Shown here: one piece after another, positions 1 through 64,000 of the stretch
Position numbering within the stretch: position 1 is the first letter of the stretch
Layout: every line of letters starts with the position of its first letter
From: Parashewanella curva
GTDB taxonomy: Bacteria; Pseudomonadota; Gammaproteobacteria; Enterobacterales; Shewanellaceae
Assembly (NCBI RefSeq): GCF_003675895.1
Contig: NZ_ML014774.1
Location: 1-64,000, forward strand
Direction: 5' to 3'
Length of the DNA: 64,000 nucleotides
Program-made: the position numbers and the translations under genes
The notes under the pieces: generated by a model
Databases searched by the model: none
Told to the model about the DNA's origin: nothing
The model's input: only the letters and a program-made list of their open reading frames with translations

Positions 1-1
1 G

Positions 2-91
2 AGAGAAGAATGGGCGCTTCCATTAATGGAAAACTTTTATCGTTACCTTAAAAATCATCGTATTTACCGCAGTGTCTTTGGGATTATTTGA
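2..91 (+). CDS. 3' end of an unidentified gene (partial)
   Basis: An open frame enters from the left edge and gives about 29 residues, ending in a segment like MENFYRYLKNHRIYRSVFG before a TGA at 89-91. The composition (aromatic, basic) looks protein-like, but the family cannot be recognised from this fragment. The start lies outside the window. Confidence 0.35.
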   Translation, partial: REEWALPLMENFYRYLKNHRIYRSVFGII

Positions 92-179
92 TTTAGAAAT
101 ATGAGGGGATCTTTAAGGTAAAAAATACAAAAACCAAAAAGACAATTTTTAATGGGAAAATTTTCAATAAAATAGGGCT

Positions 180-298
180 AACTTGCACCGATAGCGCTTG
201 TAAAGCTTGGAAGTAACTGAAAAGCATAATGGGTGGTCATTGTAAGGTGATGGCCATCTGAGGAAATTGAACCATAGCCGAGCTAGGTGCAATTTTTT
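180..298 (+). ncRNA. candidate small structured RNA ending in an intrinsic terminator
   Basis: Bases 183-189 (TTGCACC) plus 192-195 (TAGC) pair with 282-285 (GCTA) plus 286-292 (GGTGCAA). This gives an 11-bp closing stem with a 2-nt bulge, followed directly by six T residues at 293-298. Inside, TGGTCAT (about 234-240) pairs with ATGGCCA (about 250-256), including one G-U pair. A TAAAAT hexamer at 168-173 could be a -10 box, placing a start near 180. Two GGA motifs (in TTGGAAG and GAGGAAA) could be CsrA sites, which is only a guess. No known RNA family was recognised. The stem plus T-run is seen directly; that it is a stand-alone RNA is inferred. Confidence 0.42.
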
Positions 299-460
299 AA
301 AAATATCTCTTATTTATAACTCATGTTACGCACCAAGAGATGATTAGTGGCATAATCATGAAATGAACGATGAACTACTTGCTTTTATTAGTCTGGTTAG
401 CTTGGCTTGACTGTGAATAAGGTGAAGAGTTTAAAGAACTAAGTACTTTAGGATAAAACA

Positions 461-503
461 TTGAAAAAATGAGAGCAATCAAGTGGTTTCTTAATGCTCT
501 CAT
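461..503 (-). terminator. Rho-independent terminator of the VOC-gloA operon
   Basis: Read on the minus strand, ATGAGAGCA (503-495) pairs perfectly with TGCTCTCAT (477-469) and is followed by a T-run. It lies about 60 bp beyond the gloA stop. Confidence 0.75.
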
Positions 504-560
504 AACGCCTTGCTAATGATAAGTTAAGATATTTTAATCAACTTATGGTGAAGTTAAATT

Positions 561-971
561 TTACCCTAAGCCCTTAGTCGCTGATTTCATCTGAATCAGC
601 TCAATCTTATATCCATCAGGATCTTCCACAAAAGCAATTTCAGTCGTACCACCAGCAACTGGGCCTGGTTCACGGGTAATTTTGCCACCAGCTTCAGCAA
701 TCGTTTTACATTGAGCATAGATATCTTCAGCACCGATAGCCAAATGACCAAATCCCGTGCCCATGTCATAGTTGTCTGTATCCCAGTTATAAGTCAGTTC
801 AACTACTGCATGACCTTCAGACTCTTCTCCATAGCCCACAAAAGCAAGGGTATACTGATATTCTGAATTTTCAGATTTACGAAGTAATTTCATTCCTAGA
901 ATACGAGTATAAAAATCAATACTTTTATCTAAATTACCGACTCGGATCATTGTGTGTAACAGTTGGCTCAT
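561..971 (-). CDS. gloA: Lactoylglutathione lyase (glyoxalase I)
   Basis: Converts the hemithioacetal of methylglyoxal and glutathione into S-lactoylglutathione in the cytoplasm, the first step of methylglyoxal detoxification. The protein is a single VOC-fold chain of about 136 residues, matching the usual length near 135. The family start [14 protein letters not shown] is present, so I place the start four codons inside the longest frame. Expected metal ligands are visible: His in QLLHTM, Glu in AVVELTYN, His in GFGHLAIG and Glu in KIELIQ. It is the second gene of a two-gene minus-strand unit with the VOC gene at 1015-1515 (gap of 43 bp) and ends before the terminator at 461-503. Confidence 0.93.
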
Positions 972-1014
972 AATGCGTTCCAAAACAATTGTTAGTGTAA
1001 GTCAATGATAACAA

Positions 1015-1515
1015 TCAATTGTTGTATGCACCACTTGAATAGGTTAGCTCGTAACTATGGCTGTAAATTTCTAGAATATTGCCAAATGGATCTTCCATGT
1101 AAATCATGCGATATGGTTTTTCACCCGGATAATAGTATCTAGGCTCTTTCATTCGTCTTTTTCCGCCTGCGGCGACAATTTTTTCAGCTAATCCTTCTAC
1201 ATCAGGATCTTGAACACAAAAATGGAAAATACCTGTTTTCCAGTATTCGAAGTTGTTTTCAGGATTCTGTTGATTTTCGAATTGGAATAGCTCAACACCA
1301 ATCCTGTCTCCAGTTGACATATGGGCAATTTTAAATCTGTTCCAACCAGCACCAAACACATCAGTACACATTTCACCTATGGCACTGGTGTCTTCAGTGA
1401 TTTCTGTTGGTTCCATAATTAGGTACCAACCAAGTACTTCGGTATAAAATTTTACTGCAGCTTCAACATCGGGTACTGAAATACCAATATGAGAAAATGT
1501 TCTAGGATAAGCCAT
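1015..1515 (-). CDS. VOC-superfamily (glyoxalase-like) protein
   Basis: A 166-residue protein with two beta-alpha-beta-beta-beta modules of the vicinal-oxygen-chelate fold. The first begins FSHIGISVPDVEAAVKFYTEVLGW; it also contains FHFCVQDPD and ends YMEDPFGNILEIYSHSYE. Candidate metal ligands are the His of FSHIG, the Glu of GVELFQF, the His of IFHFCV and the Glu of ILEIYSH. It could be a second glyoxalase or a dioxygenase/epimerase relative; the substrate cannot be read from the sequence. It is transcribed away from the LysR gene at 1618, with a dyad between them, so LysR control of this gene and gloA is likely. Confidence 0.8.
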   Translation of the reverse strand: MAYPRTFSHIGISVPDVEAAVKFYTEVLGWYLIMEPTEITEDTSAIGEMCTDVFGAGWNRFKIAHMSTGDRIGVELFQFENQQNPENNFEYWKTGIFHFCVQDPDVEGLAEKIVAAGGKRRMKEPRYYYPGEKPYRMIYMEDPFGNILEIYSHSYELTYSSGAYNN

Positions 1516-1573
1516 GATTTATTCTCTTAGTTATGGATATGGCTCAATGATAGGTTTGTTTTATGAAAAGTTT

Positions 1574-1604
1574 AAATTATCATTACTTGGTGTATTGATA
1601 ATTT
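1574..1604. promoter_or_regulatory. Inverted repeat between VOC gene and lysR-type gene, likely LysR operator
   Basis: AAATTATCA (1574-1582) and TGATAATTT (1596-1604) form a perfect 9-bp dyad with a 13-bp centre. It lies in the short divergent gap, which is where LysR-type regulators usually bind. Each arm keeps an A/T-rich LysR-box character. The link to the adjacent regulator is inferred from position. Confidence 0.55.
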
Positions 1605-1617
1605 TTTATTATAAGCG

Positions 1618-2511
1618 ATGCTAAATCCACATTGGTTAAGAACCTTCAAAACACTCATTGATATTGGCAGCTTCACTCAAGCAGCCGAAAAATTATTTAT
1701 GACTCAACCTGGTGTCTCTCAACATATTCAAAAGCTAGAAGATATGTGTGGTTATACATTGATTAAGCGTCAAAAGCGTAGCTTTGAAATTACAGCGCAA
1801 GGTAAATTGGTATACCAATATGCGCTTGATATTGAGCGGAATGAACAAAACCTACTTAGTAAATTAAGTTTTAATGAACCTTATTCAGGGCAATACAGAA
1901 TAGCTTGTTCCGGCGCTTTTTCTCTTCTGCTATATCCGCATTTGGTAGAATTACAAAAACAGTATCCATTGTTGACCCCAAGTGTAGAAGTGGCTCCTAA
2001 TCATAAAATCTTTGAATCAATATCAGTCGGCAATGTCGATTTTGGCTTGGTAACACAATTACCCGATCCAATTTATTTTGATTTTGAAGTAATTGGTAGA
2101 GAACGATTATGTTTATTTGTTCCATCAGAAGGTTTATGTCACAACATAGAGAAGTTGGTTAAATTAGGATTTATCAGTCATCCAGATGCGACTCATTACC
2201 TAAAGTATTTTATGTCTGAATGTGGTCATGCTGAACTATCAAAAATGAATACAGATGACTTTCCAATTTCAGGCTATATCAATCAACTTGCACAAATACT
2301 TACCCCGGTCGCTAATGGTATTGGGTTCACTGTATTACCGGAATCAGTACGGAAAAGTTGTTTAGAAGCTCAAAATTTAATGACGTGGGATATAGGGAAG
2401 CCAGTATATGAAACGGTGTTTTTAGTCAAAAAGAAAGATTATGAATTACCAGTAAGGTGCAATACGGTGATTAAATTGTTAAAAGGGCTAACATGCTTAA
2501 GAGGGGAATAG
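1618..2511 (+). CDS. LysR-family transcriptional regulator
   Basis: A 297-residue regulator, the normal length for the family. The N-terminal winged helix-turn-helix is clear (HWLRTFKTLIDIGSFTQAA, then MTQPGVSQHIQKLE). It is followed by a linker helix and a periplasmic-binding-protein-like effector domain from about residue 90. It is divergent from the VOC-gloA pair, and the dyad at 1574-1604 sits just before its start. By analogy with the family it probably autoregulates and controls the divergent operon. The effector is unknown; a reactive aldehyde or a related metabolite is a guess from the neighbours. Confidence 0.88.
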   Translation: MLNPHWLRTFKTLIDIGSFTQAAEKLFMTQPGVSQHIQKLEDMCGYTLIKRQKRSFEITAQGKLVYQYALDIERNEQNLLSKLSFNEPYSGQYRIACSGAFSLLLYPHLVELQKQYPLLTPSVEVAPNHKIFESISVGNVDFGLVTQLPDPIYFDFEVIGRERLCLFVPSEGLCHNIEKLVKLGFISHPDATHYLKYFMSECGHAELSKMNTDDFPISGYINQLAQILTPVANGIGFTVLPESVRKSCLEAQNLMTWDIGKPVYETVFLVKKKDYELPVRCNTVIKLLKGLTCLRGE

Positions 2512-2596
2512 ATTGAAAGATAGTTAATTTTAGTCATTCATTCTTCACTTAATCCCAAAAAAAATCTACAATACTGGCGATTTTTTAGGGATAATT

Positions 2597-3016
2597 GTGT
2601 TTAACACGCGGTTAAAATTACTTCTTTTGATAACCATGTTACTTGCTTTTGTCGGGCAGGTGGTGGCTTATCATTATGTTGCGGTACACAAAGATATCTC
2701 TAACTCTCAATTCTCCTCGCAAAAGCTGTTTCTCGATAATCAAGACTCTGATTTGACTACTCGCAATGATTTATTAGTAGAAGGAGCCGCCAAAGATCAA
2801 CTAACGTCCGAAAAAGAAGAAGACTGCTGTGAAGTGCAGTGTTGTGAAAACGATTGCTTTTGTCCAGCTAACGCATGTGCCCCTGTTGTTTTTTTAGAGT
2901 TGAGCCTTCCTACTTTAGAGTCAGCTAAGATAAGTGAACCTGTCTTGCCAGTGAAGAGCAAAAGTACACGATTTATTGCTACTTCTTTGTACCGTCCTCC
3001 CATTTTTACCTCTTAG
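2597..3016 (+). CDS. Small exported Cys-rich protein, probably metal-related
   Basis: A 139-residue protein that starts at GTG (AGGGA ribosome-binding site 6 bp upstream). Residues 1-25 form a signal peptide or anchor (LKLLLLITMLLAFVGQVVA). Around residues 75-95 there is a dense cysteine cluster (CCEVQCC, CFCPANAC), and the tail ends SLYRPPIF. Short leader-type proteins with a terminal YRPP motif are often found ahead of heavy-metal efflux or uptake genes. The gene sits 70 bp before a TonB receptor whose mature N-terminus is His-rich. Role inferred: periplasmic metal binding or sensing. No named family was recognised with certainty. Confidence 0.6.
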   Translation: MFNTRLKLLLLITMLLAFVGQVVAYHYVAVHKDISNSQFSSQKLFLDNQDSDLTTRNDLLVEGAAKDQLTSEKEEDCCEVQCCENDCFCPANACAPVVFLELSLPTLESAKISEPVLPVKSKSTRFIATSLYRPPIFTS

Positions 3017-3044
3017 ATTCAGTGTCTTACAACCAAATTATTCA

Positions 3045-3061
3045 TTGCGAATATTTCGCAA
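3045..3061. promoter_or_regulatory. Perfect palindrome upstream of the TonB receptor
   Basis: TTGCGAATATTTCGCAA has 7-bp arms and a 3-bp centre and lies 25 bp before the receptor start. It could be an operator for a metal or stress regulator, or an mRNA hairpin near the ribosome-binding site. It does not match the Fur or Zur consensus. Confidence 0.35.
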
Positions 3062-3086
3062 GGATTAGCATTGCTAGAGGTAAATA

Positions 3087-5057
3087 ATGCTTACAAAATT
3101 ATCTAAAGTAGCCGTTGCTGTGCTACTCGCACCTTCAATATCTTATGCCAGTGAAGGTGAACATGAACATCATGAGCATGGTGAAAATAATGTTGAAAGA
3201 ATTCAAGTGACGGCATCCCGACTTGGGCGTATTGTGACGGAATCTGCGACACGAACCGAGATCATCAATGGTGAAGAAATTCAAGAAAAGGCCCTAATGA
3301 GACCGGGGAATATTTCTATGCTGGTGGCAGAAACAGGTGGCGTGAGAGTACAAAACACTTCACTGGCGTTAGGAAGTGCCAATATTCGATTGCAAAGTTT
3401 GTATGGACGTTACACACAATTACTCAGTGATGGTTTGCCACTTTACGGGGGACAAACAGCATCTATTGGTTTACTTCAAATTCCTCCTACCGATTTAGCG
3501 AGTGTTGAAATCATCAAAGGTTCGGCATCTTCACTGTATGGTGGTTCAGCGCTTGGAGGTGTGATTAATTTATTCTCTCGTACTCCATCAGATGAACTTG
3601 AAGGTGAAGTGCTTTTAAATGCGACTTCTAAAAATGGACAAGACATTACGTCTTATTTTGCATCTCCGATAACTGACTCAACCATTGCTTCAGTAACGGC
3701 GGGTTTACATAATCAAAAGCAACAAGATTTAGACCATGATGGCTGGCTTGATATGGCTGAATATCAGCGAGTAACGATTCGTCCGCGTGTTTACTGGGAA
3801 AGTGGAAGTGGAGCTAATCTATACCTAACTTTTGGTGCAATGATTGAAGATAGAACAGGAGGTACCAAAGCGGGCTCGAACCTGCCTAATGGTAAGCCAT
3901 TTATCCAAAGCCAAGATTCGAAAAGGTTTGATAGCGGATTTATATTTGATCAACCGCTTAGAAGTGATTAACCTCAATATTCGCGGCTCAGCAATGCGTC
4001 AGCAACATGATCATGTTTATGGTTTAGTCAAAGAAAACGATACTCACGAAAGTTATTTATTTGAATCGAGTGTGTCTGGTTACAATGATGAAACGGCTTG
4101 GCTTCTAGGCTTAGCTTATCAATCAGATCGATTCGAATCCAAAGAGTTTTCAGCTTTTAACTATCAGTACAATGTACCGGGTTTATTTTCTCAAGTTGAT
4201 TATGAGTTAGTGATGAAATATCAATGTCGGCTAGTGCCCGCACAGATTGGCATAGTGAATATGGCACGCAGTTTAGCCCGCGAATTTCGGGATTATATAA
4301 ACCTGACAACTGGACAATTAGAGGTTCTTACGGGCAAGGGTTTTATGCGCCAACACCGTTTATTGAAGATATTGAAGATGTAGGTTTATCAAGGTTAGCA
4401 CCGCTTGATAACTTAAAAGCAGATCAGGCGACCACGGCTTCTATCGATATTTCTTACACAGTTGATAGTGTTGAAACAAGCGTCACCTTGTTTGCTTCTG
4501 ATGTAGAAAATGTCACTGAACTAGAAGTGATAAAACCAGCAGATATACATTCAAATAAAAAGGTTCGTATAGTCAATGCCGCTGGTAAAAGTGAGATTCG
4601 TGGTACAGAACTTCTGCTTCGTTATCGCTGGAGAGATCTTAAGTTGACGGGCAGTTATTTGTACACAGACGCAACTAAAGAGAACAGCGCAGGCAATGGC
4701 CGAGTGCCACTTAATTTAACACCAAAACACTCGGCAGGCGCCGTGGTCATGTGGGAAGAACATGGTAGTCATCTAGTTGGTTTTGAGGCCTACTATACTG
4801 GCACTCAACATCTAGAGGGCAACCCATACCGTGAAAAGAGCAAAGCTTATTGGCACTTAGGTCTTCTTGGGCAAATTACGGTGGGTAAAGTGAGCTATTT
4901 TATTAACGCAGAAAACTTGCTTAATGTTCGTCAAACTAAAGAAGAGTCATTATTGCTGCCAGTACAAGCTCCAAGTGGACGATGGACAACTGACATCTGG
5001 TCTCGTAATGATGGGTTTACTGTTAACGCAGGTATTCGAATTCAGTTTGGGCATTAA
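3087..5057 (+). pseudogene. TonB-dependent outer-membrane receptor, interrupted by two compensating frameshifts
   Basis: The N-terminal part (signal peptide, His-rich EGEHEHHEHGENN, then the plug domain with SASSLYGGSALGGVIN) is in one frame up to a stop at 3969-3971. The barrel continues in the next frame from about 3961 (EVINLNIRGSAMRQQ) to about 4209. It then returns to the first frame (SASARTDWHSEYG) and runs to the terminal beta-strand FTVNAGIRIQFGH. Removing one base near 3957-3960 and adding one A near 4209 restores a continuous receptor of about 656 residues. The His-rich start and the Cys-rich neighbour suggest copper or zinc. Either the gene is dead or the assembly has two errors here; neighbouring genes are intact. 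Confidence 0.82.
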
Positions 5058-5085
5058 TGCGTTTGTAAGTGTTGAACAAATACAT

Positions 5086-5118
5086 TACAAGGTGACATTC
5101 GAGAGTTGTCTCCTTGTA
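5086..5118. terminator. Weak hairpin between the convergent receptor and nth genes
   Basis: TACAAGG (5086-5092) pairs with CCTTGTA (5112-5118), followed by TTTAAAG. The U-tract is poor, so this is only a possible terminator for the receptor transcript. Confidence 0.3.
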
Positions 5119-5151
5119 TTTAAAGTGTTGAAATTTGGTTCCTGCAAATAC

Positions 5152-5787
5152 TTATATTTCAGTTTTATCTTTAAACTCACAAAGATCTTCAATAATACAA
5201 CTACCGCATCTTGGTTTTCTGGCTATGCAGGTATAGCGACCGTGTAAAATAAACCAGTGGTGAACATCGACCTTGAATTCAGCAGGGACAACTTTAAGCA
5301 TTTTCTGCTCGACTTGGTCGACATTCTTACCCATTGCAAACTTGGTGCGGTTTGCCATGCGGTAGATATGGGTATCTACTGCGATAGTAGGCCAGCCAAA
5401 TGCCGTGTTTAATACCACGTTTGCTGTTTTTCGACCAACGCCGGGAAGGGCTTCTAAAGCTTCACGGTCTTCGGGCACTTCACCGTTATATTTTTTTATT
5501 AAAATTTCACAGGCTTTGATCACGTTAATAGCTTTGTTGTTATACAGCCCAATGGTTTTAATGTATTGCTTTAAACCATCTACGCCCAAATCATAGATAG
5601 CTTGTGCAGTATTCGCTACAGGGAATAATTTATGGGTGGCTTTGTTTACAGAAACATCTGTAGCTTGTGCTGACAAGGTTACGGCAACCAACAACTCAAA
5701 AGGAGAAGAGAAATTCAATTCAGTTTCTGGTTTCGGGTTATTGGCTCTTAATCGTTCCAATATTTCACGACGTTTAGCGTTATTCAT
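5152..5787 (-). CDS. nth: Endonuclease III (DNA glycosylase / AP lyase)
   Basis: Removes oxidised pyrimidines in base-excision repair and nicks the abasic site. The 211-residue length matches E. coli Nth. The helix-hairpin-helix LPGVGRKTANVV carries the catalytic Lys, and the catalytic Asp follows in IAVDTHIYRM. The C-terminal iron-sulphur loop has the exact spacing C-x6-C-x2-C-x5-C (CIARKPRCGSCIIEDLC). Its start codon overlaps the rsxE stop (TAATG), so it is translated as the last gene of the rsx operon, the arrangement known in E. coli. Confidence 0.97.
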   Translation of the reverse strand: MNNAKRREILERLRANNPKPETELNFSSPFELLVAVTLSAQATDVSVNKATHKLFPVANTAQAIYDLGVDGLKQYIKTIGLYNNKAINVIKACEILIKKYNGEVPEDREALEALPGVGRKTANVVLNTAFGWPTIAVDTHIYRMANRTKFAMGKNVDQVEQKMLKVVPAEFKVDVHHWFILHGRYTCIARKPRCGSCIIEDLCEFKDKTEI

Positions 5788-6482
5788 TAACCTACCTTTG
5801 TGATTCGAGCACGAGTAATTTCAGTTTGAACAGGTGCAGGCTTTCTTTCTTCAAGTTTTTTATCGATAACGTTTTTAGCGGCAATCATCAAACCCATTCC
5901 TATAAATGCGCCAGGTGGAAGCATTGCCAGTAAGAATGAGGTATCTACTTTCCACAAATGGATCGTCAAATTGGCAGCCCAAGGTCCCAGTAATTGCTCA
6001 GCTCCGCTAAATAGAGTACCTTGGCTTAAAATTTCACGACCAGCACCAAGAATAACTAAAACTAGAGCAAAGCCTACACCCATCATTAGACCGTCATAAG
6101 CCGAAGCCCAAACGTTATTTCTTGAAGCGAAAGCCTCAGCTCGACCAATGATCACGCAATTCGTTACGATAAGAGGTAAGAAGATACCTAAAGATAAATA
6201 AAGTTCATACGCATAAGCGTTAATGAGTAATTGAACCGTAGTCACCAATGCTGCAATGATCATCACAAATACTGGAATCCGAATTTCTTTAGGTACATAG
6301 TCACGCACCAACGACACCAATACGTTAGAACCGATCAAAACCACCATTGTGGCTAAACCTAGACCCAAGGCATTAGTAACCGTAGCTGTTACTGCAAGCA
6401 AAGGGCACAAGCCAAGCAACTGAACTAAACCGGGATTGTTTTTCCATAATCCCTGAATGGTAATATCTTTATAATTAGCCAT
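5787..6482 (-). CDS. rsxE: Electron transport complex subunit RsxE/RnfE
   Basis: Integral membrane subunit of the Rnf/Rsx complex, which couples electron flow between ferredoxin and NAD to ion movement; in E. coli the Rsx form keeps SoxR reduced. About 231 residues with six hydrophobic segments. The hallmark [20 protein letters not shown] is near the N-terminus, shared with its paralogue RsxA. I choose the internal ATG giving [11 protein letters not shown], which matches the family start, rather than the 14-codon longer frame. It overlaps the rsxG end by 8 bp and nth by 1 bp, consistent with translational coupling. Confidence 0.96.
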
Positions 6483-7113
6483 TTTGTTCCTCACATGAGC
6501 GAGTTTGACGCTGTATATCTGCAAAATGAGAGTTGATATAAGTTAAAGCTTTATGTACGGCTTTCACGTATGCTCTCGGAGTAATAGTAGCTCCGGTAAA
6601 TTGATCGAAGTCGCCTCCATCTTTTTTGACTTTCCACTTGCGAGCGCTTGGTTTTGATAGTGTTTTGCCATTAAATTCGTGAACCCAGTCAGACTTAGAT
6701 AGTTCGATTTTATCACCTAATCCAGGCGTTTCATTATGCTCTAGGGTTCTAACTCCTAATATTTCACCAGCTTTAGTAACAGATAAAATCAGTTTTATTT
6801 TGCCGTTATAACCGTCTGGGGCATAAGTTTCCATTGCGATGGCAGTTGCATGTTGCTCCTTGGTCGCAATAAAGGCGGCAACAGGTGTATCTGTATTGAG
6901 CTCATTAGGAGCATAAATCAAACGGCAACTTTGAACTAAATTATTGTCATGAATATCATTTGGAATGATATCCGTTAAAATTTTTAGGCGTTGAGCTTGC
7001 TTCTGAGCTTGTATTTTGTCGGCTGTAAATTTATCGACAAAAGCGACCAGCCCAGTACATAACATGGCAAAAAGCGCGAGGATAAGTCCATTTCTTACAA
7101 TACTTTTATTCAT
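6475..7113 (-). CDS. rsxG: Electron transport complex subunit RsxG/RnfG
   Basis: Periplasm-facing flavoprotein subunit of the Rsx/Rnf complex, 212 residues. One N-terminal membrane helix ([18 protein letters not shown]) is followed by an FMN-binding domain. FMN is attached to Thr through the motif S/TGATxT, seen here as [15 protein letters not shown] near residue 175. The motif [12 protein letters not shown] is also typical. It sits between rsxD (15-bp gap) and rsxE (overlap). Confidence 0.96.
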
Positions 7114-7128
7114 TAATGGTTCCTTGGC

Positions 7129-8175
7129 TTAACTTGTACGATGACCATAACTGCGCGGTCTGACATAGTAGTCGATAAAAGGAGCAGTCATATTGGCGAG
7201 TAACACTGCAAATGCGAATGCATCAGGGTAGCCACCAAAAGTACGAATTACATAAACCAAAATGCCGATCATCGCGCCAAATATGAGTCGACCTCTAGGG
7301 CTGGTGGCGGCGGTAACAGGATCGGTAGCAATAAAGAATGCAGCTAGCATTGTCGCGCCAGTAAACAGTTGGTTAGTCGGCGAAATATGCGTATCTGGGT
7401 GTAATAAAAAGCCAGCACTTGTACAAATAAATAGGGCAACAAGCACACCGGTACAAATATGCCAGCGGATCACCTTCAGTTTTAGCATGGCTAGACCACC
7501 TAAAAGATAGCCAAGATTTATCCAAAACCAACCCGTAGCGATACTGCCTGTAAATGCAGGTTGCTTCATTATTTCAGAAGTGATGTGCTCAAGTGAGTAA
7601 CCTGTTTTCAGACTATCTAATGGTGTAGCCATTGTCGTTCCGTCTATTGCCTGCTTCCAGTAATCGGCGGCATAGTGACTTAAACCGAAAATGGTATTGA
7701 AGGCATCCGTAAAAGTAGGGGAGTGAGCTGCCACACTTAACGGCGCATTCCAGTTGGTCATTTGAACAGGAAAAGATATTAGAAGTAATACATAACCTGC
7801 CATTGCAGGGTTAAAGATATTATTTCCTAATCCACCGTAGAGATGTTTTACAAACACGATGGCAAACAACACACCGATGACAATGATCCACCATGGCGCC
7901 ATGGAAGGTATGGCGACAGCTAAAAGAACAGCTGTAACTACGGCACTGTAGTCTGAAAGGGCAAAGCTAATGCTTTTATTACGAAGCTTCATGACTGCGG
8001 CTTCAGCTGCAATAGCCACTGATACGGCTAAAAGTACTTGTATTAAACTCCCCCAACCAAAAAAGTAGAGCTGCGCAGCAAAGCCTAGAAGCATGCACAC
8101 AAGAACGCGTTGCATAACCCTACTGGTTTGTAATTGAGTATTAATATGGGGCGATGAGGCGCTTTTAAATGCCAT
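7129..8175 (-). CDS. rsxD: Electron transport complex subunit RsxD/RnfD
   Basis: Polytopic membrane subunit, 348 residues, with about nine or ten hydrophobic helices and a covalent FMN site expected at the Thr of [12 protein letters not shown] near residue 190. Other family signatures are [20 protein letters not shown] and [21 protein letters not shown]. It starts 2 bp after the rsxC stop. Confidence 0.96.
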
Positions 8176-8177
8176 GG

Positions 8178-10352
8178 TTATTCTTGACCCTCTTTTATTT
8201 CCGCAGCTTGTCTTGCTAGTTTTTTCGCCTTTGCTTTGGCAACGGCTGCGGCAACACGAGCTTTTTTATCGTCAACTTCAGAATTAGAAGCGATTTCTAC
8301 CTTTTCATTATCTTTGAGTGTCTCAGAAGATTTCTGCTTAGCTAACTTCTTAGCTTTGGCTTTTGCTACAGCCGCGGCGATCTGTGCTTTTTTATCATTA
8401 ACCGGCGTACCATCAGAAGTAACTTCAATTTGAGCATCAGAAGCCTTAGCGGCTTTTTTCGCTTTTTTATCATCAACTGGCGCATCATCAGAAGTAACGT
8501 CAACTTGAGCTTCAGAAGACTTAGCGGCTTTTTTCGCTTTAGCTCTGGCTATTGCGGCTGCGATTTGCGCTTTTTTATCATCAGAATGCACATCATCAAG
8601 TGTCGCTTCAACTTGAGTTTCAGTAGCCTTAGCCACTTTTTTTGCTTTAGCTCTGGCTATCGCAGCTGCAACCTGAGATTTTTTATCGCCTGATGCATCC
8701 TCAGTCGTAGATTGATTATTTTCAGTTTGAGCAGCCTTTTTGGCTTTGGCTCTAGCAATAGCTGCTGCAACTTTTGACTGCTTATCATCAGTGTCGCTAG
8801 CACTGTCAGATTGAGTTTCGGCGGCCTTTTTAGCTTGTACACGCGCTAAGGCAGCAGCAACAGCGTCTTTATTGGCAGATGACATCGATGATTTCCGGCG
8901 TTCTGCTGCTTGTCGAGAACGCTCTTCTCTAGCCTGCTTTTCTTTTTCCAAGCGCTCAAGCCTTGCATCAAATCTTTTTTTGGCTTCTTCTGCTGCGAGT
9001 TTATTTTGTTCTTCTGTTTTGATTGCTGATTTAGCAATACGATAATACTCCACGAGTGGAATATCAGAAGGGCAGACATAACTACAACAGCCACATTCAA
9101 TACAGTCTTTCAGGTTATAGCTTGCAGCTTTATCATATTCTTCGGCTTTTGCATGCCAAAAGAGTTGTTGTGGCAGAAGGCTAGCGGGGCAAACTGTGGC
9201 GCATTCACCACATCGAATACAGGACTTTTCTTCTGCTTGACCATTAAATTCTTGCCGACTAGGCGCAATAATACAGTTGGTGCCTTTTAAAATCGGTGCT
9301 CTTGAATCACGTAATGCATGCCCCATCATTGGACCACCAACAATAAATTGTTGGTGCGAAGGATCATGTAGACCACAGGCTTCAATAATATGCTCAATTG
9401 GCGTTCCGATTGGAATCCAATAATTGCCTGGATTCTTAAAATTATCTCCGGTGAGGGTAACAACGCGTTGAGTTAATGGCTTAGATTCGTCAACAGCTTC
9501 TGCAATGGCAAATGCCGTCCCGACATTTTGTACTACGATACCTAGTGTTGCAGGAATACTTCCTGACGGGACTTCTTGACCTGTTAATATTTGGATAAGT
9601 TGCTTTTCGCCACCTGATGGGTATTGCGTCGGCACTTGAGTAACCCGAGCTATTTGCGACAGTAAAGTATTACTTGCTAATGCAGATTGCATAATGCTTA
9701 TTGCTTCGGGTTTGTTATCTTCGATAGCAATTACGATTCTCGTCGGGTCGATCAGTTTACGAATGATTTCAATACCACGCAGAATGCTTTCGGCTTTTTC
9801 TCTCATCAAGCGGTCATCGGAGGTGATGTAAGGTTCACATTCAACACCATTGATGATCAGTAATTCAATGTCACTGCTTGGTGCTAATTTTATATGTGTA
9901 GGAAAAGCGGCACCGCCCATTCCGGCTATGCCTGAGTGCCTAATAATGTCTAGAAGTTCTTGATGACTGTATTCATTAGAGAGAGTTTGAGTTTTATCAT
10001 CTGAACACGCATCATTACCATCAGCATCAATGATCACGCTTAAAACAGGCAATGCTGAAGCATGGTTACTGGGCATAGTTCTGATGGCTGTTACAATACC
10101 AGAAGTCGGAGCATGACAGGGTAGGTGGCGTTCACCTTTGGTAAGAGCCTGACCTTTGGTAACTTTGTCGCCGATCGATACAGATAGTGTGCAATTTTCT
10201 CCAACCGTTGGAACAGGTATGACAAACTGTTTTGCCAATGGTAAGTTATTAATAGCAGCTCGGTTAGAAAGTTGTTTTGATTGCGGCGGATGAATACCAC
10301 CAGTCAAGGGCCACAGAGTGCCTTTATCTATTTGCTCTAAAAGGGTTAGCAC
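8178..10352 (-). CDS. rsxC: Electron transport complex subunit RsxC/RnfC with long Lys/Ala repeat tail
   Basis: Peripheral subunit that binds NADH/FMN and iron-sulphur clusters, 724 residues. The N-terminal core (about 1-450) has [24 protein letters not shown] and GGPMMGH. Two 4Fe-4S motifs follow: [17 protein letters not shown] (about 380) and [16 protein letters not shown] (about 420). From about residue 440 a charged coiled-coil segment leads into at least six imperfect copies of a module containing [18 protein letters not shown]. Such tails are known in gammaproteobacterial RnfC, but copy number varies. It overlaps rsxB by 7 bp. Confidence 0.96.
8215..8870. repeat. Tandem imperfect coding repeats of the RsxC tail
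   Basis: Repeat units of roughly 35-40 codons, each with [18 protein letters not shown] or a close variant, separated by acidic Ser/Thr/Asp spacers. At least six copies are visible. One unit is shortened and lacks the central Ala-rich core ([15 protein letters not shown]), which suggests copy loss by recombination between units. Confidence 0.8.
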
Positions 10353-10918
10353 TGTGATTCCTCATGTAACATCTTCACAGGAATCGCATTCACACGCCAA
10401 TCCCAGTTAGTTAGGGTGGTTTCTTCAGGTATCATATCGATACAGTCAACAGGGCACGGCTCAACACATAGATCGCAGCCAGTACAGTTTTTAGTGATAA
10501 CGGTATGCATCAGTTTTCCTGCTCCGACAATGGCGTCCACAGGACAAGCTTGAATACACTTGGTGCAACCAATACATTCATCTTCACGTATATAAGCCAC
10601 CTTTTTGACTTGAGCTTCTTCCGAAACATTCAGAGGTTCAGGATCAACCCCCATAATATCGGCAAGCTTTTCCATCGTTGCTGTACCGCCAGGAGGGCAT
10701 TTATTGATCTTTTCCCCGTTAGAAATCGCTTCTGCATAGGGGCGACAACCGGGGTATCCGCATTGACCACATTGAGTTTGGGGTAATGTTGACTCTAATT
10801 GATCAACAACAGGGTTTCCTTCAACCTTAAAACGATGAGCAGCGTAACCTAATAAAGCACCAAAAATAAGTGCTAATACCGACAAAAGAATAACGGCAGT
10901 AACAATATCGATAATCAT
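10346..10918 (-). CDS. rsxB: Electron transport complex subunit RsxB/RnfB
   Basis: Iron-sulphur subunit, 190 residues. An N-terminal membrane helix is followed by a 4Fe-4S domain ([18 protein letters not shown], about 47-65). Two ferredoxin-type 4Fe-4S motifs follow, [16 protein letters not shown] and [16 protein letters not shown]. It is thought to accept electrons and pass them to the membrane subunits. Its start overlaps the rsxA stop by one base. Confidence 0.97.
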
Positions 10919-11496
10919 TATTTAACTAGCCCTGTAAAGCCCATAAAGGCCAATGACATTAATCCTGCAGTGATCATTGCAATTGCACCACCTCTGAAAG
11001 GAAGAGGTATATCGGCAGCAGCCAAACGTTCTCGCATTGCGGAGAACAATACTAAGACCAATGAAAATCCAACAGCTGCACCGAACCCATAGACAGCCGA
11101 CTCTAAAAAGTTATGTTTTTCATTGATGTTTAATAACGCCACACCCAATACAGCACAGTTAGTTGTGATAAGTGGGAGATAGATCCCCAAAGTTCTGTAT
11201 AAAGATGCGCTGGTCTTCTGAACGACCATTTCAGTAAATTGCACTACGACTGCAATGACCAATATAAAGCTGATGGTTCTTAGGTAAGCTAAGTCGAAAG
11301 GGATCAATAAATACAAATTAACGAGGTAGCTTAGAACTGAAGCAAGCGTTAACACAAAAGTGGTTGCCATAGACATGCCAATGGCCGATTCAAGTTTGCT
11401 TGAAACTCCCATAAAAGGGCAGAGACCAAGGAATTTGACCAATACGAAGTTATTAACAAGTACGGTACCGATAAGCAAGAGGAGATATTCGGTCAT
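10918..11496 (-). CDS. rsxA: Electron transport complex subunit RsxA/RnfA
   Basis: First gene of rsxABCDGE-nth. A 192-residue protein of six membrane helices with the conserved [19 protein letters not shown], in which a Cys pairs with that of RsxE to hold an iron-sulphur site in the membrane. The family start is [10 protein letters not shown], so I take the ATG two codons into the longest frame. A promoter at 11529-11557 lies just upstream. Confidence 0.96.
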
Positions 11497-11528
11497 TACC
11501 AAAAATTGTTTTAAACATTAATTTGACT

Positions 11529-11557
11529 ATTATCGGTGTTTCTTACTTCAGAAACAA
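11529..11557 (-). promoter_or_regulatory. Candidate rsx operon promoter with internal dyad
   Basis: On the minus strand a TTGTTT -35 (11557-11552) and a GATAAT -10 (11534-11529) are separated by exactly 17 bp. A 6-bp dyad, GTTTCT (11538-11543) / AGAAAC (11550-11555), fills the spacer and touches the -35, a good place for a repressor. Confidence 0.5.
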
Positions 11558-11615
11558 TCCTTTGAGCTTAAACTACTGCGAACATGAGTGAAAATTTATC
11601 AAAAATTTATAAATG

Positions 11616-11623
11616 GTTTGTAA
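11616..11623. repeat. Left 8-bp target-site duplication of the IS66 element
   Basis: GTTTGTAA abuts the element and is repeated exactly at 13176-13183. Eight bp is the usual IS66 duplication length. Confidence 0.93.
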
Positions 11624-13175
11624 GTAACCATTCGCCAGCGTACTATTGACTAATCGCTGGTGAGGTTGAACACGTCTGGATAGGGCTTTCTTTCTGTTAC
11701 TGCTGTAACAATCTCCGATATGACATCAAGTGCCGATAGACCACGCTTTTTACATGTCTCAATCACTGACAATACTCTAGAGCGGAACTCATCTCCTCTG
11801 TCTGAGCTTGTTCCAAAGCAGTTTTTACGCATGATAACCGTACCTCTAATGCAGCGCTCAGCTTCATTATTGGTAAGTGGTGTCCCTTGGTAAGTAACAA
11901 AGACCCACAACCCTGTTTCACACTTCAGTAAGTGTTGGCATCGGCCAGAGTATCTCTCTGATGGTGTATCAGCGCCTTTTTCCAGTAAGCTTTTAAAGCT
12001 CTGTTTCAGACGTTGCATTCTTCTTAACCACTGAACTTCCGTTAGTAGATTTTGCTCATATCGATGCTGAGTTCGAAATACAGTTTGAAGGATTAGCACC
12101 AACTTCTTCCCTATGCGAGAAGTCAGCCCACCACCTGAGTAATCCGCCATTTGTTGAAGGTTACGTAATACATGAGCAAGGCACAGCTGGTGCTTTTCTG
12201 GGTTAATGAAGTTGTAGGCCGCATATTGGTCAGTGATAACAATGTTGTCCTTACATTCACCAAGCATAAATTTAGCGTTGTCTTTATTTCTGAAGTATCG
12301 AACTGTCTGAAATACAGCATCTTGTGATGAAATCAACCAACACCAACGAGTTCCTTGTTCACCATTACGAAAGTGGGAAGTTTCATCACTATGAACATAC
12401 AAAGCTTTGTGGATATGCTCTTTCAAGCTTTGATGCGTTGGAGTGAGCATAGAACTGACTTTTCCTTGTGCTTCTGAAATCGCTCCCGTTGAAAAAGTCA
12501 CTCCGTATTGTTCAAGTAGCAGCTGTCGAGTTTGAGAAACACTTAAGTGGTACTTTCCTGCCAACACTGCGATATAACTCATTAAACGAGCACCTATTTG
12601 GCCTTTGGGGCACTTTCAGGTAACTCCCCTTTGTAGGTGGCATTACAATATTCACAGTGTCCATGAAAGATTTGATACTCAATAATTTCCAAAGGCACTT
12701 TGGGTAAATCGAAGACTTGATGACGGCGACTACATTGCTCATTTACATTGATGTGATGGTGACAAGCCGAGCAGCAAGCTTGAGGCTTGCACTCAATGAT
12801 TTTGTCAGTATCAGACAATTCAGCTAACGGTCTTTTGTGCCCCGTGTGGCCTGGCTGAGCGCCCACCTTATTTCGGCTACGAGGCATTTGAGCTTTTTTC
12901 GCTCCGCCTTAGCTTCAGGTGTATCTGAAGAGGGTGACTTTGATGAGTTTCGAGAAGATTGCTTCAGCTTATCTTCATACTCCCTAAGCTTTTGCCAGAG
13001 CTCTCGTATGAGTAAATTAGCTTCTATCAAATTTGAAGGCTGGGGCGCATCTTTCTCATATAGCTTTTTCTTTTTCATGCGAACATAAAAACACCATAAA
13101 AAGATCGAGCAAGTAACAATGTTAGATCAAGTGATTTGTTTCACAGAAATCAATAGGGGCTTGGTGAATGGTTAC
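11624..13175 (-). mobile_element. IS66-family insertion sequence (transposase only)
   Basis: A 1552-bp element bounded by terminal inverted repeats of 26 bp that match at 20 positions. Both begin GTAACCATTC and end CTATTGA on the inner side, and GTAA ends are typical of IS66. The target duplication GTTTGTAA is perfect on both sides, so insertion is fairly recent. It carries a single transposase (TnpC-type) and no tnpA or tnpB. It landed between the rsx promoter and the end of the EAL-domain gene, without breaking an obvious gene. Confidence 0.93.
11650..13078 (-). CDS. IS66 transposase, three frames joined by two -1 shifts
   Basis: The start region 13078-12893 has the IS66 coiled-coil and zinc-finger leader (LIRELWQKLREYEDKLKQSS, then NSSKSPSSD). 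The second frame (12893-12603) has the zinc-binding CCSACHHH and CEYC motifs. The third (12603-11650) is the catalytic DDE domain (HSDETSHFRNG, DQYAAYNF, LTNNEAERCIRG). At both junctions the zero-frame reading has an in-phase slippery heptamer: A_AAA_AAG at 12899-12893 and C_CCA_AAG at 12609-12603. A -1 shift at each gives one protein of about 476 residues with family-like sequence across the joins. Either programmed frameshifting or two single-base deletions explains this. Confidence 0.75.
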
Positions 13176-13183
13176 GTTTGTAA
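13176..13183. repeat. Right 8-bp target-site duplication of the IS66 element
   Basis: GTTTGTAA, identical to 11616-11623. Confidence 0.93.
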
Positions 13184-13252
13184 AGCAGTCCTGACTTGTT
13201 AATGCCATTGATAATTACACTAATACAGATAATTAATGAACTGAAGCTCTGT

Positions 13253-15163
13253 TTACGCTGCTCGCAAAATTTTTGGTGACGATATAAAGAATCCCTGTAA
13301 ACCATCAACCAATAATTGTTCAAATTCAATTTTTTCAGCTTGGCTTTCAATATTTGTTGCTATAACAGGTATGCCTAAACGTTTTGCTATATCAACCAAC
13401 ATACGAACGATAAAGCGGTTATCTTCATTAAAATGGATATCCTTAGTAAAACTACTATCAAGCTTTATGAAGTCAGGTCTTACTTCTTTTAAGAATTTAA
13501 AGGCTGTAAATCCAGTTCCAAATTTTTCAAAACAAACTCGAGCACTTGACTTATGAACCGTTTTTACAAAATTAGCCGCTGCAGTTGTGTTAACTTGCAT
13601 GCCTGTTTCACCAACTTCAAACACTAACTTTGAAGCAATGTTTGCATGTTGTTTTAGTTGATTATGAAGCCAAGCTTGAAAACTTTTATTCAAAGCTGAT
13701 GCAGCACTGATATTAATCCCAATTGAACTACGTAATGTAGGCTTTTTAATCAGCAATCTCATTGCTTTAGTGATCACCATCTTATCAAGCTCCGTAACTA
13801 TGTCGAGCCGCTCTGCCATTGTTATAACAGCAGATGTTGGTAATATTCTAGAGTCTTCATTCTGGAAGCGAGTCAGGAACTCTTGGTAAAAGGCGGTTTG
13901 AGAGTTACAAGACTGAATGGGCTGATAGTAAAAGGTAGCGCCTCCACTTTTTAGGATGTAGTTAAGTGTTTGCTTCCAATGTCCATCACCGATTTTATCA
14001 GAATCGGTTTCTTTATCCATTGCATAAAAACAGTTTGATCCCAAAGTCTCAGCCACACTAAGAGAGGATTCGAGCATTTCTATCGTAGTTATAGACGGTA
14101 TTTGGTTTTTATATGGAATTAACCCAATGTGAGCAACAGAAGGTGTTTTTAGTAACTGTTGGTACTCATCCAATAATGATTTTAACTTTGGCAGTAAGGT
14201 TTGTGCACCTTGAAAGCTCACTTCAGGTAAAACAATTGCAAAATCAGCACTCGATATGCGGTAATGGCTGGCTTTTGCAGTGGTTTTAGTCATTGAAAGA
14301 AGTAACTTAGTGATTTTTATTAGATAAGCATCACCGGCGTTACGTCCTTGAATTTGATTGATATACCCGAGCTCACTCGCGCGCAATACTATAATAGAAC
14401 CATTTATTTTATTATCACTTTTCGCCGCGTCTTCTAGCTTTTTATAAAAAATTAACCGAGTGAGTAATCCTGTAAGTTGATCTTGTCTTGCTTCTTTGTT
14501 TAGTTGCTGGTTTTCAACAGATATCTGACTAACTCTTTCTGCATAAAGCTTTTTAGCCTGTGAAATAGCATCTTCAACGAGCTTAAACTGCTTAGGAAAT
14601 GAAGTTGTCGAGTATATAGCTGATTTGCGATTTGGTATTTGTTCAATTAATTGAATTAACTGATTGAGATAATGGTTTACGCGGCTAAAGCAAAGTAGTG
14701 CACAGAGTGCAATAAGGACATAACTACTCACCAGTACAATAGCAATATTAATAAAGTCTGAAATGATCGCTTGATTTGTTTTCGTTACATCTAATTTGAC
14801 TTGTATTCTGCCAGAATCAGTTTGTTGATAGCTTCCAACATTATTTGGAAATAATTGGTTAATAATATAGGGTTTATCGATAACTAATTGACCAGTGGTG
14901 TAGTTGTTCTCAGTGTCTTCTTTATCGATATATTGAAAAAAGCGAATAGGCGTGATGGCTTTGATTATTTGATAAATACCCAAACCATCCTTAGGCCAGT
15001 TTTCAACTTTTGAGACTTGTTTTTGATAGCTAGTTAATCGCTCATGGTTGGTTTGCTGAAACTTCGCAAGTTGGAATTGGTATAAAAGCACTAATCCTGT
15101 GCCGAAAATACTAAATAAAATTGTTTGAAAAAACTTTGAAGAAAACATATTCATCCGGTCCAT
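13253..15163 (-). CDS. Membrane protein with degenerate GGDEF and EAL domains (CsrD/LapD-like)
   Basis: A 636-residue protein: membrane helix (about 12-30), extracytoplasmic sensor region, second helix (about 135-160, IAIVLVSSYVLIALCALLCF), GGDEF-type domain and EAL-type domain. Catalytic motifs are lost: the GGDEF position reads RISSADF, EAL reads EFL, and the DDFGTG metal loop reads FEKFGTG. It should therefore neither make nor cleave c-di-GMP. This pattern fits CsrD/MshH (turnover of CsrB-type RNAs with RNase E) or a LapD-like c-di-GMP receptor. Length, layout and C-terminal QGFFISSPK recall CsrD most. It stands alone; no msh genes or LapG are beside it. Confidence 0.72.
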   Translation of the reverse strand: MDRMNMFSSKFFQTILFSIFGTGLVLLYQFQLAKFQQTNHERLTSYQKQVSKVENWPKDGLGIYQIIKAITPIRFFQYIDKEDTENNYTTGQLVIDKPYIINQLFPNNVGSYQQTDSGRIQVKLDVTKTNQAIISDFINIAIVLVSSYVLIALCALLCFSRVNHYLNQLIQLIEQIPNRKSAIYSTTSFPKQFKLVEDAISQAKKLYAERVSQISVENQQLNKEARQDQLTGLLTRLIFYKKLEDAAKSDNKINGSIIVLRASELGYINQIQGRNAGDAYLIKITKLLLSMTKTTAKASHYRISSADFAIVLPEVSFQGAQTLLPKLKSLLDEYQQLLKTPSVAHIGLIPYKNQIPSITTIEMLESSLSVAETLGSNCFYAMDKETDSDKIGDGHWKQTLNYILKSGGATFYYQPIQSCNSQTAFYQEFLTRFQNEDSRILPTSAVITMAERLDIVTELDKMVITKAMRLLIKKPTLRSSIGINISAASALNKSFQAWLHNQLKQHANIASKLVFEVGETGMQVNTTAAANFVKTVHKSSARVCFEKFGTGFTAFKFLKEVRPDFIKLDSSFTKDIHFNEDNRFIVRMLVDIAKRLGIPVIATNIESQAEKIEFEQLLVDGLQGFFISSPKILRAA

Positions 15164-15497
15164 CAGACTTGTTTGCTAACTAAAATCAACAGTCCTAATT
15201 AATATCAATATATCGATAAATGCCAATAAGAACTCAGTAATATCTGATTTATGGCTTAGGAGTAATAACAAAGGCAGTTCAGGTAAAAATAAAAATTGGT
15301 CAGTTGATGCATGCCTTAGTTTGAGTTGCTTTTAAACTTCCGTTTATGACTGCAACCTTACTCATATTAAAATTTTTCTTAGAAACTAAATCTAATTGCA
15401 TTTACACATGCTTGTTTACTAAGACAATTAATATGATTTGTACGCTATTTTAAACATTTTTATAGAAAAAGAAATGATAGATTTACTTTTTAAATGA
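15164..15497. other. A+T-rich intergenic region between the tRNA cluster and the EAL-domain gene
   Basis: No convincing gene. It must hold the 3' processing region of the tRNA transcript and the promoter of the EAL-domain gene. I see no hairpin with a clear T-run on the minus strand after the last tRNA; the nearest T-rich stretch is around 15455-15480. Confidence 0.5.
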
Positions 15498-15573
15498 TGG
15501 CTCCCCAGACTGGACTCGAACCAGTGACATACGGATTAACAGTCCGCCGTTCTACCAACTGAACTACAGGGGA
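15498..15573 (-). tRNA. tRNA-Asn (GTT), copy 5 of the transcript
   Basis: 76 nt with encoded CCA; anticodon GTT in the loop CTGTTAA. It is identical to the other four copies. The acceptor stem has a U6-U67 mismatch (TCCCCTG against CTGGGGA). Confidence 0.97.
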
Positions 15574-15594
15574 GTAGAAGAAATGTATTAAATT

Positions 15595-15670
15595 TGGCTC
15601 CCCAGACTGGACTCGAACCAGTGACATACGGATTAACAGTCCGCCGTTCTACCAACTGAACTACAGGGGA
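15595..15670 (-). tRNA. tRNA-Asn (GTT), copy 4 of the transcript
   Basis: 76 nt including CCA, anticodon GTT, same sequence as the neighbours; 21-bp spacer to the next copy. Confidence 0.97.
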
Positions 15671-15692
15671 ATCGAAATTTAATTTTTAAATG

Positions 15693-15768
15693 TGGCTCCC
15701 CAGACTGGACTCGAACCAGTGACATACGGATTAACAGTCCGCCGTTCTACCAACTGAACTACAGGGGA
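15693..15768 (-). tRNA. tRNA-Asn (GTT), copy 3 of the transcript
   Basis: 76 nt including CCA, anticodon GTT, same sequence as the neighbours; 22-bp spacer to copy 4. Confidence 0.97.
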
Positions 15769-15791
15769 ATTGTACATTTAATTTTGAATGT

Positions 15792-15867
15792 TGGCTCCCC
15801 AGACTGGACTCGAACCAGTGACATACGGATTAACAGTCCGCCGTTCTACCAACTGAACTACAGGGGA
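15792..15867 (-). tRNA. tRNA-Asn (GTT), copy 2 of the transcript
   Basis: 76 nt including CCA, anticodon GTT, same sequence as the neighbours; 23-bp spacer to copy 3. Confidence 0.97.
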
Positions 15868-15898
15868 ACATTCAAAATTTGTTTCAAGGTGAAGAAGT

Positions 15899-15974
15899 TG
15901 GCTCCCCAGACTGGACTCGAACCAGTGACATACGGATTAACAGTCCGCCGTTCTACCAACTGAACTACAGGGGA
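15899..15974 (-). tRNA. tRNA-Asn (GTT), first copy of the transcript
   Basis: 76 nt including CCA, anticodon GTT, same sequence as the others; nearest to the promoter at 16008-16036. Confidence 0.97.
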
Positions 15975-16007
15975 TTGGTTTTCTTCTTCTCGTTGAAGAC
16001 GGGACGC

Positions 16008-16036
16008 ATAGTAAAGCGGTCTTATAAATGAGTCAA
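16008..16036 (-). promoter_or_regulatory. Promoter of the tRNA-Asn cluster, stringent-type
   Basis: On the minus strand TTGACT (16036-16031), a 17-bp spacer and TACTAT (16013-16008) are followed by the G+C-rich discriminator GCGTCCC. That is the pattern of stable-RNA promoters under growth-rate and ppGpp control. Confidence 0.8.
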
Positions 16037-16156
16037 CTCGACTTTTAAAAAAAAGTGTAATTATGCTGTTAAGTGGTCATCTAGTGTTCACAATGTTGGT
16101 TTTCTAGATAGATAACGATAATTTCTTAAACAAGTCGTTAGAGAATTAATATTATA

Positions 16157-16173
16157 CCAATTACTGTAATTGG
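16157..16173. repeat. Short palindrome of an interspersed type
   Basis: CCAATTACTGTAATTGG has 7-bp arms and is preceded by ATA. Similar ATACCAATTAC...GTAATTGG palindromes are, from memory, scattered in related marine genomes. Function unknown. Confidence 0.4.
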
Positions 16174-16224
16174 GAACGCCCCCTAATCTTTTAACTTTTT
16201 GATGTTTCTGAGTATGTTCAGTAA

Positions 16225-16254
16225 TAAAAAAGGCCATCAAATGATGGCCTTTAA
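16225..16254 (-). terminator. Terminator of asnS
   Basis: On the minus strand AAAGGCCATCA pairs across a short loop with TGATGGCCTTT, followed by a T-rich tract, about 20 bp beyond the asnS stop. It separates asnS from the tRNA promoter. Confidence 0.85.
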
Positions 16255-16271
16255 AATTTGCAAGCGATCCA

Positions 16272-17672
16272 TTAGAAGTTTGCGCTTCTTGGCGCACGAG
16301 GGAATGGAATAACGTCTCGGATGTTAGAAACGCCTGTTACATAAGAAACTAGACGCTCAAAACCTAGGCCAAAACCTGAGTGAGGTACTGTGCCATAACG
16401 GCGCAAATCCCGGTACCACCAGTAATCTTCTTTTTCTAAGCCCATTTCTTCTAGGCGCATGTCTAGAACTTCTAGGCGTTCTTCACGCTGAGCACCACCA
16501 ATGATTTCACCAATACCTGGAGCTAAAACGTCCATAGCTGCAACAGTTTTACCATCGTCATTCAAGCGCATATAGAAGGCTTTGATGTCTTTAGGATAGT
16601 TTTTAACAACTACAGGTGCTTTGAAGTGTTCTTCAGCAAGAAAACGCTCATGCTCAGAACTCATGTCTATACCCCATTCGACATCGAATTCGAACTTCTT
16701 ACCACAGTTTTTAAGAATTTGGATAGCATCAGTGTAATCCACTTGAGCAAAGTCAGAGCTTACAAATGCTTCTAAACGTTCAATAGCGGTTTTCTCAACA
16801 CGTTGAGCAAAAAATTCCAAATCTTCACGGCATTCGGTAAGCGCTGCATTAAATGCATACTTCAACATGTCTTCAGCAAGACCTGCTACGTCATCTAGAT
16901 CGGCAAAAGCAACTTCTGGTTCTACCATCCAAAACTCTGCTAAATGACGAGAAGTATTTGAGTTCTCTGCGCGGAAAGTTGGGCCAAAGGTATAAACTTT
17001 CGATAAAGCGCAAGCATAAGTCTCGGCGTTTAATTGACCTGATACTGTTAAGAATGCTTCTTTGCCGAAAAAGTCTTTGTCGTAATCCACTTCGCCTTTA
17101 TCAGTCATTGGCAAGTTTTGCATATCTAAAGTTGATACGCGAAACATTTCCCCCGCGCCTTCACAGTCAGAAGCTGTGATGAGTGGGGTCGATGCCCATA
17201 AGAAACCACGCTCATGGTAGAAACGGTGAATTGCTTGAGATAGACAGTTACGAACACGCATTACTGCACCGATAATGTTGGTGCGAGGCCGTAAATGTGC
17301 GAGTTCACGTAAATGCTCGATTGAATGGCGCTTAGCTGCCATAGGATAAGTGTCTGGATCGTCCACCCAGCCAACAACTTTAACTTCAGTAACTTGAAGC
17401 TCGAAAGTTTGACCTTTACCTTGAGACTCAACAACTTCACCCGTCATTTCAACTGAACAACCAGCAGTAAGTTTCAAAATTTCGTCTTGGTAATTATTTA
17501 AATTGTTGGGTACGACGCCTTGAATAGGATTGAAGCAAGAGCCATCGTAAACGGCTAAGAAAGAGATACCAGCTTTGGAATCTCGACGAGTTCTAACCCA
17601 GCCACGAACTGTGACTTGTGAACCCACTGAATGCTCTCCATTAAATACAGAGACGACGGTTGCAATACTCAT
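16272..17672 (-). CDS. asnS: Asparaginyl-tRNA synthetase
   Basis: Charges tRNA-Asn with asparagine in the cytoplasm. About 466 residues, the length of E. coli AsnS. An N-terminal OB-fold anticodon-binding domain ([16 protein letters not shown]) precedes a class II catalytic core with motif 2 ([21 protein letters not shown] split across the strand pair) and motif 3 ([16 protein letters not shown]). The start MSIATVVSV matches the family, seven codons inside the longest frame. Its cognate tRNA genes, five copies, follow on the same strand but from their own promoter. Confidence 0.97.
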
Positions 17673-17722
17673 TGTTGCTTGTTTCTCCAACAAAAGGGGT
17701 AATTATTCATAAGAAGGTGACT

Positions 17723-17750
17723 ATATTACCGTTATGCGGACTTTTCTCAA
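17723..17750 (-). promoter_or_regulatory. Candidate asnS promoter
   Basis: On the minus strand TTGAGA (17750-17745), a 16-bp spacer and TAATAT (17728-17723) lie about 50 bp before the asnS start. The match is moderate. Confidence 0.4.
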
Positions 17751-17915
17751 GGAGTTTGACAACGAGAGTTAGATTATTTGTCTGTATGCAATTAGCTTTG
17801 TACTTCAGTGGTATATCGGGTGAAGTAAAAACTACAAAATAAAGGATATTAAGCTTAAGCTAATTGTCAGCTTGTTAAATATACTCTGAAAGCCTGTTTT
17901 ACTGTTGGAGTCAAT

Positions 17916-20147
17916 ATGGCGGCTAAATGTCAGAGCGTTTCTATTCCATTTAATATAGATGAAATGCAGTTTAATGGCGCAAATACAACAAAATTATTGA
18001 CTGAAATTGCAAAGTCACAACAAGAGCAATTGCTGTGCTTAAGTGTTTCTCTCAAAGGAAAATGTGCTGAACTTGTCTATGAATTAACTCCAAAATTTAA
18101 TGGAGAAGGTTTTGATGTTTTTCACCATAAAAGCAGAAGCACTTTAACTATTAAAAATGGATTATTGAGCAAAGTTAAGTTAAAAATCGAATCCAGCTTT
18201 AATGGTCATTCTGGTATTTATACTGCAATCGATCATGGTGATTTAAATGAAGTAACGAACCAATTAAGTCAAGGTTGTAATTTGAGCATTCAACACAAGG
18301 TTCACGGAACGGCATTTCAATTTGCTTTAAGAAAAGGTCACTTTGCGATAGCAACAGAAATTCAACGCTATGTAATGTTTTCATGTCAAGATCTTTTCGT
18401 TGCTATAGAGTCTGATTGTATTCACTTGATAACTCAATGGTTATTATCACAAAAGATTGATCAAAAATTACTTTTTGATGCTATTAAATATGCAATCACC
18501 CATCATAGAGACTTTACTGCGATGAAGTGCTTTCATGCGTTAACCAATGCTAAAGATGTTGAATTACTCAATGCGTTAATGCTTCATTCTGTTAAAGTCG
18601 ATAACGTATTTTGGGTTTATCGGCTTGCTTCAAAAGGCGCTGACGTTAATCAATCGTATGATTTTGCTTCGAATGTCCTCACATATTCTATTGTATTGGG
18701 AAATACAGAAACAGCCCTAGCGCTAGTGGACTTAGGGGCAGATATTCATACAAGAACACTTTTGGGGGATACGCCTTTATTGCTTGCTGCTGAAAATGGC
18801 GAAATTAGCCTTTGTGCGTCGCTACTCACAAAGGGAGCAAATGTCAATAACAGAGACATCAATGGCAATACACCACTGCATTTTGCAGTGCAAAATTCAA
18901 ATCATCAATTGCTTGAGCTGTTTTTGGAATTCTCGCCAGAAATTCTTGTAAATAATGATGGAAACTCTGCATTACAGCTTGCTATACAAAGCAAAGACAT
19001 TTTTAGTATGGAGCAACTGCTAAATTATGGATTAAGCAATGAAAAAGCTTTTTACACAACATGGCTATTGGTGGTGGCTACTCAATATATTTCTTCTGAA
19101 CCCAACAGTACATTTGCTCAGTTTTATTATTGTGCACGTAGTGTTTTTGACGATGATTTTAAAAATACAAAAATCAGTGTTGATGTATATCCCAAGCTGA
19201 GGTTGCAATTAAGGCTTTTAAAAAATAACGATACGTCAAGTATTCATGACTTGCTTTACGAAGAAGATACACAAATTAAGATAGAGGAATTATTGATAAA
19301 GCTGGTTAATGAAGGGGATAAACGGCACGCCCTAATTGAGCGGTTAATAGAACATTGGGGGATTTCAGATCAAAATGATTTCAAGTCTATTGAGCTGATG
19401 TCTGACGCGCTCAGAGGTAATAGTTATAGAGTTTTTTATCTATTGTTTAATAAATATAAGCCACAGTTTGAAGGCGATAGGATTATTAGCATCAGAAGGA
19501 AGGAGGCTGAAGAAAGCTTACAATGCCGATTGGCTGATAAAGGTAATGGTTCACGAATTTATAGAATGATAAAAGAGAGTGTTGGGAATTATTGCTCGTT
19601 TCTTAGTAACTCTTTGATGTTTTTAACTGCATGTAAGCAAAGTAACTGTGATTTAGCCATGCATTTAATTAGGGAAAAATTAGATCTCACAATTACGGAT
19701 GAGTTAGAAGCAACACCTTTGCTCTATGCTTGTCAAAACGGTCTCGAGCCCGTCGTTGTTTTCTTACTTAACACTAAGGAACTCGATTTCTATAAGTTGA
19801 ATATTCACAAGCAATCTCCACTGCATTGGGCCTCTATTTCGGGACATATTTCAATCATATATGTACTCTTAAAAAAGAAATTTGACGTGACACGGCAAGA
19901 TGGATTGGGTTTTACACCGTTACATTATGCTATTCAACAAGGACAAAATGGGGCCGCTCATATTCTTATTGACCATTTGTGTGAACGAAACCAACTAAAG
20001 GAACTCTTGAATCCAGATGATTGTCATGGCGGCTTAATTAAATTTTGTGAAAATCATAATTCACTAGAGCTTAAGCAATATCTGGAAAAGTTGAATAGTA
20101 GCTGGAAAGTCCAACTTACAAGTGCTGTTGATGAAACAATGCTTTAA
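17916..20147 (+). CDS. Ankyrin-repeat protein
   Basis: A 743-residue soluble protein with no signal peptide, preceded by GGAG. Ankyrin repeats are clear around 240-360 (GDTPLLLAAENGEISLCA, then GNTPLHFAVQNSNHQLLELF) and 600-700 (SPLHWASISGHISIIYVLL, then GFTPLHYAIQQGQNGAAHIL). The first 100 residues and the centre (about 390-560) have no recognised domain. Ankyrin repeats bind proteins; the partner is unknown. Such proteins can be effectors in host-associated bacteria, but no secretion signal or secretion genes are nearby. A second ankyrin gene lies at the right end of the window. Confidence 0.85.
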   Translation: MAAKCQSVSIPFNIDEMQFNGANTTKLLTEIAKSQQEQLLCLSVSLKGKCAELVYELTPKFNGEGFDVFHHKSRSTLTIKNGLLSKVKLKIESSFNGHSGIYTAIDHGDLNEVTNQLSQGCNLSIQHKVHGTAFQFALRKGHFAIATEIQRYVMFSCQDLFVAIESDCIHLITQWLLSQKIDQKLLFDAIKYAITHHRDFTAMKCFHALTNAKDVELLNALMLHSVKVDNVFWVYRLASKGADVNQSYDFASNVLTYSIVLGNTETALALVDLGADIHTRTLLGDTPLLLAAENGEISLCASLLTKGANVNNRDINGNTPLHFAVQNSNHQLLELFLEFSPEILVNNDGNSALQLAIQSKDIFSMEQLLNYGLSNEKAFYTTWLLVVATQYISSEPNSTFAQFYYCARSVFDDDFKNTKISVDVYPKLRLQLRLLKNNDTSSIHDLLYEEDTQIKIEELLIKLVNEGDKRHALIERLIEHWGISDQNDFKSIELMSDALRGNSYRVFYLLFNKYKPQFEGDRIISIRRKEAEESLQCRLADKGNGSRIYRMIKESVGNYCSFLSNSLMFLTACKQSNCDLAMHLIREKLDLTITDELEATPLLYACQNGLEPVVVFLLNTKELDFYKLNIHKQSPLHWASISGHISIIYVLLKKKFDVTRQDGLGFTPLHYAIQQGQNGAAHILIDHLCERNQLKELLNPDDCHGGLIKFCENHNSLELKQYLEKLNSSWKVQLTSAVDETML

Positions 20148-20153
20148 AGATTT

Positions 20154-20753
20154 TCAAATTACGTTTAATCCAACCTTTTGTTGAAGTGTGTGTATGATTG
20201 AAGCCGTTACACCCCAAATGAGTCTTTGTTGGGCATTTATCATTAAAACTTCAATCTCAATATTACGCCGCTTAACCTTAATGCTTTGCTGGTTACTTGG
20301 ATGTGATAATTGGGTAAGTGGTACGGTGAAGTGATCAGCAACTTCATTTGAATCTATTGTTAAATTTTCAAGGTTATCGAGCACCCCGACAATAGGCGTT
20401 ATTTGAAACTGAGTGTAAGTATGTTGAATAGGCAGTTGTCCTAAAACTTTAATTCTGTCAGGAATTACTCCCAATTCTTCGTGCAATTCTCGCAATGCTG
20501 TATCTTCAAGCGTTGTATCACCTTCGGCTACCTTTCCTCCGGGAAAGCAAATTTGACCTGGGTGGTGTTTCAAATATAAAGGTCGTTGTGTCAACAAGAC
20601 TTCTAATTGGTTATTGATTTCAACTATTGGAATTAAAACAGCTGAGTCACGATACTCTATGGTTGATGCAACTTGTCTAGGCACACAGAAACGATCTGCA
20701 TTTTGAGGTTGTGGGCTTAAATTAAATCGTTCCTTAAACTGTGCCAAGTCCAT
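20154..20753 (-). CDS. Nudix hydrolase, CoA-pyrophosphatase type
   Basis: A 199-residue protein with a Nudix box (CFPGGKVAEGD, then ALRELHEELGV). The spacing matches the NudL/YeaB CoA-pyrophosphatase branch, which cleaves CoA or related dinucleotides. LLTQRPLYLKHHPGQICFPG upstream of the box is also typical of that branch. It lies 1 bp downstream of pabB and is presumably co-transcribed; the same pabB-Nudix pairing is common in gammaproteobacteria. It resembles E. coli nudL, but the exact substrate is inferred. Confidence 0.88.
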   Translation of the reverse strand: MDLAQFKERFNLSPQPQNADRFCVPRQVASTIEYRDSAVLIPIVEINNQLEVLLTQRPLYLKHHPGQICFPGGKVAEGDTTLEDTALRELHEELGVIPDRIKVLGQLPIQHTYTQFQITPIVGVLDNLENLTIDSNEVADHFTVPLTQLSHPSNQQSIKVKRRNIEIEVLMINAQQRLIWGVTASIIHTLQQKVGLNVI

Positions 20754-20754
20754 A

Positions 20755-22158
20755 TTAATCTTCCAATGTTGGTAATATCTTGCTTACTTTATCAAAGGTT
20801 TCTTGATATTCCGCATCTACTTGGGAGTCAGCAACGATACCGCCACCAGCCCAGCAATAAACTTTATTATTTTCGGTTAACAAGGTTCTAATCGTAATAC
20901 TAGTATCCATTTTCCCGTCTTGGCTTATATAGCCAATTGAGCCGCAATAGATACTTCGACGGCTAGGCTCTAGCTCTTCGATGATTTCCATCGCTCGTAT
21001 TTTTGGGGCGCCAGTAATTGAACCTCCCGGAAACGTTGCTTCAAGCAAATCTGTTGCTTCAAACCTTTGATCAAGTTCTGCTGTAACCGTGCTTACTAGA
21101 TGGTGAACCGCTGGGAAACTCTCGATATCAAATAACTTTGGAACACGTACTGTCCCTGGGCTGGCGACTTTGCCTAAATCATTTCGAAGTAAGTCGGTTA
21201 TCATTAGGTTTTCTGCACGGTCTTTTTTTGATAGTTGTAATTGATTAGCCAATTGAGCATCAATAATTGTATTCTTGCTTCTTGGCAAAGTGCCTTTAAT
21301 GGGTTTGGTTTGGATATGACGATTGTTTAACTGAATGAATCTTTCAGGTGATATCGAAATAATTGAATGGTGTTCAAGTTTTATAAAAGCGGAGAAAGGC
21401 GCTTTATTGCTCTGCCTAAGCTTTTGGTAAGCTTGCCATTCATCTCCTTTGTAACTAGAGCAAAACCGTTGGGTTAAATTAATTTGATAGCAATCACCAC
21501 TCAGTAAATACTCATGCACACGATTAAATTTTTCTTGGTATTGATGTTTTTCAATTTGAGTATGCCAATGCTCTGTTAGCATGAAGGGCTCATTTACCTC
21601 TACTTTTGAGGCTATTTTATCGAGTACTGAAAGCTTTACTTGTTCTAGTGCTTGTTCACCTAAGTAATGTAATAAGAACCAAGATTGCTGTTGATAATCG
21701 AAAATCAAACTCCAATCATAAAATCCCACACACATTTCTGGCAAAGATAAATCATCATTGGCTATGGTCGGTAAGTGTTCTACTCGACGGCCTAAGTCAT
21801 AACTGAAACTTCCCAGTATTCCGCCATTAAAAGGAAATTCACTACTTAATTGTTTGGGATAAAGATGATTAAGGTAGTACTTCAATAGAGAGAATGGGTT
21901 TTCGCCTGATATATTGTTGGATAAATCAATACAGCGCTCTGAATCGTAAATTGAAAACTGGCTTTGTTCTTCTTGTGTAGTCAGAGTTGCAATGGGATCG
22001 AAACTAATGATGTCATACCGAGCATCAGAGTGTTGTGCATCTGCCGAGTCTAATAGAATTGCCCAAGGTTTATCGGCAAAATGAGAAAAGACTTCAGTTG
22101 TAGTTAATTTGATGTCAAGTTTGCAAATAGCTAGGCTATCTGACTTCCGTGAAACCAT
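20755..22158 (-). CDS. pabB: Aminodeoxychorismate synthase component I
   Basis: Makes 4-amino-4-deoxychorismate from chorismate, using ammonia from PabA, in folate synthesis. 467 residues, close to E. coli PabB (453). The chorismate-binding core shows PIKGTLPRSKNT, LMITDLLRNDLGKV and the catalytic-site GGSITGAPKIRAMEIIEELE, ending with WAGGGIVADSQVDAEYQET. The lack of a lyase domain and the Nudix neighbour favour PabB over TrpE. AAGG precedes the ATG. Confidence 0.93.
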   Translation of the reverse strand: MVSRKSDSLAICKLDIKLTTTEVFSHFADKPWAILLDSADAQHSDARYDIISFDPIATLTTQEEQSQFSIYDSERCIDLSNNISGENPFSLLKYYLNHLYPKQLSSEFPFNGGILGSFSYDLGRRVEHLPTIANDDLSLPEMCVGFYDWSLIFDYQQQSWFLLHYLGEQALEQVKLSVLDKIASKVEVNEPFMLTEHWHTQIEKHQYQEKFNRVHEYLLSGDCYQINLTQRFCSSYKGDEWQAYQKLRQSNKAPFSAFIKLEHHSIISISPERFIQLNNRHIQTKPIKGTLPRSKNTIIDAQLANQLQLSKKDRAENLMITDLLRNDLGKVASPGTVRVPKLFDIESFPAVHHLVSTVTAELDQRFEATDLLEATFPGGSITGAPKIRAMEIIEELEPSRRSIYCGSIGYISQDGKMDTSITIRTLLTENNKVYCWAGGGIVADSQVDAEYQETFDKVSKILPTLED

Positions 22159-22254
22159 TTAATGACCTTATTTATAATGCTTTTATGGCTCAATCAATCG
22201 TAAGATAGTATCATAAAATAAAATCATAAATAATAAACGATTAGGTGTGTGAAC

Positions 22255-23796
22255 ATGACTTCTACCTCTCACGGTTCGGAACCGACAATCATTAAACAAG
22301 CCGATTTCATTGAAAGTATTGCCGATTCATTGCAATACATCTCATATTACCATCCTAAGGACTTTGTAGATGCAATGGCTGAAGCCTATGAGCGTGAACA
22401 AAGCCCTGCAGCAAAAGATGCAATCGCTCAAATTTTGATTAATTCTCGTATGTCAGCCGAAGGCAAGCGTCCACTTTGTCAAGATACGGGTATCGTAACC
22501 ACCTTTGTGAAGGTTGGTATGGACGTACGTTGGGACAAATCAGACATGACGGTACAGGAAATGGTAGACGAAGGTGTCCGTCGTGCTTATACCAACCCAG
22601 ATAACCCATTACGTGCTTCGATCGTTGCCGATCCTGCTGGTGCTCGCAAAAATACTCGTGATAACACGCCTTCAGTGGTTCACATGGAAATCGTTAAAGG
22701 TAACCATGTAGAAGTAGCCATTGCAGCTAAAGGTGGCGGTAGCGAAAACAAAACTAAGATGATCATGCTTAATCCATCTGACGACGTGGCAGCATGGGTT
22801 GAGAAAACACTACCAACAATGGGGGCAGGTTGGTGCCCACCAGGTATGTTAGGCATAGGTATTGGTGGCACAGCTGAAAAAGCAGCGGTTATGGCAAAAG
22901 AAGCGTTAATGGAAAGTGTAGACATCCACGAGCTTAAAGCCAAAGGTGCTGAAAATGCAGAAGAGGAGTTGCGTTTAGACATTTTTGACCGTGCAAATAA
23001 CCTAGGTATTGGCGCGCAAGGTTTGGGTGGTTTAACGACTGTTCTTGATGTAAAAATCAAAACAGCTCCTACTCACGCCGCTTCAAAGCCTGTAGTAATG
23101 ATCCCTAATTGCGCTGCAACTCGCCATGTTCACTTCCACTTAGATGGCACAGGTCCTGCTGATTTAGTTACACCAAAATTAGAAGATTGGCCTGAAATTA
23201 CCCGTGAACAAGGTGAAAACGTTAAGCGCGTTAATCTTGATACCGTAACGCAGGAAGAAGTTGAGTCATGGAAGAGTGGTGATACTCTGCTACTTAACGG
23301 CAAAATGCTAACAGGTCGTGATGCGGCTCATAAACGCATTCAAACTATGATTGAATCTGGTGAAGGTTTGCCAGAAGGTGTCGATTTAAAAGGTAAGTTC
23401 ATATACTACGTTGGCCCTGTAGATCCTGTAGGTAATGAAGTTGTAGGTCCTGCAGGTCCAACAACCGCGACTCGTATGGATAAGTTTACTGATCTAATGC
23501 TAGAGAAAACGGGCATTATGGGCATGATAGGTAAAGCTGAGCGTGGTCCTGCTACAGTTGAATCTATCAAAAAGCATAAGTCTGTTTACCTAATGGCAGT
23601 TGGTGGTGCAGCTTACCTTGTGGCAAAAGCAATTAAGAAATCACGAGTCGTAGCTTTTGAAGATCTTGGAATGGAAGCGATTTACGAGTTTGATGTTCAA
23701 GATATGCCAGTGACTGTTGCTGTTGACTCAGAAGGTGTAAACGCTCACGAAACGGGCCCAGCGATTTGGAAAGTAAATATCGCTAATGCTAAATAA
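22255..23796 (+). CDS. fumA: Fumarate hydratase, class I (iron-sulphur)
   Basis: Interconverts fumarate and malate in the TCA cycle, using an oxygen-sensitive 4Fe-4S cluster. About 513 residues, normal for single-chain class I fumarases. Cluster cysteines are expected in PLCQDTGIVT, MIPNCAATRH and GWCPPGMLGIGIGG. The C-terminal beta domain has DTLLLNGKMLTGRDAAHKR and YYVGPVDPVGNEVVGPAGPT. A GTG two codons upstream is possible; I prefer the ATG because of AGG spacing. It is divergent from pabB. Confidence 0.95.
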   Translation: MTSTSHGSEPTIIKQADFIESIADSLQYISYYHPKDFVDAMAEAYEREQSPAAKDAIAQILINSRMSAEGKRPLCQDTGIVTTFVKVGMDVRWDKSDMTVQEMVDEGVRRAYTNPDNPLRASIVADPAGARKNTRDNTPSVVHMEIVKGNHVEVAIAAKGGGSENKTKMIMLNPSDDVAAWVEKTLPTMGAGWCPPGMLGIGIGGTAEKAAVMAKEALMESVDIHELKAKGAENAEEELRLDIFDRANNLGIGAQGLGGLTTVLDVKIKTAPTHAASKPVVMIPNCAATRHVHFHLDGTGPADLVTPKLEDWPEITREQGENVKRVNLDTVTQEEVESWKSGDTLLLNGKMLTGRDAAHKRIQTMIESGEGLPEGVDLKGKFIYYVGPVDPVGNEVVGPAGPTTATRMDKFTDLMLEKTGIMGMIGKAERGPATVESIKKHKSVYLMAVGGAAYLVAKAIKKSRVVAFEDLGMEAIYEFDVQDMPVTVAVDSEGVNAHETGPAIWKVNIANAK

Positions 23797-23806
23797 TATA
23801 GTTCGC

Positions 23807-23879
23807 GTCACTCCTGCGCAGGCAGGAGTCTAGTGTCTTATTTAGCAAGGCACTGGATGCCTGCCTTCGCAGGCATGAC
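23807..23879. repeat. Short palindromic intergenic element (REP/MITE-like)
   Basis: About 73 bp folding on itself: GTCACTCCTGCGCAGGCAGG near the left end mirrors CCTGCCTTCGCAGGCATGAC at the right. Each arm also contains its own small palindrome (CCTGCGCAGG, CCTGCCTTCGCAGG). It fills almost the whole gap between fumA and the S9 peptidase gene. Elements of this kind are usually multi-copy. Confidence 0.65.
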
Positions 23880-23920
23880 ATTTGAAAAAATACATTCAAA
23901 CAATCAACGAAGAAAACGTC

Positions 23921-25975
23921 ATGATTAAGACTACTCTCACCAGTGCAGCAATTGCACTTGCGCTAAGTGCTTCAGCGTTTGCTGATACAGCAGCTAAGCC
24001 GTTCACAGTTCAAGATCTCGTAAACCTTAATAAGTTACACAGCTATGCTATTTCGTCAGACGGTAATACGTTAGTTTATGGTGTGTCAAAGAAAGATGAA
24101 AAAGGTAATAAATCCTCAGATCTTTATCTATTAGATCTCACTAAAGCTAATGCAAAACCTCGGCAAATAACCAGCGCTAAAAGTACCGAGCATAATGTTC
24201 AATTTGCTAAAGATAATAAATCTATCTATTTCTTGGCAGCAAGAAACGGTTCAAGCCAGCTTTATAATTTGTCATTAACTGGCGGTGAAGCACTTCAGGT
24301 GTCGAACCTAGCTCTAGACGTAGATGATTACAAATTATCAGACAATAGCAAACAAGTGGCTTTGAGCATTCGTGTATTTCCAAAGTGCGACACTTTAGCT
24401 TGTTCAAAAGAAAAATTCGAAAAGGTCAAAAACAGTAAGCAAACCGGCCGAAGCTATGATCAACTTATGGTTCGGCATTGGGATACTTGGTTTGATCATG
24501 CCCGTAACCACTTATTTGTAGCCAGTATTGAAGGTAATAAATTAAGTAAGCCTATAGATGTAACAAAAGGTTTAGATACAGAAACGCCACCTAAGCCATT
24601 TTCTGGGATGGAAGAAGTAAGTTTCACGCCAGATGGAAAGTATCTTGTATATAGCGCAAAAGCGCCGAGTAAGGATCAAGCTTGGACGACAAACTATGAC
24701 TTGTGGAAAGTACCTGTAACGGGTGGCGAAACAGTAAATTTGACCAAAGAAAACAAAGCTTGGGATGCTCAGCCTACATTCTCAAGTGATGGTCGTTACA
24801 TGGCTTATTTAGCAATGAAGCGCCCAGGGTTTGAAGCAGACCGCTACGCTATCATGCTAACTGACACCGTAACAGGTCAAACTAAAGAAGTCGCTCCGCT
24901 TTGGGATCGTAGCCCAAGTTCAATACAATTCGGTGACAATAACCAGACATTATACGCAACAGCTCAAGATGTTGGCCAAGTGAGTATCTTTGAAATCAAT
25001 ACTCAGTTTGGTGATGTTCGAAAAGTTTATGGCTCAGGTTATAACAGCCTAATTGGTATCCATAATGGAAAAGCGTATTTTTCTCATACAAGTTTAAGCC
25101 AGCCAAGAGATATCTGGAGTGTTAACCTTGATGGTGATCAATTAACTCAGTTAACTCATTTAAACCAACAAAAATTGAAGAAAATTAAGTTTGGTGAATA
25201 TCAGCAGTTTAAATTTAAAGGTTGGAGTGATGAGGAAGTTCATGGCTACTGGATCAAACCTGCTAACTATAAAGAAGGTGAAAAATACCCAGTAGCATTT
25301 CTAGTACATGGTGGCCCTCAAGGTTCTTTTGGAAACGGTTTCAGCGGTCGCTGGAATGCCCAACTATGGGCAGGTGCTGGTTACGGTGTCGTAATGGTGG
25401 ATTTCCACGGTTCAACGGGCTATGGTCAAAAATTTACGGACTCTATCACTAAAGATTGGGGTGGTAAGCCACTGGTTGACTTGAAGAAAGGTCTAAAAGC
25501 AGTGGGGCAGCAACAGCCTTGGTTGGATGTAAACAATGCTTGTGCGTTGGGTGGTTCATACGGCGGATACATGATGAACTGGATTGAAGGCAAATGGAGC
25601 GATGGTTTCAAATGTCTTGTAAACCACGCTGGTTTGTTTGATATGCGTTCAATGTACTATGTTACTGAAGAGTTGTGGTTCCCTGAGCATGAGTTTGGTG
25701 GTCAATACAAAGAAAACAAAGAGCTGTACGAGAAGTTTAACCCAGCGAATTACGTTGAAAACTGGAAAACTCCAATGTTAGTGATTCACGGTGAAAAAGA
25801 TTTCCGTGTTCCTTATGGCCAAGGCTTAGCGGCGTTTTCATACTTACAGCGCAATAATATTCCGTCGGAATTATTAATCTTTCCAGACGAGAACCATTGG
25901 ATCTTAAACCCTAATAACTTAGAGCAATGGTACGCTCATGTATTAGGTTGGTTAGATCGCTGGGCTCAAAAATAA
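23921..25975 (+). CDS. Exported S9-family prolyl oligopeptidase-like peptidase
   Basis: About 684 residues. The N-terminal signal peptide (MIKTTLTSAAIALALSASAFA) makes this ATG the start; a TTG 13 codons upstream sits at the edge of the repeat element and is unlikely. Residues about 30-410 form a beta-propeller (WD40-like blades such as FTPDGKYLVYSAKAP). The C-terminal alpha/beta hydrolase has the nucleophile Ser about 546 in GGSYGGYM, Asp in HGEKDFRVP and His in DENHWI. Likely a periplasmic or secreted acylaminoacyl- or dipeptidyl-type peptidase that trims peptides for nutrition. Confidence 0.92.
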   Translation: MIKTTLTSAAIALALSASAFADTAAKPFTVQDLVNLNKLHSYAISSDGNTLVYGVSKKDEKGNKSSDLYLLDLTKANAKPRQITSAKSTEHNVQFAKDNKSIYFLAARNGSSQLYNLSLTGGEALQVSNLALDVDDYKLSDNSKQVALSIRVFPKCDTLACSKEKFEKVKNSKQTGRSYDQLMVRHWDTWFDHARNHLFVASIEGNKLSKPIDVTKGLDTETPPKPFSGMEEVSFTPDGKYLVYSAKAPSKDQAWTTNYDLWKVPVTGGETVNLTKENKAWDAQPTFSSDGRYMAYLAMKRPGFEADRYAIMLTDTVTGQTKEVAPLWDRSPSSIQFGDNNQTLYATAQDVGQVSIFEINTQFGDVRKVYGSGYNSLIGIHNGKAYFSHTSLSQPRDIWSVNLDGDQLTQLTHLNQQKLKKIKFGEYQQFKFKGWSDEEVHGYWIKPANYKEGEKYPVAFLVHGGPQGSFGNGFSGRWNAQLWAGAGYGVVMVDFHGSTGYGQKFTDSITKDWGGKPLVDLKKGLKAVGQQQPWLDVNNACALGGSYGGYMMNWIEGKWSDGFKCLVNHAGLFDMRSMYYVTEELWFPEHEFGGQYKENKELYEKFNPANYVENWKTPMLVIHGEKDFRVPYGQGLAAFSYLQRNNIPSELLIFPDENHWILNPNNLEQWYAHVLGWLDRWAQK

Positions 25976-25990
25976 ATAAAGTAATATCAT

Positions 25991-26260
25991 ATTAGGGGTT
26001 GTTGATCTTTGTTTAATAATTCAGCTGCGCAATAAATCGCCTTAATCAAGGCGAAAATAGTGCTGTTTAGTCATCTAAATTAACTATTTTCAACACAGAG
26101 TAAGGCGATTTAGGCTCAGCCCAAAGGGCAAGGGTTATTTTTAACGCTATCTGGATTGTCACTGCGCTCATTTAGAATAACTAAACAACGCTTGTTTCGC
26201 TTTGCTATCGTTAAAAATAATCATTGCTGAAAATATCAACAAAGATCAACAGCCCTTAAT
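25991..26260. mobile_element. MITE with 23-bp terminal inverted repeats
   Basis: Left end ATTAGGGGTTGTTGATCTTT+GTT and right end (reverse complement) ATTAAGGGCTGTTGATCTTT+GTT differ at only two positions. Inside are nested inverted repeats: AATCGCCTTA with TAAGGCGATT, and TTATTTTTAACG with CGTTAAAAATAA. There is no coding capacity. It looks like a non-autonomous element, probably multi-copy in the genome. Confidence 0.8.
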
Positions 26261-26262
26261 GT

Positions 26263-26287
26263 AAGGCTCCCAAGGGAGCCTTTTTTA
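26263..26287 (+). terminator. Strong Rho-independent terminator
   Basis: AAGGCTCCC, loop AA, GGGAGCCTT, then a T-run. It is likely the original terminator of the S9 peptidase gene, now pushed about 290 bp away by the MITE. Confidence 0.85.
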
Positions 26288-26403
26288 TGTAAGAAAATAT
26301 CTATTGCCGTTGTAATATATGTTCTCGAATTCATGAACTGATCAGCTTAAAGAAAGGTTAAGAAACTATAATTAGATATATCAATATTTTATATGAGTTT
26401 ATA

Positions 26404-27129
26404 GTGATAGTTTTTAGCCGCCCAATACCTGTACGTAATGTTAACTTGTCAGCCTTTAAACCGGCTAAAGCAAGTAAAAAAGGCAAAACTAAATTTAATA
26501 GCTTCGATTACAAAGTAGAAGAAATAAACCCTGAATCTGGTATTGGTAAATACATGGAGCCTTTGGATAGTTCACGTACGTTATTAAGACGCTTAGCTAT
26601 GTGGATAAGAAGCTCTACTAAATACTTCTATCGTCGCATCACTGAAGAGATGGCATTAGATATTGCCACAAAAGTTCTCAATCAATGTGATACCCCTAAT
26701 GACTCAATGCTTCTTAGTTTCAACGATGGTGAGTACTCTGCCATCTTAGTGCGAACCAGAGTAGGGTATAACTTTATTTCTTATGCAAAACGAAACAAGT
26801 TAAAGCAATCTCAATTAAAGCGCCGAAAATTCTCAGCTGATGGTCACATATATGCTGATGATTCGATTTACCTTAAAAATCAGCTGCTAAAATATATCGA
26901 TTATTTTGAAAATAAGGCCAATTGGATTACTTTGCTAAGGTGGCAAGCCTTACAAAATGGAGAAGAATTTGATGAAGAAGCGGTTAATCATTCTTTACAA
27001 TTGGATGGAATCAATGCTTGTGATCTAGCTATGCTATTTATAAAAGTTGGATTGGGTCACAAAATACAAGAGACTGAGAAAATTCGACGACGATTCTTTT
27101 ATGTGCCCTTAGACTTCCACAAAATTTAA
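26404..27129 (+). CDS. Hypothetical protein, orphan
   Basis: A 241-residue basic protein starting at GTG with only a weak ribosome-binding site. No signal peptide or membrane segment. The first 40 residues are rich in Lys and Ser (AKASKKGKTKFNS). The middle contains WIRSSTKYFYRRITEEMALDI and SFNDGEYSAILVRTRVGYNF. No family is recognised. It has no operon partners; it faces the transporter gene tail to tail. The frame is long and its composition is protein-like, so it is probably real. Confidence 0.6.
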   Translation: MIVFSRPIPVRNVNLSAFKPAKASKKGKTKFNSFDYKVEEINPESGIGKYMEPLDSSRTLLRRLAMWIRSSTKYFYRRITEEMALDIATKVLNQCDTPNDSMLLSFNDGEYSAILVRTRVGYNFISYAKRNKLKQSQLKRRKFSADGHIYADDSIYLKNQLLKYIDYFENKANWITLLRWQALQNGEEFDEEAVNHSLQLDGINACDLAMLFIKVGLGHKIQETEKIRRRFFYVPLDFHKI

Positions 27130-27155
27130 TCCTGAAAGATCAACACGCCCTAATT

Positions 27156-28469
27156 TCACATAACTGTACGGTTATTTCGAATATTAAGAAAAGCATAGTA
27201 AGCGATTAATAAGTAGCCCGGAAACAGAATGGCATAAGCGTAATGAGGTGAAATTACATTGCCGAGTAGTCCATACAAATATGGGAGTATTGCTCCACCT
27301 GAAATAGCCATAATCAACATTGCTGAGCCAGTATTAACGTATTTACCCAAGCCCCGCAGTGCTAGAGGCCAAATTGCTGGCCAAACAAGTGCATTCGCTA
27401 GTCCTAATATTCCGACCATTAGAATCACATCAGGTACAGGATGAAGAAATCCCAGTTTTAATAACAAAGGTGCGAAAAAATGTGTGTGCGTCGGTATGAT
27501 AAGAATAAATAAAGTTACGATAAGCCCAAATACACCAGAGCAAAATAATGCCATCTCTTGGCTAAGTATTTTAGGGATAAAGACCATTCCAATGATATAG
27601 CCAATAACCATAAAAAACATGGTGAACGCTGTAAATTCTGTGTAATTCGCAAGACCAAGTTGTTTACCAAATAAACCTATAGTGTCTCCGGCAATAACTT
27701 CAGCACCAACATAGAAGAATAAGGTCACAACACCCAAGGTTAACTGTGGGTATTTCAACGCTTTTTTCCATTCGACTTTTTCCTTGGTAGTTTGACTGTC
27801 AGTTTCAACTTCAGGTAAGGGGGAAATTGAAATTGAAAGTGCTAAAGCGAACAATATAGCCGCCATTGCTGAGTATAAATCAATTAGTTTTGATGAAAGA
27901 GTGTTCAATTCAGCAAGTTTTTCGGCAAGCGGAATAGAATTGAAATGCTCTGTACTAATTGAGCTGACACCACTGAAAACAATAGTTGTAAACAAGATCG
28001 GAGCGAGTATGCCAGCCCCTTTATTCAACAATCCCATCAAACTGATTCTTACCGCAGCAGATTTTTCAGAACCAATTAATACAATATATGGGTTAGAAGC
28101 TGTTTGTAATAGAGTCAGTCCTGTGCCCATTACAAATAAAGCAAAAAGGAATAAAGAGTAAGTTCTTGTGTGAGCAGCTGGAATGAACAGAACAGAGCCG
28201 ATAGCCATAATTAACAGCCCAAGTGACATGCCACGCTTATAACCAGTTTTGTTTAAAACAGAAGAAACTGGAATGGCGGTTATGGTATAGGCAATATAAA
28301 ACGTAACTGTCACCAAATAAGCTTGCGGAGCCGTCAATTGGCATACTGACTGTAATAGAGGAATTAATGCGCCATTTAACCAAGTTACAAAGCCAAAAAT
28401 AAAAAATAATCCAGCAATGATCCCAATCGAAACTAGGTTTGAATTTCTATCAATACTTTTATTATTCAT
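27156..28469 (-). CDS. Sugar MFS transporter, FucP/NagP type
   Basis: About 437 residues and twelve membrane helices. The N-terminal half carries the FucP-family signature (FFIFGFVTWLNGALIPLLQ and QTASNPYIVLIG). It resembles the N-acetylglucosamine permease NagP of Shewanella and fucose/glucose proton symporters. No catabolic genes are adjacent, so the sugar is not certain. A TTG three codons upstream is possible; I use the ATG. Confidence 0.85.
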   Translation of the reverse strand: MNNKSIDRNSNLVSIGIIAGLFFIFGFVTWLNGALIPLLQSVCQLTAPQAYLVTVTFYIAYTITAIPVSSVLNKTGYKRGMSLGLLIMAIGSVLFIPAAHTRTYSLFLFALFVMGTGLTLLQTASNPYIVLIGSEKSAAVRISLMGLLNKGAGILAPILFTTIVFSGVSSISTEHFNSIPLAEKLAELNTLSSKLIDLYSAMAAILFALALSISISPLPEVETDSQTTKEKVEWKKALKYPQLTLGVVTLFFYVGAEVIAGDTIGLFGKQLGLANYTEFTAFTMFFMVIGYIIGMVFIPKILSQEMALFCSGVFGLIVTLFILIIPTHTHFFAPLLLKLGFLHPVPDVILMVGILGLANALVWPAIWPLALRGLGKYVNTGSAMLIMAISGGAILPYLYGLLGNVISPHYAYAILFPGYLLIAYYAFLNIRNNRTVM

Positions 28470-28543
28470 GCACTTCAAACATTTAAGGGCGATGAGTCGA
28501 TGCTACTATAAGAAGTAATACTAATGTGATTTATGAAGTTTAA

Positions 28544-28723
28544 TTTACTTTTAGTCAACCTTCAGTTAATGCTGGCATTGCAACAATCTCCCTGAACATT
28601 ACTGATTATGTTTATGACTGCCATAAGGCGCTTGATGAGAAAATCAATAGAGATGGGTTTCTAGTCGTTTCTGCCTTAATACCTAGAAAATTAAAACAAC
28701 TGTACGGTACTTCTTTTAGGTGA
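28544..28723 (+). pseudogene. Possible relic of a coding sequence in the gap before the acetyltransferases
   Basis: A 59-codon stretch without a usable start reads like protein (TISLNITDYVYDCHKALDEK, then RDGFLVVSALIPRK) and ends in TGA. It may be a gene fragment. The family is not recognised and chance is possible. Nothing else stands out in 28470-28819 apart from the promoter region of the next gene. Confidence 0.25.
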
Positions 28724-28819
28724 TAAAAAGGTTAACAAAAAGAAGAATCAGTCAATTAAACTTAGTAGCTACTACAAACAATCTTTACGTGAGTAATTAA
28801 CAATTAAGGATAATATCAA

Positions 28820-29245
28820 TTGAAATCAGGCTATCGGATAAGCACAGATAAATCTGATATGGACATTTATGTAATACATAAATTTATTACAAATTCATAT
28901 TGGGCAAAAAACATTCCTATACAAACAATAAAAAAAGCCATTGAAAACTCTTTATGCTTTGGAGTATTCACAGCAGAAAATGACCAAATTGGTTTTGCAA
29001 GAGTTGTTAGTGATTATGCTACTTTTGCTTATTTAGCCGATGTTTTTATTTTGAAAGAACATCGAGGAAAAGGGATAAGTAAATGGCTTATTGAAGGCGT
29101 TTTAGAACACCCTGAATTGCAAGGTTTAAGACGTGTTTCATTAGCAACTCAAGATGCTCATGGTCTGTATAAACAGTTTGGGTTTACGCCATTAGAACTA
29201 CCTGAACGATTTATGGAACTGCATAAGCCGAATCTTTATCAATAG
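28820..29245 (+). CDS. GNAT-family N-acetyltransferase
   Basis: A 141-residue acetyl-CoA-dependent acetyltransferase. The acetyl-CoA pyrophosphate loop is seen in LKEHRGKGISKWLIEGV, after the beta-strand ATFAYLADVFI. The C-terminal part LYKQFGFTPLELPERFMEL is typical of small single-domain GNATs. Start codon is TTG with AAGGA about 8 bp upstream. It is 10 bp from a second GNAT gene. Substrate unknown. Confidence 0.88.
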   Translation: MKSGYRISTDKSDMDIYVIHKFITNSYWAKNIPIQTIKKAIENSLCFGVFTAENDQIGFARVVSDYATFAYLADVFILKEHRGKGISKWLIEGVLEHPELQGLRRVSLATQDAHGLYKQFGFTPLELPERFMELHKPNLYQ

Positions 29246-29255
29246 GGAAATTATC

Positions 29256-29720
29256 ATGCAAGTAGCTTATTTAGCCGATCATCCAGACGAGGTAAAAACG
29301 ATTGCTCAGTGGTATTTTGATGAGTGGGGTAATGGTGGAAAATCCTTTACTTATGAATTTATCTATGAATTAGGCTTAAGTCGAGTTATTAACAAAGGAG
29401 TACTGCCTTTTTCATTTATCATACTTGATGAAGGGGCTATAGTGGGGGTTGCAGAATTAAAATACCGAGAAAACAAAAATCATCCAGAATATGAACATTG
29501 GGTTGGAGGTGTTTATGTGGAAAAAAGTCATCGTGGTAAAGGGTATTCAAACGTTTTGATTTCTAAAGCGAAGCAATTTGCAAAAGAGCTAGGAATAAAA
29601 AAGCTCTATCTTCAATGCGACGCTCACAAGATTTCGCTATATGAAAAGTATGGATTTGCAGCACTTCATGAAACAGAGCATCATGGTGATATAACAACCG
29701 TTATGATCTGGGAGCATTGA
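29256..29720 (+). CDS. GNAT-family N-acetyltransferase
   Basis: A 154-residue GNAT with the cofactor loop VEKSHRGKGYSNVLISKAK and the C-terminal LYEKYGFAALHETEHHGD. It forms a pair with the preceding GNAT (10-bp gap, AGGGA before ATG). The two are not close copies of each other, so this is not a recent duplication. Substrate unknown. Confidence 0.88.
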   Translation: MQVAYLADHPDEVKTIAQWYFDEWGNGGKSFTYEFIYELGLSRVINKGVLPFSFIILDEGAIVGVAELKYRENKNHPEYEHWVGGVYVEKSHRGKGYSNVLISKAKQFAKELGIKKLYLQCDAHKISLYEKYGFAALHETEHHGDITTVMIWEH

Positions 29721-29838
29721 AAACTCAAATACTAATATCTATCTATATTATAACCAACTGTTCTTGTGCATATCATTTTTAGTGCGGATTCTATGGTGCC
29801 CAAAAATTCTTTTAATTATGGTTACAGGAGCAGTGAGC

Positions 29839-31155
29839 ATGCATTACAAAGCTTTCTCTAAAATTTTCTTAGCCATTGGATTGGCTCCTTTTTTTGCACA
29901 TGCAATCAATACAACGCAGGATATAACGCAAAAGTCAACGAATGGTCATTATATTGTTGTTTTAAAATCTCCAGCACATAGTATAGGAATGACCACTGAG
30001 GAACTTGAAAATATGAATACACAGTTGGTCGATAGTCAAGCAATGCTAGCTGTGAATCAAATTGGGGTAAAAGTAGGGAGTAAATTCCATCGAATATTAG
30101 ATGGGTTTGTTGTTGAAGCAAACAAGCAGCAAGTAGCAGCTTTAGCTAAGCAACCAAATGTCGCCTATGTTGAGCCCGATTATCAAGTATCTATTTCCCC
30201 CATTGAAAACCTATCACCTTTTAGTTCAAAAAAAGTGCAAACCAAACATGTTGACTGGGGCTTAGCCCGAATTGATCAACATAAACTTTCAGATGCAGAT
30301 GGTACTTACACTTATTTATACGATGGTTCGGGTATCACTGCTTATGTGGTTGATACAGGCGTAAACTACACGCATCAAGAGTTTGGTGGCCGAGCTTCGG
30401 TGTATATTAAAAAAGGAAATGAGTATGAAAAGAACCCAGCTAAGGAAGTGGGGGACTGTAATGGTCATGGTACCCATGTATCAGGCACGATAGGCGGTGA
30501 GACAACGGGAGTGGCTAAAAACGTCAATATTGTTGGTGTTAGGGTATTAAGTTGTAGTGGTAGAGGTTCAGATAGTGATGTTATTGCTGGATTAGAAGAA
30601 GTTGGTCAATTAGTTCAGCAGTCAGGCCAGCCAAGTGTTGTAAATATGAGCTTAGGCGGCCCTCAAATCAGTAAATCATTAGAACAAGCATTAGATAAAC
30701 TTGTCGATTCTGGTATCCCTGTCGTTGTAGCAGCAGGTAATAAAGTTAGTGCCTCTGATGTATTAGATTCATGTAAAGATTCTCCTGCACACGATTCGAA
30801 TGCGATAACTGTTAGTGCAACCGATGAAAAAGATAAGCGAGCCAATTATTCATATTATGGAAAGTGCACGAATATTTTTGCACCGGGTTCAAATATCATT
30901 TCAGCTTGGAATGGCAGTGATCATGCATATGCAAAAGCTAGTGGTACCTCTATGGCCTCTCCACACGTTGCGGGTGTAGCGGCACTGTATTTGCAAGAAA
31001 ATCCTAAATTATCACCAACGCAGTTGAAAAACGAGTTAATGACTCGTTCGACAGAGGGAGTCATTAATATGAATCTGGGGTGGTTCCCAGGTAGGAAAAA
31101 TAAAGCGAGAGCAAAAGAAACACCAAATAATTTAGTGTATTCATTACCAAACTAA
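29839..31155 (+). CDS. Secreted subtilisin-family serine protease (proteinase K-like)
   Basis: About 438 residues, exported by a signal peptide (MHYKAFSKIFLAIGLAPFFAHA). I choose this ATG because GGAG precedes it and it begins the signal peptide; the 25 codons upstream are probably not translated. An inhibitor-I9 propeptide (HYIVVLKSP ... VAYVEPDYQV) is followed by the S8 catalytic domain. The triad is Asp about 172 (AYVVDTGVNY), His about 210 (NGHGTHVSGTIGG) and Ser about 371 (GTSMASPHVAG). A short C-terminal tail follows with no extra domain. Likely an extracellular nutritional protease. Confidence 0.94.
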   Translation: MHYKAFSKIFLAIGLAPFFAHAINTTQDITQKSTNGHYIVVLKSPAHSIGMTTEELENMNTQLVDSQAMLAVNQIGVKVGSKFHRILDGFVVEANKQQVAALAKQPNVAYVEPDYQVSISPIENLSPFSSKKVQTKHVDWGLARIDQHKLSDADGTYTYLYDGSGITAYVVDTGVNYTHQEFGGRASVYIKKGNEYEKNPAKEVGDCNGHGTHVSGTIGGETTGVAKNVNIVGVRVLSCSGRGSDSDVIAGLEEVGQLVQQSGQPSVVNMSLGGPQISKSLEQALDKLVDSGIPVVVAAGNKVSASDVLDSCKDSPAHDSNAITVSATDEKDKRANYSYYGKCTNIFAPGSNIISAWNGSDHAYAKASGTSMASPHVAGVAALYLQENPKLSPTQLKNELMTRSTEGVINMNLGWFPGRKNKARAKETPNNLVYSLPN

Positions 31156-31170
31156 TTCTTATAAAGTTTA

Positions 31171-31212
31171 AAACAGCCTGCAATAGGATAATCTATCTCG
31201 GGCTGTTTATTT
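31171..31212. terminator. Terminator after the subtilase gene
   Basis: AAACAGCC (31171-31178) pairs with GGCTGTTT (31201-31208), followed by ATTTC. The loop is long (22 nt). It may serve both converging genes. Confidence 0.5.
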
Positions 31213-31227
31213 CAACGCACTTGTAAC

Positions 31228-31602
31228 TTAATAGGTTTCATCACTGCCTTTCATTTCGACCAAAGCACCTTTGGCCAAAGAAATCATCAATGCAGATAAA
31301 CGCTCATGCATTATAACAGTATGTGTATTATTGGTTTCAGACATGTATTGTCTTAGCTGATTTCTTACTTCGCAAACACCAGTAACATCAATGATAATAT
31401 CAATTGCTTCACCCAGCTTGAGAATGTCGTTGATTTTGGTTGTGGTTGGAATCTTATGTGTTTTAGCTAGTTCGATACCAGGAGCATCGGTCTTTAAGTC
31501 TGCAATAGCAACAATATAGACAAATTCTGCTGCAACCAGTTGTTGCAATAATTCTGTAGCCGCTTGTCCTGCACCAATGATTCCGATAGAAAATCCTTTC
31601 AT
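31228..31602 (-). CDS. Small Rossmann-fold NAD(P)-binding protein
   Basis: A 124-residue protein that starts with a dinucleotide-binding motif (SIGIIGAGQAATELLQQL, GxGxxA) and an acidic residue at the end of strand 2 (AIADLK). It then has DIIIDVTG and HTVIMHERLSALMISLAKG. It is much shorter than dehydrogenases and lacks a catalytic domain, so it may be a stand-alone sensor domain. Similar Rossmann segments occur fused to histidine kinases in other bacteria (from memory). No partner is adjacent. Function unknown. Confidence 0.6.
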   Translation of the reverse strand: MKGFSIGIIGAGQAATELLQQLVAAEFVYIVAIADLKTDAPGIELAKTHKIPTTTKINDILKLGEAIDIIIDVTGVCEVRNQLRQYMSETNNTHTVIMHERLSALMISLAKGALVEMKGSDETY

Positions 31603-31850
31603 TTTTTAATCCAATTTAGAGAGTTAAATACTGAGAAGGAGTCTAATCAAATATTAAAAATACATTTTGATCTTACTCAATGAATCTGATTTGTTTTAAA
31701 TACTTAGCCAGTATCTTTGTCATATCTCTTTATTTTTTATGTGGAATTGAGAATTTTGTTGATGCGTTGGAGGTATTTTGTATGAGCACTCTACGGTCAA
31801 AGTTCCGACTAACGATTACCACCTCAATTAGGGGAGGTTTAAATTTGACA
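31603..31850. other. Intergenic stretch with no supported gene
   Basis: A 62-codon open frame (31680-31868) is present, but it runs into the downstream terminator hairpin and has no ribosome-binding site. I regard the stretch as non-coding. Confidence 0.5.
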
Positions 31851-31884
31851 ATAAAAAAGCTTCAATAGTTTATTGAAGCTTTCT
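31850..31884 (-). terminator. Terminator of the cytochrome-like pseudogene
   Basis: On the minus strand AAAGCTTCAATA pairs with TATTGAAGCTTT across a short loop, followed by a T-run. It lies 20 bp beyond the pseudogene stop. Confidence 0.8.
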
Positions 31885-31903
31885 AGTTAATACTGATGAA
31901 CTG

Positions 31904-32625
31904 CTAAGGTTTACCATGTCCTGATTTTAAGGTTATTTCATAACTGAAGGGTTGTGAGTTGTCTTGCTTGCGCTTATCAATGAATTTTAACTGCATTTTC
32001 ATTGTAGCTGCAGGCTTGATGACACCGCCTTCAAGATAAACTCTAAGATAAGGAAACTCTCCCTCTTGAGTTTTACCGCTAGCATTGGCTAATTCAACAT
32101 CAGCAGGCAAGCCCTTAATAATGGCAAGTAAATGGTTATCAATGAAGTAGTTACTGGTATTTTTTACAATCCAAGTGTCATCCTGCATACCGTTGTTTCG
32201 GCTACGAGTATCTAAGGCTAGCTCAGCTTTATCGGTGACATCTAAAAACTCCATCCCAACATCTCGCCTCGTTAGTGGGTCGTTGTTGTTTTGAGCCATT
32301 CCACTGATAACAAAGCCATCCTTTACACCTGCAGCGGCCAAAATGGATAGTGGACTGAATATTTCGTATCTCGTTCATTCAACTGGAAAGTATCGGTTGT
32401 TGATTCAGGGTCATAGTTTACAAAGGTATCATCGTATAAACCATTCTCAATAAAATCGGTCAGGTCATTGATATCTTGCTCGCTTAACCCAAGCCCTCGC
32501 TCACTGCCTTCTCCACGAGGGTGGGTAAAGCGTGTGCTAAGTGTATCGGCATTACCTGTAATTTTATCTTGTGGCAGTCCTGAGTTGAAATACTCCACAA
32601 CTTGTTTAATCTCTGAGGGTTTAAT
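31904..32625 (-). pseudogene. 3' part of a diheme-cytochrome / MauG-like gene, frameshifted and truncated
   Basis: Two overlapping frames (32625-32323 and 32341-31904) together encode one C-terminal region. The first runs KPSEIKQVVEYFNSGLPQD, FTHPRGEGSERGLGLSEQ, DINDLTDFIENGLYD and NERDTKYSV; after a frameshift near 32330-32340 it continues AAGVKDGFVISGMAQNNND. The LSEQDINDLTDFI motif is like the end of diheme cytochrome c peroxidase/MauG proteins. The N-terminal, heme-binding part is missing: homology stops at the left end of the IS200/IS605 element. Family assignment is moderate; that it is broken is clear. Confidence 0.65.
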
Positions 32626-33130
32626 TCCCCGCCGCTTGCGGCGTAATATGGAACAATGAGCAGTATATTCACAAGAGTCACAACGTAACTATTTTGCTAT
32701 ATCACTTAGTTTTTCCAGCCAAATACAGAAGAGCAGTATTTGACGATACAGTAGATAAGGAAATCAAGATTATATGTCTTGATATAGAAAGTCGTTATCA
32801 AATCAAGTTCTTAGAAATAGGGACAGATAAGGTTCATGTTCATTTTCTTGTTCAGTCAGTACCAACGTATTCGGTTACGAAGTTGGTCACGATGATAAAA
32901 AGCTTAACAGCGAGAGAAGTATTCAGTCGTTGTCTTTCAGTCAAAAAAGAACTGTGGGGCGGCGAGTTTTGGACAGATGGCTACTTCGCCAGCACAGTAG
33001 GAAAGGATGGGGATGAGGAAGTGATTGCAAATTATGTCAAGAATCAGGGAAACGAATATAAAAAAACTTCACAGTGATTATCAGTTAGAAATATTCTAGA
33101 TTGATACCCCGATGCTTGCGGCGGGGTTGT
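32626..33130 (+). mobile_element. IS200/IS605-family element with a Y1 transposase
   Basis: About 500 bp flanked by subterminal hairpins rather than inverted repeats. The left end has CCCCGCCGCTTGCGGCG (32627-32643) and the right end CCCCGATGCTTGCGGCGGGG (33107-33126). Hairpin ends and a single small HUH transposase are the family signature. There is no tnpB. Exact cleavage sites are estimated. Confidence 0.8.
32694..33077 (+). CDS. tnpA: IS200-like Y1 (HUH) transposase TnpA
   Basis: A 127-residue single-strand transposase with the HUH motif (VHVHFLVQ) and a catalytic Tyr in IANYVKNQG. The expected N-terminus (ATG at 32656, MSSIFTR followed by SHNVTILLYHLVF) is out of frame by one base with the body. 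Only a TTG start at 32694 keeps the frame, losing about a dozen residues including the first beta-strand. Transposition competence is therefore doubtful. Confidence 0.82.
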   Translation: MLYHLVFPAKYRRAVFDDTVDKEIKIICLDIESRYQIKFLEIGTDKVHVHFLVQSVPTYSVTKLVTMIKSLTAREVFSRCLSVKKELWGGEFWTDGYFASTVGKDGDEEVIANYVKNQGNEYKKTSQ

Positions 33131-33145
33131 TCATTAAGCTTTTCA

Positions 33146-33173
33146 TAAGGTTTATGTGGTAATAACTAGGTTT
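33146..33173 (+). promoter_or_regulatory. Single TAAGGTT site upstream of the two-component genes
   Basis: TAAGGTT at 33146-33152 matches the repeats seen before 35673, 38671 and 45880. A second partial copy (TAGGTTT at 33167) is at the wrong spacing (about 21 bp). This may be weak autoregulation. Confidence 0.3.
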
Positions 33174-33262
33174 GTATAGTTAGAAAATAGCCAGTTTGTA
33201 AGGCTGTTTTTTATATCTCCCATATGTTACAAATATGTTTATAAATATGGAGGTTGATGTAT

Positions 33263-33943
33263 ATGCGTATTTTGTTAGTTGAAGACGATATAAATTTAGC
33301 TGATGTAAATCGTCGTTTGTTGGTGAGAGAAGGTTATGTAGTTGATGTTGCGCCTTCAGTTGCTATTGCTAAAGCTGCTGTGGTTGATATTAAATATGAC
33401 ATCATTTTATTAGATCGAATGTTGCCAGATGGTGATGGGTTAGAATTAATCAAATTTTCAGAGAAAAAAAACATCCCCAATCGCTTTCTCGTACTTAGCG
33501 CACTCAATGATGTAGATGAACGTATACAAGGTTTGGATATTGGAGCAGATGATTACATCCCCAAACCCTTCGAACCCGAAGAACTACTGGCGAGGATCCG
33601 CGCAGCACTAAGACACGGGCTTGAAGAAATAAAAAAAGAAATTAAGTGTGGGCAACTTATTTTCGATTGTGTAGGTAGGAGTTTTCAAATAAATGGAGAT
33701 GCATTTGTTTTACCTCGTCGAGAATTAATTGTTCTTGAAACTCTAATACAACGTGTAGGTCGCGTAACCACAAGAGAAACAATAGAGTCTGAAATGTATG
33801 GCTACGATGATGAAATATTATCAAATTCTTTAGAGTCGCATATTTCTAAATTACGAAAAAACCTTAAAGAACATAATATTGATGCTTCAATTCACACAGT
33901 TAGAGGAGTGGGGTATATCTTAAAAGAGACGACCAATGCTTAA
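33263..33943 (+). CDS. OmpR/PhoB-family response regulator
   Basis: About 226 residues. The receiver domain has the acidic pocket (LLVEDD), phospho-acceptor Asp51 (IILLDRMLPDGDG), and the conserved Thr/Ser and Lys positions (LSALND, YIPKPFEP). The C-terminal winged helix (about 130-222) has LPRRELIVLETLI and SLESHISKLRKNL, close to the QseB/PmrA/TctD branch. I choose the ATG preceded by GGAGG at 9 bp. It overlaps the kinase gene by 8 bp. Regulators of this branch bind direct repeats with 11-bp period; such repeats of TAAGGTT occur before several downstream units. Confidence 0.93.
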   Translation: MRILLVEDDINLADVNRRLLVREGYVVDVAPSVAIAKAAVVDIKYDIILLDRMLPDGDGLELIKFSEKKNIPNRFLVLSALNDVDERIQGLDIGADDYIPKPFEPEELLARIRAALRHGLEEIKKEIKCGQLIFDCVGRSFQINGDAFVLPRRELIVLETLIQRVGRVTTRETIESEMYGYDDEILSNSLESHISKLRKNLKEHNIDASIHTVRGVGYILKETTNA

Positions 33944-35342
33944 CTATTTCACTTTTTCTTTTCGCTCAATGCTGGGGCAAATGTTGTCTTTAACATTGAT
34001 TTTTTTAGTTGTTGTTCTTGTTGCTATCGTTGTCATTCCGATTTTAAAAATGCAAAAAGACATTGATCCTATAAAACAAACTGTTCAGTACTCTTTAGAT
34101 GATATTCGAACTTTTGTATTCGCACCCAAAGGGCAAGAAACAGCTCAAAACATCAAGGATTCAGAACGAATTAAGATAGTCAGAGCCTATAACCCTGACT
34201 TTCAGTATTACGTTAAAGTTAATGATGATGTCTACAGTTCCACTGAAACAAGTGAAGCTCTTTGGGCTAAGATGTTTGATTTGCCAAATGTCACTCAAAT
34301 GGAAAGAAAACTCGCTGATATCGAAGATTGTGCCAACGTCAGTTTAAGGATGTATAAAAAAACGGCAAAAGGGTTGGGTTATGTTTTTTCCAGTCTCTGT
34401 GGAAGCAAAGAAATTTACTATGAAGTTTCTGGTATTGCTAACCCCGTGCCTCAATTTCAAGGCTGGCTAACTAGTGATTTGCAAAGTTGGCTTTGGCGAA
34501 ACAGTAAAACGTATGTTTACCTAACTTTAGGTGTAATGGTCATTGCATTTCTTGTCGTATTTATTACAACAAAATCCATTCGACGTGTAGCTAAAGTCGC
34601 ACAATCTTTTGATCCAGATTCAATTGATCATACGCTTCCAGAAAGTGGACTTCCTAATGAGGTTTTACCATTGATCCAAGCTATCAATCAGATGATTAAT
34701 AAAATTGATGATTCAAAGGAACAGCAGAATTTCTTTTTATCTACTGCTGCACATGAGATGCGAACGCCTCTAGCTATTTTGAGAACAAGAATTGAAGAGC
34801 TATCTTCTGGTGAAGTTAAAGAACAGCTTAAACAAGATATATATCGTTTAACCAAACTCGTGAACGATTTACTCAAATTAATGAGAATTAAAACACCAGA
34901 GCAATTTAGCAAGCATATAGAGATTGTGGAGATTATTAAAACAGTAATTGCTGAACGAGCACCGAATGCACTTATGAATGAAGTAGAGCTTTCATTTTAT
35001 AGTGAGATAAATAGTTTTGAAATATTGGGTGACAAAGGGCTGTTTGAAGTTGCCATAGCGAATCTTATTGATAATGCGGTGTCGTTTTCTCCAAAGGGGG
35101 CTGAAGTTTCAATAAGTATTGATTCAAAAGGTACTATTACCGTTATTGATCAAGGGCAGGGGATTAGCCCCAAAGTTATGCCGAGGTTGTTCGAACCATT
35201 TGCTAAAGCACCACCAAACCGAGACGGACATGGTTTGGGTTTAGCGATTGTTAAAGCGATTATTAATCTTCATCGGGGGGAAATAAATGCTTATAACTTC
35301 CCATCTTCAGGAGCTAAATTTTCAATAACATTTAAAGAATAG
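33936..35342 (+). CDS. Membrane sensor histidine kinase
   Basis: 468 residues with two membrane helices (about 12-36 and 195-215) enclosing a periplasmic sensor domain of about 155 residues. That domain has two pairs of nearby cysteines (EDCANVSL, SSLCGSKE). A HAMP-like linker follows, then the H-box with His273 (STAAHEMRTPLAILRTR), the N-box (IANLIDNAVSFSP) and G-boxes (DQGQGISP, GHGLGLAIVKAI). It is the partner of the preceding regulator, with overlapping genes. The signal is unknown; the target operons suggest envelope or peptide stress. Confidence 0.92.
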   Translation: MLNYFTFSFRSMLGQMLSLTLIFLVVVLVAIVVIPILKMQKDIDPIKQTVQYSLDDIRTFVFAPKGQETAQNIKDSERIKIVRAYNPDFQYYVKVNDDVYSSTETSEALWAKMFDLPNVTQMERKLADIEDCANVSLRMYKKTAKGLGYVFSSLCGSKEIYYEVSGIANPVPQFQGWLTSDLQSWLWRNSKTYVYLTLGVMVIAFLVVFITTKSIRRVAKVAQSFDPDSIDHTLPESGLPNEVLPLIQAINQMINKIDDSKEQQNFFLSTAAHEMRTPLAILRTRIEELSSGEVKEQLKQDIYRLTKLVNDLLKLMRIKTPEQFSKHIEIVEIIKTVIAERAPNALMNEVELSFYSEINSFEILGDKGLFEVAIANLIDNAVSFSPKGAEVSISIDSKGTITVIDQGQGISPKVMPRLFEPFAKAPPNRDGHGLGLAIVKAIINLHRGEINAYNFPSSGAKFSITFKE

Positions 35343-35360
35343 GAGGCCAATTAAAGACGC

Positions 35361-35383
35361 CAGCCGAAGGGCTGAGTTTTTTG
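35361..35383 (+). terminator. Terminator of the two-component operon
   Basis: CAGCC, loop GAA, GGCTG (35361-35373), then AG and a run of six T, 18 bp after the kinase stop. Confidence 0.75.
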
Positions 35384-35497
35384 TGTTTAAACTGCGTTGC
35401 CATATGCGTATTTAATAACGAAGTAACGACAATTGTGTATGACGATAGTAACTACACTTCACATTTATCGGCTTAATGTAAACATTTTGTAAAACTA

Positions 35498-35526
35498 TAA
35501 GGTTTAGGTAAGGTTGTCGTAAGGTT
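35498..35526 (+). promoter_or_regulatory. Three 11-bp-spaced TAAGGTT repeats, likely response-regulator operator
   Basis: TAAGGTT occurs at 35498-35504, 35509-35515 and 35520-35526, each exactly 11 bp apart, i.e. on the same face of the helix. This is the geometry of OmpR/PmrA-type binding sites. It lies about 150 bp before the TonB receptor gene and after the kinase terminator. The remainder of the 330-bp gap shows no gene. Confidence 0.72.
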
Positions 35527-35672
35527 GGTTTAAGAATATGGATATCGGTAACTGGTATTCATACAATCAACATCGTTTTGTGGTAGGTGCTTGATATTAA
35601 ATAATAACGACAATACGTTGTTCCTTTCGGGAGAGGAAGTGAGAACAATGGTTTAGCTCAGGAGCCTTATCT

Positions 35673-38513
35673 ATGAATAAGCACTGCCTTACGCACAAAA
35701 GTTTACTTTCATTAGCAATTCTGTCTTCTTTATCTGTTCCAGCCTTTGCTGATGAAGATAAAAAAGAAAACAAAAAAGAAGAAATTGAATCTTTCGAAGT
35801 TACCGGATCACGTTTGAAAATGGGAGACCCATCAGTAAGGGTTGAATCTATAGGGATTGGAGAAATTAGAGCAAGAGGTTTAGTTTCTGCAGAAGATATC
35901 GTTCGTACAATACCTCAAAACTTATCCAGTATTAACTCCGCAACAAACCTAGACATAGATGGTGCACTAGATACTAACTTAGGTTCGTTAGGATCAGGCA
36001 CTGCTACGGCAAACTTACGCGGTTTAGGTTCTGACTATACACTTGTATTATTAAACGGCCGACGCATGGCTGGCACAGCAGGTCAACAAGGTTTCTTTGC
36101 AAATCTTAAAACAATTCCTGCAGATGCTATTGAGCGAGTAGATATTTTACTTGATGGCGGTTCGGCAGTGTATGGCTCAGATGCTGTAGCTGGCGTAATC
36201 AATATCATTACCCGTAAAGATTTTACTGGTGGTAATATTGTTGCCCAGCGTGACTCTGCAAGTAATGGTGGTGGCTTTTCTAAAATCAGTGGTTCTTATG
36301 GTATCAATTGGGACTCCGGTAATTTTTCAGCTAACATAGGTTACAGTGAAAGTACGCCAATTAGCACACGAAAAGCGGGCTTTGTTACTAGAGACCATAG
36401 CGCAAAATTTGGCGGGAATACTGATTATGATTACAGAAATGAATTTTTTCTTTCTCGTCCATCACTCATTGTCGTTCCAGCTGGGGCTGATCCACGATTT
36501 TTCCGTTTTCCTCCATATGATTTTATTGTACCTGAAGGTAACGGTGTTGGTTTAAAACCTGAAGATTTAAAAGCACCGACTCAAAATGATTGGGGCGACG
36601 ATATTTTTGTAGATGCTAGCGGTAAGACTGCCGATACATCATTAATGCTAAATTTCAGTCAGGACATTACTAATGATCTAACGGTTGAAACAATTGTTAC
36701 AGCTACCCGTTCAAGAACTTCCACCCTCGCTGCCCCACAAACTGGAGGCCTGTTCTTTGTACCTGCAAGCAATGCTTTTAGCCCTTACCATAATTTACCC
36801 AAGGATGAACAGCGTGATGTGTGGGTAAATTATGACCCTGTATTTGAGCGTGAAAATGGTTTAATCGGCGGTGGTTTTCAAAATAATACTAGTACCTTAC
36901 TGCAATTTGATTTAGGGGTAGATTATGCGTTGAATGACAGTCATACTCTCAATTTTGAATACACATATTCTGAATCAACAAGAGATACAACTCAGTTGGA
37001 ATATGGTCAACGAACGGAAAGGCACCCTAGATATCGAAATGTTGCTCAAGAAGAAAAAATTAAAGAGTTATTAGCTTCAAGTGATCCTAATGTCGCTATT
37101 AATCTATTTGGTGACGGAACAAAGCAAAACCCTGGAGTTAAGGAATTATTGATTCCTATCAGCCGAGGGGATCAAGTTTCGACTAACGAAAGTGTAAACC
37201 TTTATTTGTCGGGTGATATTTTCGAACTACCTGCAGGTAGTATTAGATATGCATTGGGGACTCAATACCGTGTTGAGGGTTTAACAGGAAATGATAAAGA
37301 GGGTATCTTTGAGCGAAATGGGGTTGAAAAGCCTGAAAGAAAGCTACAGGCGTATTATGCTGAAGCCAATATTCCTCTGATTGCAGAAGCAAATAACGTT
37401 CCTTTCGTTGAAAACCTAACTCTCACACTGCAAGCGCGATATGACAAATATAAAATTTTGGGTGGTAAAGGCAGAGAGACTGAAACCATCGTCAACGACA
37501 AAGGAGAAGAAGTAGTCGTAGATAAATTGGATGCTGATGGAAGAATTATCCCGATACTAACGACTTCTACTTTCAGTAATTTGAGTCCTCGCTTTGGTTT
37601 AGCTTGGGATCTAAATAAAGAACTCAAGATTACTGCGGGTTGGCAAGAGTCTTTTAAAGCGCCGGTATTTAGTGACTTATTTACCACTAACAATCATAAA
37701 CGAACGATGTCAAACTTTGTTTTTGATCCTTTAGCTGAAGGGTTTCCATTTGTTCCAGCCTACACATTAAGCGGCCCAAATTTAAATCTAAAGCCTGAAA
37801 CTGCAAAAACTAAAAGTTTAGGTTTGATTTATGAGCCTGCTTGGAGTGAAGGAACAAGGTTCAAGGTAAGTTATTCAGATATTCGGTTACGAGATCGGAT
37901 TAGTGGAAGTTTTGAACTTGGTCAGTTATTACCTAAAGAGGTGTATGGAAATATGAAAGAGTTTTTCATTCGTGATGAGAATGGAAAATTACTTGAGAGT
38001 ATTTCTCGTCCGATTAATATCTCTGAAAGAAGATCTGAAACTCTTGATATAGAAATAAATTCGTCATTTGAAACCAGTTTTGGTGCATTCACGCCACGTA
38101 TATATTATACAAGAGTCTTAAATCTACATGATCGTGCAATTCCTGAGTCTGAACCTAAGTCTTTTGTCGGTTTCTTTAGAGGAATTGACAAGTATAAAGT
38201 AATTACAAGTATGGGGTGGAATTATAATAGCTGGGCAGGCGAGGTGATTGCTAAATACACACCTAGTTATATCAATGATTCGGATGATTTGCGTGAAAAA
38301 GATTTACCTTTGATGAAAGTTGATTCTTACACTACGGTTGACCTGAACTTAAAGTATGACTTCGGTAATGGCTTAGCTGTACGAGTTGGTGGAAGAAATA
38401 TTTTTGATGCGGATTTCCCATTTGCCATCAATGGCTTTGGTAAACCCTATGATGCTAAACGTGTGGACTTAAAAGGTCGAGTTGTTTACGGTGAAGTATC
38501 TTATAGTTTTTAA
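35673..38513 (+). CDS. Large TonB-dependent receptor
   Basis: 946 residues. A signal peptide (LLSLAILSSLSVPAFA) is followed by a plug domain (SFEVTGSRLKMGDPSVRVES, LVLLNGRRMAG, GSAVYGSDAVAGVINIITRK). A large 22-strand-type barrel follows, ending in an aromatic strand (VVYGEVSYSF). The plug is of the class seen in Alteromonadales peptide, cyclic-compound or carbohydrate receptors (N-terminal VTGSR and IPQNLSSIN). It is preceded by CAGGAG. Its own terminator follows, and the 11-bp repeats lie upstream. The ligand is unknown; with an M16 peptidase next door, a peptide is the leading guess. Confidence 0.92.
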   Translation: MNKHCLTHKSLLSLAILSSLSVPAFADEDKKENKKEEIESFEVTGSRLKMGDPSVRVESIGIGEIRARGLVSAEDIVRTIPQNLSSINSATNLDIDGALDTNLGSLGSGTATANLRGLGSDYTLVLLNGRRMAGTAGQQGFFANLKTIPADAIERVDILLDGGSAVYGSDAVAGVINIITRKDFTGGNIVAQRDSASNGGGFSKISGSYGINWDSGNFSANIGYSESTPISTRKAGFVTRDHSAKFGGNTDYDYRNEFFLSRPSLIVVPAGADPRFFRFPPYDFIVPEGNGVGLKPEDLKAPTQNDWGDDIFVDASGKTADTSLMLNFSQDITNDLTVETIVTATRSRTSTLAAPQTGGLFFVPASNAFSPYHNLPKDEQRDVWVNYDPVFERENGLIGGGFQNNTSTLLQFDLGVDYALNDSHTLNFEYTYSESTRDTTQLEYGQRTERHPRYRNVAQEEKIKELLASSDPNVAINLFGDGTKQNPGVKELLIPISRGDQVSTNESVNLYLSGDIFELPAGSIRYALGTQYRVEGLTGNDKEGIFERNGVEKPERKLQAYYAEANIPLIAEANNVPFVENLTLTLQARYDKYKILGGKGRETETIVNDKGEEVVVDKLDADGRIIPILTTSTFSNLSPRFGLAWDLNKELKITAGWQESFKAPVFSDLFTTNNHKRTMSNFVFDPLAEGFPFVPAYTLSGPNLNLKPETAKTKSLGLIYEPAWSEGTRFKVSYSDIRLRDRISGSFELGQLLPKEVYGNMKEFFIRDENGKLLESISRPINISERRSETLDIEINSSFETSFGAFTPRIYYTRVLNLHDRAIPESEPKSFVGFFRGIDKYKVITSMGWNYNSWAGEVIAKYTPSYINDSDDLREKDLPLMKVDSYTTVDLNLKYDFGNGLAVRVGGRNIFDADFPFAINGFGKPYDAKRVDLKGRVVYGEVSYSF

Positions 38514-38532
38514 AAATTAGTTTTCCCTGGGC

Positions 38533-38572
38533 AAAGCACTGCAATTGACATTTAAATTGCTGTGCTTTTTTT
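38533..38572 (+). terminator. Terminator of the TonB receptor gene
   Basis: AAAGCAC plus GCAATT pairs with AATTGC plus GTGCTTT, with one T-T mismatch, then a run of seven T. Confidence 0.88.
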
Positions 38573-38610
38573 ACAGCCTAATTTCACCAAATGTAAAAAA
38601 TTATTTTAGA

Positions 38611-38628
38611 TAAGGTTGCGGTAATGTA
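38611..38628 (+). promoter_or_regulatory. TAAGGTT direct repeat before the M16 peptidase gene
   Basis: TAAGGTTGCGGTAATGTA: the second half (TAATGTA) starts exactly 11 bp after the first and matches it at 5 of 7 positions. It lies 43 bp before the start codon, overlapping the expected promoter (TATATT at about 38627). Confidence 0.6.
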
Positions 38629-38670
38629 TATTCCGCTTAATTAGGAGTGAAACTTTAAAAGGATACAATC

Positions 38671-41421
38671 ATGGCAACAATGAAAAAAATAGCCGCCGCA
38701 GTTATCTTAGCCTGTGCTACAAGCAGCGTAACAATGTTACCTGCGACAGCAGAAGCTAAACCTAGCATTGTGGATCAGGTTAACGTCAATTACGAAAAAT
38801 TCACTCTAGATAATGGCTTGCGAGTCATTGTTCACTCTGACCATTCAACCCCGAGTGTATTTGTGGGCGTATGGTATGGGGTGGGTTCAAAAGATGAACC
38901 GGCTGGAAAGTCTGGCTTTGCACACTTATTTGAACACTTAATGTTTCAAGGTACCGAAAATCGTGACGGTGAATATTTCTTACCCTTCACTAAAGCCGGT
39001 GCTGTAGGTATGAACGGTACCACCAACCAAGATAGAACCAACTATTATGCAACCGTTCCTAGCTCTGCCGTTGACATGGCGCTGTGGATGGAGTCAGACC
39101 GTATGAGCAACTTGCTTGGTGCGGTAACCAAAGAAGCCTTAGATGAGCAACGTGCGGTTGTAAAAAATGAAAAGCGTCAGGGGGAAAATAGACCCTATGG
39201 TCGCGCATTTGAACGAATCCTTAACGGTATTTATCCGAAAGGTCATCCCTACCAACATACCGTTATCGGATCAATGGATGATTTGAATAACGCATCAATG
39301 GAAGATGTTCATCAGTGGTATAAGGATTACTACGGTGCAAGTAACGCTGTTGTTGTATTATCTGGTGACATCACGACAGAAGAAGCTAGAAAGAAAGTTC
39401 AGCACTACTTTGGTGATGTTCGACCAGGAAAACCGCTGGATAAAATACTGGATTGGCAACCAAAGTTAACTACAGTCAAAAAAGAAGTTATCTACGACAA
39501 AGTAGGCGCAGCTCGTATATATCGAATTTGGCCAATGCCTAACCATAGAACCAAGGACTCAGCACTTTTATATATAGCTGGAGAAGCTTTGGCTGGCGGT
39601 AAAAATTCACCACTTAACAAAATATTAGTTGACGATCTAAAACTGGCTACAAATGTAAGTGCTTCAGCAAACGCACAAATTATGTCTGGTTTGTTTTTTG
39701 TTACTGTCGATGTGCGTCCTGGTGTTGATGTCGCTAAAGTTGAAGAAGTTCTAGATAGAGAATTAGATAAATTTCTTAAAAAGGGGCCTGACAGCGATTT
39801 AATTGAGAATACCGTTTACGGTGTTAACAGTTTTTTTGTGTCATCAATGGAAAGCGCTGGTAGTATTGGTCGCTTTTTAGTAGAGGGCGAACTCTACCAT
39901 AATGATCCACTGAACTTTAAGAAGTCACAAAAATGGTTCAATAGTGCTAATACTAAAAATATCAAAGCAGTAGCCAATAAGTGGTTAGCCAAACCATATT
40001 ACGAGCTTCAGATTTTGCCATCTTCACAAAATACTGCAAAAGCAACAGACGTTGATCGTAGTAAGATCCCAGCTGTTGGAGCAGTTGGTAATGTAAAATT
40101 CCCAAGCGTTGAATCAACTACTTTAGATAATGGCCTTAAAATAGTTGTAGCTAAACGTGATAAGTTGCCTCTTGTTTCCGTTGGGATTGAATTTAAGACG
40201 GGTAGTGCGGCCGACCATGCTTATCGTACAAACACTGCAGCAACGGTATTTGGCCAGTTGAATAAAGGCAGTGATAAATACGATGCTAACGAACTTAGTG
40301 CTGAATTTGATAAGATCGCGATGTCACCTCAAATTCGAGGTGGTACAGAGTCATCATCATTCTCATACGGTATTTTATCTCAAAAGCTAGAAGAGTCTTT
40401 AGAGTTAGCTGCTGAGACTATTATCAACCCTTCATTCCCTAATGATGAGTTAAAGAAATATAAAGACAATGCGGAAGGTTATTTCATTAACTTAGAGCGT
40501 AATCCGGGGAGGGCTGGACGTGGATTGTTCACTCGCGCAATTTACGGAGCTGATTCTCCATTAGGCACCACATGGACTCGCGAAAATCTTAATGCTCTTA
40601 CTCGTGATGATTTGATTAAATTCCATCAGAATGAAATCACGCCACAAAATACAACCATTTACCTCGTTGGTGATATTGACTTAAAACAAGCTAAAAATTT
40701 GGTGGAAGATGCATTTGAAGATTGGAAAAACACTGGCAAATCTCAACTCAAAGCTGTTGGTAAAGCAAAGCCTAATAAGGCACGTGTCATTTTGATTGAT
40801 AACCCAAATGCTATTCAATCTAATATCACCGTTGGACATGCCATTCCAGCATATGACACTAAAACAGCAGAGACGCTTGAGTTAATGAATGCTGCTTTGG
40901 GTGGTGGATTTAGCGGTCGTATTAATATGAATCTGCGTGAGGACAAAGGTTGGACTTACGGTGCGTACTCAAGAATCGGATACAACGACAGTGGTGATAT
41001 GTATATCTCTGCTGGTGGTGGTTTCCAAACTGATAAAACGATTGAGAGTATTAAAGAGCTGAAAAAAGAGTTTACAGACTATGTTCAAAAACGCCCTATC
41101 ACTCATGATGAAATGGCCAGAGATGTAGCAAATAAAACTCGTTCGATTCCATCACGCTATAATTCGAATGCTGGCTTTTCAAGTAGTATACAACGCTCAG
41201 CAAGATTAGGTCTTCCGTTTAATGATGCAGAAAATCGCTCATCTAGATTACAATCTGTTTCAATTGATGATATTAAACATTTTGCTAAAAAGACGATAAA
41301 ACCAGATGCGTTAACTTGGGTTATAGTCGGTGATTTGGATAAAATTGAAAAAGATGTACGAGCACTCAAGCTCGGTGAAGTAGAAGTGTGGGATGCGTAC
41401 GGTAATAAAGTACGTTACTAG
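38671..41421 (+). CDS. Exported M16 (pitrilysin-type) zinc metallopeptidase
   Basis: 916 residues, with a signal peptide (MKKIAAAVILACATSSV ... ATAEA). The first lobe has the inverted zinc motif HxxEH at His85-Glu88-His89 (GFAHLFEHLMFQGT) and a distal Glu expected in the ALDEQRAVVKNEKRQ region. A second, catalytically silent lobe starts near 485 (VESTTLDNGLKIVVAKRDK). It degrades peptides inside a closed chamber in the periplasm. It is transcribed ahead of the ABC exporter genes, with a stable hairpin in between. Confidence 0.93.
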   Translation: MATMKKIAAAVILACATSSVTMLPATAEAKPSIVDQVNVNYEKFTLDNGLRVIVHSDHSTPSVFVGVWYGVGSKDEPAGKSGFAHLFEHLMFQGTENRDGEYFLPFTKAGAVGMNGTTNQDRTNYYATVPSSAVDMALWMESDRMSNLLGAVTKEALDEQRAVVKNEKRQGENRPYGRAFERILNGIYPKGHPYQHTVIGSMDDLNNASMEDVHQWYKDYYGASNAVVVLSGDITTEEARKKVQHYFGDVRPGKPLDKILDWQPKLTTVKKEVIYDKVGAARIYRIWPMPNHRTKDSALLYIAGEALAGGKNSPLNKILVDDLKLATNVSASANAQIMSGLFFVTVDVRPGVDVAKVEEVLDRELDKFLKKGPDSDLIENTVYGVNSFFVSSMESAGSIGRFLVEGELYHNDPLNFKKSQKWFNSANTKNIKAVANKWLAKPYYELQILPSSQNTAKATDVDRSKIPAVGAVGNVKFPSVESTTLDNGLKIVVAKRDKLPLVSVGIEFKTGSAADHAYRTNTAATVFGQLNKGSDKYDANELSAEFDKIAMSPQIRGGTESSSFSYGILSQKLEESLELAAETIINPSFPNDELKKYKDNAEGYFINLERNPGRAGRGLFTRAIYGADSPLGTTWTRENLNALTRDDLIKFHQNEITPQNTTIYLVGDIDLKQAKNLVEDAFEDWKNTGKSQLKAVGKAKPNKARVILIDNPNAIQSNITVGHAIPAYDTKTAETLELMNAALGGGFSGRINMNLREDKGWTYGAYSRIGYNDSGDMYISAGGGFQTDKTIESIKELKKEFTDYVQKRPITHDEMARDVANKTRSIPSRYNSNAGFSSSIQRSARLGLPFNDAENRSSRLQSVSIDDIKHFAKKTIKPDALTWVIVGDLDKIEKDVRALKLGEVEVWDAYGNKVRY

Positions 41422-41431
41422 CCCCTTAGCA

Positions 41432-41460
41432 ACCACCACAGTCATTTCAACTGTGGTGGT
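41432..41460 (+). other. Intercistronic hairpin between M16 and ABC genes
   Basis: ACCACCACAGT and ACTGTGGTGGT form a perfect 11-bp stem with a 7-nt loop. There is no T-run, so it more likely stabilises or processes the mRNA, or attenuates read-through, than terminates. Confidence 0.6.
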
Positions 41461-41483
41461 AACTTATAATTAGAGGATCACCA

Positions 41484-42659
41484 ATGATCTCATTAGCAAG
41501 AGCAAATTTAATTCATGACTGGAAACGGCATGCGACAGCGATAGTTGTTTTGGTGTTAGCTGGCTTGTTAATGACGATTCAGCTTGGTTTTGTATTTGGC
41601 TTTTCAAAATCATTCAGTGAAATTCAAAGCCAATTACGTGCTGATCTAGTTATTACAAAGGATAGCGGTGATAGCCGTTTTCAGTTTTATGGTGGTAGTA
41701 TTGATAATCGATTTCAAGATTTAGTTTGGATGCATCCAGATGTTGAAGATGTGAAACCATGGTCTAATTCCGGTGGAAGTGGGCAATGGAAAAATATAGA
41801 TACCGATTCAGAAAAACAAATTCTCAATGATAACAGTGGCTTTGGTTATGGTAATTATGTATCCATTGTTCCTGTTGACCCTTCAGAGACTTCTTTAGAT
41901 TTTCCTAGGTTTTTTCCAGATGCGATACGTAAAGTAATTGAAACTCCTGGTGTGGTTGTTCTATCACGCGCATCTGCACGAGAATTAAATACAGGTTTTG
42001 GTCAAAAAGCGTTGCTAGGTAATCTTGAAGTGACAGTCGGTGCAGTAATTAATGGTCTTTCATCAGGTTTCCAGGCTCGTGTATTCACTTCACCACAAAC
42101 ACTTCAATTAATTGGTAGTGGTGGACGAAATAATCCCACTTTATTTTTAGTGAAATTAAAAGCAGGGGCTGCTAAACAACAAGTATTACAACAACTCAAT
42201 AAGATGTTAGTGCAACACCAACTAAAAGCAACAACAGTTGAAGACTCTGCTTCAAGTGCAGGTTTTGCACAAGTATTACAAGGAAATGGGCGCATGCTGA
42301 TCGGTTCGGCTGCGTTTGCTTTATTAGTTGGCTGTGCCATCGCCAGCCAAACTCTTCGTGGAGCATTTCTAGCACAAATCAAAGAATTCGGTTCATTAAG
42401 AGCATTAGGTGTAAAAAGAAGAATTCTAGCTTATGTCGCGATGGAGCAAGCATTTTGGACAGGTATAGTAAGCATTCCTATTGCAGCTGTGTTGGCTCAT
42501 ATATTGAGAGTAGTGATGGGGCTGTTTGATATTTCAATACATATCCCATTTTTTTTATTGGCTTCGAGTTCAGCGTTACTACTGATTGTTGCGCTAATCG
42601 CTGGATTGGTTTCACTTACCGCTGTATTTAAAGCACAGCCTGCGGAGTTATTACGATAA
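41484..42659 (+). CDS. ABC transporter permease, MacB/FtsX type
   Basis: 391 residues with four membrane helices: one near the N-terminus (TAIVVLVLAGLLMTIQLGFVF), a large periplasmic domain (about 45-270), then three clustered helices (about 275-385) ending TAVFKAQPAELLR. The topology is that of mechanotransmission or efflux ABC permeases (MacB, LolCE, DevC), which drive periplasmic adaptors rather than simple import. Its stop overlaps the ATPase start by one base. With the next three genes it forms a complete tripartite exporter. It is closest to DevC-like permeases, where ATPase and permease are separate chains. Confidence 0.9.
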   Translation: MISLARANLIHDWKRHATAIVVLVLAGLLMTIQLGFVFGFSKSFSEIQSQLRADLVITKDSGDSRFQFYGGSIDNRFQDLVWMHPDVEDVKPWSNSGGSGQWKNIDTDSEKQILNDNSGFGYGNYVSIVPVDPSETSLDFPRFFPDAIRKVIETPGVVVLSRASARELNTGFGQKALLGNLEVTVGAVINGLSSGFQARVFTSPQTLQLIGSGGRNNPTLFLVKLKAGAAKQQVLQQLNKMLVQHQLKATTVEDSASSAGFAQVLQGNGRMLIGSAAFALLVGCAIASQTLRGAFLAQIKEFGSLRALGVKRRILAYVAMEQAFWTGIVSIPIAAVLAHILRVVMGLFDISIHIPFFLLASSSALLLIVALIAGLVSLTAVFKAQPAELLR

Positions 42660-43357
42660 TGAAAAATGCCGTCGTTGTTGCTAAAGATGTAGTAAAAACC
42701 TTTGGACAAGGTGACACCTTAATTACTGCAATGGATCACTTAAGTTTAGAACTTTATTCATCAGAGATGACCCTTGTAAAAGGTCCGTCAGGTTCTGGTA
42801 AGTCTACTTTGATATCAAGTTTAGGTGGTTTACAACGCCCTAACTCTGGTGAGGTTCACGTATTAGGTGAAGCTATTTGGTCAAAAAAAGAAGGTGAGCT
42901 GGATGATTTCAGAGCTAAGCATTGTGGTTTTGTCTTTCAAAGCATGGGATTATTTGCTTCGTTGACTGCACATGAGCAAATAGTATTGCCTTTACAGTAT
43001 ATGGGATCTGATTTCAAAATAGCTTCAAAGATAGCAGATGAACTCTTAGAAGAAGTTGGTTTAGGTCACCGAAGAAATAATCGCCCTGCGCAAATGTCTG
43101 GTGGCGAAAACCAGCGTGTTGCAATCGCAAGAATGTTAGCAAAAGAGCCTAAGATTATTTTTGCCGATGAACCGACTTCGGCACTTGATAGTAAAAATGG
43201 ACAAATTGTTGCGGATTTACTGCATAGATCTGCAAAGTTACACGACGCAATGGTGCTTTGTGTTACCCATGATGATCGCTTAACAGGGCATGCTGATCGC
43301 ATTTTAACCATTGAAGATGGCAAAATTTTTAGCGATACACGACCAGCTAAACAATAA
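42659..43357 (+). CDS. ABC transporter ATP-binding protein (MacB/LolD/DevA type)
   Basis: A 232-residue cytoplasmic ATPase: Walker A GPSGSGKST (about 42-50), Q-loop (FVFQSMGLFASL), signature MSGGENQRVAIARML, Walker B IIFADEPTSALD, H-loop VTHDDRL. It drives the preceding permease; the two genes overlap by one base. Confidence 0.95.
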   Translation: MKNAVVVAKDVVKTFGQGDTLITAMDHLSLELYSSEMTLVKGPSGSGKSTLISSLGGLQRPNSGEVHVLGEAIWSKKEGELDDFRAKHCGFVFQSMGLFASLTAHEQIVLPLQYMGSDFKIASKIADELLEEVGLGHRRNNRPAQMSGGENQRVAIARMLAKEPKIIFADEPTSALDSKNGQIVADLLHRSAKLHDAMVLCVTHDDRLTGHADRILTIEDGKIFSDTRPAKQ

Positions 43358-43375
43358 TAACTAATGGAAAGTATT

Positions 43376-44368
43376 ATGATTTTCAAATCAAAAAAGTTTT
43401 GGATTTTCATCATTCTAGTAGCAGGACTAGTCTGGTTATTTAGACAAGATTTAGGGCTTGAATCTAAAGAATACAGCTATCAGATGGTTCCAATCCCTGC
43501 CCCCAACTACAGTGCTGTCGCTCAAGGAAAAATTGATATTGAAGGTGGGGTAATTGAAATATCGGCTCGTCAAGGTGGTACATACCGAGAAGTGCTTGTT
43601 AAAGAAGGGGACATTGTAGAGCAAGGACAAGTGCTTGCAGTGCAAGAAGATGATGAAGAGCGTATTGGTTTAAAAACGGCACAAGCTTCCCTTAAAAGTT
43701 CAAAAGCTCAATTGAAGTCACAACAACTTAATTTACGAATTAAACAACGTGAATTAGCTCGCTTAAAGCCATTAGTTGAGGTTGATGCTTCTTCGCAATT
43801 AGAACTTGATAGAGCAAATGATGATATTGAATCACTTAAAATTCAGCTTGAACAACAAAATGCGGCAATTGAGCAAGCTGAAGCCAGTTTAGATTCTGCA
43901 AAATTCAGATTAGATCAAAGAACCATTCGTGCTCCAAGAGCAGGGCGAATCATTGAGGTGAAAGCTCGTCCAGGGATGGGAGCGTCAACTTTGAATGTGT
44001 CTACAGCTTTTACTTTAATGCCGGATGCTCAAAAAATTGTTCGCACTGATTTAAGCCAAGAATTTGTTGGCAAAGTAACCGTAGGGCAACAAGCCACAAT
44101 CATTCCTAACTCTGATAAAACAGCTGCTTATTCTGGTAAGGTGATACGCGTTGGTGAAATATTTGGTCGTAAATCTTCATCAGGTAGTCAAGGTGTTGGT
44201 GGCGGTACAGGTAACGATTCGATGATCGAGGTTGTAGTTGCTGCGGGAAACATTCCATTGTTGATTGGGCAAAAAGTTTTGGTGCGTTTTGAAAAGTTAT
44301 CTGCGGAAAAAGCATTAGGTGCAGTAGCTGACCAAGGAGGCAAGAATGACTCAAGCAAGTCTTACTAA
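43376..44368 (+). CDS. Periplasmic adaptor (membrane-fusion) protein, HlyD/DevB type
   Basis: About 330 residues: N-terminal membrane anchor (FWIFIILVAGLVWLF), lipoyl/biotinyl-like half motif (VLVKEGDIVEQGQVLAVQ), a coiled-coil hairpin (about 95-180), second lipoyl half (IRAPRAGRIIEVKARPGM) and beta-barrel. It bridges the ABC permease and the outer-membrane channel. I prefer this ATG (GGAAAG just before it) to one four codons upstream. Its end overlaps the next gene by 23 bp. Confidence 0.9.
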   Translation: MIFKSKKFWIFIILVAGLVWLFRQDLGLESKEYSYQMVPIPAPNYSAVAQGKIDIEGGVIEISARQGGTYREVLVKEGDIVEQGQVLAVQEDDEERIGLKTAQASLKSSKAQLKSQQLNLRIKQRELARLKPLVEVDASSQLELDRANDDIESLKIQLEQQNAAIEQAEASLDSAKFRLDQRTIRAPRAGRIIEVKARPGMGASTLNVSTAFTLMPDAQKIVRTDLSQEFVGKVTVGQQATIIPNSDKTAAYSGKVIRVGEIFGRKSSSGSQGVGGGTGNDSMIEVVVAAGNIPLLIGQKVLVRFEKLSAEKALGAVADQGGKNDSSKSY

Positions 44369-45722
44369 ATCATTTCTTGCTATTGCTTGCTCTATTGCTC
44401 TAGCAGGTTGCTCCTCAATTTCTTTAAAGCAAGTTAATATTGAAAAAAAAATTGTGCCTGAACAGTGGCGTGAACGGCAGCAGAATATTCCAAGTGCGGA
44501 CATAGGCTGGGAAGATTTACATAACCCTATTTTAACAAAACTGATCGCAAATAGTCTTACAAGTAGCCCAGATTTAAATTCAGCTGAACTTGCGTTAAGG
44601 CTTGCTAAGTTACAGTTTGAAGATACCGACAGTCAGCAAGGTATTAATTATGCCGTTAACACAAGCGCTGGTTATACAGAGCGAAAAGATACTGGCGGAA
44701 GTGAAAGCTTCAGTTTAAATGGTCAAGCCAGTTATGAAGTGGATTTCTGGGGCAAAAAGAATAAGCAGCTAGATATTGCTCAATTACGTATATTCAATTC
44801 TGAAATTAATCTTGAAATTGCTCACATTACGCTTGTGGCTAACTTGGTTGATACATACTTCGAAATTGTTGTTCAAGATCAACGATTAGCTCTGTTAAAT
44901 TCCAATCTGCAAGATGACATCAAACAGCTCGCTATGATAAAGGCTCGACATAAAGCCGGTTTAATAACGAGTCTTGATGTTGCCAATAAAGAAGTTGAGA
45001 TAGAAAGCACCAAAGCAAGAATCGAAGATCTGCATGAATCTAGACAAAGCAATGAAACTCGATTAGCTAATTTACAAGGAATTCCTGCGCAAAAGTTTCA
45101 ACTTGCCGATCAATCCCAAGTAGAGCTTCCTGAATTGTTATTAGTTGCTAAAACACCTTTGGAAGTTTTACGACACAGACCCGACATCCAAATTGCTGAA
45201 GCAAATTTGAAATCCAGTTATTTAAACTTTGATTTAGCGAAAGACAGTATTTTTCCCAATTTGAAGTTGGATATTAATACAGGGGTTACAAGTAATAAGC
45301 TATCTGATTTTATAAAAGGCGACATTTTCAGTTGGACTGCTGCTGCTAATGTCGCGGTTCTGTTGCTGGATAGTGGGGCTAGAGAGAGAAATATCAAACG
45401 TGCAAAGATTAATGCTGAGCAACAGGTTACGTCTTATCGAAGGTCAATGCTTAATGCGTTAAAAGAAGTAGAAGATGCGCTTTCTGCTCAATATTCAGGA
45501 CAGCGTCAACTCAAAATTGCCAATGCCCAATTAAATTCGCAACAAAGATTAACGCGAGAGACAGCTTTAAAATACAAATTAGGTGCCGTTTCTGCTTTTG
45601 ATAAAATCAGTCAAGACCGAGCGCTTGTGAATCAACAAGAATCAATATTGCAACAAAAATTGAATAATCTAAAAACCACCATTAGGTTATTGCGAGCATT
45701 AGGCATTCGCCCAACTAAATAA
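44346..45722 (+). CDS. TolC-like outer-membrane efflux lipoprotein (NodT family)
   Basis: 458 residues. The signal peptide ends in a lipobox (IALAGCSS), so it is lipid-anchored in the outer membrane. The two OEP repeats show GWEDLHNPILTKLIANSL, ADVAN-like segments (ITSLDVANKEVEIES), RHRPDIQIAEANLKSS and LRALGIRPTK. It is the exit duct of the tripartite ABC exporter and the last gene before a strong terminator. Confidence 0.92.
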   Translation: MTQASLTKSFLAIACSIALAGCSSISLKQVNIEKKIVPEQWRERQQNIPSADIGWEDLHNPILTKLIANSLTSSPDLNSAELALRLAKLQFEDTDSQQGINYAVNTSAGYTERKDTGGSESFSLNGQASYEVDFWGKKNKQLDIAQLRIFNSEINLEIAHITLVANLVDTYFEIVVQDQRLALLNSNLQDDIKQLAMIKARHKAGLITSLDVANKEVEIESTKARIEDLHESRQSNETRLANLQGIPAQKFQLADQSQVELPELLLVAKTPLEVLRHRPDIQIAEANLKSSYLNFDLAKDSIFPNLKLDINTGVTSNKLSDFIKGDIFSWTAAANVAVLLLDSGARERNIKRAKINAEQQVTSYRRSMLNALKEVEDALSAQYSGQRQLKIANAQLNSQQRLTRETALKYKLGAVSAFDKISQDRALVNQQESILQQKLNNLKTTIRLLRALGIRPTK

Positions 45723-45747
45723 TCAATCTTTTTCCTATACTCTTTTG

Positions 45748-45776
45748 CGCAACTACTTGTTAGTTGCGTTTTTTTG
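45748..45776 (+). terminator. Terminator of the M16-ABC exporter unit
   Basis: CGCAACTA (45748-45755) and TAGTTGCG (45761-45768), then a run of T, 25 bp beyond the OMP gene. Confidence 0.88.
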
Positions 45777-45809
45777 CCAAAAAACAAATGTTTCTAAAAA
45801 GTTAAATCG

Positions 45810-45827
45810 TAAGGTTGTCATAAGTTA
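45810..45827 (+). promoter_or_regulatory. TAAGGTT direct repeat before the retropepsin-TPR/MoxR operon
   Basis: TAAGGTTGTCATAAGTTA: two halves exactly 11 bp apart. Seven bp later TTTAAT (45835-45840) can serve as a -10 box. The first half and spacer are nearly the same as at 35509 (TAAGGTTGTCG). Confidence 0.65.
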
Positions 45828-45879
45828 AAGCCAGTTTAATAAAGTGAGCCAATACTTATTACACTTTAAGGCAATAATT

Positions 45880-47466
45880 ATGTACTGGGATAACTTTACT
45901 AAACTCATCGCACGATTACGGCATGTTTTTCATTTGATGACTTTCTTTCTATTAGTGAGCCATAGCGTACTTGCAATAGAACAAGGTGGATCTGTAAAAA
46001 TCAAAGTTTATGGTGATCACATCTTAATCCCGGTAACGTTTAAAACTGCCGGACTCACTAAACAAACTCACATTATTCTAGATTATGGGAACCACGAAGC
46101 CTTCGGTTTGCATGAAAATGTTTATAACAGCTTAGGGCCACGTCTTGGTAAGAATGAAACTACATTAAAGGTGAATTTTGAAAGCTTTGGTATTGAAGTT
46201 CCAGTTAAGGATATTACTTCAAAATCAGCGGGTTCAACTTCAATGGATAGATTAACAGCAAGATATGATGTTGAACTACAAAATATTGATATTGCAGCCA
46301 TTATTGGTTATCCAATTTTAAAAAAATATAGCATTAAATTGAATTTGAACAAAAATGAAATTCAATTTACTCCCTCATCAATTGATCATGCATCTAAAGC
46401 ACAACAAAGAGCTGATGTCTATATTTCTGATCTATCTGTTTTCCAAAATAATGTTTATGTACCAATCAGTGCAAATGGTAAGCCTATTGGAACAATGGAA
46501 TTAAATACAGTTGGTTACCACACAGTTATCGACCCTGAGGTTGGCAATAAATTTAACATTATCAAAGATATTAAATTGGGGAACACGGATGCATATGCGA
46601 TGTTGTCTGAAATGGTTGCGATCAGAAAACAAACGTTACCTGAGGCTGTAGTGGTTACTCAACCTCCACAAAAGCAAGGAGAAAAGCCTAAAGTCATTTA
46701 TCAACAAGAGTTCCCTAAAGTTCGTGTTATGAAAGCTGGGTTAAGTTTATGGCGCGGCTATGAAGTTGAGTTTGACCCACAAATTGGTTTTATCGCACTT
46801 ACACGAGTTGTTGATAATCAATACTCTGATGCAGATGCCGCTTTTTATGAAGCGTCGTATAAAAAAAGTTGGAATAAGTTAAAGGCTTTTATCGACGCAT
46901 TTCCCTATGACCGTAATGTTGAAGAAGCTGTAGCTGAGATGGCTGAAGTAGGCTTAGCTACAAATGTCTCGCATGATGATTTTATTCAAGTCATAGATCA
47001 AGGCGCTGAAATTCAAAAGACTCGAGCAAAAGCTAGTTATTACTTTGGTTTTGCTTGGTTAGCAAACCAAGCAAAGTTCAATAAAAAACACAATGAAATT
47101 GTGATTTCTTTAGGTAAAAAAGCTCTTGAATATGTTTCCCGTGCTCAGTCACCAAAAGACCGTGAGCCACTACAACGTATGCTAGGTGATGCTTATCTCA
47201 ATAAAAATGATGCTCATACAGCTTGGAAGTATTTCTTGTCGGCTTCATTCAATGGTGATCCTGATCAAGAAGTTCTGACTCGAATGGGTCTAGCGAAAAC
47301 CTATGCTGTGTTAAAGCGCTATCGCCGTGCTTATTCAAACTACCAACGTGTTGCTAGATTAATTCCAGCTCAATTCCATGAGGAAGTAGGGCTTACCAAA
47401 GCTATGGCCGATGTTCGTAAGCATTTGAAACCTAATGATCCGTTATTGGAGAAAAATAATGACTGA
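45880..47466 (+). CDS. Exported protein with two degenerate retropepsin-like domains and TPR-like tail
   Basis: About 528 residues with a signal peptide (HLMTFFLLVSHSVLA). Residues about 25-165 resemble a clan-AA aspartic-protease fold: the usual DT/SGA is LDYGNHEAFGL, and IIGYPILKKYSIKLNLNKNE looks like the family's closing loop. A second copy at about 180-300 has VPISANGKPIGTMELNTVG, where Asp is replaced by Asn. The tail (about 320-520) has helical repeats (RMLGDAYLNKNDAHTAWKYF, RMGLAKTYAVLKRYRRAYSN). It may be a binding scaffold rather than a protease. I use the ATG, not the GTG 12 codons upstream. It overlaps the next gene by 8 bp. Confidence 0.7.
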   Translation: MYWDNFTKLIARLRHVFHLMTFFLLVSHSVLAIEQGGSVKIKVYGDHILIPVTFKTAGLTKQTHIILDYGNHEAFGLHENVYNSLGPRLGKNETTLKVNFESFGIEVPVKDITSKSAGSTSMDRLTARYDVELQNIDIAAIIGYPILKKYSIKLNLNKNEIQFTPSSIDHASKAQQRADVYISDLSVFQNNVYVPISANGKPIGTMELNTVGYHTVIDPEVGNKFNIIKDIKLGNTDAYAMLSEMVAIRKQTLPEAVVVTQPPQKQGEKPKVIYQQEFPKVRVMKAGLSLWRGYEVEFDPQIGFIALTRVVDNQYSDADAAFYEASYKKSWNKLKAFIDAFPYDRNVEEAVAEMAEVGLATNVSHDDFIQVIDQGAEIQKTRAKASYYFGFAWLANQAKFNKKHNEIVISLGKKALEYVSRAQSPKDREPLQRMLGDAYLNKNDAHTAWKYFLSASFNGDPDQEVLTRMGLAKTYAVLKRYRRAYSNYQRVARLIPAQFHEEVGLTKAMADVRKHLKPNDPLLEKNND

Positions 47467-48955
47467 TTCGACAGCAACGAAGTTAAAACAACAATTAAAT
47501 GAGCTGGCGAAAAAAGGAACTAAACATTTATCCCAGCTAAGACACCGTCATGCACTTGAGCAAGGCTGGCAAGCAGCGATAAAAAGTGTTTGGTTTTACC
47601 CTGCAATTTTATTGATCGCAGCTTTGGTTGATGTCGCGGAATTGGCAAAGTTTGAACAGCAACCTTTTTACTACTTTGGTCTGGTCCTCATTCCATTGTT
47701 GGTGTTTGTTGTTCGGTATTTTCAAGCAGCGAGCCAATATGAAATAGACAGAAGGCTTGCTTTAGCGCTTTATGACCATCATTTAGCGTCAAAAGACCGA
47801 TTGCAAACAGCAGATGAGTTTCTGAATATTTCAAACCCATCCAGCTTTGAATTGGCTGCCATTGAGGATTCAAAAACATTCATCGAAAAAGCACTTAATG
47901 CAGAATTACCAAAAAAAGAACTGTCTGCACCAGTACTGACTGTTGCTAAATGGCGCAGTTTAGCCACTGCAGCATCACTGACTGTATTGGCCATTTTATT
48001 ACCTTTTATCAATCTTGGTTTTAATACTGATATTGCTGAAAAGCAAGTTGACAGTACGCAGCTACTTTCGGCAATTAGCACATCACAGGATGCAAACCAA
48101 GTTGAATCTGAGCTTAGTGTGAATAGAAAAGCTTCAGGCATCAAGATGCGTTCATCTCAATCCGATTCAGCATCCGAGGCTGGTGAGGAAGAATCTCAGA
48201 TGAAAGCCAAGCCAAGCCAACCTAAAGCAGCCTCTGATGCATCGAGTCAGAACAGCAGTGCACAGCAAAATCAATCTAATACGGCAGGTAGTGGCGCTTC
48301 TTCACAAAGCTCTTCCTCTAAGCAACAACAGCAAAAGAAAGAAAAGCCTGCTACTAAGAAAAAAACCAATAGCCAAACAAAGCAACAGGATCAGAAAAAA
48401 CAGAAAAATAGTTCTGCTGCGGGCGTTGCAAATGGCAAAGGAAGTACTTCTGGTCAGCAACCTGCCAATTCAGATAAAGCGGCAGCTGAAAATAAAGCAC
48501 GCCAAGAAGATGAATCAGATAGCACTGATGAAGCAGAAGAAGAAGAGGACGAAGAGCAAAAAGCTAATTCATCCTCCGGCCCTAAAAAGAACAAGCGTAA
48601 AGCACCTGTTGATCGCAAGTTAGGAGTAACGGGTCAATCAGAACAAGAAAATGATCTGGCTAATGGCCGTGGTGGTCCTGGTGGATTAAAGAAAACTCGT
48701 GGCGTGGCAGCAATGTTATTGGGTGTGCCTATGCCAGATAGATTGCAAGGTAGTCCAAACCCAGGGCGTACAAAATCGATACAAGAGCAATCACAACCTG
48801 AACAGCAGCAAGTGGCTCAAACAAATAGTGAAGATCATGGTGCAAGAAATGGTGCAGTTGGCGAAGTGCCAGAAAAACCTCTGCTGCCATGGATAAAGCA
48901 GGTTATTACGAAATATTTTGTCGCACAACGTTCAGACGAAACAACAAAACAATAA
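47459..48955 (+). CDS. Membrane protein with long low-complexity charged tail
   Basis: About 498 residues. Three hydrophobic segments lie in the first 210 residues (VWFYPAILLIAALVDVAEL, YYFGLVLIPLLVFVVRYF, AASLTVLAILLPFINLGF). A disordered stretch of about 200 residues follows, rich in Ser, Gln, Lys and Glu (EEEEDEEQKANSSSGPKKNK). A conserved-looking end follows (GVAAMLLGVPMPDRLQGSPN and LPWIKQVITKYF). No family is recognised. Large membrane proteins with charged tails accompany MoxR/DUF58/VWA clusters in other phyla, so a scaffold role is plausible. GGAG precedes the ATG; the longer frame upstream overlaps the previous gene. Confidence 0.65.
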   Translation: MTDSTATKLKQQLNELAKKGTKHLSQLRHRHALEQGWQAAIKSVWFYPAILLIAALVDVAELAKFEQQPFYYFGLVLIPLLVFVVRYFQAASQYEIDRRLALALYDHHLASKDRLQTADEFLNISNPSSFELAAIEDSKTFIEKALNAELPKKELSAPVLTVAKWRSLATAASLTVLAILLPFINLGFNTDIAEKQVDSTQLLSAISTSQDANQVESELSVNRKASGIKMRSSQSDSASEAGEEESQMKAKPSQPKAASDASSQNSSAQQNQSNTAGSGASSQSSSSKQQQQKKEKPATKKKTNSQTKQQDQKKQKNSSAAGVANGKGSTSGQQPANSDKAAAENKARQEDESDSTDEAEEEEDEEQKANSSSGPKKNKRKAPVDRKLGVTGQSEQENDLANGRGGPGGLKKTRGVAAMLLGVPMPDRLQGSPNPGRTKSIQEQSQPEQQQVAQTNSEDHGARNGAVGEVPEKPLLPWIKQVITKYFVAQRSDETTKQ

Positions 48956-48980
48956 TTTACCAACTAAGAAGGTTAGCGTT

Positions 48981-49991
48981 ATGGAACAGCATTCAATCAA
49001 CGTAAACGAGCAAGCCGAAAAGTTCAAACATACATTTACTCAAATTAAGACCGAAGTTAGCAATATGATGGTGGGGCAAGACGATATCATCGAAGGTGTA
49101 CTCACGGCATTACTAGCAGGTGGTCATGTTTTACTTGAAGGTGTACCAGGTCTTGGTAAAACCATGTTGGTTAGCTCGTTGAGTAAAGCTGTTAATTTGC
49201 AATTCTCACGTATCCAGTTTACACCGGATATGATGCCAGCCGATATCCAAGGTACAACAGTATTGACTGAGACTGAGAGTGGTGGTCATGAATTGACTTT
49301 CCAAGAGGGTCCAATCATTTCTAATTTAGTACTTGCAGATGAAATCAACCGTGCAACGCCTAAAACACAGTCAGCATTGCTTGAGGTGATGCAAGAGAAG
49401 CAAGTTACCGTAGGCCGCCGTACGATTAAAATGGATGAGCCCTACTGTGTAATGGCAACTCAAAACCCTGTTGAACAAGAGGGTACTTATCCATTGCCTG
49501 AAGCACAGCTTGACCGTTTCTTATTTAAACTGGTTGTTGGTTATCCAACCGAACAAGACTACCACACGATCATTGACCGCACGACGAGTGGTGAAAAAGT
49601 TGAAATCGCTCCAGTAACTGATGCTGAAACTTTACGTGAAATGCGTGACATCGTTCGTTCTGTACCCGTTCCAGAAGCCGCTAAGTCTTACGCAATTCGC
49701 CTTGTTATGGGGACTCAGCCACACAGTGAATACGCGCCTGAGTCTGTCAATGCCTATGCGGCTCTAGGTTCATCACCTCGTGGAATCCAAGGTCTTATGT
49801 TAGCGGCTAAGGTCCAAGCTTTATTAAATGGTCGCTTTGCTGTTAGTTGCGATGATGTTAAAGCCATTGCTACGCCAGTACTGCGTCACCGTTTAGTGCT
49901 GAACTTCCATGCTCAAGCTAATGGTGTAAGTGCAGACTCTCTAATCACAGATGTTCTCAATCATGTGCCTGTTCCAAATACTGTCTCATAA
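48981..49991 (+). CDS. MoxR-family AAA+ ATPase
   Basis: About 336 residues. Walker A is at 54-61 (GVPGLGKT), Walker B is LVLADEINRATPKTQSALLE, and sensor 1 is ATQNPVEQEGTYPLPEAQ, with sensor 2 in GSSPRGIQGL. MoxR ATPases act with VWA proteins to mature or insert cofactors into enzyme complexes. Start chosen at ATG after AAGG; the 21 codons upstream overlap the preceding gene. The DUF58 and VWA genes follow in order. Confidence 0.95.
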   Translation: MEQHSINVNEQAEKFKHTFTQIKTEVSNMMVGQDDIIEGVLTALLAGGHVLLEGVPGLGKTMLVSSLSKAVNLQFSRIQFTPDMMPADIQGTTVLTETESGGHELTFQEGPIISNLVLADEINRATPKTQSALLEVMQEKQVTVGRRTIKMDEPYCVMATQNPVEQEGTYPLPEAQLDRFLFKLVVGYPTEQDYHTIIDRTTSGEKVEIAPVTDAETLREMRDIVRSVPVPEAAKSYAIRLVMGTQPHSEYAPESVNAYAALGSSPRGIQGLMLAAKVQALLNGRFAVSCDDVKAIATPVLRHRLVLNFHAQANGVSADSLITDVLNHVPVPNTVS

Positions 49992-50001
49992 CCAATTGAT
50001 A

Positions 50002-50020
50002 GCCCCAGAGAAACTGGGGC
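50002..50020 (+). other. Intercistronic hairpin between moxR and the DUF58 gene
   Basis: GCCCCAG and CTGGGGC form a 7-bp stem with a 5-nt loop, followed by ATAAAAAATA. There is no T-run, so it is probably an mRNA stability or processing element within the operon. Confidence 0.55.
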
Positions 50021-50053
50021 ATAAAAAATATAATAATTGAGAAGGTAACTATC

Positions 50054-50965
50054 ATGGCATCACCAACTTTAACATTTAATGAGCTATTCGATGCTGACTT
50101 TTTGTCTGCGCTTCAACACTTTTCATTACGCGTGGAAAAAGTGCAAAAGGGCGGTCGTTTGGCCGAGCAAAAAACGGCTGCTAGGGGACAAGGTTTAGAA
50201 TTTGCGGATTTCAAACCTTATGTAGCAGGGGATGATTTGCGAGCCATCGACTGGAACATTTATCGTCGACTTGGGCGTGTGTTTGTTCGAATTTTTGAAG
50301 AGCAGCAAGACATGCCGGTTTACTTCTTAATTGACGTGTCAGCTAGCATGTTCTTAGAAAATAAACCAAGAATTAATGCAGCTCTACAAACCAGCTTGGC
50401 ACTGTCTTCTATTAGTTTAAGTCAGCATGACAGCGTTGGCTTGTTCCCATTTGCTGATGAAATGCAGGTGAAAGTAAAGTTCTCATCGGGTAAGCGAAAT
50501 GTAATGCGTATCGCAAAGCATTTGTCTGAATTAGAAGCGCAAAATCAAACCAATTTAACAACCAGCATCCATCATCTAGCGAACTTAAATCTACGTAAAG
50601 GTTTGGTTGTGGTGATTTCTGACTTTTTTGATGACTCAGGCATTGAAAAGGTCGTGGACTCGTTGAAGTTGCTACGCCACAAGTTACTGCTTGTTCAATT
50701 AACAAAAGCCAGTGATGCCGATCCATCTTTAAATGATGAACTTTATGGTGACATTAAACTACAAGATTGTGAAACCGATGGTTCTGCTGAGATAACTATT
50801 ACTCCAGCTCTGCTCGCTAAATATAAAGAAATCTACCAATCATTCAACCAACGATTGTTGGACTTTACCAACCAATATGGTGCTGGCTTTGTTCAAATTG
50901 ATACTGATGAAGATGTATTAGAACAGTTGTCTAGCTTATTTGAATCCGGAGGTTTGGTTCTATGA
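50054..50965 (+). CDS. DUF58-domain protein
   Basis: A 303-residue soluble protein. The DUF58 signature (GRGLEFADFKPYVAGDD-like, then DLRAIDWNIYRRLGRVFVR) is followed by a VWA-like fold with a MIDAS start (FLIDVSASMFLENKPR). Such proteins are the regular partners of MoxR ATPases, located between moxR and the BatA-type genes. Its stop overlaps the next start (ATGA). AAGG precedes its ATG. Confidence 0.93.
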   Translation: MASPTLTFNELFDADFLSALQHFSLRVEKVQKGGRLAEQKTAARGQGLEFADFKPYVAGDDLRAIDWNIYRRLGRVFVRIFEEQQDMPVYFLIDVSASMFLENKPRINAALQTSLALSSISLSQHDSVGLFPFADEMQVKVKFSSGKRNVMRIAKHLSELEAQNQTNLTTSIHHLANLNLRKGLVVVISDFFDDSGIEKVVDSLKLLRHKLLLVQLTKASDADPSLNDELYGDIKLQDCETDGSAEITITPALLAKYKEIYQSFNQRLLDFTNQYGAGFVQIDTDEDVLEQLSSLFESGGLVL

Positions 50966-52668
50966 ACTTCATCAATTTAAGCCCTAGCTTAGTTATTGCA
51001 GGTCTTGTTGCAATCGCTGGCTTATTGTTTGCGCTTCAACAGTTACGTACTCGTTACCGTACCGTTGTTGTTCCAACATCTATGTTTTGGCAGCAAGCAG
51101 CACAAGATGCGCCTGTACGAGTGTTCAGACAAAAATTTAAGCACTTATTGGCTTATTTATTAACGTTGTTGATAGCCAGTTTACTTTGGCTCGGCTTTTC
51201 TGAGCCAGAAGTAAATAAGGAAGCCAGTAACGAATATTATGTCCTGTATTTAGATGGCAGTGCAGCCATGACGCAGGGCGATCACTTTGAGCAAGCAGTT
51301 AGCGTTCTTGAAAACGATTTAGCAAGTTTACCAGCTAATCGTAGGGAAGTTATTTTCGGCGGTGAGTTTCACACAAAAATATTAAATGAAAGTGAGCAAT
51401 TAGCCGTTTTAGAGCCTCGATTAGCCAAAGTTTCTCCACAAGCTGTACCAGATTCGTTTGCAGAACAATTAACGCTTTTGTCTCAAAGATTCAATGATAA
51501 TACGCCTGTCAACGTTATTGTGTACGGTAAGTCTGCATTACCTGCTTCGTTACAAGACAATATCAGTGTATCCCATGCAACGTCATTTGAAGAGACTGAA
51601 AATAATGCGGGACTAGTAAACTTAGGTATTAATCTCGCTGCTTCGGGTAAGGCAAACTTAATTGATGTCTTAGTAGAAGCGAAAACTAACACTGAATCTG
51701 AGGTGAAGCTTGCCGACTTAGAGTTTTTAGTGGGTGAAGCTTTCTTTACACCTGATCAAATCCAAGAATTAGGTAAGGGTAAATTCGTGTTACGTGATGT
51801 CCCTCTCGTTGGAGAGCAATTTACCGCACGCCTTAAAAATAGTGATGCTTTCATGATTGATGACAGTGCAAGTATCGCTTTACCTAAAAGCTCAATTGTT
51901 AATGTAGCCGTTTCTTCTACGGTACATAACTCCGTATTTGCAGTAGTCAATTCCGATCCGAGCGTTCGTATGGTTGGCGCTGAGGATGCAGATGTCGTGA
52001 TCCGTCATGTCGGTGAAAATTTTGGTAACCAGTTACCCGCGCTAGAATTTTCTCAAATGTCGAATCAAACGCCAGCGTTTAAACTCTTTTATCAAGGTGA
52101 TAAAAGTACTGAACAAGCGTTGGCGGACAGTCTGCATGAATTAGCCCTAGATCAAATCGATGCTAATGGATTGGCTACTGCATCTTCTCAACCAATCAGT
52201 GTCGAACTTAGCCATGCTGCTACACCAAGTGTTCAAGTGTGGAATGCTTTGCTTCAACCTGAGTTTAACTTTACGCAATCAAAATCTTATCCAGTGTTTA
52301 TCGCTCAATCCATTCGATGGTTAAGTGGCCGTCATGGCTGGCAGCCTTATTTAAGCGCTGGTCAAAATGTATATCACCAAGATGGTTTGTATGCTCTATC
52401 TAGTATGCAAAGCCGTTTTGAACAAAGTTTAAATGGTAGTTTGTATCTGGGTAAAGCTGGCGGTATTGAACTAGCAGGGCAAAGAGCTTTTGTATCCTTA
52501 ACTAATGCCGATGTGACCACAGCTACTGCCGACAGCACTGAATATAGCGTTGGCTCGGTAAATTCGGTACTCAGTAATTTCAGTGAATTTATAACATTAT
52601 TGATCAGTTTAATCTTGTTATTGCTGATTGCTGAGTGGGTTGTCTATCAACGTGGCCTAATGCCGTAG
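50962..52668 (+). CDS. BatA-like membrane protein
   Basis: 568 residues. It opens with the BatA N-terminal segment: one helix (LVIAGLVAIAGLLFALQQL), then VVVPTSMFWQQAAQDAP, then a second helix (LLAYLLTLLIASLLWLGF). A VWA-like domain follows (YYVLYLDGSAAMTQGDHF) in which the MIDAS DxSxS is replaced by DGSAA, so metal binding is doubtful. A C-terminal helix (FITLLISLILLLLIAEWVV) anchors it again. GGAGG precedes the ATG. Confidence 0.85.
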   Translation: MNFINLSPSLVIAGLVAIAGLLFALQQLRTRYRTVVVPTSMFWQQAAQDAPVRVFRQKFKHLLAYLLTLLIASLLWLGFSEPEVNKEASNEYYVLYLDGSAAMTQGDHFEQAVSVLENDLASLPANRREVIFGGEFHTKILNESEQLAVLEPRLAKVSPQAVPDSFAEQLTLLSQRFNDNTPVNVIVYGKSALPASLQDNISVSHATSFEETENNAGLVNLGINLAASGKANLIDVLVEAKTNTESEVKLADLEFLVGEAFFTPDQIQELGKGKFVLRDVPLVGEQFTARLKNSDAFMIDDSASIALPKSSIVNVAVSSTVHNSVFAVVNSDPSVRMVGAEDADVVIRHVGENFGNQLPALEFSQMSNQTPAFKLFYQGDKSTEQALADSLHELALDQIDANGLATASSQPISVELSHAATPSVQVWNALLQPEFNFTQSKSYPVFIAQSIRWLSGRHGWQPYLSAGQNVYHQDGLYALSSMQSRFEQSLNGSLYLGKAGGIELAGQRAFVSLTNADVTTATADSTEYSVGSVNSVLSNFSEFITLLISLILLLLIAEWVVYQRGLMP

Positions 52669-52678
52669 AGAGGTTGTT

Positions 52679-55174
52679 ATGGAATTATCATTTTTACACG
52701 CCTATTTTGGCATATTACTTTTCGGATTGCCTGCGCTTTGGCTGCTATGGAAAAAACGTGGGGATAATAAACACAAATTGATCCGCGCAGCCGTGCTTGC
52801 TTGTGTAATCGTCGCACTTACTCAACCTGTATTGATTAACTCAAGTAATCAGGCTCATCATGTTATTGTTGTTGATCAATCAGACAGTCTTTCGGCTGAT
52901 GCACAACAAAATGCCCAATCATTGTTTAATGAGCTCGCAGCAAAAGTATCTGCGGATGATGAATTGACTCTGGTTCAGTTAGGCGGCCAAAAACACAGCT
53001 TTGAGGCTGAAGATCACATACTGATCAGTGATGCATCCAATACTTCATCGTTATCACAAGCTTTAGCACATGCGATTCAGACTATTCCTTTAGGCGTAAA
53101 CAGCTCAGTGACTCTGATTACTGATGGTTTAGCCACAGATCAAAATTGGAGCAAAATTATTGCCCAATATCAGGATCGAGGTATTCCGGTTCATACCTAT
53201 GACCTAGGACGTGATTATTCGGATCTTTATATTGCTGATATCAAAGCTCAAGCAGTTCGAGTTGGTGAAAAAGCCAGTGTATCTGTTGAAGTGGCTGGTA
53301 ATGCAAAATCAGTAGCGGTTAACCTATTTAGTCATGATTCGCTATTGGTAAAATCTCCTGCGTTTGCTGTTAATGGCCAAACTCGCATTGAATTAAACTT
53401 TGAAGCGGAAAATGCGGGGTTCCATCCATTGCGTGCTGAACTTGAGGTGATTTCTGGTGAAGAGTCGGATGCCTCTAATAATCAACTCTCTACGGTACTT
53501 GCGGTACAAGATGGTATTAAAATTTTGTATTTAGGTGATCGCCAAATTGGTGCTGAACAACACTTAGGTCGATTACTCGGTGCAGGTTTTGAGATTGAAT
53601 CGGTAAATGCCACAGAACTCACAGCTGACTTTGATTTTGCTCAATACGATGTTGTATTACAAGATGACTTGCCATCGAATCAAATTTCAAAAGCAGTTCA
53701 AGAAAAGCTAGTGGCTGCAGTGCAGAATCAAGGTGTTGGTTTGCTACATTCTGGTGGTGAATCGGCTTTTGCTGGCGGTGGTTATTTTGATACACCAATC
53801 GCTGATGCACTACCTGTTCAGTTAAAGCAAAAAGATGACAAAAACGATCCAAGTGTTGGCCTTGCCATCATCATAGACACCTCTGGTTCTATGGCGGGTA
53901 GTCGTATTGAGTTAGCCAAGCAAATGGCACGCATTGCTGTTCGTCGCTTACAGCCACATGACCGTATTGGTATTGTTGAGTTTTATGGTGCTAAGCACTG
54001 GGCAATTCCAATGCAGCCTGCATCCAATAAAATTGAAATTGACCGAGCGATTGGCCGTATGAAAGCCATTGGTGGAACCGTTTTATTTCCGGCTATTCAA
54101 GAAGCTTACTATGGTTTGAAAAACATCAATACCCGCTTTAAACACATCATCATGATCACCGACGCAGGTATTGAAGATGATGATTACGAAGGTATGTTAC
54201 GTCGTATTGCTAAAGACAATATTAACGTTTCGACTATTTTAGTCGGTCAGGGTGGCCATAACCTTATTATGTCTGACATGGCGAATTGGGGTAAGGGTCG
54301 CTTCTATTCTGTGGGCAATGAATTCAACCTTGTAGAAATGATCCTAAAGCAACCTTCGACTAAAAAACTTCCAGCGTACAAACGTGGTGCGTTTTCAATG
54401 ACAGCACAAGGTGGATCTGGCTGGTGGGGTGATGTTAAAAAAGACAACCTTCCTCAACTGGCAGGCTATGTACAAGTAGGTAGAAAAGCAGCCGCTGAAG
54501 TGTTGCTTGAAGAATCGGTCGGTAAATATCCTCTTCTGTCTTCTTGGCAATATGGTTTAGGTCGTGTTACCGCATTAATGACAGAGCCTGTTGGTCATGG
54601 TACGCAACACTTTGTTAATTGGGAGCAATATGGTCAATGGCTAGGTCGCATCATTCGCAAAACAGCAAGCAACCAGCATGATTTTCATTTAACGGTTAAA
54701 CGTAAGCATGATCAATTATCGATAGCGGCTCAACGTTTATCACATGATTTAGAGCTCACTCCCAGTGTGCGAATTCTAGACTGGGATGGTTCAAGCAATA
54801 GTCAACCGATCCAATTTGATGAAAAAGCGCCTGGTCTATTTGTAGCGAACCTTGATTTTCCAATGGGGCAAGACGCTTTAGCTGAAGTGAAAGGAAACAG
54901 GAACTGGCAACGAAGTGCGCTTCGCTCGTATTCAGATATCGCGAAAGAAAACCAAGTGAGCCCATCAAAGTTATTGAATTTCGAGAAATTATCCGAATTA
55001 ACAAATGGACAATTCCTAAACAATATCGAAACCAATGATTGGCAGTTGAAAACCAAACAAGGTGATATGGCATTTATTGTTACCAAACTTTGGCCGTACT
55101 TACTGTTATTGGCATTGTTGTTATATATCGCAGATTTAGTATACCGCCGCTGGCCGAAGAGCACTCGACGTTAA
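52679..55174 (+). CDS. VWA-domain membrane protein with amidotransferase-like fold
   Basis: 831 residues. Two N-terminal helices (FGILLFGLPALWLLWKK, IRAAVLACVIVALTQPVLI) are followed by a first VWA-like region with a MIDAS-like DQSDS. A glutamine-amidotransferase-like segment comes next (GLLHSGGESAFAGGGYFD). A full VWA domain with a good MIDAS motif follows (IIIDTSGSMAGSRIELAKQ, then MITDAGIEDDDYEG). The chain ends with a last helix (LWPYLLLLALLLYIADLVY). The order matches proteins that end MoxR-DUF58-BatA clusters. Last gene of this operon; no strong terminator follows. Confidence 0.9.
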   Translation: MELSFLHAYFGILLFGLPALWLLWKKRGDNKHKLIRAAVLACVIVALTQPVLINSSNQAHHVIVVDQSDSLSADAQQNAQSLFNELAAKVSADDELTLVQLGGQKHSFEAEDHILISDASNTSSLSQALAHAIQTIPLGVNSSVTLITDGLATDQNWSKIIAQYQDRGIPVHTYDLGRDYSDLYIADIKAQAVRVGEKASVSVEVAGNAKSVAVNLFSHDSLLVKSPAFAVNGQTRIELNFEAENAGFHPLRAELEVISGEESDASNNQLSTVLAVQDGIKILYLGDRQIGAEQHLGRLLGAGFEIESVNATELTADFDFAQYDVVLQDDLPSNQISKAVQEKLVAAVQNQGVGLLHSGGESAFAGGGYFDTPIADALPVQLKQKDDKNDPSVGLAIIIDTSGSMAGSRIELAKQMARIAVRRLQPHDRIGIVEFYGAKHWAIPMQPASNKIEIDRAIGRMKAIGGTVLFPAIQEAYYGLKNINTRFKHIIMITDAGIEDDDYEGMLRRIAKDNINVSTILVGQGGHNLIMSDMANWGKGRFYSVGNEFNLVEMILKQPSTKKLPAYKRGAFSMTAQGGSGWWGDVKKDNLPQLAGYVQVGRKAAAEVLLEESVGKYPLLSSWQYGLGRVTALMTEPVGHGTQHFVNWEQYGQWLGRIIRKTASNQHDFHLTVKRKHDQLSIAAQRLSHDLELTPSVRILDWDGSSNSQPIQFDEKAPGLFVANLDFPMGQDALAEVKGNRNWQRSALRSYSDIAKENQVSPSKLLNFEKLSELTNGQFLNNIETNDWQLKTKQGDMAFIVTKLWPYLLLLALLLYIADLVYRRWPKSTRR

Positions 55175-55220
55175 TTGATAATCCTAAAAGCATCAGTTGG
55201 CTGGGTTATCAAGCGTAGAA

Positions 55221-55301
55221 AAAATGACTGCTAGCAAGGCGTATCTTGTAGCAAGTAGTTGCTTTACTTGCAAAAGTTACAACGCAGCTAGCAAACATTT
55301 T
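55221..55301. repeat. Palindromic intergenic element (REP/MITE-like)
   Basis: 81 bp in which AAAATG-AC-TGCTAGC at the left mirrors GCTAGCA-AA-CATTTT at the right. It also has an internal hairpin CAAGTA / TACTTG. It sits in the 363-bp gap after the VWA gene. A second hairpin (TTCACCGATTCGGTGAA, about 55326-55342) follows. No gene is supported in this gap. Confidence 0.6.
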
Positions 55302-55435
55302 AGTAAACTTGTGGGCGTAGAGTGTTTCACCGATTCGGTGAATGATGAAAATGTTCGAATTTTAGCTAACTCAGATAGATATTAGCTAAATGAGCGTCCA
55401 ACTGATTTTTTTAGGATAATAGATTGGACTTGATG

Positions 55436-55453
55436 TAAGGCTTCTATAAGCAT
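55436..55453 (+). promoter_or_regulatory. Weak 11-bp direct repeat before the giant TPR gene
   Basis: TAAGGCT (55436) and TAAGCAT (55447) start exactly 11 bp apart, resembling the TAAGGTT repeats upstream of the other units of this region, but each half has one or more mismatches. Confidence 0.35.
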
Positions 55454-55537
55454 TTGAGTTCAGTCTTGAGTTAAGTGTTCCTTATAACACACGGATGCGT
55501 GCCCCAAATATCAAAAAGAATTAAGGGTTTTGAGACT

Positions 55538-58500
55538 ATGTTTAATGTTAAAAAGACGTTGCTGGCCACTACAATTTCAGCGGTTCTATGTTTTCCTTCG
55601 TATGCGGCAGTGTCTGTAAATGACATTGCCACTGTAGTAAAGGATGTAAGTGGTGTTGAAAATAAAGGTATTCATGATCTTTATAATAAGTCCATATTGG
55701 AAGATAAAGACATTAGCCAATCCATTACCAAACTTAATCAATTTTCAAAAAACAAAAAAAACAAATTAACTGAAAGGGCTAATGCACAATTCACCATTGG
55801 TCATTTGTATTGGCGTCATGGCGACCCTGTTAAGGCTCAAAAAGCGGTGGACGTTGGACTTAAATTAGCTAAAACCTCTGATGGTTTCTTACTAAAAGCG
55901 CGTCTGCTTGACGCTCAAGGTAAGCCAGAAAAAGCCATAAATTGGTATCAAAAAGCCATTGATTTGACCAAGAGTAATGTTGAAAAAGAATTCATATTGA
56001 TCCGCCTAACCATGATTAATGCAACCGAAAATGCCGATGCATTAGTTGAGCTGGCTAATACCCGTGATCAAGCATTCAAAAACCGTGCAGCGGTTGTTTT
56101 GGCTATTATGGGCTATCAGAAGAAAGCGCTAGAGTTATACAAAGTTGAAGAACAAGCCAATAAACCGTTCCAGCAATATATTCGTTTGGCTGATTGGGCT
56201 ATCAAATCAAAAGATTACAAAATTGCTCAAAAAAATGCTTGGCAAGCATTTGAACATGCAGCTGCAAAATATGATTTACGCTATGCGCTTTCTATTTTGA
56301 TTGAGTCATATCGTGATGCCAATGAATTAGAAGCCCTTTTACCACTTTTAGAAACTTATCCAAATGATTTAGATCTTCAGCAAGCACGTGTTGATGTTCT
56401 TGTTGAATTAAGTCGTTATGATGAAGCTATTGACCTGTTTAAAAATACATCTTCTGATGAGCTAGAGTTAGCACAACGGCAAAGACTCATCAAATTGTAT
56501 CTTGCGGCAGATCGTCCTCAAGATATGATCAATGAATATAACAATCAAATCAAAAAAGAATCTGATGTGGTTGCGTGGTATGACGGTCTTGCATCCCATT
56601 ATATGAATATTGGGGAAACCGATAAGGCATTAAATGTTTGGCAGCAGATGGCTTCGAATAATGAGAAAAATATATATTCGTTGGTTGATGGTGCTGAAAG
56701 CATGGTGAAAATGGGTTTTGCCGATGAAGCCATCTCATTCGTTACCAAACATGCCAACAACAAAGGTTTTGCTGTACCCGCCAATTTCTTTTTATTCGAA
56801 ACTTACCTAAATCGTGGTCAAGAACAAGAAGCCACACATGCATTAGAGCGTTTGGAAACCCTTCTACCAGATACTGCTGGTGAGCATAAAGACATTGCTG
56901 ATGCTTACGAGCGTTTATCTCGTGCAGATAAAGCCCTAGCCATCTACCAACGCCTTGATCAGCAAGGTCAGGGCTTAGGTTATGATGAACGAATGCGTCT
57001 TGCTTGGTTATATAGCATTAATGATCAAAAGCAACAAGCACTGGATCTTTGGCAAGATATTTGGACAGGCGTAAAAAGTCCTGCTCGCCGCAGTTTCTCT
57101 GAAGCTCAATTGATGTTGTTAGCCGCTGAATTAAATAAATTGGCTGATATCGTTGTCGATATTGAAGAAAAGCTCATTCTGAATAAAGCCAACGAAAACG
57201 AAATCAATCTTCTTGTTCGTATTTATGTTGAAGTTGGCGACCAATTATCAGCAATTGAAGTGATTGAGGAGTTTGCTCGCCGAAGCAACATGAATGAAGT
57301 CGATAAGCTCAAACAATTAAGTAAAGTCTACTTAATGCTGGAAGACCCGAAATCGTACGATAAAGCCTTACGACAACTTCTTGTCGCAGAACCTGATTTT
57401 AAAACAGAGCATATCCGTAACATCATTTTGAATATGCTTACTAATGAGTTAGAGCAAGATAAAGACAAGCGTTTGGCTGAGGTCAATAAGTTGCTTAGCA
57501 ATTTGAAAGTAGATAATGCCGCGCAGGTCGCAGGTGAATTTGAAGCAGGCATTATGACCATGGGCGGCTTTCCTGAGCGAGCCATTGAAAGTTATCGTCG
57601 TTCGATTGCAGAAACACCTACAATGTCAGATAACCTGTTATTGATGTCTGATCTTATGAAAGATCACGGTCGTCGTGATGAAGCCGTGTCCATTTTGCAA
57701 TACGTAGCTGAACATGCTGATGGTGATAACGAATTCGTAGTCGCCATTGATGGCATCATCAATATGATCGGTGCTCGTCGCTTTGGTGAAGAATTGACAC
57801 CTGAAATTCAAGGTACCTTCCGTTGGGTTCATCGTTTAGTTCTTGAGCGTATCACTTCAAGAGCAGACAAATTCTATCTTTACACACTGTTAGCTGAGAT
57901 TTCTCAAGAAACCAATGATAGAGAAGGGGAATTTATTGCGGTAGAAAACTCGTTAGCACAAGCAGGCATTCGCCGCTCAAGTATTTTACGTGAGTTGATT
58001 ACTTTATCTACCGCTACAAACAGTGTTACGGATATTCGGTTGGGTGATGAAGAACGCAAAGTCACTTACGGTCGACGTCTCATTGGTTTAAAACAAGAAC
58101 TTCCACCTGAAATTTATATCGATTTGAGTAAGACATTACTCAGTAAAGGTAATGTGCTAGAAGCTGAAAAGTCTTTTGATATGATCACTGATATCACAGG
58201 GTTGATTGAAGTTGATAAAACTAAAGCACAAATGTTTCTCGATGCAGGCTATGTCAATAAAGCGTTGATCTCTTTTAATAAAGCATTAAGCCGTAATCGC
58301 TCTGATCTTGAACTTCTTAAAAGTACAGCATTGTTGCGTGAAGAAATCGGTCAAGATGACATTGCTAATACATGGTATTGGAATGCGTTAAATGGACTAA
58401 TTCAGCAACAACCAGCAGTGCTTCGTAATGGTGTTCCACAACAGAAAAGAACAAACTTTTGGGAGCCCAAAATTGACACTACTGTCAGTCGTTCATTCCG

Positions 58501-61500
58501 AAATCATTTTGAATCTCTCGCAGAGGGTTTCATTGTCACTTGGCCAACAGACGCCACAAAAGCTAAAAATAGACTTCAAGAATTACTGTCCTTATTTAAT
58601 TCTGAACTGGCGAATGTTCAACAACTTCAAGTGCAAGAGGAACAATTGCCTTTAAATCAATATTCACGATTGAATCAAACTTCAAAATTGGTCAGACGTG
58701 TTGCCACTTCTACGGATAATAGTGAAATTGCTTTGCAAATTGATACAAAGTTACTTTCATTGTTTAAAAATGATGAGTTACTCCAAACTGATATTGCACT
58801 GCATTACCATAGAGCCGGATATTTTAAGGAATTAGCCGAATTAGAAGCGAGCATTGGTAAGAAACATCAAGTGTTTGTGAGTGAGCCAGATAATTCATCT
58901 GTTTTATCAAATGCTTTAAATTATGCAGAATACCAAAATGATGTTGAGACACAATTTCAATTGCTAAGTGTATCCAGGGACAGCGATAAAACTTCAAGTT
59001 TATTTAATCGATTAATTCAAAAGCAAGAATTAGTAGAGGTTTTTGCTCGTGGTCTATCTTTACTCTCACCAGAGCAGTTCAAATCAGTTGTTGGTTCTAA
59101 GTTGACCAATGATGGTTCAATGGATCAAGCTTATTTCAATATTGCGATTACCAATTTAGACTTATATCGAAAAGTAGAGAAAACTTTAGGAAGAAAACTA
59201 TTATCTACAGATAAGATGGCTGAATATATTGATAAATATGATCCCAAAAAGGATCCAAGAACATCGTATATAGCCTCAAAAAATATTAACTCTATTATAG
59301 CTGACTCATTATCTATTTCAGAACAAATCGATTATGCACGAAAACAAGTTGCTAAATCGACCGCAGGGTATGAGGTATTGTCACATTTCGATCTTATTAA
59401 AAAGGGTTTGAAGCAACACCTTTCTGATGAGGATATGCAAAAATTTGAATTATTAATTAAAGAGCTATTAGATCGAATTGATTTCAAAAATACTTATGAT
59501 GTTCCACAATTAGCAGTAGGTTTTATTGTACCAAATGCACATAAGACACATAAAAAACTGCTTTCTAACACCATTAACTATATCGGACGTAAAGCAAAAT
59601 TTGGCACATCCTATACTGATATGGCTGAATTAATATTTAATGGCTCTGATGAAGAGTTATTGTTTAAAATATTCGAGTTTAAAGCTAAGAATCCAACTAT
59701 TGGTTATCAGCTTAACACCTTAGTTGCAGATAACTTCTCATCTATTGTTGATAAATACTTGTTTGATATTGATGGTGACAAGAAGATATCTCTTGATGAA
59801 GCCAAAGCCTTTTACAATGCGAAATATCCATCGAGATTTTATGAGTTAAGCTCGCAAGAATATACACAACAATTATCTTTATTAAAAAAATTAATAAAGA
59901 ATTACCCTGAAGAAAAATCGTTTAAACTGGCTGAGCTGGATGTAGCTCTAAAGTTAGGCGACAAAATTTTGGTTGATCAAAGTCTGCTTAATTATTATAA
60001 GTTTGATCCTAGGGAGCCTTTTATACGTGCAGCTTTATATGAGAAGTTAATTAGTGAGCATAAATACACTAAGGCTTTAGCATTATTGCAAGATGGGGGG
60101 GAGGATCTTCGTTTACCTGAAGTTAAGGGTAAATTAAGCCAGCAAGCATTGTTGGACAGAAATACGTCCATTTCCAGTGCGCATTTGTACAAGGTTTTGG
60201 CCAAGGTTGACGGGTCTGGTGTCCCTAGTGGTCAGACACAAACTAATAACTTACGTTATATCGATCAGTTAGTGGCGAGTGTAAAAGCAAAGGACAGCCT
60301 AAAAGTCCAAGCTAATCTTAGAGCTTTATGGAGACATGTTCTTTCTGGTTCAACCAAAACTGGCAATTTTGGTCGTGGTATTTCTTACAATGATGCATTG
60401 CAATGGGATACAGACATTTCTAAGGAAAGTGTGACTAACACAAGTCAAATTGTAAATCCTACAATTGCTAATGATTTTATTTCACAACTTGATACGCCGT
60501 CAGAAAATAAACAAAATCTCTTTGATATTATTGCTCAATACAAATTTGCTTCCGTTGAATTTGATAAGTTTATTCGTGCGTTTCCTTTCAAAAAGCAAAG
60601 AGAAGTGGGTAAGTTTTATTCACTCATCGCTGATTCGATCATTCAAAACAATGGCTTTGATAAAAAATTAATACAGTTAGAGCGAAAATTGCTCAAAGGT
60701 ATAATTTCATCACATGACTTAAATTTATATTTAACTCTAGTTGACAAACAGCCTAAAGAGGTTTCCGACAAGGTTATTGATGCTTTAAAAGGTATTTCTA
60801 ATAATCTATTTGCTTCTAGTCACTGGCAAACATCTAAGTTAGCTAATTTGTTTGCAAAGCACGGTGAACTCTCTATTGCAAGCGAACATTATCTATTATT
60901 AGTAGCGCAATTGGTACAGTATAATGAGTTTTCAACGACTCCAAACTATGACGCTTCTAATAGCGCACCGGCTGTTACAGTTTTAGAAATAGTAAAAAGT
61001 ATTAAGAGCAATTATCAACCATCACAGGCTCAATCCTTATTTAGACAAATTGCTAGTATTGTCAAACGTGCAGATAAGAATGCCGCTGTTGATAGTTATT
61101 ACAATGCATTTGTCTTAAAGGGGAGTCTTTTAGTTGCCTCTGAAAAACCCATTGAATTTGCTAGCTCTATTTCGGAAAATTCTGTTAGTGAAGATCCTAA
61201 GTTGAAGTTCCAGTCTCCACAACGTATAGCTCTTATCGAAGCATATAAACAGGCAGGGGATTTCGATAAAGCCTATAAGTTGCTGAGCCAGTATTTTGTA
61301 ATCAATAGCATTTTTGAGCAGGACTTGGATGAATCTGAATCATTTCGAGTTATATCAAATGTGCAATATACGGCAAAGGTTTTAGGCATATCTGCAGCAC
61401 TGACTGTAAAGCAGTTTCGCCATAAGTTCCTAACACCATGGCAACAAATTTTCTTTAATTCAGATAACTTATTAAACGACGAAAACAGTGATTGGTTATT

Positions 61501-61996
61501 ATTCGTTAACCACAAACTGTTTTCAGCTATGAAAGATAAGAGGTATAAAACTGATAAAGTGGTCGAATTGTTGTTCCTTGTGAATGCTCAACTCGCTAAA
61601 AGTAATTATGAACAAGCTATTAATAACTTAGCTAAAGTAATTAGCTACATGGGGCGTCAATCAGAACGCTTTACCAGCAATAATTGGGAGCAAGTTATCG
61701 CCATTAGTAACAAGTTTGACATTGGCTTACCAACCAGTATCACTCAGTTGCTGTCGAAAAGTGGTGTGCTTTCTTCCGAAGACGAAGCTAAAGTGATTTT
61801 GAGTTTGAGTAAAAGTAAGCACGATAAAAAATCATACCTTCAAGCTAAGTCTTTTGCCAAAGACTCTGATAAGTTAAATGTCATGGAAGCCATGTTATCT
61901 TTTGCTGAAAACATGAATATGCAAGAGCCTGAATTATTAGATAGAGTAAAAGTCGAGCGCAAGGCACGTGCTCAATTTAAAATAAATAAGTTTTAG
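55538..61996 (+). CDS. Giant exported TPR-type repeat protein with one EF-hand
   Basis: About 2152 residues. It begins with a signal peptide (MFNVKKTLLATTISAVLCFPSYA), which fixes the start 21 codons inside the longest frame. The first 1000 residues are helical TPR-like repeats (AQFTIGHLYWRHGDPVKAQK, LLKARLLDAQGKPEKAINWY, ADAYERLSRADKALAIYQR). The second half is more divergent but still helical. One canonical EF-hand loop is at about 1410-1421 (DIDGDKKISLDE: Asp at 1, 3, 5, Ser at 9, Glu at 12), implying calcium binding. No membrane segment, so it is probably periplasmic or surface-linked. Last gene of the 29-kb block. Confidence 0.82.
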   Translation: MFNVKKTLLATTISAVLCFPSYAAVSVNDIATVVKDVSGVENKGIHDLYNKSILEDKDISQSITKLNQFSKNKKNKLTERANAQFTIGHLYWRHGDPVKAQKAVDVGLKLAKTSDGFLLKARLLDAQGKPEKAINWYQKAIDLTKSNVEKEFILIRLTMINATENADALVELANTRDQAFKNRAAVVLAIMGYQKKALELYKVEEQANKPFQQYIRLADWAIKSKDYKIAQKNAWQAFEHAAAKYDLRYALSILIESYRDANELEALLPLLETYPNDLDLQQARVDVLVELSRYDEAIDLFKNTSSDELELAQRQRLIKLYLAADRPQDMINEYNNQIKKESDVVAWYDGLASHYMNIGETDKALNVWQQMASNNEKNIYSLVDGAESMVKMGFADEAISFVTKHANNKGFAVPANFFLFETYLNRGQEQEATHALERLETLLPDTAGEHKDIADAYERLSRADKALAIYQRLDQQGQGLGYDERMRLAWLYSINDQKQQALDLWQDIWTGVKSPARRSFSEAQLMLLAAELNKLADIVVDIEEKLILNKANENEINLLVRIYVEVGDQLSAIEVIEEFARRSNMNEVDKLKQLSKVYLMLEDPKSYDKALRQLLVAEPDFKTEHIRNIILNMLTNELEQDKDKRLAEVNKLLSNLKVDNAAQVAGEFEAGIMTMGGFPERAIESYRRSIAETPTMSDNLLLMSDLMKDHGRRDEAVSILQYVAEHADGDNEFVVAIDGIINMIGARRFGEELTPEIQGTFRWVHRLVLERITSRADKFYLYTLLAEISQETNDREGEFIAVENSLAQAGIRRSSILRELITLSTATNSVTDIRLGDEERKVTYGRRLIGLKQELPPEIYIDLSKTLLSKGNVLEAEKSFDMITDITGLIEVDKTKAQMFLDAGYVNKALISFNKALSRNRSDLELLKSTALLREEIGQDDIANTWYWNALNGLIQQQPAVLRNGVPQQKRTNFWEPKIDTTVSRSFRNHFESLAEGFIVTWPTDATKAKNRLQELLSLFNSELANVQQLQVQEEQLPLNQYSRLNQTSKLVRRVATSTDNSEIALQIDTKLLSLFKNDELLQTDIALHYHRAGYFKELAELEASIGKKHQVFVSEPDNSSVLSNALNYAEYQNDVETQFQLLSVSRDSDKTSSLFNRLIQKQELVEVFARGLSLLSPEQFKSVVGSKLTNDGSMDQAYFNIAITNLDLYRKVEKTLGRKLLSTDKMAEYIDKYDPKKDPRTSYIASKNINSIIADSLSISEQIDYARKQVAKSTAGYEVLSHFDLIKKGLKQHLSDEDMQKFELLIKELLDRIDFKNTYDVPQLAVGFIVPNAHKTHKKLLSNTINYIGRKAKFGTSYTDMAELIFNGSDEELLFKIFEFKAKNPTIGYQLNTLVADNFSSIVDKYLFDIDGDKKISLDEAKAFYNAKYPSRFYELSSQEYTQQLSLLKKLIKNYPEEKSFKLAELDVALKLGDKILVDQSLLNYYKFDPREPFIRAALYEKLISEHKYTKALALLQDGGEDLRLPEVKGKLSQQALLDRNTSISSAHLYKVLAKVDGSGVPSGQTQTNNLRYIDQLVASVKAKDSLKVQANLRALWRHVLSGSTKTGNFGRGISYNDALQWDTDISKESVTNTSQIVNPTIANDFISQLDTPSENKQNLFDIIAQYKFASVEFDKFIRAFPFKKQREVGKFYSLIADSIIQNNGFDKKLIQLERKLLKGIISSHDLNLYLTLVDKQPKEVSDKVIDALKGISNNLFASSHWQTSKLANLFAKHGELSIASEHYLLLVAQLVQYNEFSTTPNYDASNSAPAVTVLEIVKSIKSNYQPSQAQSLFRQIASIVKRADKNAAVDSYYNAFVLKGSLLVASEKPIEFASSISENSVSEDPKLKFQSPQRIALIEAYKQAGDFDKAYKLLSQYFVINSIFEQDLDESESFRVISNVQYTAKVLGISAALTVKQFRHKFLTPWQQIFFNSDNLLNDENSDWLLFVNHKLFSAMKDKRYKTDKVVELLFLVNAQLAKSNYEQAINNLAKVISYMGRQSERFTSNNWEQVIAISNKFDIGLPTSITQLLSKSGVLSSEDEAKVILSLSKSKHDKKSYLQAKSFAKDSDKLNVMEAMLSFAENMNMQEPELLDRVKVERKARAQFKINKF

Positions 61997-62070
61997 TTAA
62001 AAATTTATCCCTTCTGGGTTAATTTCTAGCCTTTTGGGGTGAATTATCCTCTATCTTGTAAGTTGTTGAT

Positions 62071-62102
62071 ACCTCGTCCCTTGTGGTGCGAGGTTAATTT
62101 TA
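62071..62102 (+). terminator. Terminator of the giant TPR gene
   Basis: ACCTCG (62071-62076) and CGAGGT (62089-62094) with a 12-nt loop, then TAATTTT. Moderate strength. Confidence 0.5.
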
Positions 62103-62355
62103 TATTTTTTGTTAGTCAGCTCAAAATTGAAGGTTAATTGATTAAAACTTTTTATGTAGTAGGGGGGATATACGTAAAACCGACATTACTTCTGAAAAGT
62201 GTCCATAAGATTAACATCTTTGTAGGACCTATTTATTAGTCTCGCATCGTGGTGTACCCCCCGTCATTCAGACGGGTAGCTTTTAGCTAGCAGTTGGTTT
62301 TAATATGCTTGTATGAGATACAGGTATGGTTCTCACACAAAATATAAAATTGAGT
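62103..62355. other. Intergenic stretch with a hairpin like an IS605-type right end
   Basis: No gene is seen. At 62260-62276 CCCGTC-ATTCA-GACGGG is followed by TAGCTTTTAGCTAGC. This resembles, from memory, hairpins at the right end of IS605/IS1341-type elements. No tnpB sequence is visible upstream, so any element is lost. Confidence 0.35.
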
Positions 62356-63339
62356 ACCCGATGTGTGAATTCTAAGAGACATGACCGTAGCATAAAATGA
62401 TAGTTGTCTAATCAAGCATCTTATGGGTTATCGGTCATGTCTAGCCTAGATTTTATCATTACTGTTTTCTGCTTAGTTGATGATTTATACAAAGAGGAAG
62501 TTAAAGAGCCACTTCGTTCAGCTGGCCGTAAGCCAAACCTTTTGGATGCTGAAGTTATCACGATGGAAATTGCTTGAGAATGGTTAGGTTTTCATGATGA
62601 TAAAGCTATCTGGAGTTACTTTTTACAACACTGGATTGAACTCTTTCCAAAAATTCCAGCGCGCTCTCAGTTCGTTAGACAAGCTGCAAACCTATGGCAA
62701 GTCAAACAGTTGATGCATGCTAGCCTATGACGAGAAATAAATTTCAGCCAGCGAGATATCCACTTGATAGATGGTTTTCCTATACCAGTGTGTAAATTAA
62801 CACGAGCAAAACGTTGCCAAGTGTTAAAGGCATAACAAACTATGGTTTTTGTGCGTCAAAGCAGGAGCATTACTATGGTTTTAAAGGACATTTAGTTACC
62901 GATGAACGAGGTATACCTTTAAACTTTTCAGTAGCACCAGCCAATATTGATGAAAGAGATGTTGCTTATGAGGTGTTGGATAAGGTTATTGGGCTGACCA
63001 TTGGAGATAAAGGCTTAATCAGGCCTTCACTGAAAGCCGATTTACTTCAAGTCGGACTGAACTTACAAACACCCTTGCGGAAAAACATGCTTGATAAGCG
63101 TCCACCAGAAATCGTGCGCTTGCTTTTAAAAGTAAGGCGAAGAATTGAAACAACAATTGGTCAACTAGTTGAATACTTTGAAATTGAAAAAATTAGATGT
63201 TGAGATTTATGGCATTTAACAAGCCGCATGGGTAGAAAACTCCTCGGTATCACCATAGGAGCATTTATTAACATTTCATGCGGCAAAAACCTATGCAATT
63301 TGAAGATATGATTTTGCTTAGAGAATTCACACATCGGGT
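62356..63339 (+). mobile_element. IS982-family insertion sequence, decayed
   Basis: 984 bp between near-perfect inverted ends: ACCCGATGTGTGAATTCT at the left and its reverse complement AGAATTCACACATCGGGT at the right (18 bp). ACCC ends are typical of IS982. I see no clear target duplication (flanks TTGAGT and GTGTAT). Confidence 0.85.
62437..63311 (+). pseudogene. IS982 transposase, inactivated
   Basis: It starts MSSLDFIITVFCLVDDLY. It has an in-frame TGA at 62575 (before EWLGFHDDKAIWSYF), another TGA after LMHASL, and a frameshift near 62815. After that the catalytic part continues (NYGFCASKQEHYYGFKGHL). A third stop follows KIRC, before DLWHLTSRMGRKLLG. The DDE domain start (HLIDGFPIPVCKL) is recognisable. 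At least four lesions show long decay. Confidence 0.85.
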
Positions 63340-63359
63340 GTGTATTGAATGTTTTTATT

Positions 63360-63998
63360 TTATTTTCTAGATGGAATCATTTCTGGCCAAGGTCTTCTTA
63401 AATACCGACATCTATCTTGTTTTAACATCTGTTCTTGTAAGTAATAGAATGCTTCAAAATGCCCTTCCATGCGTGCTCTGTCTGATGCACATAGTCCGAG
63501 TTCGTTTTCTTCAAAAAGATCCACACCGCTACTTAGTAACAAAACAATACAATCCATATGACCGTTACTAGCGGCTACTGATAATAATGATGATGTACCT
63601 CCGATGTGTAGTTTCGAATTGATGTTTAAATCCGCTCCACAGTCTATTAATACCTTTAGACTACCGGAATGTCCCAATAAGCATGCGAAAAAAGCTACGC
63701 TTCTCGCTTGGTCATCAAGTTCATTTATGACATCAGGAATGTTTTTCAATAATAGCTTTAGTGCTGTCTGATTATTTCGCATGACAGCCACTTTTAAAGA
63801 GTTTACCTGAGACTCTTTAGATACTATTTTTAATTTAGGTATTAGCAACTCTAGACAATCAGTTTCATCTGAATATCTTATTGCTTTATCTATAGCATTA
63901 CATCCATCTAGTTTATCGCGTTCTTCAAAGCTAATATGTTTATCACTTATTAACTCCTTTAACGCTTTGCTGTCTCTTGCTTCTACTGCACGGTACAT
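63360..63998 (-). CDS. Ankyrin-repeat protein, possibly partial at the window edge
   Basis: At least 212 residues with ankyrin repeats: GCNAIDKAIRYSDETDCLELL, SVAFFACLLGHSGSLKVLI and TSSLLSVAASNGHMDCIVLLL. An ATG lies at 63998-63996, two bases from the edge, so the true start may be further upstream. It ends 20 bp after the IS982 right end; its original terminator may have been displaced by that insertion. It is not an obvious copy of the ankyrin protein at 17916. Partner and role unknown. Confidence 0.75.
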   Translation of the reverse strand: MYRAVEARDSKALKELISDKHISFEERDKLDGCNAIDKAIRYSDETDCLELLIPKLKIVSKESQVNSLKVAVMRNNQTALKLLLKNIPDVINELDDQARSVAFFACLLGHSGSLKVLIDCGADLNINSKLHIGGTSSLLSVAASNGHMDCIVLLLSSGVDLFEENELGLCASDRARMEGHFEAFYYLQEQMLKQDRCRYLRRPWPEMIPSRK

Positions 63999-64000
63999 CT

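What the first reader, a model, noticed from the sequence alone, without database searches (positions are those of the whole stretch)
45880..48955. Two unrecognised genes at the head of the MoxR operon: a degenerate double retropepsin-TPR protein and a membrane protein with a disordered charged tail
The first has two aspartic-protease-like repeats in which the catalytic Asp-Thr/Ser-Gly is altered (DYG, NTV), so it may bind peptides without cutting. The second carries about 200 residues of Ser/Gln/Lys/Glu-rich disorder between membrane helices and a conserved end. The genes overlap and directly precede moxR, suggesting they are the substrate or scaffold of the MoxR/VWA machine.
Basis: partly seen in the sequence, partly recalled or inferred. 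Interest (0 to 1): 0.58.

Follow-up and report, generated by a model that had tools for sequence, protein, structure and literature searches.

The report
Dead-protease protein paired with MoxR machine
Two unnamed genes in front of a MoxR ATPase operon encode an exported protein with the shape of a digestive protease but without its cutting residues, and a membrane anchor with a long floppy tail; the pair recurs in front of the same operon in distant bacteria, which points to an undescribed cell-envelope machine.

Summary
Gene A (45880-47466) is an exported protein with two retropepsin-like lobes and a C-terminal TPR array. AlphaFold2 gives pLDDT 88, the solved B. fragilis endopeptidase 9iy9 matches residues 33-308 at Z 15.5, and profile comparison with two-domain bacterial retropepsins gives 96.8% against 0.4% or less for controls. 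The second-lobe catalytic Asp is absent in 46 of 46 homologues. Gene B (47459-48955) has three predicted membrane helices, then about 300 mostly disordered residues, predicted periplasmic, with a conserved motif.

Pfam and NCBIfam name neither family. A and B head the order A-B-MoxR-DUF58-BatA-VWA-giant TPR in Gammaproteobacteria, Planctomycetota and Verrucomicrobiota. In an evenly drawn Planctomycetota sample, 27 of 27 uncensored full-length A genes are followed by B and MoxR.

Best reading: A is a peptide-binding pseudoprotease and, with B's tail, forms the periplasmic client-capture side of a Bat-type MoxR machine. Client and A-B contact are inferred. A, being exported, is unlikely to be MoxR's direct substrate. 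No held paper names MoxR with retropepsin.

The parts
45747..45769 (+). terminator-like hairpin with T-run between the TolC-type gene and A
   Evidence: pattern scan (6 such sites found vs mean 8.6 in shuffles, so not significant as a class) and sequence
45880..47466 (+). gene A: exported two-lobed retropepsin-fold pseudoprotease with C-terminal TPR, 528 aa
45880..45978 (+). A: N-terminal signal-like segment (about residues 1-33)
   Evidence: hydrophobic stretch 15-33; cleavage after VLA by recalled rule, not predicted by a tool
45976..46413 (+). A: retropepsin-like lobe 1 (residues 33-178)
   Evidence: AF2, 9iy9 alignment spans 33..308, hhalign 86.6%
46081..46083 (+). A: D68, lobe-1 catalytic position (D 31, E 11, other 4 of 46)
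46414..46809 (+). A: retropepsin-like lobe 2 (residues 179-310)
   Evidence: AF2, hhalign 88.7%
46504..46506 (+). A: N209, lobe-2 catalytic position, never Asp (0 of 46)
46519..46521 (+). A: H214, His or Asp in 46 of 46
46810..47463 (+). A: helical and TPR region (residues 311-528); residues 411-500 are the most conserved part
47459..48955 (+). gene B: inner-membrane protein with long disordered tail (upstream ATG 47435 possible)
47573..47629 (+). B: membrane helix 1 (residues 47-65, 506-aa numbering)
   Evidence: hydropathy
47666..47722 (+). B: membrane helix 2 (78-96)
   Evidence: hydropathy
47735..47914 (+). B: conserved loop, predicted cytoplasmic, DRLxTADEF motif (residues 101-160)
   Evidence: conservation 0.76 at 121-130; charge rule
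47960..48016 (+). B: membrane helix 3 (176-194)
   Evidence: hydropathy
48017..48634 (+). B: disordered Ser/Gln/Lys/Glu-rich tail, predicted periplasmic (195-400)
   Evidence: AF2 pLDDT under 50 for most of 225-424; composition
48659..48769 (+). B: conserved tail motif NGRGGPxxxKKxRGVAxxLLGVPxPDRxxG..PG (409-445)
48887..48949 (+). B: C-terminal helix (485-505)
   Evidence: AF2
48981..49991 (+). MoxR AAA+ ATPase
   Evidence: PF07726 8.3e-63
50054..50965 (+). DUF58 protein, soluble, VWA-type with DVSAS motif
50962..52668 (+). BatA-like membrane protein, degenerate metal-site motif DGSAA
   Evidence: PF07584 26.7 bits, cut-off 25.9
52679..55174 (+). VWA plus glutamine-amidotransferase-like membrane protein, motif DTSGS
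55475..61996 (+). giant TPR protein, 2173 aa, last conserved gene of the order
33254..41421 (+). possible associates: response regulator, histidine kinase, TonB-dependent receptor, M16 peptidase
   Evidence: Pfam; homologues in 19, 8, 26 and 16 of the 78 related loci

Best explanation
A and B are the periplasm-facing front end of a Bat-type MoxR machine. Shown by sequence and model: A is an exported, single-chain, two-lobed retropepsin fold followed by TPRs, without the catalytic Asp pair. B has three predicted membrane helices and a long disordered tail with a conserved motif. Both are linked to MoxR-DUF58-BatA-VWA-giant TPR across phyla. Inferred: A's cleft no longer cuts but still binds extended peptide, as a sensor or holdase for an envelope client. 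A's TPR face, its most conserved part, docks it to the complex, most likely through B. B's cytoplasmic loop reports to the MoxR-DUF58 pair in the cytoplasm, whose ATP cycle remodels the membrane VWA proteins and through them the periplasmic client.
For: Fold. Remote homology with controls: (96.8%; reversed retropepsins, BatA, VWA and own TPR all 0.4% or less); lobe 1 vs lobe 2 of A 78.9%. Catalytic loss. Linkage: A in 41 and B in 70 of 78 MoxR-anchored loci, A called directly upstream of B in 37 of those 41; 27 of 27 uncensored full-length Planctomycetota A genes followed by B and MoxR. Tail motif: conservation 0.73 in 32 loci scored A-positive vs 0.54 in 17 scored A-negative. That grouping was by locus; three of the 17 (L035, L040, L049) were later found to have A elsewhere in the genome, as their tails had suggested. 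By genome, the LGVPxPD tail type is in 35 of 36 B rows with A in the genome (one, L103, by eye) and 0 of 13 without. TPR is the most conserved part of A (0.57 vs 0.42-0.47 elsewhere). A relative of the BatA-type protein, Borrelia BB0173, has its VWA domain in the periplasm (abstract of PMC5700661).
Against: No client and no experiment. The A-B contact is not modelled. The A/tail association rests on 2 independent changes on well-supported branches (4 on the best tree), too few for significance. B occurs without A in the genome in 13 of 49 scored B rows, so A is not essential to the machine. Lobe 1 keeps an acidic residue in 42 of 46, so some other chemistry is not excluded. B's topology rests on hydropathy and charge alone.
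Confidence: 0.5

Rival explanations
1. A and B are the client that the MoxR/VWA machine assembles (as MoxR or NorQ partners mature their neighbours), not part of the machine.
For: MoxR ATPases are thought to mature dedicated protein complexes (start of abstract of PMC3893208; NorQ/NorD, start of abstract of PMC9976466; both in the listing). B persists where A is missing and A-B can leave the MoxR locus (L188).
Against: A shows no cofactor site or enzymatic signature of its own; A is sometimes present as 2-3 tandem copies, odd for one subunit of a matured enzyme; A is exported and MoxR cytoplasmic.
Confidence: 0.2
2. A is an active, unconventional protease or hydrolase that uses the acidic residue at 68 with His/Asp 214.
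For: D/E at 68 in 42 of 46 and H/D at 214 in 46 of 46; histo-aspartic protease, an active variant as recalled, is among the fold matches.
Against: Residue 214 lies five positions after the catalytic slot; by motif counting (recalled numbering) it matches the substrate-binding Asp30 of HIV protease. The second catalytic Asp is never present, and DTG/DSG is in no member.
Confidence: 0.12
3. The whole 33-62 kb + strand run is one uptake or processing system: a TonB receptor brings in a protein or peptide, the M16 peptidase cuts it, A holds fragments, the two-component pair senses it, and MoxR remodels it.
For: Pfam identities in the window; response regulator homologues in 19, histidine kinase in 8, M16 in 16 and TonB receptor in 26 of 78 related loci; M16 directly beside B in several loci without A.
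Against: A and M16 mostly exclude each other in the related loci (M16 in 2 of 37 with A, 11 of 21 without, Fisher 8e-5, not corrected for phylogeny). TonB receptors are common genes. The ABC exporter genes are not shared (permease 0, ATPase 1 locus). The planctomycete loci show none of these neighbours within their flanks.
Confidence: 0.13
4. A and B are hitchhikers that sit before moxR by chance.
For: Only 1 of 146 genomes of the window's own family has A.
Against: Same order across phyla.
Confidence: 0.02

Closest known systems
Two-domain bacterial retropepsin-like aspartic proteases (Pfam PF13650 members; solved example 9iy9)
   Same: Two-lobed single-chain fold, motif positions align over the whole 33-310 part
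   Different: A lacks the Asp pair and DTG, carries TPRs, and no Pfam aspartic-protease model is among the families hit by the 46 members at E 0.1
Rlo secreted retropepsin-like peptidases of Pseudomonas aeruginosa (PMC12239564, outline and abstract seen)
   Same: Exported retropepsin fold; one is encoded in an operon with an inactive transglutaminase membrane protein
   Different: Rlo are described as proteases; operon partners are RloB and RloC, not MoxR; no TPR is mentioned in the abstract
Bat (aerotolerance) operons: MoxR-DUF58-BatA-BatB with TPR BatC/BatE (order recalled; PMC3557215 and PMC5700661 abstracts seen)
   Same: MoxR, DUF58, BatA-type and VWA membrane proteins and TPR proteins together
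   Different: Here an A-B head, a VWA-amidotransferase protein and a giant TPR protein; I know of no report of a retropepsin-like part in Bat operons (recalled; one search found no paper with both words)
MoxR-vWA ternary systems of Kaur et al. 2020 (PMC7159879, passages seen)
   Same: MoxR with a VWA partner and a third component thought to be remodelled
   Different: Third components there are VMAP, inactive STAND, FtsH or beta-propeller; the text has 0 occurrences of BatA and DUF58
DUF4175 membrane proteins (PF13779)
   Same: Similar layout of N-terminal membrane helices and a related loop in one planctomycete protein
   Different: Profile comparison 3.5% (28.2% for the best single sequence); 1 of 50 B members hits at E 0.0027

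Membership tests
Retropepsin-like aspartic proteases (fold superfamily) | Two-lobed aspartic-protease fold | tested here: met
   AF2 pLDDT 88.4; 9iy9 Z 15.5, rmsd 3.3, 213 aligned; plasmepsins and pepsins at Foldseek E about 3e-6
Retropepsin-like aspartic proteases (fold superfamily) | Sequence-profile relation to known members | tested here: met
   hhalign 96.8%, 236 columns, five unrelated or reversed controls 0.4% or less; only 14.1% against the one-domain set
Active retropepsins | Catalytic Asp in both lobes, DT/SG motif | tested here: not met
   Lobe 2 Asp in 0 of 46; DTG/DSG in 0 of 46
Active retropepsins | Proteolytic activity | not testable with these tools
   needs purified protein
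Pfam Asp_protease_2 (PF13650) | Match over the curated cut-off | tested here: not met
   No match in the window genome and not among the families hit by 46 A members at E 0.1
TPR proteins | Tandem helical TPR array | tested here: met
   Z about 16 to designed TPRs over residues 383-520; TPR_7 in 31 of 46 members at E 0.1
Bat-type MoxR operon | MoxR, DUF58, BatA N-terminal and VWA proteins together | tested here: met
Bat-type MoxR operon | BatD partner | not tested
   no dedicated search was made
DUF4175 (PF13779), for B | Profile match | tested here: inconclusive
   1 of 50 members at 0.0027; hhalign 3.5% to a four-sequence set
MoxR-vWA ternary conflict systems | VMAP, inactive STAND, FtsH or propeller third component | tested here: inconclusive
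   No such Pfam profile among A, B, DUF58, BatA and VWA proteins; the MoxR itself matches bpMoxR at 56.5 bits but AAA_3 better

The most novel reading that the evidence does not exclude
A is a peptide-reading pseudoprotease receptor: its disarmed aspartic-protease cleft grips the conserved linear motif of B's floppy periplasmic tail (NGRGGP...LGVPxPD) and releases it when a client peptide competes. This would pass an envelope signal through B to the cytoplasmic MoxR ring, a protease fold turned into the sensor of a trans-envelope AAA+ machine.
Probability: 0.15. Interest if true: 0.82.

Novelty: new variant of a known kind. Interest (0 to 1): 0.56.

Why it matters
What MoxR-DUF58-VWA operons of the Bat type do is an open question; a Leptospira bat deletion gave no oxidative-stress phenotype (abstract of PMC3557215). 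A conserved, exported, catalytically dead protease tied to this operon gives the machine a testable periplasmic end and a candidate client-binding part. It would also add a pseudoprotease family to a fold known mainly for cutting.

Tried and rejected
1. My first guess that B is a DUF4175 protein: not upheld; left inconclusive.

2. Direct sequence searches with A alone found nothing outside the window's genome; only the MoxR-anchored scan brought in homologues. A profile search of 369 genomes of the class gave full-length A only in the window's own genome; the other 21 matching genomes gave TPR-only or short retropepsin matches.

3. First hhalign tries with too few retropepsins were weak (62.9%); the set was widened from 3 to 9 sequences. 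The one-domain set stays weak (14.1% for both lobes together).

4. Planctomycetota rows left out of the 27 of 27: three genomes matching only A's C-terminal extra domain (G907, G796, G776), one partial hit at a contig end (G869), two A genes cut by a contig end (L195, L197). 32 of 199 genomes matched in all. Three of the 27 (L064, L071, L088) had also been found through MoxR; 24 were fetched from this sample alone.

5. Tail versus A: two loci with an A-type tail but no A in the genome (L060, L082) have B at the very edge of their contig, where A would lie off the assembly; they were not scored. L091 is a second, differently placed B in a genome that has A; it was scored and is the 1 of 36 without the A-type tail. 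In one search the groups were by locus and so L035, L040 and L049 were counted as A-negative; one search showed A elsewhere in their genomes. Independent changes are too few for a test.

6. Neighbours of the separated A genes look like unrelated genes by eye and gave no clue to function.

7. The fold of the extra C-terminal domain of planctomycete A was not predicted; 4 of 46 members hit Omp28 (best 6.5e-4). No model of an A-B complex could be made. B's model was not searched for folds.

Full report
What is there. In the window, A (45880-47466), B (47459-48955), moxR (48981-49991), a DUF58 gene, a BatA-like gene, a VWA-amidotransferase gene and a 2173-residue TPR gene follow each other on the + strand. 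A hairpin with a T-run lies between the upstream TolC-type gene and A. Pfam and NCBIfam give no family for A or B, nor for 46 A and 50 B relatives beyond weak TPR and chance hits.

Relatives. Searches with A by sequence failed. A scan of named genomes with the window's MoxR gave 78 loci. Of these, 41 hold an A gene and 70 a B gene, with 49 A and 74 B open frames. The order A-B-MoxR-DUF58-BatA-VWA-giant TPR recurs in Gammaproteobacteria, Planctomycetota and Verrucomicrobiota. Some loci carry two or three A genes in a row (L047, L050, L054, L070), others two B genes (L039, L040, L045, L049). A is rare around the window: 1 of 146 genomes of its family, its own.

Fold of A. AlphaFold2 on the 46-row alignment gives pLDDT 88.4 and pTM 0.82. 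Foldseek ranks plasmepsins, pepsin-like enzymes and the B. fragilis endopeptidase 9iy9 along with TPR proteins. The second aligner gives 9iy9 Z 15.5 over 213 residues for model residues 33-308, and TPRs Z about 16 for residues 383-520. A profile of residues 33-310 matches nine two-domain retropepsins from related genomes at 96.8% over 236 columns. Controls with reversed retropepsins, BatA, VWA and A's own TPR stay at or below 0.4%. The two lobes of A match each other at 78.9%.

Catalytic site. In 46 aligned sequences the lobe-1 position is D in 31, E in 11 and other in 4; the lobe-2 position is G 28, S 7, N 6, K 2, A 1, T 1, gap 1, and never D. None has DTG or DSG. Residue 214 is H in 24 and D in 22. 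By recalled numbering it corresponds to the substrate-binding Asp30 of HIV protease, not to a catalytic residue. The pseudoprotease reading follows from the missing pair; peptide binding is inference.

Conservation of A. Mean column identity is 0.57 in the TPR part (411-500), against 0.44, 0.42 and 0.47 for lobe 1, lobe 2 and the linking helices. The TPR face is thus the likelier contact to the conserved partners.

B. Three hydrophobic helices, a positively charged N-terminus (11 K/R against 3 acidic in residues 1-50) and an odd number of crossings put the long tail in the periplasm. The tail is mostly below pLDDT 50 but holds a motif at 409-445 with conservation about 0.7. BatA-like and VWA proteins have two N-terminal helices with positively charged loops between them and one C-terminal helix, so their large parts are also predicted periplasmic; for a Borrelia relative this was shown (abstract of PMC5700661).

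Linkage tested without MoxR bait. Of 199 Planctomycetota genomes, 32 matched the A profile. Dropping three C-terminal-only genomes and one partial leaves 28 genomes and 29 places; two are cut by contig ends. All other 27 have B and MoxR directly behind A. Exceptions lie outside that sample. In one verrucomicrobial genome A-B stands without MoxR within the fetched stretch while a MoxR operon lies on another contig (L188, L094). In Porticoccus the order is permuted (L029, L190). In five related gammaproteobacterial genomes whose B has an intact upstream flank without A (L035, L039, L040, L045, L049), A lies elsewhere, as single or tandem copies.

Tail and A. In loci with A the tail reads NGRGGP...KK-RG-A...LGVPxPD; in loci without A it mostly reads KK-RG...LAVPM-D. 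Three loci in the alignment with an A-type tail but no local A (L035, L040, L049) suggested A elsewhere, and a whole-genome search found it there. These loci had been counted as A-negative, which grouped by locus. By genome, 35 of 36 B rows with A in the genome have the A-type tail (L103 by eye) and 0 of 13 without. On a tree of B's N-terminal part this amounts to 2 independent changes on well-supported branches and 4 on the best tree, too few for a test. It is a lead, not proof of contact. The window's own B groups by its N-terminal part with A-less Shewanella and Alteromonas copies, with an open branch, yet has the A-type tail and A.

Wider neighbours. The window also has a response regulator, histidine kinase, TonB receptor and M16 peptidase upstream, with homologues in 19, 8, 26 and 16 of the 78 loci. 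M16 is in 2 of 37 loci with A and 11 of 21 without, among 58 loci with B and more than 2 kb upstream of it (Fisher 8e-5), not corrected for phylogeny. The MacB-type exporter between them is not shared. I count this as an associated but separate layer.

Mechanism. The most likely picture is a cytoplasmic MoxR ring with DUF58, membrane VWA proteins that carry its work across, and A with B's tail as the periplasmic part that recognises a client. Shown: fold (by prediction), catalytic loss, linkage. Predicted: topology. Inferred: peptide binding, A-B contact, client and direction of signalling.

Literature. No held paper contains both MoxR and retropepsin. Searches with DUF58, BatA, DUF4175 and TPR terms returned Bat, Bifidobacterium and MoxR chaperone papers (listings seen). 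Abstracts and outlines were seen for PMC3557215, PMC5700661 and PMC12239564, passages for PMC7159879. The library holds open-licence papers only, so absence from it is not absence from print.

Verdict. Observation confirmed; interpretation partly supported. A is a pseudoprotease family within a known fold that neither Pfam nor NCBIfam names, and the operon a new variant of the Bat type.

Noticed in passing
L100, L088, L080 and other planctomycete A proteins, last about 270 residues: Planctomycete A proteins carry an extra C-terminal domain (770-860 aa in all) with weak Omp28 hits in 4 of 46 members; three genomes match only in this domain.
   Followed up: partly
L026, L034, L068: A second MoxR gene sits between a response regulator and a histidine kinase beside a TonB receptor, separate from the B-MoxR-DUF58 operon.
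   Followed up: no
L232:6539-13301: Three tandem A genes of about 680-690 aa stand alone among genes that look like housekeeping genes by eye, in a genome whose MoxR operon has two B genes and no A.
   Followed up: partly
window 55475-61996: A 2173-residue TPR protein closes the operon; its homologues of about 1600-2170 aa are part of the conserved order.
   Followed up: no
window 50962-55174: The VWA-amidotransferase protein keeps the metal-site motif DTSGS while the BatA-like neighbour has DGSAA, so perhaps only one of the two membrane VWA-type proteins binds metal.
   Followed up: no
window 15498-15974, - strand: Five tRNA-Asn genes with the same anticodon stand in tandem.
   Followed up: no
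window 41484-44368: A MacB-type permease, ABC ATPase and HlyD adaptor precede the TolC-type gene and the A operon; permease and ATPase are not shared by the related loci.
   Followed up: partly
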